From Rhodospirillaceae bacterium (GTDB taxonomy: Bacteria; Pseudomonadota; Gammaproteobacteria; Steroidobacterales; Rariloculaceae), in contig JAHEEN010000012.1 in NCBI GenBank assembly GCA_024640685.1, positions 1 to 35,618 of the forward strand: a stretch of DNA of 35,618 nucleotides. Reading direction: 5' to 3'. Positions within the stretch are counted from its first letter, which is position 1; each line of letters starts with the position of its first letter. The notes under the pieces are model-generated. The model ran no database searches and was not told where the DNA came from. It saw only the letters and a program-made list of their open reading frames with translations. The position numbers and the translations under genes were made by a program. This document shows positions 1 to 35,618 of the stretch, one piece after another.

Positions 1-1
1 A

Positions 2-421
2 ACCCAGCCGGCACTATCCTCCGACGGCCGCTGGCTCGCCTACATCTCTGACGAATCGGGGCAAGCAGAGGTGTACGTCCGGCCGTTTCCCGACATCGAG
101 CGCGGCGGGCGCTGGCAAGTATCGACGGCGGGCGGATCCGAACCAATGTGGTCGCCCGACGGCACGGAGCTCTTCTTTCGCAGCGACGACTCGCTGTTCG
201 CCGTGCCCGTCGAAACCGGTGCATCGTTCACACCCGGAAACGCCGAGCTCATACTCGAGGGCATGCTGGTCGGGTTTCAAGGCGGTCGATCCTATGACAT
301 CTCTGCCGACGGCAGTCGGTTCCTTACGATGAAGCGAGCCAATGAGTCGGACTCGCAGGCGCGCATCGTGATCGTATTGAACTGGTTCGAGGAACTCGAG
401 CGGCTCGTGCCGTCAGACTAA
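2..421 (+). CDS. C-terminal part of a PD40/WD40-like beta-propeller protein (5' end outside window)
   Basis: The reading frame is open from base 2 and ends at a TAA, so the first part of the gene lies upstream of the window. About 139 residues are visible. They contain three PD40-type blades: LSSDGRWLAYISDESG followed by EVYVRPFP, then PMWSPDGTELFFRS, then YDISADGSRFLTMK. The end, IVIVLNWFEELERLVP, is the usual C-terminus of large TolB-like propellers that follow a Ser/Thr kinase domain or a winged-helix domain in bacteria. Which N-terminal domain this protein has cannot be seen. It is probably a membrane-anchored or periplasmic sensor or signalling protein. The next gene starts 49 bases downstream on the same strand, but no functional link is evident. 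Confidence 0.85.
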   Translation, partial: TQPALSSDGRWLAYISDESGQAEVYVRPFPDIERGGRWQVSTAGGSEPMWSPDGTELFFRSDDSLFAVPVETGASFTPGNAELILEGMLVGFQGGRSYDISADGSRFLTMKRANESDSQARIVIVLNWFEELERLVPSD

Positions 422-470
422 CTGTAAACTCCACAAGCCACGAGACGCCGTCTTTAAGCGCATCCCCTGC

Positions 471-1325
471 ATGACCGACATCATCGACACGCACCCTCAC
501 GTCATATCGCCGGATACCGATCGCTATCCGCTGCAGCCGATCGGCGGTGTGCAGTCGAGCTGGTCGCAGGGACATACGCTGACGCACGACGAGCTGATCG
601 CCGCGATGGACGAGGCCGGGATCGCGAAAGCCGTCGTCGTCCAAGCCTCGACGGCGTACGGCTACGACAACAGCTACTTGGCCGACGCAGTCGCTGCACA
701 TCCGGACCGCTTCACAGGCGTTTTTGCCGTCGACGTGCTCGCGCCCGATGCGATCGAAAAAATCGAGTATTGGCGCGCCAAGAACCTCACGGGCCTCAGG
801 CTGTTCACAGCCGGCAGCACGATCGCAGGTCAAGCGGACTGGCTCGACGACCCGCACACGCAGCCGATGTGGGCGCACGCAGTCGAAACCGGCCTGCCCG
901 TCTGCATGCAGATGCGCCCGCCGGGGCTGAAGCTGCTTGCGAACGTGCTCGAGCAATTTCCCGAAACGACGATCCTGATCGACCATCTCGCCCGCTCGGT
1001 GTTCGACGACGGCCCGCCCTACGAGCTCGCTGCCGACCTCTGGGCCCTCGCGTGGTACCCAAACGTGAACCTGAAACTCACGCTGCGCAATATCGAAGCG
1101 GCCGACAAAGGTCAATCGACGCTGGCCGACTTCCTCGACAAGCTGCTGTCGACCTACGGCGCCGACCGCATCGCGTGGGGCTCGAACTTCCCGGCTGCCG
1201 GCAAACCGCTGCCCGAGCTCGTCGAGCGCGCGCTCGATGCACTCGCGCCGCTCGACGCGAAAGATCGCGACATGATCATGCGCGGCACAGCACTAAAGCT
1301 CTACCCAGCGCTCGCCGACGCATGA
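471..1325 (+). CDS. Amidohydrolase family protein (Amidohydro_2, LigI/lactonase-like TIM barrel)
   Basis: A 284-residue cytoplasmic protein with no signal peptide. It has the length and layout of Amidohydro_2 hydrolases such as 2-pyrone-4,6-dicarboxylate lactonase and other lactonases. The N-terminal metal motif is DTHPH (His8, His10). The segment HPDRFTGVFAVD and the G-L-R-L-F barrel strand near residue 110 are typical, and ILIDHLAR (around 165) supplies another active-site His. Near the C-terminus the family normally has GSDWP or GSDYP. Here it reads WGSNFP with Asn239 in place of the catalytic Asp, so activity may be altered or metal-independent. The ATG at 471 has only a weak Shine-Dalgarno. 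The stop overlaps the next start as ATGA, so the two products are probably made together. The likely role is hydrolysis or decarboxylation in breakdown of a cyclic carboxylic acid; the substrate is unknown. Confidence 0.88.
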   Translation: MTDIIDTHPHVISPDTDRYPLQPIGGVQSSWSQGHTLTHDELIAAMDEAGIAKAVVVQASTAYGYDNSYLADAVAAHPDRFTGVFAVDVLAPDAIEKIEYWRAKNLTGLRLFTAGSTIAGQADWLDDPHTQPMWAHAVETGLPVCMQMRPPGLKLLANVLEQFPETTILIDHLARSVFDDGPPYELAADLWALAWYPNVNLKLTLRNIEAADKGQSTLADFLDKLLSTYGADRIAWGSNFPAAGKPLPELVERALDALAPLDAKDRDMIMRGTALKLYPALADA

Positions 1326-2221
1326 CCGAGCCTGCGAGCGACAACCCGGTACGCATCGCGCTCGGCGGCACGCCGCTGTGCGCGCTCGTGCTCGGCATGC
1401 TCGAGCCGGATCCTGCCATCGACATCGAGCGCAACGACGTCCGGCCGATCCATCGCGCATTCCGGCCGATGGTCATGGAGCAGGCCTTCGACGTCAGCGA
1501 GCTCGCGATCGTCACGGCGCTGCAAGCCAGCGATCACGGCAAGCCGATTGTCGCCCTACCCGTCACCGTCGCCGCACGCTTCCAGCACAAGTGCATCGTG
1601 CAGAACGCGAACTTCACCGATCTGGAGCCCAACGACCTTATAGGCAAGCGTGTCGCCGTGCGCGCATTCAGCCAGACGACCGGCGCCTGGGTGCGGACGA
1701 TACTCGAGCGGGAGTTCGACGTGCCCAGCGACTCGATCACATGGGTCACGCAGGAGCCACCGCACGTCGCCGCAGCCGTCGAGCCGCCGAACGTGCTGCG
1801 CGATCCGAATGGCGCCGGCCCCGCCGAGCTGCTCGAGCGCGGCGACGTCGCGGCCGCGATCTTCGGCAACGACATGCCAACCGAGCCCTGGGTTAAACCG
1901 GTGATCCCCGATCCCGATACCATCGCCCGAGCAAGCTTTGAGCGTTCCGGCATCGTGCCGATCAACCACGTCGTCGCCGTCACGCGTGCGTTTGCCGGGC
2001 AGCGTCCGAATCTCGTCCGCAAGATCTATCGAACGTTCGGCGCGATGCGCGCCGATGCGTTCAACGAATCTCAGCTGGCGCTGCACCCGTTCGGCTACGA
2101 CGCAATGCGGCCATCAGTCGAGGCGCTACTGCAGTACGCGGCATCGCAGAAGCTGACGTCGCGGCAGCTGACGTACGATGAGCTGTTCGGCGAAGCGATG
2201 GAGATCATCGCCACGACTTGA
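1322..2221 (+). CDS. 4,5-dihydroxyphthalate decarboxylase-like protein (periplasmic-binding-protein fold)
   Basis: 299 residues starting at the ATG that overlaps the previous stop (ATGA, 1322-1325). The same frame stays open upstream to 770, but that part is antisense-like noise inside the amidohydrolase gene. The protein follows the 4,5-dihydroxyphthalate decarboxylase pattern. It has an N-terminal strand RIALGG, FDVSELAIVTALQA (around 58), IVALPVTVAARFQHKCIVQN, then L-I-G-K-R-V-A-V and TTGAWVRTILEREFDV. It has no signal peptide, so it is a cytoplasmic enzyme rather than a transport binding protein, although the fold is shared. The pairing with an amidohydrolase supports a two-step ring-acid catabolic route. 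Annotation pipelines may instead call it an ABC substrate-binding protein. The substrate is inferred only from the family. Confidence 0.8.
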   Translation: MTEPASDNPVRIALGGTPLCALVLGMLEPDPAIDIERNDVRPIHRAFRPMVMEQAFDVSELAIVTALQASDHGKPIVALPVTVAARFQHKCIVQNANFTDLEPNDLIGKRVAVRAFSQTTGAWVRTILEREFDVPSDSITWVTQEPPHVAAAVEPPNVLRDPNGAGPAELLERGDVAAAIFGNDMPTEPWVKPVIPDPDTIARASFERSGIVPINHVVAVTRAFAGQRPNLVRKIYRTFGAMRADAFNESQLALHPFGYDAMRPSVEALLQYAASQKLTSRQLTYDELFGEAMEIIATT

Positions 2222-2250
2222 GCTCGGGGCAGCTCGTCGTTCAGAGAACA

Positions 2251-3237
2251 CTACGGCCCGGCTGCGATGACGTCGCGGTAGCGCGTCAACAGCGCGCGCT
2301 GCGAATCGATGCGCGCGCGCAGCGCGGCGGCGTTCATCGGCAAGAACTCCGCACCGGATGATGCAGCCCAGTCGGCAACCGCGTCGTCAGCGATCGCCGC
2401 ATCGAAGACGCGCACGAACTGCGATCGCGTATCGCTAGGCACGCCGGGCGGCAAGCCGAACGCACGCAGCAAGCCGAGCTCGTTGAGCGCCGGGTAACCT
2501 GCTGCCGTCGCCGTTTGCGTCGCAGCAAACTCCGGGATCTCGCGCTCGGTCATCAGCAGGATGCCTTTGAGATCGCCGTTCCTGTTGAACGATATGGCCG
2601 TCGAGATCGGCAGCACCGACGCATCGGCATCGCCGCGCACGACGCCGACGAGCGCCTCGTTGTTGCTCGGGTAGCCCGTGATGATTTGGCAATCGAGCGC
2701 GACTTCGGCGCACAAAACCTTGTTCGCGGCGATACCCGACGAGCCGTACGCCGTAAACGAGATAGGCCGGCCCGTCCGGCGCAGATCTTCTATCGTGTCG
2801 AACGGCGCATCTGCAGCCGCTACGGCGATGTACTGGCCGAACGCCATCGCGCCGATCCAGTCGACGTCGTCGATCGCGTAGCCGGCGTCCTCGCCGACGA
2901 TCTCAGGCTCCATGACGCCCGGCAGATTGAATATCGCGAATGTTCGCCCATCGGGCGGCGCATCAAACGCCATTGTCGCACCACGGCGGCCATCGCCGCC
3001 CGGCACATTTCTCGGCACGACGCGGACCTCGAGCTGCGCTTCCATCGCTCGCGCCAGCACGCGTGAATATGTGTCGAAGCCGCCGCCAGGTCCCGACGGC
3101 ACGATCAGCTCGATGTCGCCGCTAGGCCATTGCGCGGCTTCCGACCCGAGGCGCGGTAGCACGCCGATGACGAGGCTGACCGCAAGCACGAGCGCAACCT
3201 GCATACCCTTTGCTGACACGGTAATTGGCGTTCGCAT
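2251..3237 (-). CDS. tctC: Tripartite tricarboxylate transporter substrate-binding protein (TctC/Bug family)
   Basis: 328 residues with a Sec signal peptide: a hydrophobic stretch from about residue 13 to 30 and a likely cleavage near SEAA-QWP. The mature protein starts with the family's IELIVPSGPGGGFDTYSRVLA motif, which forms the ligand loop. It continues with VVPRNVPGGDGRRGATMAFDAPPDGRTFAIFN and ends with the usual helical tail. It captures an organic acid in the periplasm and hands it to the TctA/TctB permease encoded 31 bases upstream in the same transcript direction. Bug proteins bind di- and tricarboxylates, aromatic acids such as terephthalate, and other small acids, so the ligand cannot be read from sequence. 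The ATG at 3237 has a weak Shine-Dalgarno; Met12 is an alternative start that would keep the signal peptide. Confidence 0.9.
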   Translation of the reverse strand: MRTPITVSAKGMQVALVLAVSLVIGVLPRLGSEAAQWPSGDIELIVPSGPGGGFDTYSRVLARAMEAQLEVRVVPRNVPGGDGRRGATMAFDAPPDGRTFAIFNLPGVMEPEIVGEDAGYAIDDVDWIGAMAFGQYIAVAAADAPFDTIEDLRRTGRPISFTAYGSSGIAANKVLCAEVALDCQIITGYPSNNEALVGVVRGDADASVLPISTAISFNRNGDLKGILLMTEREIPEFAATQTATAAGYPALNELGLLRAFGLPPGVPSDTRSQFVRVFDAAIADDAVADWAASSGAEFLPMNAAALRARIDSQRALLTRYRDVIAAGP

Positions 3238-3268
3238 AGCTATCGCGCTCGTTTCCGGGAAGGACTCA

Positions 3269-5212
3269 TTACGACAGACCGCCCAGCACGCCGCGATAGA
3301 TGTCGTAGCCCATCAATACATCGAAAACTGCGAACAGAAAGACCGTCAACAGTCCCGCAGCCATGATCGCGCCGACGGCACCTTTGCCGGCATGGAGTCG
3401 CAAATAGCTGAATACGTATAGCAACACCGCAGCATAGAAGCCGAAGACGACAACGAGCGGCAAAAAAACGCCGATCCACGTAAAAGCAGTCAACTCGTTG
3501 TGGAACGACGACGTTCCCGAGGGTATCACCGAGCGCGCCCGCTTCCGCTGTACCAAAACATCGGCTATGGCAAGCGCTAACGCAAGACTCCCGGCAAGCC
3601 ACGGCAGCATCTGAGACGCAGCATCGTAGCGATACGAGACTGCAACGTAGATCACCGCGACAACCGCGAGCACGACAGAAGGCACCGAGCCACCCGGAAC
3701 GACCGACTCCGCGATTGCGCGCCGGCCGCGGCGGCCTCGACGCATCAAAAAACGCACGAACGGCACTGCTATGCTGAGCACGATCAGTAGTAACAACGTC
3801 AACGACAATCCCCGCGACAGGAAGATCGTCCAGTCGCCGGCCGCAATCATCAGCGACTGGCGAAAATTAATCTCGACGACTTGACCGAGAAAGAGCGCAA
3901 TAACAAGCGGCAATCGCGGATAGTCGAGCCGCAGCATCGCATAGCCGACGAAGCCGAACACGATCGTCACGATTGCATCGATGAGGTTGCCGCGCAGCGC
4001 AAAAGCGCCGACGGTCGATACCGCAAGTATCGCCGGCACGAGCCAGTTGACGTCGATCAACGTCATCAACGCGAGTCTTCTTGCGACGGCGATGCATACG
4101 AGCGAGGCGACAACGCACGCCAACGCGATCGATAGCAGCAGCGAGGCGACGACATCGAGATGGTTGATCAACAACGTCGGCCCCGGCTGCAAGCCGTGCA
4201 AGATCAACAGCCCGAGAAATACGGCCATCTCGGCGCTGCCCGGAATGCCGAATGCGAGCGTCGGAATCAATGCGCCGCCCTCACGCGCGTTGTTGGCGGC
4301 CTCCGGCGCGATCACGCCTTCGATGTTGCCCTTGCCGAACGACTCCGGATCCTTGGACGTCTGCGCCGCCACCGAATACGCCAGAAACGCCGCTACCGTG
4401 CCGCCGACCGCAGGTATCGCGCCGACGACCGCGCCGATCGCCGAGCCACGCAGCACGGTCGGGAAGTATCGGAATACGGCAACGACACCGTCGCTGACGC
4501 GGTTGACCTCGACAGCAGTCGGATCCTCGGCGATCGAACCGCCGGACACACACAAAGACAGAATCTGCGCAATCGCAAACAAGCCAATCAATGCCGGTAT
4601 CAACGGAATACCGTCCCACAGATAGTCGATGCCCGCCGTGAAGCGCACGCCGCCGCCGACGTTGTCGTAGCCGACAAACGCAAGCATCAGGCCGAGCGAT
4701 GCGGCCAACAGCCCGCGGACCAGCTTGCCGTCCGACGAGACAGCGATGGCGCACAAGCCCAGCACGCCGAGCAAGCAGTACTCAGGCGGCGCGAAGTGCA
4801 AGATCACGCTACGCGCGGCCGGCAGGATCGCGAATAAAATAAAAATACCCAACACGCCACCGATGGACGAGGCGGCCGCCGCTGCGCCCAACGCAGTACC
4901 GCCTTGGCCGTTGCGCGTCATCGCGTAGCCGTCGTAAACCGTCGCCGCATTCGGCGCGGTGCCGGGCGTATTCAGCAGAATTGCCGTCACGGATCCGCCA
5001 GCCGGAATTGCACCCATGATGCCGCCGGCAAAGAACATCACGGCGCTCGTGTCGACGCCGAACGTCAGCGGGATCAGCAGCGCGAGCGCCGTCGGGCCGC
5101 CGAGCCCGGGGATCACGCCGAACAGTAAACCGACGAGCGCGCCGGCAACGAGATAGAACGCCCCGCCGCCGAGCAGCAATCCGCCGACGGCAACTGCAAG
5201 CGCGTCGAGCAT
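3269..5212 (-). CDS. tctA: Fused TctA-TctB permease of a tripartite tricarboxylate transporter
   Basis: 647 residues, longer than a stand-alone TctA (about 500). Residues 1-490 are TctA: GLLFGVIPGLGGPTALALLIPLTF near 30-55, the motif AGGSVTAILLNTPGTAPNAAT (about 72-92), and the second half-repeat with GAIPAVGGTVAAFLAY and EAANNAREGGALIPTLAFGIPGS. From about residue 510, after a basic linker RRGRRGRRA, comes a four-helix TctB-like domain ending with FDVLMGYDIYRGVLGG. The small and large membrane subunits are therefore one polypeptide in A-B order. Together with the TctC gene downstream it makes a complete secondary transporter for an organic acid. It follows the DoxX-like gene by 34 bases. The frame is continuous and shows no sign of a sequencing-error fusion. 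Confidence 0.93.
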   Translation of the reverse strand: MLDALAVAVGGLLLGGGAFYLVAGALVGLLFGVIPGLGGPTALALLIPLTFGVDTSAVMFFAGGIMGAIPAGGSVTAILLNTPGTAPNAATVYDGYAMTRNGQGGTALGAAAAASSIGGVLGIFILFAILPAARSVILHFAPPEYCLLGVLGLCAIAVSSDGKLVRGLLAASLGLMLAFVGYDNVGGGVRFTAGIDYLWDGIPLIPALIGLFAIAQILSLCVSGGSIAEDPTAVEVNRVSDGVVAVFRYFPTVLRGSAIGAVVGAIPAVGGTVAAFLAYSVAAQTSKDPESFGKGNIEGVIAPEAANNAREGGALIPTLAFGIPGSAEMAVFLGLLILHGLQPGPTLLINHLDVVASLLLSIALACVVASLVCIAVARRLALMTLIDVNWLVPAILAVSTVGAFALRGNLIDAIVTIVFGFVGYAMLRLDYPRLPLVIALFLGQVVEINFRQSLMIAAGDWTIFLSRGLSLTLLLLIVLSIAVPFVRFLMRRGRRGRRAIAESVVPGGSVPSVVLAVVAVIYVAVSYRYDAASQMLPWLAGSLALALAIADVLVQRKRARSVIPSGTSSFHNELTAFTWIGVFLPLVVVFGFYAAVLLYVFSYLRLHAGKGAVGAIMAAGLLTVFLFAVFDVLMGYDIYRGVLGGLS

Positions 5213-5246
5213 CTACGTTGACCCGAGTCGCGACTCCGTTAGCGCA

Positions 5247-5696
5247 TCAAGCGACGCCGCCGCGGCGCCCGTCGACTGACACGCGGTTGAGGTTCAGCAG
5301 CGTGAGCAATATCCAATAATAGATGGCGTAATGCATGACGACGTGAACACCACCCCAGTTCTGCCTGACGAGATGCCCGATCAGCAGGCAGAAGAACATG
5401 CCGAGCCCCACAAGTAACGCGACGCGCGTCACGAGGCCGATCGCAATCAGCGAGCCGACGACGACCTGGAAAAACGGCAGCACTTGCAGGAATAGGTGCG
5501 CGATCGCGACGGGCATTAACGTGTCGGCAAACGTTGCGGACTCAGTCTCGGCCCACGGCCCCAGCCCCGCCCAGATGCGTGTGAAGCCGTGAAAGAACAA
5601 GTTCACGCCCGTGAAGATTCGAAAAACGTTGTAGCCAATCTCGAGGTTGCTGAGCGACCCCGTCGGCTTCGCAGTCGTATCTAAAATAACTTGCAT
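5247..5696 (-). CDS. DoxX-like small membrane protein
   Basis: 149 residues with about four membrane helices (roughly 24-40, 62-80, 82-105 and 120-137). The pattern RIFTGVNLFFHGFTRI near the N-terminus and the helices PFFQVVVGSLIAIGLVTRVALLVGLGMFF match the DoxX/DoxD superfamily of small integral membrane proteins. Some members of that superfamily take part in thiosulfate or quinone oxidation, but most are uncharacterised. A good Shine-Dalgarno (AGGGGGA about 7 bases before the ATG at 5696) fixes the start. It is the first gene of the unit DoxX-TctAB-TctC, so it may be co-expressed with the transporter. Family assignment is moderate and function is unknown. Confidence 0.75.
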   Translation of the reverse strand: MQVILDTTAKPTGSLSNLEIGYNVFRIFTGVNLFFHGFTRIWAGLGPWAETESATFADTLMPVAIAHLFLQVLPFFQVVVGSLIAIGLVTRVALLVGLGMFFCLLIGHLVRQNWGGVHVVMHYAIYYWILLTLLNLNRVSVDGRRGGVA

Positions 5697-5751
5697 CGTC
5701 TATCCCCCTAGAACGACGTCGAGTACCAATCTCGCACTTACCTCCCCCGAA

Positions 5752-6051
5752 CTAGCGATAGTCGTCTTCTCGCTGATGGCGGACGGCAAGCACGGTAATC
5801 GTTTCTCGGTCCTCGATCTCAAACAGTGCCACATAACCGGCCGAGCCAAACGGAATCACAATTTCGCGGAGAAACGGGTTGGAATCTTCAGCCTTGCGAC
5901 AGGAAAATGGAAATTCCTCGAGGATTGTCCACGCGCGATCGATAATTTTCAGCGCCCGCTCCGCGGCTTGCGCATCCTGTTCCACCAGAAAGCCGTACAA
6001 TCTTTCGAGATCGGACTTCGCCTCCAGCGTAAAGCGGACGCGGAAGCTCAC
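5752..6051 (-). CDS. parE: ParE/RelE-superfamily toxin
   Basis: 99 residues. The sequence MSFRVRFTLEAKSDLERLYGFL, then AERALKIIDRAWTILEEFPFSCRKAED, then FLREIVIPFGSAGYVALFEIEDRETITVLAVRHQRED gives the ParE_toxin layout: two N-terminal helices followed by a beta sheet ending in the RHQRE.D motif. Family members act on gyrase (ParE) or on mRNA (RelE); this one looks ParE-like. The start is a GTG at 6051 overlapping the antitoxin stop by four bases (GTGA), which is typical toxin-antitoxin coupling. Local base composition is lower (about 52% GC in 5821-5880) than in neighbouring genes, which suggests acquisition by transfer. Confidence 0.88.
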   Translation of the reverse strand: MSFRVRFTLEAKSDLERLYGFLVEQDAQAAERALKIIDRAWTILEEFPFSCRKAEDSNPFLREIVIPFGSAGYVALFEIEDRETITVLAVRHQREDDYR

Positions 6052-6314
6052 CCTTTGGGCTTGGACGCATCGAGGATTCCACGCAACGAATCCATAACTT
6101 CTTCCTTCGATGCGTACTGCCCCGAAGATTTTGCAGATTCTCGAGCAGCAAAGCCGCGTGCGATAAACTCGCTCTCGAGCTTGCGGTATCCAATCTGCCG
6201 GCGAATAGAGTCCTCGACGAAGCTGCTGAGCGACTCGCCGTCTCTCAACACGCTTTCTGCTTCATTTCGAAGGTCTGGCGTGACCCGCAGTGGCGGAATG
6301 GTTGCTGACTTCAT
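6048..6314 (-). CDS. ParD-like ribbon-helix-helix antitoxin
   Basis: 88 residues. The N-terminal MKSATIPPLRVTPDLRNEAESVL and the following DGESLSSFVEDSIRRQI fit a ribbon-helix-helix DNA-binding domain: a beta strand with the TIPPLRV pattern, then two helices. The C-terminal tail (residues 45-88) would be the toxin-binding region. It neutralises the ParE-type toxin encoded next and probably represses its own promoter. A 30-bp palindrome lies seven bases upstream of the ATG and would be the operator. The start at 6314 is the only Met consistent with the domain, and the segment AGGGTG upstream serves as a weak Shine-Dalgarno. Confidence 0.85.
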   Translation of the reverse strand: MKSATIPPLRVTPDLRNEAESVLRDGESLSSFVEDSIRRQIGYRKLESEFIARGFAARESAKSSGQYASKEEVMDSLRGILDASKPKG

Positions 6315-6321
6315 GGCACCC

Positions 6322-6351
6322 TAACATGCATCGCATACGCGATGCATGTTA
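6322..6351. promoter_or_regulatory. 30-bp palindromic operator of the toxin-antitoxin pair
   Basis: The 13-base arms taacatgcatcgc and gcgatgcatgtta are perfectly complementary around a four-base centre (atac). The site ends eight bases before the antitoxin ATG. On the minus strand TAACAT within it could serve as a -10 element. Such symmetric sites directly upstream of ribbon-helix-helix antitoxin genes are normally bound by the antitoxin or by the toxin-antitoxin complex for autorepression. Confidence 0.7.
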
Positions 6352-6436
6352 CCTCAACGTCACGCTGTGTGCGACGTGTCCAGTGCAAATCCACGCTAAT
6401 CGCAGATTTTCATGGGGTCACCTAAGAAGCGCCGAA

Positions 6437-6462
6437 GGCCGCGCCGCGCTAACGGCACGGCC
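6437..6462 (-). terminator. Possible hairpin terminator after the MBL-fold gene
   Basis: On the minus strand GGCCGTGCC and GGCGCGGCC can form a nine-pair stem (one G-U pair) with an eight-base loop, 20 bases beyond the stop of the 6482-8029 gene. The bases after it (TTCGGCGCTTCTT) are only mildly T-rich, so termination strength is uncertain. Confidence 0.35.
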
Positions 6463-6481
6463 TCGCGGCAATAGAAACCGA

Positions 6482-8029
6482 CTAATCCGGAATCGCGGCG
6501 AGAAAGTCCGCGTGCGAGGCCGTCTGGCCATGCATCGAAACGTGCTGCTCGACGTCCAATCCCAGCCGCTCGATGTTGTCACGCAGCGTGCGCATATTCG
6601 GCAAACGGAACGGCTGCACCGGTATGCCCGCGTTGTACATATCGGCGTTCATCAGGATCTGCTCTTCCGGCAGATAGACAAGGACCATCGTTTGCGTGTG
6701 CGCATTGCCGCGCAGCGGGTGAATCTCCATCGTTCGGTTGCCGTCACTCAGCACGTACTGCCGATGGACCGGCTCGATCGGCGCGGGCCGGCGGCTCGGT
6801 GCGAACATCGGATAGAACTGCGCAAGCCGGTCGGGCGCGAGCGTCCGCTGTGACGGGTGAAACAGCACGTCCTCGTAGAAGCCGACGTTGCCGGCGTGCG
6901 TGATGACGGTCGCAGCTTGCGCCACGTACGTTCTAAGTCCGCCGGAGTGATCGAAGTGATGGTGCGTGTTGACGACGTAGCGTATCGGCTTGCCGGGCAC
7001 GAGGCGACCGACCTCCTCGATGACCGCTAGCGAGCGCGCCTCGCTCAGCGGTGCTTCGACGACGGCGACGAAATCATCGAACTCGACGAGCACGCTGTGG
7101 TGCGAACCACCGGCGATACGCCAGACGCCATCGGCAACCTCTTGTGAGTCGACGTTGACGCCGCCTGCGCGGGCGTTGCGAACATCGGCTGGCACGTCGA
7201 AGTCGGGCACGTCCGGATTGATGCGCACGTCGCTGATGCGGATCTCGAGCGAGTTGTGCGCCGGGTTGTAGACCGGATCGCCTTGGTGCTCGTGCCAGAC
7301 GGTCGGCAGCATGACACCGTCGAAGCTCTCGTACTGCGTGTAGCGCTGCTCGAACAGCATGTCGCCGTAGACGGGGTTCGGCACCCACGTGGTGACGATC
7401 TCGATCAGGTTCTGATCGTTGATCGTGCCATTGACCTTGTACTTGCCGAGCGCCGTGAACGAGACCACCGTGACGGTACGCCCGTCCTGCGACAGCCCGC
7501 CGTTCGACTCACCCGCAATCGGGATCGACAACGCCGTCGCATCGTCGGCGTCGAGGGCGGCCTTTAGAAAGCCGTGCGGCGTCAACATCATGTCGAGCTG
7601 GCGGAAATCAGCATGCGAAACGCCATCCATGTACGGCCGGCCAGGTACGACCGCACGGTCGCCCTGCATGTTCCACGCATAGCCGTCGCTGACGATCTCG
7701 GTGATCAGTTGATCGCCGGCAAATGGCGCGCCGCCACCGACGGCCGGATAGCTGCCGCGCCGGCGATGCAAATCTTCGCGCTGCGCGTTCTCGCCATAGT
7801 CGATGACGCGCGTGTACTCGAAGACTTCGAAACGCGGCCAGTCGCCGTCGAGCACGTAACTCTGCCCGACTTGGCCATACCAACCGGAGCCCGAGATCTC
7901 GATCGAGTCGAGGTTCGTTGCGCCCATCGTGCGGGCCGCGGCACGCAGCACAGAGCGCGCATCCTGTGCGGATGCCGTTGCGGCCGCACACAGCGAAACA
8001 CATAGCGATATCACAGCAAGTCTATTCAT
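6482..8029 (-). CDS. Secreted metallo-beta-lactamase-fold hydrolase with large N-terminal domain
   Basis: 515 residues from the ATG at 8029, chosen because GAGGGGA lies seven to eight bases upstream and because it begins a clear signal peptide (MNRLAVISLCVSLCAAATASA, cleaved before QD). An in-frame ATG at 8146 would hide the signal. Residues about 25-300 form an uncharacterised beta-rich domain. From about 310 comes the MBL domain with VVNTHHHFDHSGG (HHHFDH at 356-361), a later GNAHTQTMVLVYLP and the metal-ligand Asp in MNADMYN. This combination points to a zinc hydrolase in the periplasm or outside the cell, possibly lactonase-like; the substrate is unknown. It lies 52 bases after the 8082-9158 gene on the same strand, and the two are probably one operon. 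Confidence 0.85.
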   Translation of the reverse strand: MNRLAVISLCVSLCAAATASAQDARSVLRAAARTMGATNLDSIEISGSGWYGQVGQSYVLDGDWPRFEVFEYTRVIDYGENAQREDLHRRRGSYPAVGGGAPFAGDQLITEIVSDGYAWNMQGDRAVVPGRPYMDGVSHADFRQLDMMLTPHGFLKAALDADDATALSIPIAGESNGGLSQDGRTVTVVSFTALGKYKVNGTINDQNLIEIVTTWVPNPVYGDMLFEQRYTQYESFDGVMLPTVWHEHQGDPVYNPAHNSLEIRISDVRINPDVPDFDVPADVRNARAGGVNVDSQEVADGVWRIAGGSHHSVLVEFDDFVAVVEAPLSEARSLAVIEEVGRLVPGKPIRYVVNTHHHFDHSGGLRTYVAQAATVITHAGNVGFYEDVLFHPSQRTLAPDRLAQFYPMFAPSRRPAPIEPVHRQYVLSDGNRTMEIHPLRGNAHTQTMVLVYLPEEQILMNADMYNAGIPVQPFRLPNMRTLRDNIERLGLDVEQHVSMHGQTASHADFLAAIPD

Positions 8030-8081
8030 CGCAGTTCCCCTCATTCGCATTATCGTTTTTTCGATCGCGGCAGCCCGAGCG

Positions 8082-9158
8082 TCAAGGCTCGCGCACGAAC
8101 GACCATTCACCGGATACGTGCACCTCGCGCACTTCGGTCGCGACACCGTCGTCGTCTACCGTGAACACGAACCCGAGACCGCAGCTGCATTCGAACGACG
8201 TCTCGGAAAGTGGAATCAGCCGCGCCCGCCCGGTGCCCGTGAACTCCGCCTCGGCATACGGCGGTGTCCTCAGCAAGAACAGGTTGCCGTCCTCGAGCGT
8301 GACTTCGATGACAGCGTTCGAGCGCAGCCAATTGCCCGTATACGTCCCGACGTAGCGCTCGAGCACGTCGAGCGGCGCCTCGTACGAATCTTCCTCAACC
8401 TCGCTGATTGCGCCACCCCAGCGGCCGTCGTTCTCGGACGCCTCGTTGCAGATGACCTCGAGCATCACGTCGTCGGCCATGTACTCCATGTCGATCAGCG
8501 CACTGACGGGCTCGTCGAACGTGCCGGGATCGACGAACGTCACGTCGATCTGCATGTGGCCGAAATCGGTGCGCGTGTAGCGCTCCGTGACACGCAATGC
8601 CTCGGTATGCGGCAGGCCGTCGCGGTGCGTCCATGTCCTGTCGTTGTAGCCGTTGCTCTCGACGACGAGCGTGTCGCCGTCCCAGTAACCGACGGAATAA
8701 CCCATCCACGTCGGCAGCGGGTCGGGCTCGAGCTCACGGCCGTCCATGAATATTTCGCGATACGTCATATCGGCGTGCAGAATCGCGATCAAATTGGGGT
8801 TCTGCACGATGCGCCGATAACCGAATGTCGGCCCACCAAGTGCCAGCAGCCCGGGCCCGCTCGGCAGGCAGCGGAAACGTGGGTCGTCCTGGTAGTAGCG
8901 CGACTGATTTCCCTCGAGAATCTCGCGCGCCCATGGTTGCGCCTTCGCCGGGTCGAACACGCTGCCCTCGGCATGCTGCGGCAGCCATAGCCCCGTCAAC
9001 TCGGGACGCCCGTCGGCGCCGCGCGGAATTGGTGCAGACATATCCGGCGAGCCGTCGGCGTTGCGGGGAATACCCGGCGTCGGCAGCGACAGCCACTGAG
9101 CCGCGACCGGCGTTGTCGCGACCAACAAGAGCGCCAGAGCGGCGAAGTTTCTTTTCAT
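8082..9158 (-). CDS. Secreted protein of the 'LSGxW ... GDTLVVET' family, function unknown
   Basis: 358 residues with a Sec signal peptide (MKRNFAALALLLVATTPVAA, cleaved before QW). GGGGGA six bases before the ATG supports the start. The family signature appears in order: RPELTGLWLP (about 52-61), FRCLPSGPGLLALGG, RRIVQNPNLIAILHA, YREIFMDGRELEP, GYSVGYWDGDTLVVESNGYNDRTW, EALRVTERYTR, and FVDPGTFDEP. Residues after about 270 (VLERYVGTYTGNW and on) form an extra beta-rich module. It is probably a periplasmic beta-propeller- or lipocalin-like protein, but no activity is known to me. Three other proteins in this window carry the same core (27097-28227, 28248-29129, C-terminal half of 34007-35011). 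It is divergent from a DUF6152 gene. Confidence 0.75.
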   Translation of the reverse strand: MKRNFAALALLLVATTPVAAQWLSLPTPGIPRNADGSPDMSAPIPRGADGRPELTGLWLPQHAEGSVFDPAKAQPWAREILEGNQSRYYQDDPRFRCLPSGPGLLALGGPTFGYRRIVQNPNLIAILHADMTYREIFMDGRELEPDPLPTWMGYSVGYWDGDTLVVESNGYNDRTWTHRDGLPHTEALRVTERYTRTDFGHMQIDVTFVDPGTFDEPVSALIDMEYMADDVMLEVICNEASENDGRWGGAISEVEEDSYEAPLDVLERYVGTYTGNWLRSNAVIEVTLEDGNLFLLRTPPYAEAEFTGTGRARLIPLSETSFECSCGLGFVFTVDDDGVATEVREVHVSGEWSFVREP

Positions 9159-9220
9159 AATTCCCCCGATCGGAACCGTCGCCGGGGACCCGTTGTGTAC
9201 CCGATCCCGCCGTTCGCCAT

Positions 9221-9226
9221 TATACT
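9221..9226 (+). promoter_or_regulatory. Possible -10 element for the DUF6152 gene
   Basis: TATACT lies 40 bases before the ATG at 9267 in the 108-base divergent region. No convincing -35 is found 17 bases upstream. The AAAGGGGG sequence around 9249-9256 is the likely Shine-Dalgarno. Confidence 0.3.
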
Positions 9227-9266
9227 TCCGGAACTACGCATTTGATGCCAAAGGGGGCGTCACGGC

Positions 9267-9650
9267 ATGAAAGCGCTTTTCCTAACCGTCGTAGGCTCGG
9301 CCTGGCTACTCGCCGCCGCGCCGGCCGCACCGCACCATTCGTTTGCCGCCGAGTTCGACCTGAACCGCCCGATCGCAATTACGGGCACTGTCACGCGCAT
9401 CCAGTGGACGAACCCACATGCCTGGGTTCACGTCGACGTCGAGAATGACGGCAGCGTCGAGAGCTGGGCGATCGAGATGCTCGGCATCAATACGCTGATA
9501 CGGCGAGGCTGGACGCGTGAGACGCTGAGCCCGGGCGATAGGGTCGCCGTCGAAGGCTTCGGCGCGCGAGACGGCAGCACGACCGGCAACGCGTCGAGCG
9601 TCATGTTGGTCGATTCCGGAGAGATGCTCTGGGAGAGCCGCACGCAGTAA
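9267..9650 (+). CDS. DUF6152-type small secreted protein
   Basis: 127 residues. A hydrophobic signal (MKALFLTVVGSAWLLAAAPA) is followed by the family's opening APHHSFAAEFDLNRPIAITGTVTRIQWTNPHAWVHVDVEN. His23-His24 and the His of NPH (His51) are conserved in the two other DUF6152 domains of this window. The fold should be a small beta barrel of the nucleic-acid- or sugar-binding type; its function is not known. Here Pro precedes the HH pair, so signal peptidase probably cuts before Ala21 and leaves A-P-H-H at the N-terminus. The gene is divergent from a GDTLVVE-family gene (8082-9158), an association repeated elsewhere in the window. Confidence 0.85.
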   Translation: MKALFLTVVGSAWLLAAAPAAPHHSFAAEFDLNRPIAITGTVTRIQWTNPHAWVHVDVENDGSVESWAIEMLGINTLIRRGWTRETLSPGDRVAVEGFGARDGSTTGNASSVMLVDSGEMLWESRTQ

Positions 9651-9678
9651 CGATCGCCTTCGACCGACGGGGGTGATT

Positions 9679-10236
9679 CTAAGGGCCGCGGCGGTACGGA
9701 TACTCGGCGAATATTTGCGGCACGACGTCGTCGATGGCCCCCTGAACGTCGCGGCGCGCGGCCTCGGTGACGCGGCCGATCGCAATACCCTCCCAAACCA
9801 GCACGCCGCGCGCGCCGTCGACGAGATCGATATTGAGCGTACCTTCCGTGTATTGGCTGACCTGTCCGTCGTAGTAGCCCCGCCAGCCGATATACATTCC
9901 GTGCCGATAGGCGTAGTAGCCGTAACCGTAGTATGGGTCCGGCAATCGCTCCTGAATTTTTTCCTGTGTATCGACGTAGAAATTCACGAGGAGATCGCCA
10001 CCGTCCTCGATATGGCGATAGCCACGCGCCTGTAGCTCACGGTCGACGGCGCTACGCAAAAACTGCGTCAACAGCGTCGTTGGCCCGCCCGGCTCATCGG
10101 TACCGAGCTGCGCTGTGTAGCTGTAAGTCTCAAAGGCGGAGAAGTCGGCCACGGGACTCTCGGTCGAGTAGATCCTCGGCGTGCTTGCACATGCGGCGAG
10201 AACGCCAGCGACCAATACGACGGCTATCGCTTTCAC
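9679..10236 (-). CDS. DUF4136 lipoprotein
   Basis: 185 residues starting with a GTG at 10236. The N-terminus MKAIAVVLVAGVLAAC has a lipobox (LAAC, Cys16), so the mature protein is lipid-anchored. After it come VADFSAFETYSYT, FLRSAVDRELQARGYRHIEDGGDLLVNFYVDTQEK, a Tyr/Gly-rich stretch YYGYGYYAYRHG, and the ending TLNIDLVDGARGVLVWEGIAIGRV, then AIDDVVPQIFAEYP. These are the standard DUF4136 elements. The role is unknown, probably in the outer membrane or periplasm. The gene converges with the DUF6152 gene, with 28 bases between their ends. Confidence 0.9.
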   Translation of the reverse strand: MKAIAVVLVAGVLAACASTPRIYSTESPVADFSAFETYSYTAQLGTDEPGGPTTLLTQFLRSAVDRELQARGYRHIEDGGDLLVNFYVDTQEKIQERLPDPYYGYGYYAYRHGMYIGWRGYYDGQVSQYTEGTLNIDLVDGARGVLVWEGIAIGRVTEAARRDVQGAIDDVVPQIFAEYPYRRGP

Positions 10237-10337
10237 TGCACCACCATCTCTAGTGAAAGCCAGAACATAGCCAGCCGGTTACCGAATCAGAATCGGGAGA
10301 TTTACCTATCTTAGACGTGGACGATCACAACCCGGCG

Positions 10338-10363
10338 CGATCGACCGTTGTAATAGTCGATCG
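10338..10363 (-). terminator. Hairpin downstream of the NHL gene
   Basis: The arms cgatcgac and gtcgatcg are perfectly complementary over eight bases with a ten-base loop, starting 15 bases after the stop of the 10378-11454 gene on the minus strand. No T-run follows, so it may be an mRNA 3' stabiliser or a weak terminator. Confidence 0.3.
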
Positions 10364-10377
10364 TCGAGCTTGCGTTC

Positions 10378-11454
10378 CTAACGCCGCTCGTAGCGTACGA
10401 CCTGCCGCGGCCCGACCTCGGCACCGATGATGACGCCGTCATCGGTCGCAGCGACGCCCTCAGCCGCACTGCTGCCACCGCGTGGATCGGGGTCCGGAAT
10501 AAAATAATCGACCGAACCATCTTTCGCGCTGCCGACGCGGATGCCGCGCAGGAACGGGCTTGGCGGACCGCCATACTCGGGCAGCTCCAGGCTCGACTCG
10601 GAATCGGCGACGTACATGACGTCGTTGCTGTCGATGTGGATGCCGCTCGGACGGCCGAACTGATACCAGCACTCGATGAAATTACCGTCCTGATCGTAGA
10701 TCTGGATGCGGTTGTTGTCGCGGTCGCCGATGTACAAACGCCCCTGCGAGTCGAGCTCGAGCGCATGCAGGCTCGAGAATTGCCCGGTGCCGCACGGCCC
10801 GAAGCCCGGCACGCCCCACTCCATCAGGTATTTGCCGTTGCGGTCGAACTTGACCATGCGCTCGTTCGTGCCCTCGGCGTGGCCGTCGGCAACAAAGATG
10901 TCGCCGTTGCGTCCGACGACGACGTCGGACGGCGCGCTGAACGTGTTCGTGCCGCGTCCCGCCACGGTCCGCGTGCCTAGCTGCATCAAGACCTCGCCTT
11001 GGGGTGTGAACTTCGTGACCTGCTGACCGACGTCGCCGCCGGCGCCGCGGCCGTCGAGCGGGAGCGGATCGGTCACCCAGATGTTACCGTCGTAATCGAC
11101 GTGGATGCCGTGCGGAAATGCGAATAGGCGGCTACCGAAGCTGCCGAGGAAGTTGCCGTCGGCATCGTAGTGCAAGATCGGATCGAGGTCAGAGCCGACG
11201 CACGTGTTCGAGCCGCAGCGATCGATGACCCAGAATGTGCCGTCGGTCGGATCGACGTCGACACCGGCCGTCGAACCCCAAGTCCGGTTGTCCGGAAGGG
11301 GTAGCCGCTGCCCACGCCAAGGATTCGGCAAGTCGTTTGTCGGCTCCCACCAGCGCGCCTTCGGCGCGTTTCTATTCTGCGCGGTCAGCGCCATCGGTAA
11401 TGCCGCAAGCACTGCAACCACAGCGATGAGCCAACCGGCTCTAGGCTTTATCAT
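10378..11454 (-). CDS. Secreted NHL-repeat beta-propeller protein (amidating-lyase-like)
   Basis: 358 residues with a Sec signal (hydrophobic to about residue 25, cleaved near LTA-QN). A strong Shine-Dalgarno AGGGGGA precedes the ATG. The repeats have NHL character: GVDVDPTDGTFWVIDRCGSNT, LHYDADGNFLGSFG.RLFAFPHGIHVDYDGNIWVTD, FSAPSDVVVGRNGDIFVADGH, SSLHALELDSQGRLYIGDRDNNRIQIYDQDGNFI, PSGIHIDSNDVMYVADSES. This corresponds to a six-bladed propeller resembling peptidyl-alpha-hydroxyglycine alpha-amidating lyase. Whether catalytic residues are kept cannot be judged by eye. It is likely periplasmic. It stands alone, with 174 bases separating it from the TPR gene upstream, and no special link to its neighbours is seen. 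Confidence 0.85.
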   Translation of the reverse strand: MIKPRAGWLIAVVAVLAALPMALTAQNRNAPKARWWEPTNDLPNPWRGQRLPLPDNRTWGSTAGVDVDPTDGTFWVIDRCGSNTCVGSDLDPILHYDADGNFLGSFGSRLFAFPHGIHVDYDGNIWVTDPLPLDGRGAGGDVGQQVTKFTPQGEVLMQLGTRTVAGRGTNTFSAPSDVVVGRNGDIFVADGHAEGTNERMVKFDRNGKYLMEWGVPGFGPCGTGQFSSLHALELDSQGRLYIGDRDNNRIQIYDQDGNFIECWYQFGRPSGIHIDSNDVMYVADSESSLELPEYGGPPSPFLRGIRVGSAKDGSVDYFIPDPDPRGGSSAAEGVAATDDGVIIGAEVGPRQVVRYERR

Positions 11455-11628
11455 CGGATCCCCCTGCTGTTCTCGTTCTTGACAAGGTCGGCGACCGACC
11501 CCAGTCGACGCACCGCAGCCTGCTAGCTTAACCCGACTTCGAGCCCGCGTGTGAGCTCGAGACAGCTACCTCGCACCGGCACACGCGCCGAAACCACCCC
11601 GCTGCTTCGTGCCCCAAAGAATCGGGCG

Positions 11629-13425
11629 CTACTCAGGCAACGTGACTCTGAAATCGAGCGCCTCGAGCTGCTCGGGCGCGACGCCCATGCGATACAGAAG
11701 CTGATCCCAACGGGGGTCGTCGTGCAGCTTGCTGAACATGATGGCGCGGGAGATCGTCCGTGGAAACCCTTGACGCCTACCCTCGATGTGCGCTTCGATC
11801 GCCGCAAATGCAGCGTCGGCGTTACCCACGTATGCGTACACTTCCGCGACCGCAAGATGGGTGTCGTCGAGCCTCTCGAGCTCCGAGAGCGCGGATTCGT
11901 AGGCATCGAGGTTACCCAGATCGTAGCTTGCGAGCGCAACACCCCTGGCTCGATCTATGGCACTGCCGCTATTGACGGGATCGATCTGCCGGAACTCTGC
12001 TAACGCCGCTGCCGGATCACCCATCAGCAGGAAGCTTTCGCCGAGCGCGTAGTGGACGGGTCGATCGGGCCGTAGCGCATTAGCAGATCTAAGTGTGGTC
12101 ACCGCATCGTCGAAGCGGCCTGCATCCCGATAGTTACGCGCGAGCAAGTACGCACAATCGTCGCACATCGGGTCACGCGTAACTGCGAACTCACCCACCC
12201 TAATCGCGTCATCGAGACTAGCGAACGTGCCGATGAACGAACCATTGTTGCCGAGAATTTCTGTATTCCTTGGGTCGACATCGAGCGCGCGCTCGATAAA
12301 GCGAACCCGAGTGGCGATATCGTCATCGATCTGACTTGCCAGGTATCCTGCCCACGCGTTCGCAACCGCGCTGTCCGCATCGAGACTCAGCGCCTGCTGC
12401 ACGTATTGGCGCGCTAGCCGCGCACCTTCCTCAGGTGGTAGAAAGCCGCGCCGGCCCTTACTCCAGTACAACCGACCGAGCTCGACGACAGCCGTCACGT
12501 AGTCGGGGTCGATCTCGAGCGCTTCACGCAGCGCTGCTTCTGCAGCCGGGTAGCTCTGCTCGAGTCGCTCGTCCAATATATGGTGGGCCTGTAGATACAG
12601 CGAATACGCCATCGGATCGATGCTGGCAGCAACAGGCAGCTCGTCGAGCAACGCAACCTGGAGCTGATCGAGGACACTCATCGCAATTTCATTTTGGACG
12701 GCGAGAATATCGCGTAGGTTGCGATCGAATATATTTGACCAGACTTGCGTATCCGATCGCGCGTCGATTAGCTGTACTCCGATTCTGACTCGGTCGCCGA
12801 TGCGCTGCACCGATCCCTCGAGCACGTGATCGACATTCAGTCGTTCGGCAATCGTCGGCACGTCGACGGTCGAGTCTCTGAACGAGAACGACGATGAACG
12901 CGACGTCACTCTGAAGTCGGGGACTGTCGCAAGCAGTCCGATGAGCTCAGCAGCAATCCCGTCCGAGAAATAGCCTTCGTTCCGTTGTGGACTCAGATCG
13001 AGAAACGGTAACACCGCGATTGAAGCCTGATCGGTCGGAGAGCGATCGTCATCCACGTCGCGGACGAGGTCGCGAGCGAGCAAGAATCCCACTGCGAGTA
13101 CGAGCGTGCCGATAATTACCCAATTGACCGTCCGGCGGTCGAACTTGACGGGATGCCCTGCTTCGAGAGCCTCCTCACGCTGCACGCCGTCCGGCGTAAG
13201 CTCGTAGAACCAAGCAACGATCAGAACAATGGGAAACCCGATCGCAGTTGCTCCGATCAGTGCCTGAATGATCCATGTCGGCGCGCTAAAATTCGAGAGC
13301 ACCGTGTCTGCGACCTGGACTAACAACCACGCGGAAGCTAAGTACGCCAATCCAACTCGGTAGACGTTGCGCCGTCCGAGCTCTCGCCAGACTGAGGATT
13401 TGCTGGTCAAGATCCGCGGCCCCAA
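11629..13425 (-). CDS. Membrane TPR protein with TolB/FlgO-like domain
   Basis: About 598 residues from a TTG at 13425; a second TTG at 13410 overlaps the TonB-receptor stop as TTGA. Residues about 20-75 hold two membrane helices in the typical arrangement NVYRVGLAYLASAWLLVQVADTV ... IVLIVAWFYELTPDGVQRE, and a third lies near 98-118. Then comes a TolB_N/FlgO-like domain, IAVLPFLDLSPQRNEGYFSDGIAAELIGLLA, through VDHVLEGSVQRIGDRVRIGVQLIDARSDTQVWS (about 134-245). The rest (280-590) is TPR. This family often carries a winged-helix or adenylate-cyclase domain in front; here it is absent. It probably senses or scaffolds at the inner membrane and is translationally coupled to the TonB receptor. Confidence 0.85.
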   Translation of the reverse strand: MGPRILTSKSSVWRELGRRNVYRVGLAYLASAWLLVQVADTVLSNFSAPTWIIQALIGATAIGFPIVLIVAWFYELTPDGVQREEALEAGHPVKFDRRTVNWVIIGTLVLAVGFLLARDLVRDVDDDRSPTDQASIAVLPFLDLSPQRNEGYFSDGIAAELIGLLATVPDFRVTSRSSSFSFRDSTVDVPTIAERLNVDHVLEGSVQRIGDRVRIGVQLIDARSDTQVWSNIFDRNLRDILAVQNEIAMSVLDQLQVALLDELPVAASIDPMAYSLYLQAHHILDERLEQSYPAAEAALREALEIDPDYVTAVVELGRLYWSKGRRGFLPPEEGARLARQYVQQALSLDADSAVANAWAGYLASQIDDDIATRVRFIERALDVDPRNTEILGNNGSFIGTFASLDDAIRVGEFAVTRDPMCDDCAYLLARNYRDAGRFDDAVTTLRSANALRPDRPVHYALGESFLLMGDPAAALAEFRQIDPVNSGSAIDRARGVALASYDLGNLDAYESALSELERLDDTHLAVAEVYAYVGNADAAFAAIEAHIEGRRQGFPRTISRAIMFSKLHDDPRWDQLLYRMGVAPEQLEALDFRVTLPE

Positions 13426-15935
13426 CGCGTCGAGAACTCAAGCCCCCACGTTTCCGGCTGCTCGTAGCGATAGCCGTAGACCCCGCGACCTCGACCACAG
13501 AGCTCGAAAATACGCTCGTCCGAAATGTTGTTTCCGAATAAAGCGATCTGATAGCCGCCATCGGCTGGCTCGTAAGTCAGGCGCGCGCGCCACTTCGTGT
13601 AGTCGTACTCGCGTTGACAGAACTCGAATACGAGAGGTAGCCCCTCGAGAGGGCCGAACGTGGGGGTTCTGGATTCTCGATACGCGCCGATCATTGGTGT
13701 CAACGTCGCACCGTTAGGAAGCTGGAACCGCTGCTCGAGTGACGCGTTGATCGCCCACTCCCGACTGCCGCCACCGGCATTGTCGGTCAAGCGGTAGATG
13801 CCTTGCTCGAGAGCTTCCTCATCGATATAGCTGTATGACGACGTCTCGTAATCGGTTAGGCCGAGGTCGAACACAGCAAAACTATCCCGCCACAAACTCG
13901 CGCGCAGCTCGAGCTCGATACCGACGATATCGGCTGATGCGACGTTTGCAACGATGCCGACGGTATCGTCGCCACCCCCGAATTGCCCTTCGCTATTGTC
14001 GAGCACGAAGTCTTCCTGGATGTTCGAGTAATCCATGAAGAACAATGCCGTGTTGAGTCTCAGCCGACCGTTGCCGAATGTGCCCTTGAAGCCGAGCTCG
14101 TAGTTGTCGAGGTGCTCGGGATCATATGCCTGATATGGCTGAAGCAGGTCGGCCGCAGGATTTGTCACGGACGTGTTGAGCTCGTTGTTGAAACCACCCG
14201 TCAAAAACCCTTCTGCGTATAGTAAATAGAGTATTCCGTTGTCTAATCGACTACCTTCGGCAAGCCGCCGCGTGAGACTGACCATCGGTGTGAACTCGCT
14301 GAATGTCGCCGACCCCGCGTTGAAAAAGCCGTTGTCCACAACCGTCAAGTTGTTCATGATCAGATCGAAACTTCCGAGCCCAAAGTCGTTTGTACGTTCG
14401 TAGTTGCTGATATGAAATTCGATATTGTTGAACTCGCGTTTGTCTTCCGTATAGCGAAGACCAAGATCCAGATCCCAAGTCTCATTGAGCGAATAGCTCA
14501 GATGGCCGAACGCGCCCAAAGACTCGTTCCACACGCTGCCGTTCTTGAAGAATGTCGGTGGACCCGCCGTGAACGGCCGACCTAGAGCTTGGACTTTATC
14601 GGGCGCGAGTTCGAAGAAGAGCCCGGTTTGCGGTAGACACCCGACGTCGTTGTCTGCCTCGAAGTCGTGCCGCTCGACCCAGAGCGTATAGCAGTCGTTA
14701 TTTCCCGTCAGCGCCTCGTCATCGAAGTAATTCACGCCAACGATGAAGTCCAAGCGACTGTTCACGACACCTTCGAGCAGCACCTCGAAATTACGCGTGA
14801 CGTTGGTATTCGGGTCGTCGCCAACCGTGCCGAGCGCATCGATACGGAATGGCGTGAAGTCACGGTCGAAGAGATAGTCATAACCGATATGGCGATAAGA
14901 CGCGTTGATACGAACACCGAGATTCTCGAGGGCACCCACCGGTTCGCCAGCATCCCAACGCGCTGCCATGAAAAAGCCATCCTGATCAACGTTCGAGAAA
15001 GTGAGCTTCTCGGAGGACATCACATAAGGGCCAAGCGCTGCATCGGCGTCGCACTGAGCGCGAAAGAGTATGCTGCCGGGATCCCCATAGAAACGTGCGC
15101 CGCCCCAAGCGGGCAGATTGCCGTCGCCCGTCGAGCACTGACCGGGATTGTTGTCATCGCGCTGCCGCGCGATGCTCAGCGTCGCATCGATCGTCCAATG
15201 CTCGTCCGGCGTAAATCTCAGGGTTCCGGTCATCGCCCTGAGATCGCGGCCGCCCGTCCAAAAATCGAGGTAGCGGTTGTAGTAATAGCCATCGTCGCGT
15301 TCGCTCGCAGCCGCGATTCGTGCCGATACCCGATCGGAGACTTGGAAATTCAGCATGCCACGCACGTCGCGACGCCCATACTCGCCGGCACGTAGCAATA
15401 GGCTCGACTCGAACTCCGGTCGCGGCTTGGCCGAGATGATATTGATGGCCCCACCGGTCGTGTTCTTACCAAACAACGTACCTTGCGGACCGCGTAGCAC
15501 TTCGATTCGCTCGATGTCGAGCGTGCTCATGAATGCTCCGATCGAGTGCGGTATATAGTGCCCGTCGATATACATCCCGGTGCCAAACGGAAAAATTGGG
15601 TCGGGACTGCCTCCGCCGATGCCACGAATGGTGATCTCAGTCTGATTTGCCCGAGCGCTCTGCTCGATCTGCAGATTCGGTACGAGCTCGTCGACCGTGT
15701 CGAGGTAGTACACACCCTGCACGCGCATCGTGTCAGCGTTCAAGGCAGCGATAGATAGCGGCAGGCTTTGAATGTCTTCTTCCCGGCGCCGCGCCGTGAC
15801 GATGATTTCCTCGAGGACTCCCGAGTAGCTTTCCTGCGCAGGTGCAGCGCTCATGAGGAATTGCGCAACTCCGGCAGCCACCGAAGCCGGAACAACCAGC
15901 TCGGTTAAAAACCTACTTACCCACTTCGCAGCCAA
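13407..15935 (-). CDS. TonB-dependent outer membrane receptor
   Basis: 842 residues from a TTG at 15935. A hydrophobic signal runs to about residue 30 (SAAPAQ). The TonB box and plug start read LEEIIVTARRREEDIQSLPLSIAAL (about 41-65), followed by RANQTEITIRGIGGG, IERIEVLRGPQGTLFGKNTTGGAINIISAKP and a 22-strand-type barrel ending in PETWGLEFSTRW. It imports a large or scarce substrate across the outer membrane using TonB. The type resembles receptors of sphingomonads and marine gammaproteobacteria that take up complex organics. It lies between the bicupin gene (21 bases upstream) and the TPR gene (overlapping), so the three form one operon. No iron box is evident and the substrate is unknown. 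Confidence 0.93.
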   Translation of the reverse strand: MAAKWVSRFLTELVVPASVAAGVAQFLMSAAPAQESYSGVLEEIIVTARRREEDIQSLPLSIAALNADTMRVQGVYYLDTVDELVPNLQIEQSARANQTEITIRGIGGGSPDPIFPFGTGMYIDGHYIPHSIGAFMSTLDIERIEVLRGPQGTLFGKNTTGGAINIISAKPRPEFESSLLLRAGEYGRRDVRGMLNFQVSDRVSARIAAASERDDGYYYNRYLDFWTGGRDLRAMTGTLRFTPDEHWTIDATLSIARQRDDNNPGQCSTGDGNLPAWGGARFYGDPGSILFRAQCDADAALGPYVMSSEKLTFSNVDQDGFFMAARWDAGEPVGALENLGVRINASYRHIGYDYLFDRDFTPFRIDALGTVGDDPNTNVTRNFEVLLEGVVNSRLDFIVGVNYFDDEALTGNNDCYTLWVERHDFEADNDVGCLPQTGLFFELAPDKVQALGRPFTAGPPTFFKNGSVWNESLGAFGHLSYSLNETWDLDLGLRYTEDKREFNNIEFHISNYERTNDFGLGSFDLIMNNLTVVDNGFFNAGSATFSEFTPMVSLTRRLAEGSRLDNGILYLLYAEGFLTGGFNNELNTSVTNPAADLLQPYQAYDPEHLDNYELGFKGTFGNGRLRLNTALFFMDYSNIQEDFVLDNSEGQFGGGDDTVGIVANVASADIVGIELELRASLWRDSFAVFDLGLTDYETSSYSYIDEEALEQGIYRLTDNAGGGSREWAINASLEQRFQLPNGATLTPMIGAYRESRTPTFGPLEGLPLVFEFCQREYDYTKWRARLTYEPADGGYQIALFGNNISDERIFELCGRGRGVYGYRYEQPETWGLEFSTRWGRGS

Positions 15936-15956
15936 CAGGTCGCCCCGCGTCGTGAT

Positions 15957-16670
15957 CTACTTCACTTCGAACTCGATGAACTCGACGATCGTCGAACCCG
16001 TGTTCTCTACGACCCGGGTTTGGTCCGCGTCTTGCCAGATGAACTCGCCGCTGTTCGGCGCCATACCGCGCGGCGCCGCACCCGGCACGAGCTCGTCGAT
16101 GACACCGCCGCGGACATAGATACGCAAGCCCGGTGCCGTCTGCGTGATGCGGCCGGTGGCCTCGCCAGGCTCGAGGACGATGCGCCATGCGCGCACGCGC
16201 GCGTTGTCGAGCACCTGCTCGTAACCAGCCGCGCCTGCGCGACTCGACGCGGAGTAGCCGCGCGCGCCGTCACCCTTCAGGATGAACGACACATTGTGAA
16301 ACGGGGTCGGCCCGACGTTCGTCGCCTTGTGCGTGTAGTGCCCGCGTTCGGTCACGTTATTGAAGGAAACGCGGCCGGGCAGCGCCTGACTCGAGGACGG
16401 CGGCGTGATTTTCTCCTCCCCGTAGTCCTGGTTCGTGCGAATTGCCGGCGAAAGGTTCACGGACACCGAATCCGCATAGTGCGTATGAAAGCCGGTGTCT
16501 CGGCTCGGCGGAATGTTGATCCGCAGGACGATCATCTCGTCATTCTCAATAATTGGCACATGAAACGGCGCTTCGTGCATCAGCACCGGATCGTCCTTGC
16601 TCTGCGCATTTGCAGGCATTGAGCATACGGCTGCAGCGACCAGCAACGCCGTCGGAATGAACTGCCTCAT
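15957..16670 (-). CDS. Secreted bicupin-like protein
   Basis: 237 residues from the ATG at 16670, preceded by AGGGGG and starting the signal peptide MRQFIPTALLVAAAVCSMPANA. A longer frame to 16748 lacks support. Two cupin-like halves are seen. The first contains FHTHYADSVSVNLS (metal-binding His pattern) and VSFNNVTERGHYTHKATN. The second contains ARVRAWRIVLEPGEATGRITQTAPGLRIYVRGG and ends with STIVEFIEFEVK. The second half lacks the paired His, so only one metal site is expected. It is likely a periplasmic binding or sensor protein, or a small dioxygenase- or isomerase-like enzyme. It leads the operon with the TonB receptor and the TPR protein, suggesting a role around the receptor's substrate. 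Confidence 0.75.
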   Translation of the reverse strand: MRQFIPTALLVAAAVCSMPANAQSKDDPVLMHEAPFHVPIIENDEMIVLRINIPPSRDTGFHTHYADSVSVNLSPAIRTNQDYGEEKITPPSSSQALPGRVSFNNVTERGHYTHKATNVGPTPFHNVSFILKGDGARGYSASSRAGAAGYEQVLDNARVRAWRIVLEPGEATGRITQTAPGLRIYVRGGVIDELVPGAAPRGMAPNSGEFIWQDADQTRVVENTGSTIVEFIEFEVK

Positions 16671-16746
16671 TGAATGCCCCCTTGTCGTTCGTGGCCTTTT
16701 TTCGATCGGACTGCCTGCGTCCGAGCCGTATGTGACGGCTGATCGC

Positions 16747-16755
16747 ATCCTAGCA
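16747..16755 (-). promoter_or_regulatory. Possible extended -10 promoter of the bicupin-TonB-TPR operon
   Basis: On the minus strand TGCTAGGAT (TG-n-TAGGAT) matches an extended -10 element about 75 bases before the bicupin ATG. The -35 region is poor, which is acceptable for extended -10 promoters. Confidence 0.3.
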
Positions 16756-16819
16756 CCGTTTTCGCAGTCGACAGTACCGTCAGGACAAGACCGAGGGCCG
16801 ATCGGGCCGTTGGCCGCGC

Positions 16820-16837
16820 GCCCTGGCGCCGCAGGGC
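16820..16837 (-). terminator. GC-rich hairpin just after the GerW cassette
   Basis: gccctg and cagggc form a perfect six-pair stem around gcgccg, beginning right after the stop of the 88-residue gene. No T-run follows, so it is only a weak terminator candidate. Confidence 0.25.
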
Positions 16838-16838
16838 T

Positions 16839-17105
16839 TCACCGTTCGAGCGCGGCGACCCGCGCGGCGAGGTCGAGATCGACGCCCGGATAGCTGTCGC
16901 AGAGCTCGTCGAGGTCGATGGGGTTCCCGTCCAGGTCGCAGGTGCGAACGTGCCGATCGTTACGCACGACAACGGCAATCGGTCGGATCGAGGCGCTGGC
17001 AGCGGCACCGGCAGCGTGCCGGGTCGTTAGAATATCGATCCGTTCGATTACCAGTATCGAGTGTTCGTCAGACTCGAAGACCTCAGCGATGCGTAGCGTC
17101 GGCAT
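16839..17105 (-). CDS. Small hypothetical protein in the GerW cassette
   Basis: 88 residues and no family that I recognise. It has a plausible beta-rich N-terminal half (LRIAEVFESDEHSILVIERIDIL, then IRPIAVVVRNDRHVRTCDLDG) and an acidic helical tail. There is no signal peptide or membrane segment, so it should be cytoplasmic. It starts three bases after the DUF2953 stop, so it is almost certainly co-translated with the GerW-DUF2953 pair. Its clean frame and the tight spacing support a real gene. Confidence 0.65.
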   Translation of the reverse strand: MPTLRIAEVFESDEHSILVIERIDILTTRHAAGAAASASIRPIAVVVRNDRHVRTCDLDGNPIDLDELCDSYPGVDLDLAARVAALER

Positions 17106-17108
17106 GTC

Positions 17109-17699
17109 TCACGAGCCCCGGCGCAAGACGCGAACGGCATGCCAAACGGACGGTGATGCGACCAGTCCAACGATGAGCAGCAGAACGGCCAACGGCACGA
17201 CGCGAATTGTGCCGCTCGATTCAAGCTCGAACGACAAGTCGTCAAAATCGGGAACGACCGATACCACAACGTCCGGGATCTGCTGCAGCAAAGCAGCACA
17301 TGGCCCGACCAGCGCCCACAGACGGCCCGTATCAGCCGGATCTCCGAGCCCAACTCGGGCCGTGACGCTGATCCGATCCTTGCGGACTGCCCGCCACAGC
17401 GACCCGATGAAACGCATCACACGTCGTCGAAACGACTTCAGTCGCAATGCGGCCAACACGTGTGCTCGCTTCTGGCGTGAGCGGGAGGGTACGCCGTTCT
17501 CGGATTTTCGCACCGAGCGCGGCGCCGCAGGGACCCGACTCTTGGCTTGCGATACACACGTCCGGACGAGTCCGAACGCCCAACGCAACTCGAATCGCTG
17601 CTCGAGCTCACCATGCCAAGCAACGTCGAAGCGCACTACGATCGGTACCGCTAGGACGGCTACGATCACAACGGCAACGACGATTGCCCCGATCAACAT
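17109..17699 (-). CDS. DUF2953 membrane protein
   Basis: 196 residues. An N-terminal membrane helix (MLIGAIVVAVVIVAVLAVPIVVRFDVAWHG) is followed by a basic middle part and the domain RISVTARVGLGDPADTGRLWALVGPCAALLQQIPDVVVSVVPDFDDLSFELESSGTIRVVPLAVLLLIVGL, which has the shape of DUF2953. The GDPADTGRLWA motif and a C-terminal hydrophobic segment are typical. In Bacillus the family (YtfI) is encoded beside YtfJ/GerW, and here it also follows a GerW-type gene by 15 bases. Its function is unknown. The Shine-Dalgarno is weak, consistent with coupling to the upstream gene. Confidence 0.75.
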   Translation of the reverse strand: MLIGAIVVAVVIVAVLAVPIVVRFDVAWHGELEQRFELRWAFGLVRTCVSQAKSRVPAAPRSVRKSENGVPSRSRQKRAHVLAALRLKSFRRRVMRFIGSLWRAVRKDRISVTARVGLGDPADTGRLWALVGPCAALLQQIPDVVVSVVPDFDDLSFELESSGTIRVVPLAVLLLIVGLVASPSVWHAVRVLRRGS

Positions 17700-17714
17700 G
17701 GGGCCGCGCCAACG

Positions 17715-18074
17715 TCAGTCGGGCGTCGACTCGGCTTTGGACGACGACGCCGCTTTACCGAGCGACTCGGCAACTTTCTCCAGCACTGAAGCCGTGCCGG
17801 ATTTCACCGGCTCCACGCGCACACCGTCCTTATTCAATATGACGAGCGCGACCGGCTTGACGCCACCGCCGCCACCGGTGCCCCCGCCATGACCGGAACC
17901 CTTTTGTGGCTCCTGCCCCTCACCGCCACCGACTCCGAAACCGAAACCGACGCTGATCAGCGGAATCAATGTCGTGTCGTCGATCTTTATCGGGTCGCCG
18001 ACGACGGTCTTCGAATTGAGCATTCGCTCGATCTCGTTCACGGCTTTGTCGAACAGTACGCCAACGTCTTCCAT
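17715..18074 (-). CDS. gerW: GerW (YtfJ) family protein
   Basis: 119 residues. MEDVGVLFDKAVNEIERMLNSKTVVGDPIKIDDTTLIPLISVGFGFGVGGGEG, then a Gly-rich linker, then VKPVALVILNKDGVRVEP match the Spore_YtfJ family from end to end. In Bacillus GerW is needed for germination through a cortex lytic enzyme, yet the family also occurs in non-spore-formers with unknown role. AGGAG six to seven bases before the ATG at 18074 fixes the start. The Gly stretch is encoded by GGC/GGT-rich repeats near 17867-17890, a spot prone to length change. It is the first gene of a three-gene cassette with DUF2953 and an 88-residue protein. Confidence 0.88.
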   Translation of the reverse strand: MEDVGVLFDKAVNEIERMLNSKTVVGDPIKIDDTTLIPLISVGFGFGVGGGEGQEPQKGSGHGGGTGGGGGVKPVALVILNKDGVRVEPVKSGTASVLEKVAESLGKAASSSKAESTPD

Positions 18075-18236
18075 TTCGCTCTCCTGAAAGGATCCGATCT
18101 GCGACAGGAATACGCCACCTCGAGCTGATGCTCACGGGGCGGCTCACAAAGCTGAACGGTATAGCGGAGCGTCGGGCTGCTCCATGCGTAATCCTACCTA
18201 GCGCCGGGTTACGACGAAGTTAAGATTCGCGGGCGA

Positions 18237-19097
18237 CTACTGGGCTGGTTGCGGACTCTGTAGCATCGACTCGATGGCCTCAGTATGCTGATCCGAGCTC
18301 ATAAATGCATACGTATCGAGCAATTCGTAACAAAACACCAGCGTTCGCTCGTCCGGCAGCCACGCCGCCTGGGGATCGCCACAAGCGCGCATAACGAACG
18401 TTACAGGTTCGTCGAGCGCAAAGAACTCGTTGAGCCGCCCGAAAGTTCGCTCGATGAAGCCGTGCTTCTGGATCGCTTGCAGCAGACGCAGACTGGTCAG
18501 CGACGGCGGCTGCTCGTACCGGATCTCTACGGGCTCACCCGGCGGATCGTCGGACCCTCTGCCGAATGTCTCGAACAACCAGTCGATCGAATACGCCGCC
18601 TTCTGGTATTCGCTCGGACAGCTACGCATGCGCGCCGGCGGCATTTGCACGAGTGCCGGTAATGTCGAAAATCTTACGGGGTTGCTACCGTATAACAGGC
18701 AAGCAACGGTCGAGAACCGCTGCACGTTCAGCGAATGCGATCCCCAGTACGGAACGGCAGCGCCCATCGATTGTGCGCGCTGCCACGCAATTACGAATCC
18801 GTCAGCCGTGCTCAGGGCAAACCTAAGGAACGCCTCGGTACCAGCCTGCGGCGTGACGACCGGCCGCACGAGCAACATCGAAGCAATGTAGTCGGCTGCC
18901 GACTCCTCGGGGCCGAGTATCGGGACGTTCTTCTCATTGATGACGAGGTGCGCGAGCTCGTGCAGCAACACGAACTGCGCGTTGCCGATCACGAACTCTT
19001 CGAGCGCGCGTGTTCGATTCGCTGGCTGCGCGCACGCCGAGCCGACACTCAATGCCGGAATTATGAAGAAAATAACCGCGAAAAAGCGCGTGATCAT
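18237..19097 (-). CDS. DUF4344-type secreted metallopeptidase
   Basis: 286 residues with a Sec signal peptide (MITRFFAVIFFIIPALSVGSACA, cleaved before QP). HELAH at residues 46-50 is a zincin HExxH motif, and GPEESAADYIAS (Glu64/Glu65, Asp69) supplies the probable third metal ligand. Later motifs YQKAAYSIDWLFETFG and ERTFGRLNEFFALDEPVTFVMRACGDPQAAWLPDERTLVFCYELL are characteristic of DUF4344 proteins, whose C-terminus folds over the active site. It should act in the periplasm; the substrate is unknown. It is divergent from the porin gene. Confidence 0.85.
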   Translation of the reverse strand: MITRFFAVIFFIIPALSVGSACAQPANRTRALEEFVIGNAQFVLLHELAHLVINEKNVPILGPEESAADYIASMLLVRPVVTPQAGTEAFLRFALSTADGFVIAWQRAQSMGAAVPYWGSHSLNVQRFSTVACLLYGSNPVRFSTLPALVQMPPARMRSCPSEYQKAAYSIDWLFETFGRGSDDPPGEPVEIRYEQPPSLTSLRLLQAIQKHGFIERTFGRLNEFFALDEPVTFVMRACGDPQAAWLPDERTLVFCYELLDTYAFMSSDQHTEAIESMLQSPQPAQ

Positions 19098-19350
19098 CGG
19101 TTAAACCGCCCGTCCGTAGGCCGGCTCGACTCCAGTGGTGGGAGCCACTATAGACGAACGGGCGAGCGTCTAGAAACTGCGCCATTTACGTACCGCTGAG
19201 CGCCGCGGGAGCCGGCTAAGGCTCGATACCTGCTGTTTGTGGACAGCCATTGCACGCCTTGACTGGCGAGCAATGCGTCTCGCAGTCAAGCATGCAAATG
19301 AGCGCCTTCCCAGGGACAATGCGCGGCGGCATGCCTTCGAACGACTACCA
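19098..19350. other. Divergent intergenic region, DUF4344 / porin
   Basis: About 250 bases between the two divergent starts, or 139 if the porin begins at the GTG at 19237. It should hold both promoters. TATAGA on the plus strand near 19150 is a possible -10, but no clear -35 or operator is seen. Confidence 0.4.
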
Positions 19351-20676
19351 ATGACCCGACGAAGCGACGGCACGGAGCCGCGCACCGACGAAATAGTTCC
19401 ACCGGCACCTTGCGGTCGCCGGCGGCGCTCGAACGCCTCGCTGGGCATCGTTCTGATCGTCGCGCTCTCGAGCGCCGTCCTGAGCGTGCAGCTTGTAGCC
19501 GCGCAAGTCGTCGACAGCGTCGCAACTGAGGCGTCTAGCGTAATTCCTGCGGACACGCTCGCGCCTGACGCGATGGGCCCAAGGCGACGCAATATCGGCA
19601 TCTCCTTCGAGTCAGACGACACTCGCCACGCGCTCGATGTCTGGTTCCGCGGCCAGATTCGGTTTTCGACGCCTTTCGATGGCGATCCAGACCGCGTCGG
19701 TGAATTCGATCAGTCACCTGGATCGGATTTCGACATCAGGCGTGCGCGGCTGAATGTGCGCAGCCGGCTGTTCAGTCCAAAGGTCCAGTTCAGCTACGTC
19801 CAGGAACTGTCGGGCGACACACCGCTGCTCGACCTCGAGCTCGATGTCGCGCTGGGCGAATCCGCTCTGCTACAAATCGGCCAATACAAGATTCCGTACA
19901 ACCGCGAGCGCGTCGACGCTTCGAGCGACCAGCAGTTCGTCGAGCGCTCGATCGCAACGTACGCGTTTACGCTCGATCGTCAACGCGGTGTCACGTTACG
20001 CCGACGTTGGGCTGCCGGAACCCATTGGCAGAACCGTATCATCGCCGGCGTCTATGAGGGCACTGGTCGGTCGGCCGACCAGAGCGCCGACGAGCCGATG
20101 ACCATGATTCGCTGGGAATGGGACTTCCTCGGTGAAGCGCTACCGTATTCGCAAAGCGACTTAGCGATGCGACCTACGCCAGCTGCGTCGCTCGCTTTCG
20201 GCACTGCGCGCGTCGATGGCCCGTACACGCGGTTCTCGACGGCGGGCGGAGGACAACTGGACGGCTTCGAGCCCGGAGATTCTACGCGCTACTCGATTGA
20301 GCAATGGCTGCAAGAATTCGCCTGGCACTATCGCGGCTTCTCGCTCCAGCAGGAGTATCACGTCAAGACGGTCGTCGACCGCGACTTGCAGCGCGAGTCG
20401 GAGCTCTCCGGAGGCTACGTACAAGCCGGCAAGATCTGGCCGGTCGAACTCGCGTCTAGAGTCTTACCGATCGAGCTTGCGCTTCGCTATGCCCGCATCG
20501 ACTGGGATCTAACGGCCCTGGATCGCGAACTGACGGAGCTTACGCTGGCGCTCAACGTCTTCTTCGAAGGTCACCGTAACAAGCTGACGTTCGACATCAG
20601 CCGACTCGATGTCGTGGAGGCAACGAGCGCCGGGCATGACACGCGTCTGCGTGCGCAATGGGAGGTCAGCTTCTGA
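19351..20676 (+). CDS. Phosphate-selective porin O/P family protein
   Basis: About 441 residues from the ATG at 19351. Earlier in-frame starts (GTG 19237, ATG 19273) add a stretch without signal character. A hydrophobic segment ASLGIVLIVALSSAVLSVQLVAA (about 30-52) acts as the signal, after an unusually long basic lead GRRRRS. The barrel has porin O/P hallmarks: FRGQIRFSTPFDG, FDIRRARLNVRSRLFSPKVQFSYVQELS, LLQIGQYKIPYNRERVDASSDQQFVERS, and the end SRLDVVEATSAGHDTRLRAQWEVSF with terminal Phe. It forms an outer membrane channel, named for phosphate or pyrophosphate although ligands vary. No pho box is seen, and the start codon is uncertain. Confidence 0.82.
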   Translation: MTRRSDGTEPRTDEIVPPAPCGRRRRSNASLGIVLIVALSSAVLSVQLVAAQVVDSVATEASSVIPADTLAPDAMGPRRRNIGISFESDDTRHALDVWFRGQIRFSTPFDGDPDRVGEFDQSPGSDFDIRRARLNVRSRLFSPKVQFSYVQELSGDTPLLDLELDVALGESALLQIGQYKIPYNRERVDASSDQQFVERSIATYAFTLDRQRGVTLRRRWAAGTHWQNRIIAGVYEGTGRSADQSADEPMTMIRWEWDFLGEALPYSQSDLAMRPTPAASLAFGTARVDGPYTRFSTAGGGQLDGFEPGDSTRYSIEQWLQEFAWHYRGFSLQQEYHVKTVVDRDLQRESELSGGYVQAGKIWPVELASRVLPIELALRYARIDWDLTALDRELTELTLALNVFFEGHRNKLTFDISRLDVVEATSAGHDTRLRAQWEVSF

Positions 20677-20758
20677 ACCGCCTTGGGGGAGACCGGAACA
20701 ATACTACTGTCCCACAACCCGAAGAAGCCGCCAGCCGCGAATCCATCACGAGCTCGAG

Positions 20759-21622
20759 TCATAGCGCGTCGACCGGAATCTTCAGATAGGAAATGCCGTT
20801 CTCTTCCGGTGGCGGCAACCGGCCTGCCCGCATGTTGACTTGCACCGAAGGCAGGACCAATACAGGCATGGCTAACGTCTTGTCACGTGCGTTGCGCATC
20901 TCGACGAACTCCGACTCGGTGACGCCGTCGTGCACATGAACATTGTTCTGAGCCTCGTCGGCTACCGTCGTCTCCCAGGCATACTCGTCCCGGTTCGGCG
21001 CTTTGTAATCGTGACACATGAAAAGCCGCGTCGTCGGTGGCAGTGACAGGACTTTCTTTATTGAACGATACAGCGTCGCCGCATCGCCGCCTGGAAAGTC
21101 GGCACGTGCCGTGCCGTAGTCGGGCATGAACAGCGTATCGCCGACGAATGCAGCGTCACCGAAAACATACGTCAGGCAAGCGGGCGTATGGCCCGGCGTA
21201 TGCATGACGCGGCCCGTCATAGCGCCGACACGAAACTCCTCGCCATCGCCGAACAAGCGATCGAACTGCGAGCCGTCCGTTGCAAACGACGGCTCGACAT
21301 TGAACACCTTGGAGAAAATATCCTGGACGTCCTTGATGTGCTCGCCGATCGCAATCGGCGCGCCGAGCGCGTCTTGCAGATACGGCGCCGCCGTGAGGTG
21401 GTCCGCATGGGCATGCGTCTCGAGAATCCAGTTAACGGTAAGGCCCTGCTCCTTGACGTACGCAAGCACCTGATCGGCCGAGGCGGTGCCTGTACGGCCG
21501 GATTTGGGATCGTAATCCAGTACGGAGTCGATGATCGCGCAGTGAGCTCCATCGGGCTCCGTGACCACGTACGTGACCGTGAAAGTCGCCTGATCGAAGA
21601 ATGCACGGACTTTTGGCTGCAT
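20759..21622 (-). CDS. Persulfide dioxygenase-like MBL-fold protein (ETHE1/Blh type)
   Basis: 287 residues starting at the ATG at 21622. AAGGA lies nine bases upstream of that ATG and directly abuts the earlier ATG at 21631, which is therefore unlikely. The MBL motifs are intact: ETHAHADH (His70, His72, Asp74, His75), HTPGH (141-145), GDTLFMPDYGTARADFPGGDA (Asp162) and CHDY (His204). The DYGTAR.DFPGGDA signature separates ETHE1/Blh-type persulfide dioxygenases from glyoxalase II. Such enzymes oxidise glutathione persulfide to sulfite with a single iron. There is no signal peptide, so it is cytoplasmic. It lies 157 bases after the iorB-like gene, with a palindrome between, so co-transcription is doubtful. 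No BigR- or SQR-like gene is next to it. Confidence 0.88.
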   Translation of the reverse strand: MQPKVRAFFDQATFTVTYVVTEPDGAHCAIIDSVLDYDPKSGRTGTASADQVLAYVKEQGLTVNWILETHAHADHLTAAPYLQDALGAPIAIGEHIKDVQDIFSKVFNVEPSFATDGSQFDRLFGDGEEFRVGAMTGRVMHTPGHTPACLTYVFGDAAFVGDTLFMPDYGTARADFPGGDAATLYRSIKKVLSLPPTTRLFMCHDYKAPNRDEYAWETTVADEAQNNVHVHDGVTESEFVEMRNARDKTLAMPVLVLPSVQVNMRAGRLPPPEENGISYLKIPVDAL

Positions 21623-21718
21623 GGCTTCCATTCCTTAGAAGGGCATGCACCAGATACTATCGCAGAGACAAAGCAGTGCCTGCTTCGGCATTCCGAAAGT
21701 GACGTCGTGGAAACGACA

Positions 21719-21748
21719 ACGGGGTCAGAGCACCGACTCTGACCCCGT
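21719..21748. repeat. REP-like perfect palindrome with 12-bp arms
   Basis: acggggtcagag and ctctgaccccgt are perfect complements around the loop caccga, in the 157-base gap between two minus-strand genes. Just before it lies a small second hairpin (gtcgt-ggaa-acgac, 21703-21716 region). The 'GGGGTCAGAG ... CTCTGACCCC' form resembles REP elements mobilised by IS200-like RAYT transposases in many proteobacteria. It could also act as a terminator for the iorB-like gene, but it has no T-run. Confidence 0.6.
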
Positions 21749-21779
21749 CGAGACGCAAGGAATTTAGCGATTCGCGCCG

Positions 21780-23981
21780 CTAGGCCCAGCTCAAATCGTG
21801 TCTCAACATCGGCGTCGAGCGCACGCGCTTGCCAGTCGCGAAGAAGATCGCATTAGCGACAGCCGGTGGCGTCGGCGGACCGCCGGGCTCACCGCAGCCG
21901 CCCCACCAACCATCCTCGGATAGGGCATAGTGGATCTCGACTTCCGGTGCCTGCGGCATGCGCATCAGGTTGTAGGTATCGAAGTTCGTGTTGACGAAAC
22001 GACCGCCCTGAAGATCCAAGCCGCCGTAGAGCGCATGCGAGAGCTCGTAGACGACTGAGCCTTCGAGCTGCTCGCCCGCGCCACGCGGATTGATGATGTA
22101 ACCGCTGTTGTGCACGAGCACGACTTTCTCGACACGCACTTCACCGCGGCGGCTGACCGATACGGTCGCACACGCGCCGCAGTAGGAATTGTGATCCTCG
22201 GCGACGGCAACACCCATGCCTTGCCCGCGCGGCAGATCGGTCGTGAAGCCAGCGACCTCCTTGAGCTTGAGCAGCACGCGCTGCCAAGGTTCGAGCCCTT
22301 TCGTCATCTCGATGCGCCACTCGAGCGGATCCCAGTCGCCGGCCAATGCGAGCTCGTCGGCAAACTGCTCGATGATGAAGCCGTTCTGATTCGCGCCCGG
22401 CCCCCGGTGCGTCGCCGTCGGGATATGAGCGTGGACGTTATGGCGTTCGTGGCGGCGATTCGGGACTAGGTAAGGCATCGTATTGATGCAGACATCGGCC
22501 GTTGCGGGACCGATCTGCTCGACGCCACCGCGGTTGAACCAAACCGCACGCGAGAAAAACGCCTCGGGCAGACCGTTGTCGCGGAGGGACGCGGTCATCC
22601 GGGTATAGTGCGGTGGCCGCTGCTGGTCCTGCGTGATGTCTTCCTCGCGGGGCCAGACGACCTTGGTCGGGCGACCGACCTGCTTGGCGATTTCAGCCGC
22701 CTGCCGCGTCACGGCCGTGAAGCCGCCACCGTTGCCGCCGAACGCGCCGCCTATAAATACCGTGTTGACGTAGACGTCACGCGTGTCGCGGCCGAGCTGA
22801 TCGGCGACGACCTTGAGCGCCGCCGCCTGATCCTGCACCGGCGACCAAACGTCGACGCGATCCTCGTAGATCGCAACGGTCGCATTGATCGGCTCCATGC
22901 GCGCATGCGTCTCATACGGCCGATGATAGTCGGCACTTACGACACGGTCGGCCGGCGCGGCTGCCAGCAGATCTCGCGCATCGGCGCCAACTTCGCCACT
23001 GACCTCGCCGTCCTCTTCGAGCATCTGCGCTGCTTGCGCAGCCAACGTCTCGTTACTGACGCTGCCCTCGGGGCCGAAGTCCCACTCGACCGGCATCAAA
23101 TCCAGCGCGGTCTTCGCGCGATACCACGAATCGGCGACGACCGCGACGCCGTTTTGCATCGCATCGCGCGTGTTCGTGATCCCGGGCACCGCCTTGAGCT
23201 CGACGGCTGCGACTACGCCGGGACGGTCGCGCACTTGGTCGAAGTCGAAGCTCGCGAGACGCCCCCACGGCACGGGACAACATTTAACGGCCGCGTAGAC
23301 CATGCCGTCGAGTCGCGTGTCGATCGCGTAATGCGCGCTGCCGTTGACTTTGACCGGCACGTCGAGGCGATCGGTCGGAGTGCCGAGCAACCACCACTCG
23401 TCGGGGTTCTTCTTGATCGCCGGCTCCTCGGCCAGCATGATCGAGCCTGCTTCGGCAGCGAACTCCGCGTACGGCGCCGATCGACCGTTGGCGCTCAATA
23501 CGCCCTGACGCGCCGTGACTTGCGAGCGGTCGATGCCCCACGCACGCGCTGCCGCTTCCTTCAAGCGCTCACGCGCCGATGCACCGGCTTGCATGATGTG
23601 CGGATGCTGCAGCCGCACGAGCTGCGAGCCGTGCGTCGTCGTGACGATATATTCCTCGCCGTCGTTGACATGGCGATTCATGTCCGCGAAGACCGTCTGG
23701 ATGCGATCCCACGGCACGTCGAGCTCCTCGGCGACGAGCATCGCGACCGACGTCAGCGCACCCTGCCCTTGCTCGGTGTGCGGCACGCGAATCGTCACGA
23801 TGCCATCGGCATCGATTGCGAGCCACGCGTTGACCTCGACGCCGTCCGTCGGCGTCGTCCAAGGCCTGGGGGCTACGACCGCGGCGAGCGCCCCGGGCAT
23901 CTGAAAGCCGATGATCATGCCGCCCGCTGCCGACATCGAGCGGATGAGTGTGCGACGCGTCAGCATCATGTCCATTTCCAT
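21780..23981 (-). CDS. iorB: Molybdopterin-binding subunit of a periplasmic oxidoreductase (IorB-like), copy 1
   Basis: 733 residues, the usual IorB length. A Tat signal (LTRRTLIRSM, Arg9-Arg10) is followed by AAGGMIIGFQMP. AGGAGG eight bases upstream supports the ATG at 23981. Motifs in order: VNAWLAIDADGIVTIRVPHTEQGQGALTSVAMLVAEEL, a central aldehyde-oxidase domain from about 210, HARMEPINATV, FIGGAFGGNGGGF, HIPTATHRGPGANQN, and GGCGEPGGPPTPPAVANAIFFATG with the catalytic Glu698. It hydroxylates an aldehyde or N-heteroaromatic compound by the xanthine-oxidase mechanism. It works with the 2Fe-2S subunit encoded 15 bases upstream and is exported bound to it. There is no FAD subunit, so electrons should go to a cytochrome. 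The substrate is unknown. Confidence 0.92.
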   Translation of the reverse strand: MEMDMMLTRRTLIRSMSAAGGMIIGFQMPGALAAVVAPRPWTTPTDGVEVNAWLAIDADGIVTIRVPHTEQGQGALTSVAMLVAEELDVPWDRIQTVFADMNRHVNDGEEYIVTTTHGSQLVRLQHPHIMQAGASARERLKEAAARAWGIDRSQVTARQGVLSANGRSAPYAEFAAEAGSIMLAEEPAIKKNPDEWWLLGTPTDRLDVPVKVNGSAHYAIDTRLDGMVYAAVKCCPVPWGRLASFDFDQVRDRPGVVAAVELKAVPGITNTRDAMQNGVAVVADSWYRAKTALDLMPVEWDFGPEGSVSNETLAAQAAQMLEEDGEVSGEVGADARDLLAAAPADRVVSADYHRPYETHARMEPINATVAIYEDRVDVWSPVQDQAAALKVVADQLGRDTRDVYVNTVFIGGAFGGNGGGFTAVTRQAAEIAKQVGRPTKVVWPREEDITQDQQRPPHYTRMTASLRDNGLPEAFFSRAVWFNRGGVEQIGPATADVCINTMPYLVPNRRHERHNVHAHIPTATHRGPGANQNGFIIEQFADELALAGDWDPLEWRIEMTKGLEPWQRVLLKLKEVAGFTTDLPRGQGMGVAVAEDHNSYCGACATVSVSRRGEVRVEKVVLVHNSGYIINPRGAGEQLEGSVVYELSHALYGGLDLQGGRFVNTNFDTYNLMRMPQAPEVEIHYALSEDGWWGGCGEPGGPPTPPAVANAIFFATGKRVRSTPMLRHDLSWA

Positions 23982-23996
23982 CGTCTCGGCCTCCTA

Positions 23997-24458
23997 TTAA
24001 GAATGTGCGAGCTCGGCTGCACGATGGATGGCTGCGCGAATCCGCGAGTACGTGCCGCAGCGACACAGATTGCCGGCCATGGCCGCGTCGATCTCCGCAT
24101 CGCTCGGATTCGGGTTGCGCGACAATAACGCCGCCGCTGCCATGATTTGGCCCGACTGACAGTAACCGCATTGCGGCACGGTATTCTCGACCCACGCGCG
24201 CTGCAGCGGGTGGCTCGAGTCCGGCGACAAGCCCTCGATCGTCGTGATCTCTCGACCGACCGCGGCCGAGGCCGGCGTGCTGCAGGATCGTACGGGCTGA
24301 CCGTCGAGGTGCACGGTGCACGCACCGCACTGGGCGATACCGCAACCGAACTTCGTGCCGGTCAATCCGATCGTGTCGCGCAACACCCACAGCAGTGGCG
24401 TCTCCGGCTCGACGTCGATCTCGTGATTCGTGCCGTTAATCGTCAGCGTGAAGGCCAT
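23997..24458 (-). CDS. iorA: 2Fe-2S subunit of a molybdenum oxidoreductase (IorA-like), copy 1
   Basis: 153 residues. The plant-ferredoxin-type cluster motif is [19 protein letters not shown] with Cys39, Cys44, Cys47 and Cys59. The second cluster motif is [11 protein letters not shown] (Cys97, Cys100) with LCRCGTY (Cys132, Cys134). These are all eight Cys ligands for the two 2Fe-2S clusters of the xanthine-oxidase family. It passes electrons from the molybdenum site outward. It has no signal peptide and would be co-exported by the Tat signal on its partner. It lies 15 bases before the partner gene, with a 284-base region upstream that may hold their promoter. Confidence 0.95.
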
Positions 24459-24742
24459 AGGGACTGTCCTCGTTCATCCGTTGGGTCGCGGCCCCGGACC
24501 CTAGCGATGTGTATTCCCTGCTTGGGCCGACTCGATCCGTGTGCGTGCGCGCACTGAAGCTGCAGAGAACTCGCAAATGGTCACACAAAGTGGCGTCGTT
24601 GTCACCGCCGGCGAAAGAATTTCTGACAGAATCAATGAGTTGCAAAGACGTGACGGCGATTCCGGCGAGCATCCGACGAACCACCGCTGCGTGGGTCGAG
24701 ATGATGTCAAACGTGACACGCGGGCGTCAGCAATTGGCGTGG
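24459..24742. other. 284-base intergenic region before the first iorAB pair
   Basis: This is the longest gap without a clear gene. It separates the CmcJ-like gene from the iorA/iorB pair, all on the minus strand. A possible -35 TTGCAA with 17-base spacing to a weak -10 AAATTC is present on the minus strand near 24620-24650. Short frames inside it have no recognisable domain and I do not call them. Confidence 0.35.
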
Positions 24743-25543
24743 TCAAGCAAAGAAGGCGAACAGCCGTGTCTCCATCGACTCGCGCGGCGGAAGCACCGAG
24801 CCATTTCCCGAAACTTCGAATGACGTGTGGACGCACCACCGCGCTCGGCCGTCGGTCCGAGAATCGTAGGTTTTTATCAGCAAGACCTCATCGACAGCCA
24901 TCTCCGGAAAATAAATCCAGCGTTGCCCAGCGGCGTAGCGGACGAGATAGATCTCACCGATGCGGCCCTTGCCGCGACGTTCGGTGGCGACGAGCGATTC
25001 CGGACTCAGACTCTGCGCATCACAGACTGCAAGCGGTGACGTTTGTACGGTTGCGATCGGCCGCCAGACATTGACGATCGCGAATTCGCGGCTCGCTAGC
25101 GCCTCGGCCTCACCGCCCATCAGATCGTTGATGCGCTTGAGCGCCGATCGCGGCGTGTAGTCGTTGTGAATGAAGGCCGACGGCTCACGACTCGTATGCT
25201 GCTCTCGAACGTCCGCGGCGCTAGCCCGCCACGTATGGTCGAATATCTCGACGCGCTCTGCTGCCGTCGCCTCGGTCACGAGTGCGCGGCACTGCGCATC
25301 GTGGCGCGTCGCGACGATGTCGCGATCGTAGAGATCACCGACAGGCGCCAACCGACGCAGCGCGAAGCCGTGCACGTCCAAATCGAATGTCTCATCGAGG
25401 CCGCGTCCGTCGAGGACCTCGACGGCACGATCCTCGTAGTCGCCGATCAGCGTCGAATGCGCGGCCGCGCCTCCGGTCGATGGACCGAAGACCGGCTCGC
25501 GGCTGTCGGGGGCTAAAAACCTCAAGCTTGCGAGTACTGTCAT
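24743..25543 (-). CDS. CmcJ/NvfI-family oxygenase-like protein
   Basis: 266 residues, close to the family's normal length. The start VLASLRFLAPDSREPVFGPSTGG, the segment DLDVHGFALRRL (about 54-65), and FIHNDYTPRSALKRINDL carrying an HxD motif (His126, Asp128) fit the CmcJ/NvfI/AsaB group. So do FAIVNVWRPI (about 154-163), SLSPESLVATERR and WCVHTSFEV (His239). Characterised members include fungal Fe(II)/2-oxoglutarate oxygenases of meroterpenoid and gibberellin metabolism and CmcJ of cephamycin synthesis. The HxD...H triad suggests an iron enzyme. There is no signal peptide, so it is cytoplasmic. It is the last gene of a tight minus-strand run, 52 bases after a DUF6644-like gene. The substrate is unknown, and the start lacks a clear Shine-Dalgarno. 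Confidence 0.82.
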   Translation of the reverse strand: MTVLASLRFLAPDSREPVFGPSTGGAAAHSTLIGDYEDRAVEVLDGRGLDETFDLDVHGFALRRLAPVGDLYDRDIVATRHDAQCRALVTEATAAERVEIFDHTWRASAADVREQHTSREPSAFIHNDYTPRSALKRINDLMGGEAEALASREFAIVNVWRPIATVQTSPLAVCDAQSLSPESLVATERRGKGRIGEIYLVRYAAGQRWIYFPEMAVDEVLLIKTYDSRTDGRARWCVHTSFEVSGNGSVLPPRESMETRLFAFFA

Positions 25544-25595
25544 CGTTTCTGTTTGGTCGATGCTGGCGACGGCAACCAGGATACCCGCAATCGAC

Positions 25596-26066
25596 TCAAG
25601 GAAAGCCGATCAACCGGCCACAGAGCGCAATCGTGACCCACAGCGTAACGGACAAAGCTGCGACAACCTTCGCGTGCTGCGAGATCCCATGCTCACACAC
25701 GTCTGCAATCACCCGGTGACGCATCGTGAACGTGAACACGAGCGCAACCAGTAATGCCGCGACCTTGATCCAGAACGCGCTGAGATAGTAATACTTCGTC
25801 GCAAAGCACATGAACAGCAGCACGCCGGTTGGCAGCATCACGCAAATACTTCCAATCAGCCATGGCTGCGCGGCTCGGCCGATTGCAGCCGGCGATTGAT
25901 CCGTCAGGCCCAAGCCGAGCAACCTGAGGTCGACGACGAGCACCGCGCCGCCGAGCATCGCGAGCCCGAGCAGATGAACGCTTGCAATTGCAGGGAACAA
26001 CCACGGCGAAGCGCGCATCGCGACGAGCGGCGCGGAGTACTGCAGGGCCTCGAATAACGCGAGCAT
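25596..26066 (-). CDS. DUF6644-like membrane protein, copy 1
   Basis: 156 residues with four predicted membrane helices (about 22-40, 68-88, 97-115, 130-150). It shares the frame H-x(14)-VDLRLLGL near residues 31-52 with its neighbour, which gives the family resemblance: PWLFPAIASVHLLGLAMLGGAVLVVDLRLLGLGL. His31 and His117 (RHR) lie in or next to helices and could bind heme, but this is speculation. It lies 10 bases after the second copy and 52 bases before the CmcJ-like gene. The family assignment is from memory of the pattern and its function is unknown. Confidence 0.7.
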   Translation of the reverse strand: MLALFEALQYSAPLVAMRASPWLFPAIASVHLLGLAMLGGAVLVVDLRLLGLGLTDQSPAAIGRAAQPWLIGSICVMLPTGVLLFMCFATKYYYLSAFWIKVAALLVALVFTFTMRHRVIADVCEHGISQHAKVVAALSVTLWVTIALCGRLIGFP

Positions 26067-26076
26067 GTCGTGGTCG

Positions 26077-26577
26077 TCAGAACCAGTAACGTTCGTAAGG
26101 AATCATTCGGCCGGCGACGATAATCGCGGCCCAAATTGCAAGCCCGATGCCGCCGGCAATCCGCACCGGCGCCGGCGGCGCAGCGTCGCGATCCCAGTTC
26201 GCCACTTGCCGAAACAGCGTTCGATGGAAAATCACGACATTAGCGGCTGCCGAGAGCAGCAGCACAAGCTTCAATCGAAAAAAGACGCTCGCGGCCCGCT
26301 CGACGGGCGCGGCATAGAACAACAACGAGCCCGACGCGATCATGACGGCGATCCCGCCGGCCGCCCACGGCACGAGCCGTGGGATCAGCTGCGATGCCGG
26401 CACGCGCGACAGCATCAAGCCGAGCAAACGCAGGTCGATGACAGCCGCCATTCCTGCGAACACGAACAGCGTCAGGACATGAACAGTCAGGACACCGAGG
26501 AATACGTAGTGTGACTCGCGTAACGCGACGCTGCCCGGCGTCGACGCAAGCCATTCGAGAAGGCCCAACAGCGACAT
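26077..26577 (-). CDS. DUF6644-like membrane protein, copy 2
   Basis: 166 residues and four hydrophobic helices. ESHYVFLGVLTVHVLTLFVFAGMAAVIDLRLLGLMLSRVP (about 21-60) aligns with its neighbour over the same His (His33) and the xDLRLLGL stretch. PWAAGGIAVMIASGSLLFY and VIFHRTLF (His118) also correspond. The tandem pair probably arose by duplication and may form a heterodimer in the inner membrane. The neighbours include secreted DUF6152 and GDTLVVET proteins and a c-type cytochrome, so a part in electron transfer or export is possible. Confidence 0.7.
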   Translation of the reverse strand: MSLLGLLEWLASTPGSVALRESHYVFLGVLTVHVLTLFVFAGMAAVIDLRLLGLMLSRVPASQLIPRLVPWAAGGIAVMIASGSLLFYAAPVERAASVFFRLKLVLLLSAAANVVIFHRTLFRQVANWDRDAAPPAPVRIAGGIGLAIWAAIIVAGRMIPYERYWF

Positions 26578-26636
26578 CGCGCGCGCGTCGCGATCAGCTC
26601 ACGCGCACGCGGTGTCGAGACGACAGTCGAGGCGGA

Positions 26637-27065
26637 CTAACGCCGGCCCGGCGTCGGGTTGCCGTCGGCCCCAGGCGCCGAGCCACCCATGAAGACCTTG
26701 CGCCCGTCGAGATACTCGAAAAACACACCGACGCCCTTGTTCTCACCGCTCTTGGCTTGGTAGCCGAAGACTTTGATCTCCGAGCCAACCGGCAGGCTGT
26801 CCTTCGTCAGGCCGTTGCGGAACAAGTTGACCGGCGGACCGCCCTCCATGCCCCAGTTCGTGACCGTGCCGTCTTCGTTCTCGACGTCGATCCAAACCCA
26901 CGAATGCGGATTGACGAGCTCGACGCGCGTGACGACGCCCTCCAGGTTTAAAGGCTTGCTCTCATCGAACGCGGCAGCGAACGAGTGATGAGCGACGACC
27001 GGCCTACCCAACATGACGACGGCAGCGGCAAGTGCGAACGTGGCAACTGTCTTCAATTTACGCAT
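26637..27065 (-). CDS. DUF6152-type small secreted protein
   Basis: 142 residues from the ATG at 27065, which is preceded by AGGGAGAGAG and begins a signal peptide (MRKLKTVATFALAAAVVMLGRPVVA). The longer frame to 27179 is not supported. Signal peptidase should cut right before His26-His27, giving a mature protein that begins HHSFAAAFD, then LNLEGVVTRVELVNPHSWVWIDVENEDG. The NPH His is at 54. An N-terminal His after cleavage is what copper 'histidine brace' proteins have. The C-terminus (GKVFMGGSAP... type tail) is flexible. It lies 31 bases after a GDTLVVET-family gene and is probably co-transcribed with it. Confidence 0.85.
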   Translation of the reverse strand: MRKLKTVATFALAAAVVMLGRPVVAHHSFAAAFDESKPLNLEGVVTRVELVNPHSWVWIDVENEDGTVTNWGMEGGPPVNLFRNGLTKDSLPVGSEIKVFGYQAKSGENKGVGVFFEYLDGRKVFMGGSAPGADGNPTPGRR

Positions 27066-27096
27066 CAGTCTCTCTCCCTGTCTCTCTAACAGGCGC

Positions 27097-28227
27097 TCAG
27101 TCTTGCGACTGAGCCTCGTATTCCTCGGCCCGTATCTGCGCACCCCTGACAACATTGATGATGCCGTAGTTGTGCTCATGACAAGCCCACTCGTAAATGC
27201 CCGGCGGAACCATCTCGGGCCAAATTATTTCATACGTCCACGGCGCTTCCCATGTCGTCGGATCGGTCAGCGTCGCTCGATAGACGATCGTATCGTCGCC
27301 GGCGCGCGTCAAGCGCTCGACGAGATGCACGTCGCCTGCAGCGCCGCGGGGGCGCACCCAGGTTCGATTCTCATCGAAGTTGCTCGTTTCGATGACGAGC
27401 GTGTCGCCTTCGAAGTGACCTCGCGATATACCCAGCCATGCGCGCACGCTAGGGGGCGGCATCGGGCGGCCGTCGAGCGGAATCACACGGACGTCGTTAT
27501 TGCTCTGCATGATCAGCATGACGTAGTCCCGTGTCTGCACGATCCGCGACTCGCCGATCTGCTGAATGAACGGCACCCGCGGCGGGCCTTCGGAACCGAC
27601 GATGCAGCGCTCGGTCGGGTGGCGCGACTGCAGCGTTTCGCGCCGCGCCTGCTCGTCCCAGCGTACCCGGCCGGCAGCCGTCAACGGCGGGATCCTGCCG
27701 TCGGGCGGATCGATGATCAGCGACGTGCGCCGCGTCGGCCGAATCGGGCTCTGCCAGTTGTCCATGCCGAACTCGGTCCAGTCATAGTGCACGGTCGCCG
27801 GATCGACGGACGCATCCGTCAGCACGGCCGTCTGGAATGCCTCGATGGCCTCTTGAACCGAGTACAGCGGCTTGCCGGCGAGCTCGCGCGGCCGTTCGAG
27901 CGGCGTGTACGTCGCGCTGATCCACGAACCGCGCAAGTCCGGATCGCCCCAAGGGGTGCGCGGTGCCGGCTCGGGCGTGCGCTCGGGATCCCAGACGCGC
28001 TCGACGGCGCGCGCTAGCGCGGCATCGACATCTTCTTCGAAATACGCGAACGTCTCTTCGGAGTCGCGCAGCGATGCCGCGCGCGCTGCTTCCAACGTCG
28101 CTGTCTCACCCTGATTGATGAGCGCCGACGGCGGCGGCTCCGGCTGAGCCCATGCGACATCGTAAACGCCCAGCATCGCGGCGACCGATACCGCCATCGC
28201 GCCGCTCTTGAATGTCTTTCTACGCAT
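27097..28227 (-). CDS. Secreted 'GDTLVIET' family protein, function unknown
   Basis: 376 residues from the ATG at 28227, which has GGAGGT seven bases upstream; the frame continues to 28251 without support. The signal peptide ends near VAWA-QPEPP. Then come a helical acidic region (DVDAALARAVERVW), PWGDPDLRGSWISATY (around 93-108), RCIVGSEGPPRVPF, RIVQTRDYVMLIMQSNNDVRVIPLDGRPMPPPSVRAWLGISRGHFEGDTLVIETSNFDENRTW, VHLVERLTR and TLTDPTTWEAPWTYEIIW. This is the same core as in the 8082-9158 and 28248-29129 proteins. Near the end CHEHNYG holds a Cys/His cluster that could bind metal. It is likely periplasmic, in the middle of a tight minus-strand operon. Confidence 0.75.
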   Translation of the reverse strand: MRRKTFKSGAMAVSVAAMLGVYDVAWAQPEPPPSALINQGETATLEAARAASLRDSEETFAYFEEDVDAALARAVERVWDPERTPEPAPRTPWGDPDLRGSWISATYTPLERPRELAGKPLYSVQEAIEAFQTAVLTDASVDPATVHYDWTEFGMDNWQSPIRPTRRTSLIIDPPDGRIPPLTAAGRVRWDEQARRETLQSRHPTERCIVGSEGPPRVPFIQQIGESRIVQTRDYVMLIMQSNNDVRVIPLDGRPMPPPSVRAWLGISRGHFEGDTLVIETSNFDENRTWVRPRGAAGDVHLVERLTRAGDDTIVYRATLTDPTTWEAPWTYEIIWPEMVPPGIYEWACHEHNYGIINVVRGAQIRAEEYEAQSQD

Positions 28228-28247
28228 CGATCTCACCTCCGACGCGG

Positions 28248-29129
28248 TCAATCGTCGCCCATGAGCCCAAGCGGGCCGTACATAAGCTGTTCGACGAACG
28301 GCACGCAGTTGAACTCGACGAGCTGCGCGCTCGGGTCGACATTCTTATAGAGCGTAAATGACATCTTCCACGGGCGCGTGAAGACGTTCGGGTCCTCGAT
28401 CGTCGCCTCGTAATGCATGTGATAGGGGCTCAGCGGCGTCCAACGCTCGACGACGTGCAGCGCGTCGCTGTGAAAATTCCCGGCGCGATCGAACCACGTA
28501 TAGCCGTTGAAACCGGAGACGTCGACGACGAGCGTGTCGCCGTCCCAGCGCCCGTTCGACCATCCCATCCACGTATAGCCGGGCGACTCGGAATCCGAGT
28601 CCATGAAGATCTCGCGATAGGCGCCCTTGTACTCGTAGACGATGAAGACCTCTTCGGGCGTCTGGATAATCTGGAACGGGAACGGCATGTAGTTCGCGCG
28701 CGGCACGCCGGCGCGGAAACACTGCATCTCCGGATCGCCGGTGTCGAAACGGCTCGGGTCGTTCGCGACCTTGACGACGGTGCGGTTTGCAAAGTTCTCT
28801 CGCTGTTTCTCCGCGGCCCAAGGCTGGTACGGGATCTCATTGCCCTCGACGATCCCTAAGCCGCCGCGCGCCGCGGCCCAGGCGCCGAGCACTTCCGAGT
28901 ACGGCCCGGCCTCCGACGAATGCGCGAGGATGTTCCAGTTGGCTGTCGTGAACGACTGCCAGATACCACTGAGATCCGGCCGACCCTCCGGCGTTCGCGG
29001 AATCGCCGCGCGGAACGAATCGGGGATCTCTTGGGCGACGGCTGGCGGCAGCGACAGCAGGACAGTGACGGCAGCCACAGCGATGGCGACCGTGCCGACG
29101 TTGAATGAGCGACGAATCCTCAAAGCCAT
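28248..29129 (-). CDS. Secreted 'LSGIW ... GDTLVVDV' family protein, function unknown
   Basis: 293 residues with a signal peptide (hydrophobic about 12-30, cleaved near AVA-QE) and GGGGGT before the ATG at 29129. The core is the most typical of the four in the window: RTPEGRPDLSGIWQS (about 45-60), EMQCFRAGVPRANYMPFPFQIIQTPEEVFIVYEYKGAYREIFMD, GWSNGRWDGDTLVVDVSGFNGYTWFDRAG, FHSDALHVVERW and EATIEDPNVFTRPWKMSF. It ends after a Cys-containing LVEFNCVPF segment. No enzyme activity is known to me. It lies 20 bases before its paralogue and 142 bases after the cytochrome gene. Confidence 0.78.
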   Translation of the reverse strand: MALRIRRSFNVGTVAIAVAAVTVLLSLPPAVAQEIPDSFRAAIPRTPEGRPDLSGIWQSFTTANWNILAHSSEAGPYSEVLGAWAAARGGLGIVEGNEIPYQPWAAEKQRENFANRTVVKVANDPSRFDTGDPEMQCFRAGVPRANYMPFPFQIIQTPEEVFIVYEYKGAYREIFMDSDSESPGYTWMGWSNGRWDGDTLVVDVSGFNGYTWFDRAGNFHSDALHVVERWTPLSPYHMHYEATIEDPNVFTRPWKMSFTLYKNVDPSAQLVEFNCVPFVEQLMYGPLGLMGDD

Positions 29130-29271
29130 GCTACCCCCACGGACGATCCCGGAAGTCGGCTTTCCTTAGTCGATCTCGATTCCGCAAAACGGCGGGAACG
29201 CTCCGGTGCCCGCGATCCGCTCAACTCTGTCACACCGAATCCGCGAGTGTCAACGCGCCGACGGGCCCCGA

Positions 29272-31011
29272 TCAGTAGTCGAGCACACGGCCGTCGACCG
29301 GGTTCAGGCCACCGTGAAAGTTACCCTGGTCCCGGACGACGCGGGACTCGCCGTTCTCGTCGTAATGGACCCAGATCAGCCCGTGCGCGTCGCCGTTCTC
29401 GGGCATGTCGATCTTCGTCAACAATTCCTTAGTCGCGGCGTCGTAGACGTAGATCCGGCCCTCGCCGTTGCTCGTCGCCCACATTTCCTTGCCGTTCGGC
29501 GACAGCAATACATGGTCGACCTTGTAGGCGCCGTAGAGCGTCTCGACCGCGTGACCTTCGTGGGTGTCGATGACCGTGATCGTGCGGCCGAGGTGATGTG
29601 CAGCCTCGCCCTTGTCGGCAACCCAGAGCTCGCTCTCATCGGCGTTCAGCGACGCGCCGTAAGGCCCGATGCCTGTGCCATTCGTCCAGACGACCTCACC
29701 GCTGTCGATCGCAATCTTCGACGCGTTCGACATCGAGTTGACGACGTACATGTACTCCTTCGCGGAATCGACAATCAGCCAATTCGGCCGATAGCCTGGC
29801 AGCGGATACTCCTGCTCGACCTCCCAGGTATCCGGGTTGATCTTCGCAACCCAAAACGGCCGCATCGCGAGCAGTCGGCCTTGATACATGTTGATCGCCG
29901 CCGTCATGCCGGTGCTGCGGCCGGACGCATAGCCGGCGGGCTCCATCAGCGCGTAGATGTGCTCGTAGTCCTTGTCGGACCAGACCGTATAGACGTAGCC
30001 GCCGAGGTCGGCATCCCGGATTCCGCCGACGATCTCGTCGGTCTCGGGATCGAGCAGCGCGAACCCGAGGCCGTCGGGATCGCGCGCGAAGTAATCGATT
30101 AGCACATAGTCGCGGAATACCTGGCCGTGGTGCAGCCGCCCGCCGATCGCAATCTGCTTGATCGGCTGCAGCGTCAACGCGTCGGCCTTGATCAGCGTCG
30201 CCGACGTGCCGAGATTCGTCGTCGTGTCGATATCGCCGCCGGGACGCGCGCCGATGATGTACGCGTAGCGGCCGTCCGGCGACATCGCCGACGTATGCAC
30301 GACCGCGCGCAGCTGCACTGGCAGCATGTAGCTTGCAATGACCTCGCGCGTCTCGGCATCGCCGACGACGATCTGGTTGCTCTCGGGCAGCTTGTAACCC
30401 TCGAATAGCACCGATGGCGAGCTCGTCGTGCCGACGTTCTCGTAGAAATAGGTCCTACCGGGTTCCGGCGTGAACTTCGGCTCGCCCGGATCGAACGTCG
30501 CAACGACTTCCGTTTGATAATGACTGAGCAGGCTGCCTTCGTTCGCGCGCCGCGTCCAATTGGCCGCAAGATCCTCGTAGCGCTCGATGCCCTCGACCTG
30601 CAAGTCGCGCGGCGTCTTCGCAAACTCGAAATCCCGCGCCGAGTTTGCCTTGATGATCGCGAGATTGGCCAACCAACGATCCGGCAACGCCGCATCGAGC
30701 GACAATCCAGCGAGACTGCGTATATACATCGAGATTGCCGCGAGATCCTCGTCGCTGGGATTCATTTCGCTGACGATGACACCCATGACGGGGTTGCTCT
30801 CGAGCTGATCGAAGATGTCCACGGGCGTCGGGCCAAAGTGCAGGCTCGGGCCAACAAGGCCTTCGCCGGTCGCGCCGTGACAGGTATGGCAGCCGACAGC
30901 GGAGTTGAAGAGCTCGCCGCCGCGGGCGACGAGCGTATCGATATCTTGTGCGAATGCGTTGTCGCACATGAGCGAGGTAGCCGCTAATACGCCGACGATA
31001 GACTGTTTCAT
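29272..31011 (-). CDS. Secreted cytochrome c fused to a beta-propeller
   Basis: 579 residues from the ATG at 31011, placed after GGAG and opening a signal peptide (MKQSIVGVLAATSLMCDNAFA). The longer frame to 31074 overlaps the iorB-like gene and is rejected. CHTCH (Cys41-Cys44-His45) binds one heme c; VSEMNPSDEDLAAISMYIRSL supplies the Met ligand and the C-terminal cytochrome helix. Residues about 150-579 form a YVTN/cytochrome-d1-like propeller with blades such as SAMSPDGRYAYIIGARPGG, GYRPNWLIVDSAKEYMYVVNSMSN and VLLSPNGKEMWATSNGEGRIYVYD. The layout resembles cd1-type proteins, but whether heme d1 or another cofactor binds is unknown. It follows the second iorAB pair by 55 bases and is a natural electron acceptor for it. 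Confidence 0.85.
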   Translation of the reverse strand: MKQSIVGVLAATSLMCDNAFAQDIDTLVARGGELFNSAVGCHTCHGATGEGLVGPSLHFGPTPVDIFDQLESNPVMGVIVSEMNPSDEDLAAISMYIRSLAGLSLDAALPDRWLANLAIIKANSARDFEFAKTPRDLQVEGIERYEDLAANWTRRANEGSLLSHYQTEVVATFDPGEPKFTPEPGRTYFYENVGTTSSPSVLFEGYKLPESNQIVVGDAETREVIASYMLPVQLRAVVHTSAMSPDGRYAYIIGARPGGDIDTTTNLGTSATLIKADALTLQPIKQIAIGGRLHHGQVFRDYVLIDYFARDPDGLGFALLDPETDEIVGGIRDADLGGYVYTVWSDKDYEHIYALMEPAGYASGRSTGMTAAINMYQGRLLAMRPFWVAKINPDTWEVEQEYPLPGYRPNWLIVDSAKEYMYVVNSMSNASKIAIDSGEVVWTNGTGIGPYGASLNADESELWVADKGEAAHHLGRTITVIDTHEGHAVETLYGAYKVDHVLLSPNGKEMWATSNGEGRIYVYDAATKELLTKIDMPENGDAHGLIWVHYDENGESRVVRDQGNFHGGLNPVDGRVLDY

Positions 31012-31066
31012 TCCGACGTTCTCCAATAGGTTGCTGCCCATTTCCGGGGTCTTTTCCTGGACCGGC

Positions 31067-33352
31067 TCATGCACGGGGCGCGCCTGGTTCTCGGGCTGTC
31101 AAAGCCGTAAGCACGCGATCGGGCGTCATTGGCAGCTCGCGCATTCTGACGCCGGTCGCCGCAAACAGTGCATTCGCAACGGCCGCGCCAGTCGTCGCAA
31201 GACCGAGCTCGCCGATGCCGCTCGGCGGGCGAGTATTCGTCAGCGCTCTGACCTCGACCTCGGGCACCTCATTCATGCGCATGACTTGGTAGTCGTAGAA
31301 GTTCGACTGCTCGACGACGCCACCGTTGACGGTGATCCGCTCCTTGAGCGCGTTGCTGAGCCCGTAAATGATCGTCCCTTCCATCTGCGCCTCGGTGTTA
31401 CGCGGCGACAAAATGAATCCGGCATCGATCGCCATCCAGAAGCGGTGCACGCGGACAACGCCGGTCGTCTCGTCGACGGAAATCTCGGCGACGCCCGCAG
31501 ACACCGACGAGCCGCCGTAGTCCGATAGCGCAACGCCGAGCCAGCGACCGTCGCGGGGCTCTGACCAATTCGCCATGCGGCCGACTTCCTCGAGCACGGC
31601 GCGGCCTTCCGGATTCTCGCGCGCGAGATCGATGCGGAACTCAAGCGGATCGGCCCCGAGCGTATGCGCCAGCTCGTCCATGAACGACTCGTTGGCGAAG
31701 CGGGTATAGCTCGTCGCGACACCCCGCCACGGCGCGAGCCGCGAGCAGCGGTCGACGATCACGTGCTCGGCGCGGACGTTCGGGATCGCATAGCGCGTCG
31801 TCTGCGCACCATTCATCGCAATGCCGTCGCGGCCCTGGGCATGCGCCCAGCGCGGCTCGTTCATGTAGCCGAGCACCGTCGGCGTTGCGACACGCTGCTC
31901 CAAGCCTGTGATGTTGCCGTCGGCATCGAGCGCCGCGCGCAGGTACTGCGCGGCGAGTGGTCGAAACGCGCCGTCCTTGACGTCGTCCTCGCGGCTCCAG
32001 ATGACCTTGACGGGCTTGCCGACAGCGCGTGAAACGAACAGCGCATCGTCGACATACTTTTGGCGGTATTCGGTACGACGGCCATAGCCGCCACCGATGT
32101 ACATCGGATGCATCGCTATCTTCTCGGGCGTCGTCTCGAGCGCCTCGGCCGAGCCGAGCACGGTCAGGCTCTGCGTCTGCGTGCTGACCCAAATTTCCGC
32201 GGATTTGCCGTCCTCCGAGACGCTCGCCGTTGCGTTCATCGGCTCCATCTGCGCGTGGTACGCGGGATCGGTCCGGTACGTGGCCTCGATGACGCGTTCA
32301 GCATTGGCGAATGCCGTGTCGACGTCGCCCTTCTCCTGCCACAGCGGATTGTCGGTGTGAAAATCGAGATCCCGGGCACGCGCCTCGTAGTCGTCGAGGT
32401 CGCGCGCATGGTCGGTCGCACGGAATCGCGAGCTCTCGCTCCATGTCACGTCGAGCGCAGCCTTTCCCCAGATCGTCGCCTCGACAGTCTCGCCGACGAC
32501 GGCCACGCCGTAAGGCAGGGTGACGACATCGGTGACGCCGTCGATCGCGCGCGCGGCCGCATCGTCGACAGCGACTGGCGACTCGCCTTCGACCGGCGTG
32601 CGAAGAATCGACGCATAAACCATACCCGGCACCTGGACATCGATGCCGTACTCGGCCGAGCCGTTGGTCTTCGCCGGCACGTCCAGACGCGTGAGGTCCT
32701 TGCCGAGATATCGAAACTCGTCGTGCGACTTGAACTCGCTCTCGTCGACCTCGGGCAGGTACTCGGGGACTTTGGCGCGCGCGACGATCTCGCCATAGCT
32801 TGCCGACTGGCCTGACGCGCCATGCACGACCCGGCTCGGCTCGGTCGAGAGCTCCGCGACCGGCACGCCCCATTGCTCCGCGGCGGAGTCGAGCAAGAAC
32901 TTGCGCGCCTGAGCGCCGGCCTGGCGCATCGGCGTGAAATAGCCGCGCACCGTCGCGCTGCCCGCCGTGTACAAGATCGGATAGCCGAGGTCGCGGGAGC
33001 GCGCTGGATTGCCGTAAACGGGATTGTGCTCGGCCACCGTCTCGACGCGAACGTCGTCCCAGTCGGCGTCAAGCTCCTCGGCGAGGGCGAGCGGCACCGA
33101 CGTCATCGAGCCCTGGCCCATTTCCGTGCCGCCGAACTGAATCGTTATTGTGCCGTCAGCCGCAAGGCTGACCCACGCGTTTGGCGAGATCGCAGCGTCC
33201 GGCGCGCTAGCCAACGGTAGCCCGTCATCGCCGGGTTCCAGACCGCACGCGCCGACGATGCCCGTCGCACCGACGACGAAGGTGACGCCGACGCCCTGCA
33301 GGAATTCGCGGCGGGTCGGCCGGGTTTTGCCGAGCGTTCGTTCGCGCGTCAT
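31067..33352 (-). CDS. iorB: Molybdopterin-binding subunit of a periplasmic oxidoreductase (IorB-like), copy 2
   Basis: 761 residues. The Tat signal PTRREFLQGVGVTFVV (Arg14-Arg15) ends near a Cys (GACGLEPG), and GGAGG six bases upstream fixes the ATG at 33352. Motifs: NAWVSLAADGTITIQFGGTEMGQGSMTSVPLALAEEL, YHAQMEPMNATASV, MYIGGGYGRRTEYRQ (molybdopterin region), SRLAPWRGVATSY and GIGELGLATTGAAVANALFAATG with the probable catalytic Glu715. The last motif departs from the usual GE.G.PP..PA..NA seen in copy 1. It is co-expressed with its 2Fe-2S subunit (one base apart) and with the cytochrome-propeller downstream. It oxidises an unknown aldehyde or heteroaromatic substrate in the periplasm. The Cys in GACG could be a lipobox if the Tat signal is a lipoprotein type. 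Confidence 0.92.
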   Translation of the reverse strand: MTRERTLGKTRPTRREFLQGVGVTFVVGATGIVGACGLEPGDDGLPLASAPDAAISPNAWVSLAADGTITIQFGGTEMGQGSMTSVPLALAEELDADWDDVRVETVAEHNPVYGNPARSRDLGYPILYTAGSATVRGYFTPMRQAGAQARKFLLDSAAEQWGVPVAELSTEPSRVVHGASGQSASYGEIVARAKVPEYLPEVDESEFKSHDEFRYLGKDLTRLDVPAKTNGSAEYGIDVQVPGMVYASILRTPVEGESPVAVDDAAARAIDGVTDVVTLPYGVAVVGETVEATIWGKAALDVTWSESSRFRATDHARDLDDYEARARDLDFHTDNPLWQEKGDVDTAFANAERVIEATYRTDPAYHAQMEPMNATASVSEDGKSAEIWVSTQTQSLTVLGSAEALETTPEKIAMHPMYIGGGYGRRTEYRQKYVDDALFVSRAVGKPVKVIWSREDDVKDGAFRPLAAQYLRAALDADGNITGLEQRVATPTVLGYMNEPRWAHAQGRDGIAMNGAQTTRYAIPNVRAEHVIVDRCSRLAPWRGVATSYTRFANESFMDELAHTLGADPLEFRIDLARENPEGRAVLEEVGRMANWSEPRDGRWLGVALSDYGGSSVSAGVAEISVDETTGVVRVHRFWMAIDAGFILSPRNTEAQMEGTIIYGLSNALKERITVNGGVVEQSNFYDYQVMRMNEVPEVEVRALTNTRPPSGIGELGLATTGAAVANALFAATGVRMRELPMTPDRVLTALTAREPGAPRA

Positions 33353-33353
33353 G

Positions 33354-33806
33354 TCAGACCTCCTGCGCCGCGCGCTCGATGGCCCGGACGATGCGGCTGT
33401 ACGTGCCGCAGCGACAAATGTTCGTGCTCATATGAGCGACGATCTCATCTCGGGTCGGCTGTGGATTCATCGCGAGCAGATTGGCCGCGCGCATGATCTG
33501 ACCGGACTGGCAGTAGCCGCACTGCGGTACCTCCTCGGCGATCCAAGCCTGCTGCAGCGGATGCTCGCCGGTCTCGGACAAGCCCTCGATCGTCGTTATT
33601 TCACGGCCCTCGACATCGGCGACACGCGTTCGGCACGAGAACGCCGTCTGCCCGTCGACATGGACCATGCAGGCACCGCATTGGCCGACACCGCAGCCGA
33701 ACTTCGTGCCCGTCAGCTTCAGGTGTTCGCGTATGACCCAAAGCAATGGCGCATCGGGATGTGCGTCGACGTCGACGTCGCGCCCGTTGATCGTGAACGT
33801 CGCCAT
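33354..33806 (-). CDS. iorA: 2Fe-2S subunit of a molybdenum oxidoreductase (IorA-like), copy 2
   Basis: 150 residues from the ATG at 33806 (GGGGGA just upstream); the frame extends four codons to a TTG at 33818. The eight cluster Cys are present: FGCGVGQCGAC (Cys38, 43, 46), Cys58, [11 protein letters not shown] (Cys96, 99) and ICRCGTY (Cys131, 133). The stop is followed after one base by the ATG of the molybdopterin subunit, so the two are translated together. It is first in the minus-strand run that reaches to 24743, and it is divergent from the DUF6152 fusion gene at 34007. Confidence 0.95.
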   Translation of the reverse strand: MATFTINGRDVDVDAHPDAPLLWVIREHLKLTGTKFGCGVGQCGACMVHVDGQTAFSCRTRVADVEGREITTIEGLSETGEHPLQQAWIAEEVPQCGYCQSGQIMRAANLLAMNPQPTRDEIVAHMSTNICRCGTYSRIVRAIERAAQEV

Positions 33807-34006
33807 GGCTTCCCCCAAAGGTGTCGCTGGCTATTGTGCCCCGAAGATAGCGTAGAGAAGACCCGCGGACTAGGGAGATTGTTTCAGCAGGCGGCAGGCG
33901 CCCATCGCCGGGTGCGAGTGGTTGCGCCGTTCCCGGGGAGAACTTACGCTGGCCCGATGAGACGGCGCGGGCTTCAGCGCCGGGACCCTGCGGCGGGAGC
34001 GAACGC
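33807..34006. other. Divergent promoter region, iorA copy 2 / DUF6152-fusion
   Basis: 200 bases between two divergent starts, so both promoters should be here. A six-pair hairpin (cggcgc / gcgccg, 33963-33982) lies in the leader of the plus-strand gene. No clear -10/-35 pair or operator is evident. Confidence 0.45.
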
Positions 34007-35011
34007 ATGACGTATAGATCCGGTCTGCTCGGCGGTATTGCGCTGGTGAGCTCAGCCAGCGCGTTCGCGCACCACGGTTCCGCACCGTTCGACACGCGCC
34101 GCACGGTGACGCTGGAAGGCACGATCACGCGCTTCGATTATCGCAACCCGCACGGCTTTCTCTATGTTCGCAGTCGCGACGACGCCGGCAATCCGGTCGA
34201 CGTCACGGTGGAGACCGTCGGATCGTCACTGCGCCCGTGGGGGTTCACGCCGGAGTCACTGAGCGCCGGCGAGGAAGTGATTCTCGTCATGAACCCGAGT
34301 CGCCGCTCGCCGAACGAGTGGGGTCTCGGCGTCGAAGTCATCAAGGACGACGGCACGATCGTGCCGCTGTCGGTTCGATTTGCCCGTGAGCTCGAGCAGC
34401 GCAGCACCGGCCACGCGACGACTCTAGCGGGTCTGTGGGTGCCCCGCGGCGAGGATTTCTTCCGCTTCGTATTCTCGCGCTCGTCTCTGGCGCTGACGTC
34501 CGCAGGCGCCCAAGCCAACGAGGCGTTCGACATGAAAGACTCGCCGCAGGCGCACTGCGAAGCGATCCCACCGCCGACGCTAATGTTGTACGGCTCGATC
34601 GATGAGATCGAGATTCTCGACGATCGCGTGTTGATCCACAGCGACTGGCTCGACGGCGAGCGCGTGATCTATACCGACGGACGGACCGTAACTGCCGACG
34701 CCACGCCAGAGCTCAATGGGATCTCTGTCGGACGCTGGGAGGACGGCGAGCTGAACGTCGAGACGACGCATTTCACCGTCAACAACTCGGGCATCATGCA
34801 AGGCGTTCCATCGGGACCGCAGAAGCGCTTGTCAGAGCGCTTCGAGCTCATCGACGACGGCGCGGCATTGCGTTACAGCTACGAGCTCGAAGACCCCGAG
34901 TACTTGCTCGAAGCGATCGTCGGCGAGAGCCGCTGGGACTATCGCCCGGACCTGACGCCTGATCCTGTGCCATGCGACACGGACTCTGCCGGGCGCTATC
35001 TCGACGAGTGA
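34007..35011 (+). CDS. DUF6152 domain fused to a 'GELNVETTHF' (GDTLVVET-family) domain, secreted
   Basis: 334 residues with GGGAG before the ATG. The signal peptide is MTYRSGLLGGIALVSSASAFA; cleavage before His22 exposes HHGSAPFDTRRTVTLEGTITRFDYRNPHGFLYV, a DUF6152 domain (His22, His23, NPH His49). Residues about 120-334 hold the second family: TTLAGLWVPRG, AHCEAIPPPTLMLYG, RVIYTDGRTVTADATPELNGISVGRWEDGELNVETTHFTVN, KRLSERFELIDDGAALRYSYELEDPEYL and WDYRPDLTPDPVPCDTD. These match the core of the proteins at 8082, 27097 and 28248. It is therefore a natural fusion of two families otherwise encoded by adjacent genes here. It is likely periplasmic and its function is unknown. Confidence 0.8.
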   Translation: MTYRSGLLGGIALVSSASAFAHHGSAPFDTRRTVTLEGTITRFDYRNPHGFLYVRSRDDAGNPVDVTVETVGSSLRPWGFTPESLSAGEEVILVMNPSRRSPNEWGLGVEVIKDDGTIVPLSVRFARELEQRSTGHATTLAGLWVPRGEDFFRFVFSRSSLALTSAGAQANEAFDMKDSPQAHCEAIPPPTLMLYGSIDEIEILDDRVLIHSDWLDGERVIYTDGRTVTADATPELNGISVGRWEDGELNVETTHFTVNNSGIMQGVPSGPQKRLSERFELIDDGAALRYSYELEDPEYLLEAIVGESRWDYRPDLTPDPVPCDTDSAGRYLDE

Positions 35012-35083
35012 CGCGCAAGAGCCAGATAACGACACCCGCGACCACCAAGAACAAAACTTACGCAACAACCGAGGAGACCTCCT

Positions 35084-35618
35084 ATGCTCAGGGCGACCGC
35101 CGAACTGACCATGCCAACGACGATCATCGGCTCATTGCCGCGCCCGAGCTGGTTCACCGAGAATCTCGGCAGCGATACGTTTCTGCGGCGCATGATGAAC
35201 TCGCGCTATCGCGAGCAATATACCGACACGGTCTCGGTGCATCTGCGCGATCAGGAAGTCGCCGGGATCGACATCTGCACCGATGGCGACGCGCACTACG
35301 ACGAAGAGGTCGGCGGCCAGAGCTGGACGAGCTATCCGCTGTTTCACATGTCGGGCCTCGAGCGGACGAATCCGCAACCGACCGTCATGCGAACGGGCGG
35401 CGTCGCATTTCCGATGGGCCACATCCTGCACGATTATCTCGAAGCACGGATCATGCCGAAGATCGTCGGCCCGCTCGGGCGCGGCGACTTGCAGTACGCG
35501 GCGATGTGGAAGACCGCGCAGCGTTTGACGCACAAGCCGGTGAAGTTCGGCACGGTCACGCCGGACATTCTGTCGGCAGCTGTCGACGACGCGTATTACA
35601 AGGAGCCGTTCGACCGGA
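35084..35618 (+). CDS. MetE C-terminal-like (cobalamin-independent methionine synthase family) protein, 3' end outside window
   Basis: The first 178 residues are visible and the frame stays open to the end. GAGGAG seven bases before the ATG at 35084 gives a strong start. TIIGSLPRPSWF is the family's N-terminal barrel strand motif, followed by LRDQEVAGIDICTDGDAHYDEEVG (the GID..TDGE-type motif), then VKFGTVTPDILSAAV. This is the UROD/MetE-like barrel. Stand-alone versions act as methyltransferases in methionine synthesis or in aromatic or methylthio-compound metabolism, so true MetE function is not assured. The zinc ligands would lie beyond the window edge. It is 72 bases after the DUF6152-fusion gene and may be co-transcribed. 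Confidence 0.85.
   Translation, partial: MLRATAELTMPTTIIGSLPRPSWFTENLGSDTFLRRMMNSRYREQYTDTVSVHLRDQEVAGIDICTDGDAHYDEEVGGQSWTSYPLFHMSGLERTNPQPTVMRTGGVAFPMGHILHDYLEARIMPKIVGPLGRGDLQYAAMWKTAQRLTHKPVKFGTVTPDILSAAVDDAYYKEPFDR

Follow-up and report, generated by a model that had tools for sequence, protein, structure and literature searches.

Gene content of the locus

The analyzed window is a stretch of 35,618 nucleotides, one contig of the 3.49-Mb draft genome of an uncultured gammaproteobacterium. Gene calls over the window place 12 genes, all on the minus strand, between positions 33806 and 20759. Starting from position 33806, they encode IorA1, IorB1, a cytochrome c-beta-propeller protein, GDT1, GDT2, DUF6152, DUF6644a, DUF6644b, a CmcJ-like protein, IorA2, IorB2, and an MBL-fold hydrolase, and the intergenic gaps in the same order are 1, 58, 142, 20, 31, 59, 10, 52, 284, 15, and 148 bases. 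Thus, the co-directional minus-strand block with mostly short gaps that had been described in an initial annotation is confirmed. The gene families named there, among them one DUF6152 and two DUF6644 proteins that are recognized by Pfam, are correct by profile matches, which also name two further genes, encoding a CmcJ/NvfI-family protein and a persulfide-dioxygenase-like hydrolase.

The central part of the block consists of five genes. GDT1 (28248..29129) encodes a secreted protein of the GDTLVV family with a predicted calycin-like beta barrel, and GDT2 (27097..28227) encodes a second protein of this family, homologous to GDT1 (E 6e-13). Next is the DUF6152 gene (26637..27065; PF19649, E 2e-30), whose product has a signal peptide, the predicted mature N-terminus HHSFAAAFD, and conserved NPH, W, and E positions. 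The last two genes, DUF6644a (26077..26577; PF20349) and DUF6644b (25596..26066; PF20349, E 2e-23), encode membrane proteins with four transmembrane segments each.

Both GDT and DUF6152 occur elsewhere in the window as well. A gene on the plus strand (34007..35011) encodes a DUF6152-GDT fusion, in which the N-terminal DUF6152 part (PF19649, residues 15-100) has the predicted cleavage site AFA|HHG and is followed by a GDT-like domain; direct comparison of this domain with GDT1 is weak, and the two are linked via homologues that match both. Similar fusions are located directly downstream of DUF6644b in three related loci (L119, L120, and L126). A further DUF6152 gene on the plus strand (9267..9650; PF19649, 111 bits) and the minus-strand gene for GDT3 (8082..9158; GDT profile, 256 bits), the product of which has a C-terminal DUF3471-like part (E 6e-4), form a second, divergent GDT/DUF6152 pair.

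The promoter scan of the window yielded no promoter-like site, and the terminator scan yielded four terminator-like sites only, fewer than in shuffled sequences; because of these outcomes, both scans are uninformative on transcription units. No PADLOC match indicated membership in a defense system.

The conserved gene set

The five genes GDT1-GDT2-DUF6152-DUF6644a-DUF6644b are found in the same order and orientation, and without IorAB, in nine other genomes of the same bacterial family (L119-L126 and L129). A related arrangement is provided by four loci on Novosphingobium plasmids, where a DUF6644 pair has both DUF6152 and GDT within 5 kb. Three of the Novosphingobium plasmid loci also contain, near the DUF6644 pair, a gene for a small protein with a single CxxCH motif (L199, positions 9975-10409; L200; L204); the L199 protein had no Pfam match.

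To describe the linkage on a wider scale, we used 399 evenly drawn Pseudomonadota genomes. Occurrence in this sample is nested: the genomes with GDT (12) lie within those with DUF6644 (29), which in turn lie within those with DUF6152 (42). The hypergeometric probabilities, 2e-34 for DUF6644 within DUF6152 and 2e-15 for GDT within DUF6644, are descriptive and ignore shared ancestry. Here, a DUF6152-DUF6644 unit is defined by both genes lying within 4 kb of each other, as they do in the window (26637-27065 and 25596-26577). Such proximity is observed in 27 of the 29 genomes with DUF6644, counting that of the window, and a distance of at most 300 bases in 19 of 28, with the window's genome excluded. 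Eight more genomes, which by Pfam contain DUF6152 only, proved to have an adjoining DUF6644 gene when a locally built profile was applied. Thus, DUF6152-DUF6644 is the conserved unit, as demonstrated by linkage, nesting, and gene order.

The family-centered sample has tandem DUF6644 genes in 32 of its 40 units; elsewhere, they are present in 4/4 and 10/37 units. The units with doubled DUF6644 are in GDT-carrying genomes, whereas nearly all others have a single copy. Therefore, two forms of the unit can be distinguished: a minimal one, consisting of DUF6152 and one DUF6644, and an elaborate one, consisting of GDT, DUF6152, and two DUF6644 genes. By the gene maps and the neighbors among the loci listed, the minimal pairs have no third gene in common, and neither a copper gene nor a regulator is conserved beside them.

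The window's genome contains at least 70 DUF6152 genes (139 first-look candidates) and at least 43 GDT genes (154 first-look candidates), and the probability that a random 13-kb stretch of it includes a DUF6152 gene is about 0.23-0.41. Because the genome holds so many copies, mere nearness to DUF6152 or GDT is weak evidence of association; the fixed order of five genes is not. In this genome and its relatives, the counts reach at least 70 DUF6152 and 43 GDT genes, with up to 192 and 202 first-look candidates, yet almost no other family of the order has either of them.

Sequence features of the conserved proteins

Among 126 distinct DUF6152 proteins, 119 passed a strict search for two adjacent histidines directly after the signal-peptide cleavage site predicted by the -3/-1 rule, in six the corresponding position reads AHHN, AHHP, or AHHT, and the remaining one is fragmentary and lacks the N-terminus. 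The His-His pair is therefore present in all 125 proteins with a readable N-terminus. In 117 of these 119 proteins, A, G, or S precedes the pair at position -1, and residue -3 is small or aliphatic (A/V/S/T/I/L) in all. A predicted mature N-terminal histidine, as in copper proteins of the histidine-brace type, is thus a constant feature of the family. His51, which is a part of the NPH/PPH motif, Trp68, and Glu70 are also highly conserved and are candidates for further copper ligands, as judged from the alignment. The initial annotation had supposed that the uncharacterized families bind substrate, cofactor, or metal, or relay electrons; of these options, the sequence features suggest metal binding.

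The DUF6152 proteins have weak Pfam matches to OB-fold models. Identity with CopC was considered and rejected, as no CopC match was found among 48 members and the hhalign probability for YobA is 2.5%. In the fusions with GDT, DUF6152 occupies the N-terminal part. Several DUF6152 proteins of minimal units have, by eye, Tat-like signal peptides with twin arginines (L258, L266, L267, L272, and L292), and others look like Sec substrates.

The AlphaFold model of DUF6644b (pLDDT 95.6) has four long helices. Across 58 family-centered and 47 phylum-wide DUF6644 sequences, four residues never vary (H31, G81, K101, and R151), and charge counts (the positive-inside rule) place them near the periplasmic side. 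The structure search of DUF6644 yielded no significant PDB match. Weak Pfam matches are to DUF2214 (14 of 58 proteins, best E 2e-6) and CopD (3 of 58, best E 1e-4); for CopD (PF05425), the best match (E 1.3e-4, 22.8 bits) is below the cut-off of 32.1 bits.

Profile-profile comparison by hhalign gave E values of 0.0042 for DUF6644 with CopD and 0.0025 for DUF6644 with HemJ, at probabilities of 8-12%; the controls gave 0.013-0.17 with reversed profiles and at best 0.015-0.064 with shuffled ones. The comparison of CopD with HemJ gave 0.001, both alignments having been found with the CopD model. The alignment used here as HemJ (A6) is presumed to represent this family from its sequence motif. DUF6644 shows a HemJ-like pattern of invariant residues, H-17-R and G-about 20-K. 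The similarity stays under the curated cut-offs and suggests that DUF6644, CopD, and HemJ may be of common descent.

For the GDT proteins, neither Pfam nor NCBIfam contains a matching model. The AlphaFold model of GDT1 (pLDDT 84) is a beta barrel, and its best PDB folds are retinol- and fatty-acid-binding barrels, with E 1.8e-3 and a TM-score of 0.28 by query length. The family further shows a GxW motif resembling that of lipocalins, and two of its cysteines are invariant.

Possible functions of the DUF6152-DUF6644 unit

In CopC and in DUF1775 (YcnI), the N-terminal histidine binds Cu(II), and both are encoded beside CopD (PMC8424229, PMC12362106). The layout of the DUF6152-DUF6644 unit is the same, with unrelated or very distant proteins, and for this reason a CopC/CopD-like role in copper binding is our first choice; by this analogy and the sequence features, we consider the chances about even that the two proteins form such a pair. 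Signal-peptide cleavage would expose His-His at the mature N-terminus of secreted DUF6152, which most likely would bind Cu(II) by these residues together with His51 and/or Glu70 and Trp68, as a histidine brace or mono-histidine brace. DUF6152 might then hand the metal to, or be served by, DUF6644, a predicted four-helix protein of the CopD/DUF2214/HemJ-like class with His31, Gly81, Lys101, and Arg151 near the periplasmic face. In the family of the window, the unit would have been enlarged by doubling of DUF6644, addition of the predicted calycin-like GDT barrels, which may bind a ligand, and expansion of DUF6152 and GDT, with dozens of copies or more in each genome.

Similarity to CopC-CopD and YcnJ-YcnI (YobA-YebZ in E. 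coli) includes a small secreted protein with a mature N-terminal histidine, encoded beside a polytopic membrane protein, and the weak similarity of DUF6644 to CopD. The copper site of YcnI consists of the N-terminal histidine, a glutamate, and a nearby tryptophan (PMC8424229), and DUF6152 likewise has an N-terminal histidine, a tryptophan, and a glutamate. However, DUF6152 falls outside both CopC and DUF1775 by profile and starts with two histidines, and DUF6644 is short, has four helices, and stays below the CopD cut-off. Several observations also argue against a copper pair. A copper chaperone would not be expected in dozens of copies per genome, the minimal pairs have no conserved copper gene or regulator beside them, and the small CxxCH proteins of the three Novosphingobium loci would fit a redox role better.

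DUF6152 and DUF6644, two Pfam families without an assigned function and without any mention in the open literature as searched in full text (5.39 million papers), are tied together across a phylum. The proposed pair has a sharp, testable chemical signature: removal of the signal peptide would free His-His, and the membrane partner contains a site with four invariant residues (His, Gly, Lys, and Arg). It is also striking how many DUF6152 and GDT genes a single bacterial family has per genome, which raises the question of why the cells need them all.

The main rival of the copper reading, possible rather than probable, is a haem-b relay. Here, the two DUF6644 proteins would share one haem b, each contributing one histidine as in SdhC/SdhD, or each would bind haem like HemJ, and electrons would pass between quinone and periplasmic partners, that is, DUF6152, small cytochromes, and sometimes IorAB. 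It owes this rank to the resemblance of DUF6644 to HemJ, the doubling of DUF6644 in tandem, and the presence of small proteins with a CxxCH motif near three Novosphingobium units. The reference list of PMC7133116 characterizes HemJ as a b-type haem protein. DUF6644 is a small membrane protein of similar length, in which the H, R, G, and K residues line up with those of HemJ, the family that also gave the best hhalign score. In contrast to HemJ, DUF6644 is tied to DUF6152 and its invariant site is apparently periplasmic; HemJ-like genes are separate in related genomes. The single invariant histidine per subunit, combined with the frequent doubling of DUF6644, is consistent with two paralogous subunits that could each supply one haem ligand, as in the SdhC/SdhD anchor, from which the pair differs by having no conserved dehydrogenase partner. 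One DUF6644 pair directly precedes IorAB (L149). However, in most units across the phylum DUF6644 is single and has no cytochrome in its vicinity, and a haem relay leaves the N-terminal His-His of DUF6152 without a reason.

Handling of envelope ligands is an unlikely alternative, in which GDT barrels would bind lipophilic molecules, DUF6152 and DUF6644 would dock or move them, and the paralogues would differ in ligand. The similarity of the GDT1 model to retinol- and fatty-acid-binding barrels, the lipocalin-like GxW motif, the large expansions of paralogues, and the location of TonB-dependent receptors or catabolic genes close to some copies agree with this scenario, but the fold match is marginal by both E-value (2e-3) and TM-score, and in most genomes the unit has no GDT at all.

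We regard a further scenario as rather unlikely. The DUF6152 proteins would then have an OB-like fold and represent a new N-terminal-histidine copper protein family, expanded in these uncultured Gammaproteobacteria to dozens of genes or more in each genome, and, together with GDT barrels presenting lipophilic substrates and a DUF6644 pair feeding electrons, they would constitute a periplasmic copper oxidase or oxygenase and not a chaperone.

Flanking genes and the composite nature of the block

The conserved unit in the window is surrounded by genes of other families. Outside the window, the 5-kb surroundings of 81 DUF6644 units contain DUF6152 in 62 cases, GDT in 28, and IorB in one, and in no case the cytochrome-propeller, CmcJ, or hydrolase gene. 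The initial annotation had combined the IorAB pairs, the secreted cytochrome, and the uncharacterized families into one periplasmic oxidation module and had proposed a comparison of gene neighborhoods across genomes as a check. The part of this proposal that concerns GDT, DUF6152, and DUF6644 holds, as these genes recur together in the family, on the Novosphingobium plasmids, and across Pseudomonadota; the part in which IorAB drives the oxidation does not recur, and on the neighborhood counts we reject a module built around IorAB. The only other DUF6644 pair with IorAB close to it, at 300 bases, is in a genome of the same genus (L149, G001:C153).

A single oxidation module in which both IorAB pairs and the cytochrome-propeller act with the GDT and DUF proteins is thus very improbable: the co-directional arrangement of 12 genes with mostly short gaps, the kinship of the IorB proteins, which have no FAD subunit, to a structurally solved aldehyde dehydrogenase, and the L149 pair favor it, but they stand against the single occurrence of IorB near other DUF6644 units and the differing contexts of the relatives of each flanking gene. 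The 13-kb block is composite and not a conserved module, because the relatives of IorAB1, IorAB2, CmcJ, and the cytochrome-propeller are located in separate neighborhoods, even within the genus. It is best explained by assuming that independent units came together, by chance or recently, around a single conserved one.

Both IorAB pairs consist of a [2Fe-2S] subunit, IorA1 (33354..33806) or IorA2 (23997..24458), each matching PF01799/PF00111, and a large molybdenum hydroxylase subunit, IorB1 (31067..33352) or IorB2 (21780..23981), each matching PF02738/PF20256. With Tat-type N-termini of the two IorB proteins (TRREFLQG and TRRTLIRS), molybdenum-cofactor domains, a separate [2Fe-2S] subunit, and no FAD subunit, they are Tat-exported, FAD-less periplasmic hydroxylases of the IorAB type, as had been claimed initially. 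Among solved structures, IorB1 is closest to an aldehyde dehydrogenase large subunit (8gy3_C, E 6e-86), to which it is homologous over the full length and with which it shares the Tat signal and the separate [2Fe-2S] subunit; the type found in the window differs by having no conserved cytochrome partner beside IorAB. Judged by IorB1 (69% identity), Candidatus Rariloculus versatilis is a near relative of the organism. None of 80 named IorB1 loci has DUF6644 nearby, which rejects IorAB1 as a marker of the five-gene set, and GDT or DUF6152 is found in three of the 80, several kilobases off. Orthologues of IorB2 with 76-82% identity are present in four genomes (G001, G002, G017, and G020), including two of the genus of the window, and each of them has a different gene context.

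The CmcJ/NvfI-family oxidoreductase (24743..25543) matches NF041278 with 246 bits at a cut-off of 80. In the sister species G001 (L172, G001:C172), the CmcJ gene is divergent from, and directly beside, a MetE-like gene. In the window, 10 kb separate these two genes, as would fit if other genes had been inserted there. The MBL-fold hydrolase (20759..21631) matches NF040641 (Blh) with 418 bits at a cut-off of 625 and over profile positions 139-423 only. It thus resembles the dioxygenase half of Blh, a persulfide dioxygenase, and is not assigned as a full Blh sulfur transferase/dioxygenase.

The gene at 29272..31008 encodes the secreted cytochrome noted initially, with a Sec-type signal, one CxxCH motif, and a propeller, and probably is outside the conserved set. 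Among 28 homologues, CxxCH40-44, M75, and six propeller histidines (H238, H293, H294, H499, H542, and H565) are invariant. The search of 349 further genomes from the class gave no match at E 1e-20, so that within the class this protein family is confined to the bacterial family of the window, where it has up to 14 copies per genome. It is possible that it represents a copper enzyme limited to one bacterial family. Assignment as N2O reductase or thiocyanate dehydrogenase was rejected, as no such solved chain matched at E up to 1. The nearest relatives are not beside IorAB; a role as general electron acceptor of IorAB was also rejected, given the restriction to one family and the usual location elsewhere. 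It is plausible that IorA1, IorB1, and the cytochrome-propeller form an operon in the window's genome alone (gaps of 1 and 58 bases), an arrangement not seen elsewhere. In four other loci (L143, L177, L178, and L196), the cytochrome-propeller gene is followed by a gene of the SCO1/SenC family, in three of them together with a gene for a DsbD-type membrane protein.

Follow-up and report, generated by a model that had tools for sequence, protein, structure and literature searches.

A free N-terminal histidine together with another histidine is the signature of the histidine brace, as found in the copper proteins LPMO and CopC and in the pMMO site (PMC10952591). Recently found N-terminal-His metalloproteins share that signature, and the known periplasmic ones capture metals; DUF4198, DUF6702 and the anglerases each combine a signal peptide immediately followed by His with another conserved His and with membrane-protein or transporter neighbours (PMC12537917). 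The calycins FABP, CRABP and CRBP and the periplasmic VtrC share a GxW start, lid helices after the first strand and a barrel, and VtrA/VtrC is the nearest precedent for a periplasmic calycin that comes from a gene pair (PMC4933562). For a very large set of diverged paralogues in one genome, located beside catabolic genes, the nearest precedent is the expansion of the SAR202 flavin monooxygenases, which reach up to 114 copies (PMC6946804).

Here we analyse a system with likenesses to each of these that we found undescribed, and that has a candidate metal site and is hugely expanded in one bacterial family. Its components are DUF6152 (PF19649; hereafter D), an unnamed family with the motifs LSGxW and GDTLVVET (G) and the inner-membrane family DUF6644 (PF20349; M). 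D differs from DUF4198, DUF6702 and the anglerases in belonging to another family, in its His-His start, in its predicted OB-fold and in the calycin barrel fused to it, and its likeness to the histidine-brace proteins lies in the sequence signature, not in a shown sequence relation. G differs from the calycins above in being without detected sequence similarity to them, in being secreted, in two invariant Cys residues and a longer lid, and in its attachment to a metal-type domain. Compared with the SAR202 set, the expansion concerns other proteins in another compartment. As a first-pass annotation of this DNA had remarked, neither D nor G has a known function: in a literature search whose coverage leaves out most subscription journals we found no paper that names DUF6152 or its function and none on DUF6644 or its link to DUF6152, DUF6152 is not named in the main text of PMC12537917, and G carries no Pfam or NCBIfam name.

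The D–G fusion and its stand-alone counterparts

The window, by which we mean the whole 35,618-nucleotide stretch of DNA analysed here, carries a gene that the first-pass annotation described as a natural fusion of DUF6152 to the LSGxW/GDTLVVET family (Table 1). The encoded protein is a genuine D–G fusion. Residues 15–100 match DUF6152 (PF19649) in Pfam with E=5.3e-16 and 58.9 bits against a gathering cut-off of 27, a membership by curated score, whereas the C-terminal half matches no named family in Pfam or NCBIfam. We compared this half with a profile of 26 stand-alone G proteins, which was chosen to contain no fusions as a guard against circularity. The profile matches the C-terminal half of the fusion at 34508–34918 with E=5.7e-20, and hhalign aligns 93 fusions to the stand-alone set at 99.95% (E=1.5e-37, 172 columns). 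The invariant residues C184, R219, G238, E277 and C323 of the fusion have the invariant counterparts C137, R172, G189, E228 and C275 in stand-alone G proteins; D296 also belongs to the set in the fusion, and W144 of the AGLW motif is invariant across the fusion alignment. Orthologues of the fusion in other genomes are single ORFs with 73–75% and 53–54% identity.

The description as a single natural fusion stands as to the fusion itself and falls short as to number, because its genome contains no fewer than 67 fused ORFs. A genome-wide search of this assembly (3.49 Mb in 333 contigs) finds 136 DUF6152 domains and 132 G domains (150 of 160 candidates scored); a scan of genome contigs with one protein recovered 2 loci only. 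Within 0.92 Mb of match-bearing contigs there are 67 fused ORFs, 56 with D only and 60 with G only; the fusion counts are lower bounds because only these contigs were taken in. It is this fusion to a second domain and the 136 copies in one genome that set the present proteins apart from DUF6152 in general.

Both neighbouring pairs of stand-alone genes reported in the first pass, one divergent (8082–9650) and one on the minus strand (26637–29129), are present in the window. The second pair belongs to a gene set at 25596–29129 in the order G-G-D-M-M, which lies on the minus strand throughout with gaps of at most 60 bases and is thus probably one operon. Elsewhere in the same genome (locus L126, contig C77, 15723–17345), an ORF with two tandem G domains is followed by a D gene, a natural G–G fusion plus D gene that mirrors the G-G-D gene order. 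The C-terminal stretch of the G protein at 8082–9158 resembles DUF3471 with E=6e-4, below the cut-off, so an additional small domain of this kind may be present in some G proteins.

Table 1. Features of the window, by position, strand and basis
Feature	Position	Strand	Basis
D–G fusion gene, 334 aa	34007..35011	+	Single unbroken ATG ORF
Predicted signal peptide, residues 1–21 (...SAFA), ending right before His-His	34007..34069	+	Sequence
DUF6152 domain, mature residues 22–120, predicted five-strand OB-fold	34070..34366	+	Pfam, model
H22-H23, predicted mature N-terminus, 100% invariant	34070..34075	+	153-row alignment
N47-P48-H49; P and H 100% invariant; third candidate metal ligand	34145..34153	+	Alignment
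G domain: predicted calycin/FABP-like barrel, GxW (AGLW), Cys184/Cys323, Arg219, Glu277, Asp296	34367..35008	+	Profile, hhalign, model
Stand-alone G, divergent from D at 9267	8082..9158	-	ORF list, profile
Stand-alone D, DUF6152 (111 bits)	9267..9650	+	Pfam
Stand-alone G1, first gene of the probable five-gene operon, fold predicted	28248..29129	-	Profile, model
Stand-alone G2, 4-base overlap with G1	27097..28251	-	Profile
Stand-alone D of the probable operon	26637..27065	-	Pfam; internal Met before signal peptide taken as start, longest ORF from 27179
DUF6644 inner-membrane protein, member by score (28.9 bits, cut-off 27)	26077..26577	-	Pfam
Second DUF6644 inner-membrane protein, member by score (84 bits, cut-off 27)	25596..26066	-	Pfam

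Other genes of the window lie close to these. A CmcJ/NvfI-family oxidoreductase (24743–25543; NF041278, 246 bits) is directly beside the G-G-D-M-M set, and two molybdenum dehydrogenase pairs, each with a large and a [2Fe-2S] subunit, occur within 12 kb (21780–24473 and 31067–33818). A molybdenum dehydrogenase and its [2Fe-2S] subunit are encoded divergently to the window fusion, and the gene for the [2Fe-2S] subunit is kept next to the fusion orthologue of 75% identity. On the other side, 72 bases past the fusion, is the start of a methionine-synthase-like gene (35084–35617; closest solved match 3rpd), which is cut by the contig end and was not seen beside the fusion orthologues that we fetched, whose flanks are short.

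Predicted folds and a candidate metal site

AlphaFold2 models were obtained for the fusion (pLDDT 91.7, pTM 0.87) and for the stand-alone G protein at 28248 (pLDDT 87.0, pTM 0.82). In Foldseek searches of the PDB the two models alike retrieve the barrels of cellular retinoid- and fatty-acid-binding proteins (CRABP, CRBP and FABP) and tardigrade SAHS proteins at a probability of about 1.00 (CRABP2 and CRBP1 at 1.00), with TM-scores by target of about 0.52–0.63 for the fusion and 0.46–0.53 for stand-alone G. The best E-values are modest, at 3e-4 to 1e-3, and the calycin call is thus a statement about fold and not about homology to a named family. A comparison of the G family with PDB sequences gave no named relative, so that the fold comparison alone is informative. 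A GxW motif marks the start of calycin barrels, and LSGxW corresponds to that motif. By predicted structure only, G is a calycin (FABP/lipocalin-like) barrel with GxW in its first strand. Unrelated folds for the C-terminal half of the fusion and the stand-alone protein had been named in the first pass as what would speak against a fusion of the two families; the models instead give calycin-type barrels for both.

The D half of the fusion model consists of strands at residues 34–44, 50–57 and 63–70, a helix at 72–78 and strands at 90–98 and 105–113. From this strand order, and from LysRS matches at low global score, it is predicted to be an OB-fold; a PDB sequence search with D found nothing. 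The pTM of 0.87 for a chain of two domains suggests that D and G have a fixed mutual arrangement.

We examined the N-terminal region of D in 160 proteins from the window's own genome, from other families of its order and from Alphaproteobacteria. All 160 have the His-His pair. In 156 of them the pair is preceded by Ala, Gly, Ser or Thr, compared with a frequency of 31% for these residues in the mature domain, and 157 have a hydrophobic segment within 30 residues upstream. The arrangement looks like a signal peptidase site directly before His-His, so that the mature chain is predicted to start with His. The only positions of D that are 100% invariant over 153 rows are H22, H23, P48 and H49, in a family whose mean column identity is about 22–32%, and the three His residues are common to fused and stand-alone forms. 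The His-His pair and the His of the NPH motif are likely to form a candidate N-terminal-His metal site, and we regard metal binding by D as probable. The predicted OB-fold of D differs from the folds of LPMO and CopC.

The DUF6644 partner and possible roles of the system

The first-pass pairing of D with G holds, the two being linked, but it missed DUF6644, two membrane genes of which continue the 26637–29129 cluster. In a sample of 299 genomes from the phylum, all of the M-bearing genomes carry D (22/22; p=2e-26), and a DUF6644 gene, or one that aligns with DUF6644, lies beside D in 19 of 20 low-copy loci taken from genomes with one or two D copies. DUF6644 is the most constant partner of D in the phylum. 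Thus, D–G is one part of a D/G/M system. The two DUF6644 members of the window have about four hydrophobic segments each, the first of which contains a His that is nearly invariant in the family; no credible match to DUF6644 came from a PDB sequence search. Besides the window, Novosphingobium PP1Y and three further genomes (G214, G215 and G481) have D, G and a pair of DUF6644 genes together, and genome G483 has a D–G fusion plus two DUF6644 genes. In the last case (locus L211, 3175–4320; same class, outside the order) the fusion is followed by the two DUF6644 genes, which is the most compact form of the system that we saw.

The window's own genome also keeps a plain D–DUF6644 pair (L215). The expanded set has hardly any M, with about 10 M genes in this genome, and the expanded proteins may therefore have changed role. 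The distribution looks like that of an old D–M core to which G was added, with the expanded D–G proteins a derived form mostly without M; we infer this order of events from the distribution and not from a rooted tree.

The gene neighbourhoods suggest periplasmic handling of varied organic molecules. In genome G182 the only fusion comes immediately behind genes for a TRAP permease, a TAXI-type binding protein and a Rieske LigXa-type oxygenase, and other fusions have as neighbours TPP enzymes or a PQQ dehydrogenase accompanied by cytochrome c. Neighbours in the window's own genome include NHL and SMP-30 propellers, TRAP transporters, amidohydrolases and metallo-beta-lactamase proteins, as well as PQQ, GMC and molybdenum oxidoreductases; pooled, they are diverse and no single partner enzyme stands out. 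This picture favours a periplasmic metalloprotein that is diversified by substrate.

The best explanation that we can offer, which we hold to be about evenly balanced between right and wrong, is a periplasmic metal-and-ligand system of D and G. The fusion protein would be exported to the periplasm as a single two-module chain. In the OB-fold of D, the His-His start and the His of the NPH turn would use the N-terminal amine and imidazole groups to bind a metal, most probably copper, and the calycin barrel of G, with its helical lid, would bind a small and mostly hydrophobic organic molecule, which we consider rather likely. Fusion of the two would place the metal site next to the ligand. The older form would be D with the inner-membrane M, with G added in G/D/M/M sets such as the one in the window; in the window's own family, D and G, fused or paired without M, would have been copied to about 200 genes, each copy handling its own substrate at a periplasmic step of uptake or oxidation near catabolic genes. 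That the expansion came about through diversification of substrates we consider slightly more likely than not.

Direct redox catalysis, in place of binding or delivery, is possible but somewhat improbable; of oxidation, delivery and sensing, oxidation is the single likeliest role and yet falls short of an even chance. In its most specific form, which we consider unlikely, D–G(–DUF6644) would be an undescribed periplasmic copper oxidase or monooxygenase in which D oxidizes the molecule held in the attached G barrel, DUF6644 or periplasmic cytochromes give the electrons, and one bacterial family has more than 60 fused enzymes per genome, diversified against varied dissolved organic matter.

Alternatively, the proteins could bind or sense without any chemistry, with G capturing a ligand and relaying it or signalling and the metal of D being structural or a switch. 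Most calycins are binders and carriers. In VtrA/VtrC, which two genes encode, the periplasmic barrel acts as a bile-salt receptor (PMC4933562), and TRAP, TAXI and TonB uptake genes are nearby. However, three His residues that are 100% invariant at a mean column identity this low suggest chemistry or tight metal binding, and no regulator is a constant neighbour. Such a role has perhaps one chance in four of being the right one.

Slightly less probable is metal handling in the manner of CopC and CopD, with D as a periplasmic carrier, M providing passage through the membrane, G as an accessory and the expansion reflecting metal scavenging. The N-terminal His of D would fit this, as would the near-constant presence beside D of an inner-membrane protein whose first hydrophobic segment carries a nearly invariant His, the TonB receptor that adjoins D–G in Alphaproteobacteria and the capture of metals by known periplasmic N-terminal-His proteins (PMC12537917). 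About 136 D copies per genome are nevertheless hard to square with metal supply, the 25 listed neighbours of low-copy D–M loci include zero copper or nickel families, and the fusions share operons with organic-substrate transporters and oxygenases. Profiles of CopC and CopD gave no match, the Pfam scans returning DUF6152, DUF6644 and a weak DUF2214 only. Pure copper homeostasis was demoted because of the copy number and the catabolic context.

Linkage of D and G, and their expansion

That D and G act together had been proposed in the first pass from their fusion and repeated adjacency, and the wider evidence supports this. A stand-alone G gene lies within 600 bp of 36 of the 56 stand-alone D genes, whereas 1000 random placements gave 6.4 such D genes on average and never more than 18. 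Among 174 genomes of the order, with the window's own family excluded, 24 have D and 20 have G, and the two occur together in 17 (p=2e-15). Adjacency extends to Alphaproteobacteria: in Croceibacterium atlanticum the annotated order is DUF6152, DUF6152, a hypothetical protein (G) and a TonB receptor, and D is beside G on Novosphingobium plasmids. On a tree of 155 G domains, made with FastTree, a coarse method, the fused and unfused states need 7 changes, at least 5 of which are forced by well-supported branches; this points to several fusion or fission events and supports joint action. The clade that holds the window fusion consists of fusions only (49 rows), some of them from other families of the order. 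The D tree is too short for a count of the fusion events. Fusions found in other families of this order, and at L211 outside it, led us to reject a single recent fusion event. Together with the independent profile homology and the shared fold, these observations make the functional link between D and G a strong one.

The adjacency could instead arise from many-fold copying of an ancestral block without joint function. Tandem copies of fusions and of G genes are indeed common, and the mirror-tree signal is weak for stand-alone pairs (Spearman 0.21 between the distances of D and its neighbouring G, with 16 of 2000 permutations as high), whereas inside fusions the distances of D and G correlate strongly, at 0.66. 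Copying of a block is very improbable as the whole account, given that the adjacency recurs in Alphaproteobacteria and in several other families, that D and G co-occur across genomes, that the G tree carries those forced changes between fused and unfused states and that the two-domain model has a high pTM. An assembly artefact or frameshift that joined two ORFs in a fragmented metagenome assembly has a negligible probability, since, despite the 333 contigs and a window that ends about 600 bases past the fusion, it is refuted by single-ORF orthologues in independent assemblies and is opposed by the many other fused ORFs in the genome, by the coherent high-confidence model and by the equal number of matches in a relative with a far less fragmented assembly.

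This relative, 97% complete in about 20 contigs, shows that the high copy number does not come from fragmentation. All 22 genomes of the window's own family match, most of them with dozens of copies; one 1.2 Mb relative in the family (G105) has 3–4 copies only, compared with the dozens in its kin. Other families of the order have up to about two dozen D copies. In the phylum sample DUF6152 is present in 31 of 299 genomes, and the window's own is the sole genome with more than 8 copies.

D and G together account for about 200 genes in the window's own genome, which we estimate at about 6% of its genes if there is near one gene per kb. This share is thus devoted to two families without a known function, one of them without a database name. 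Their sequences offer roles that can be tested, namely a metal site where the mature chain begins and a barrel for small molecules, and the one-copy D–DUF6644 form found in other Pseudomonadota, some of which are likely to be cultivable, makes deletion practical. If it is true that the fused proteins oxidize their ligands, they would be a large and so far undescribed set of periplasmic catalysts that act in the turnover of organic matter.
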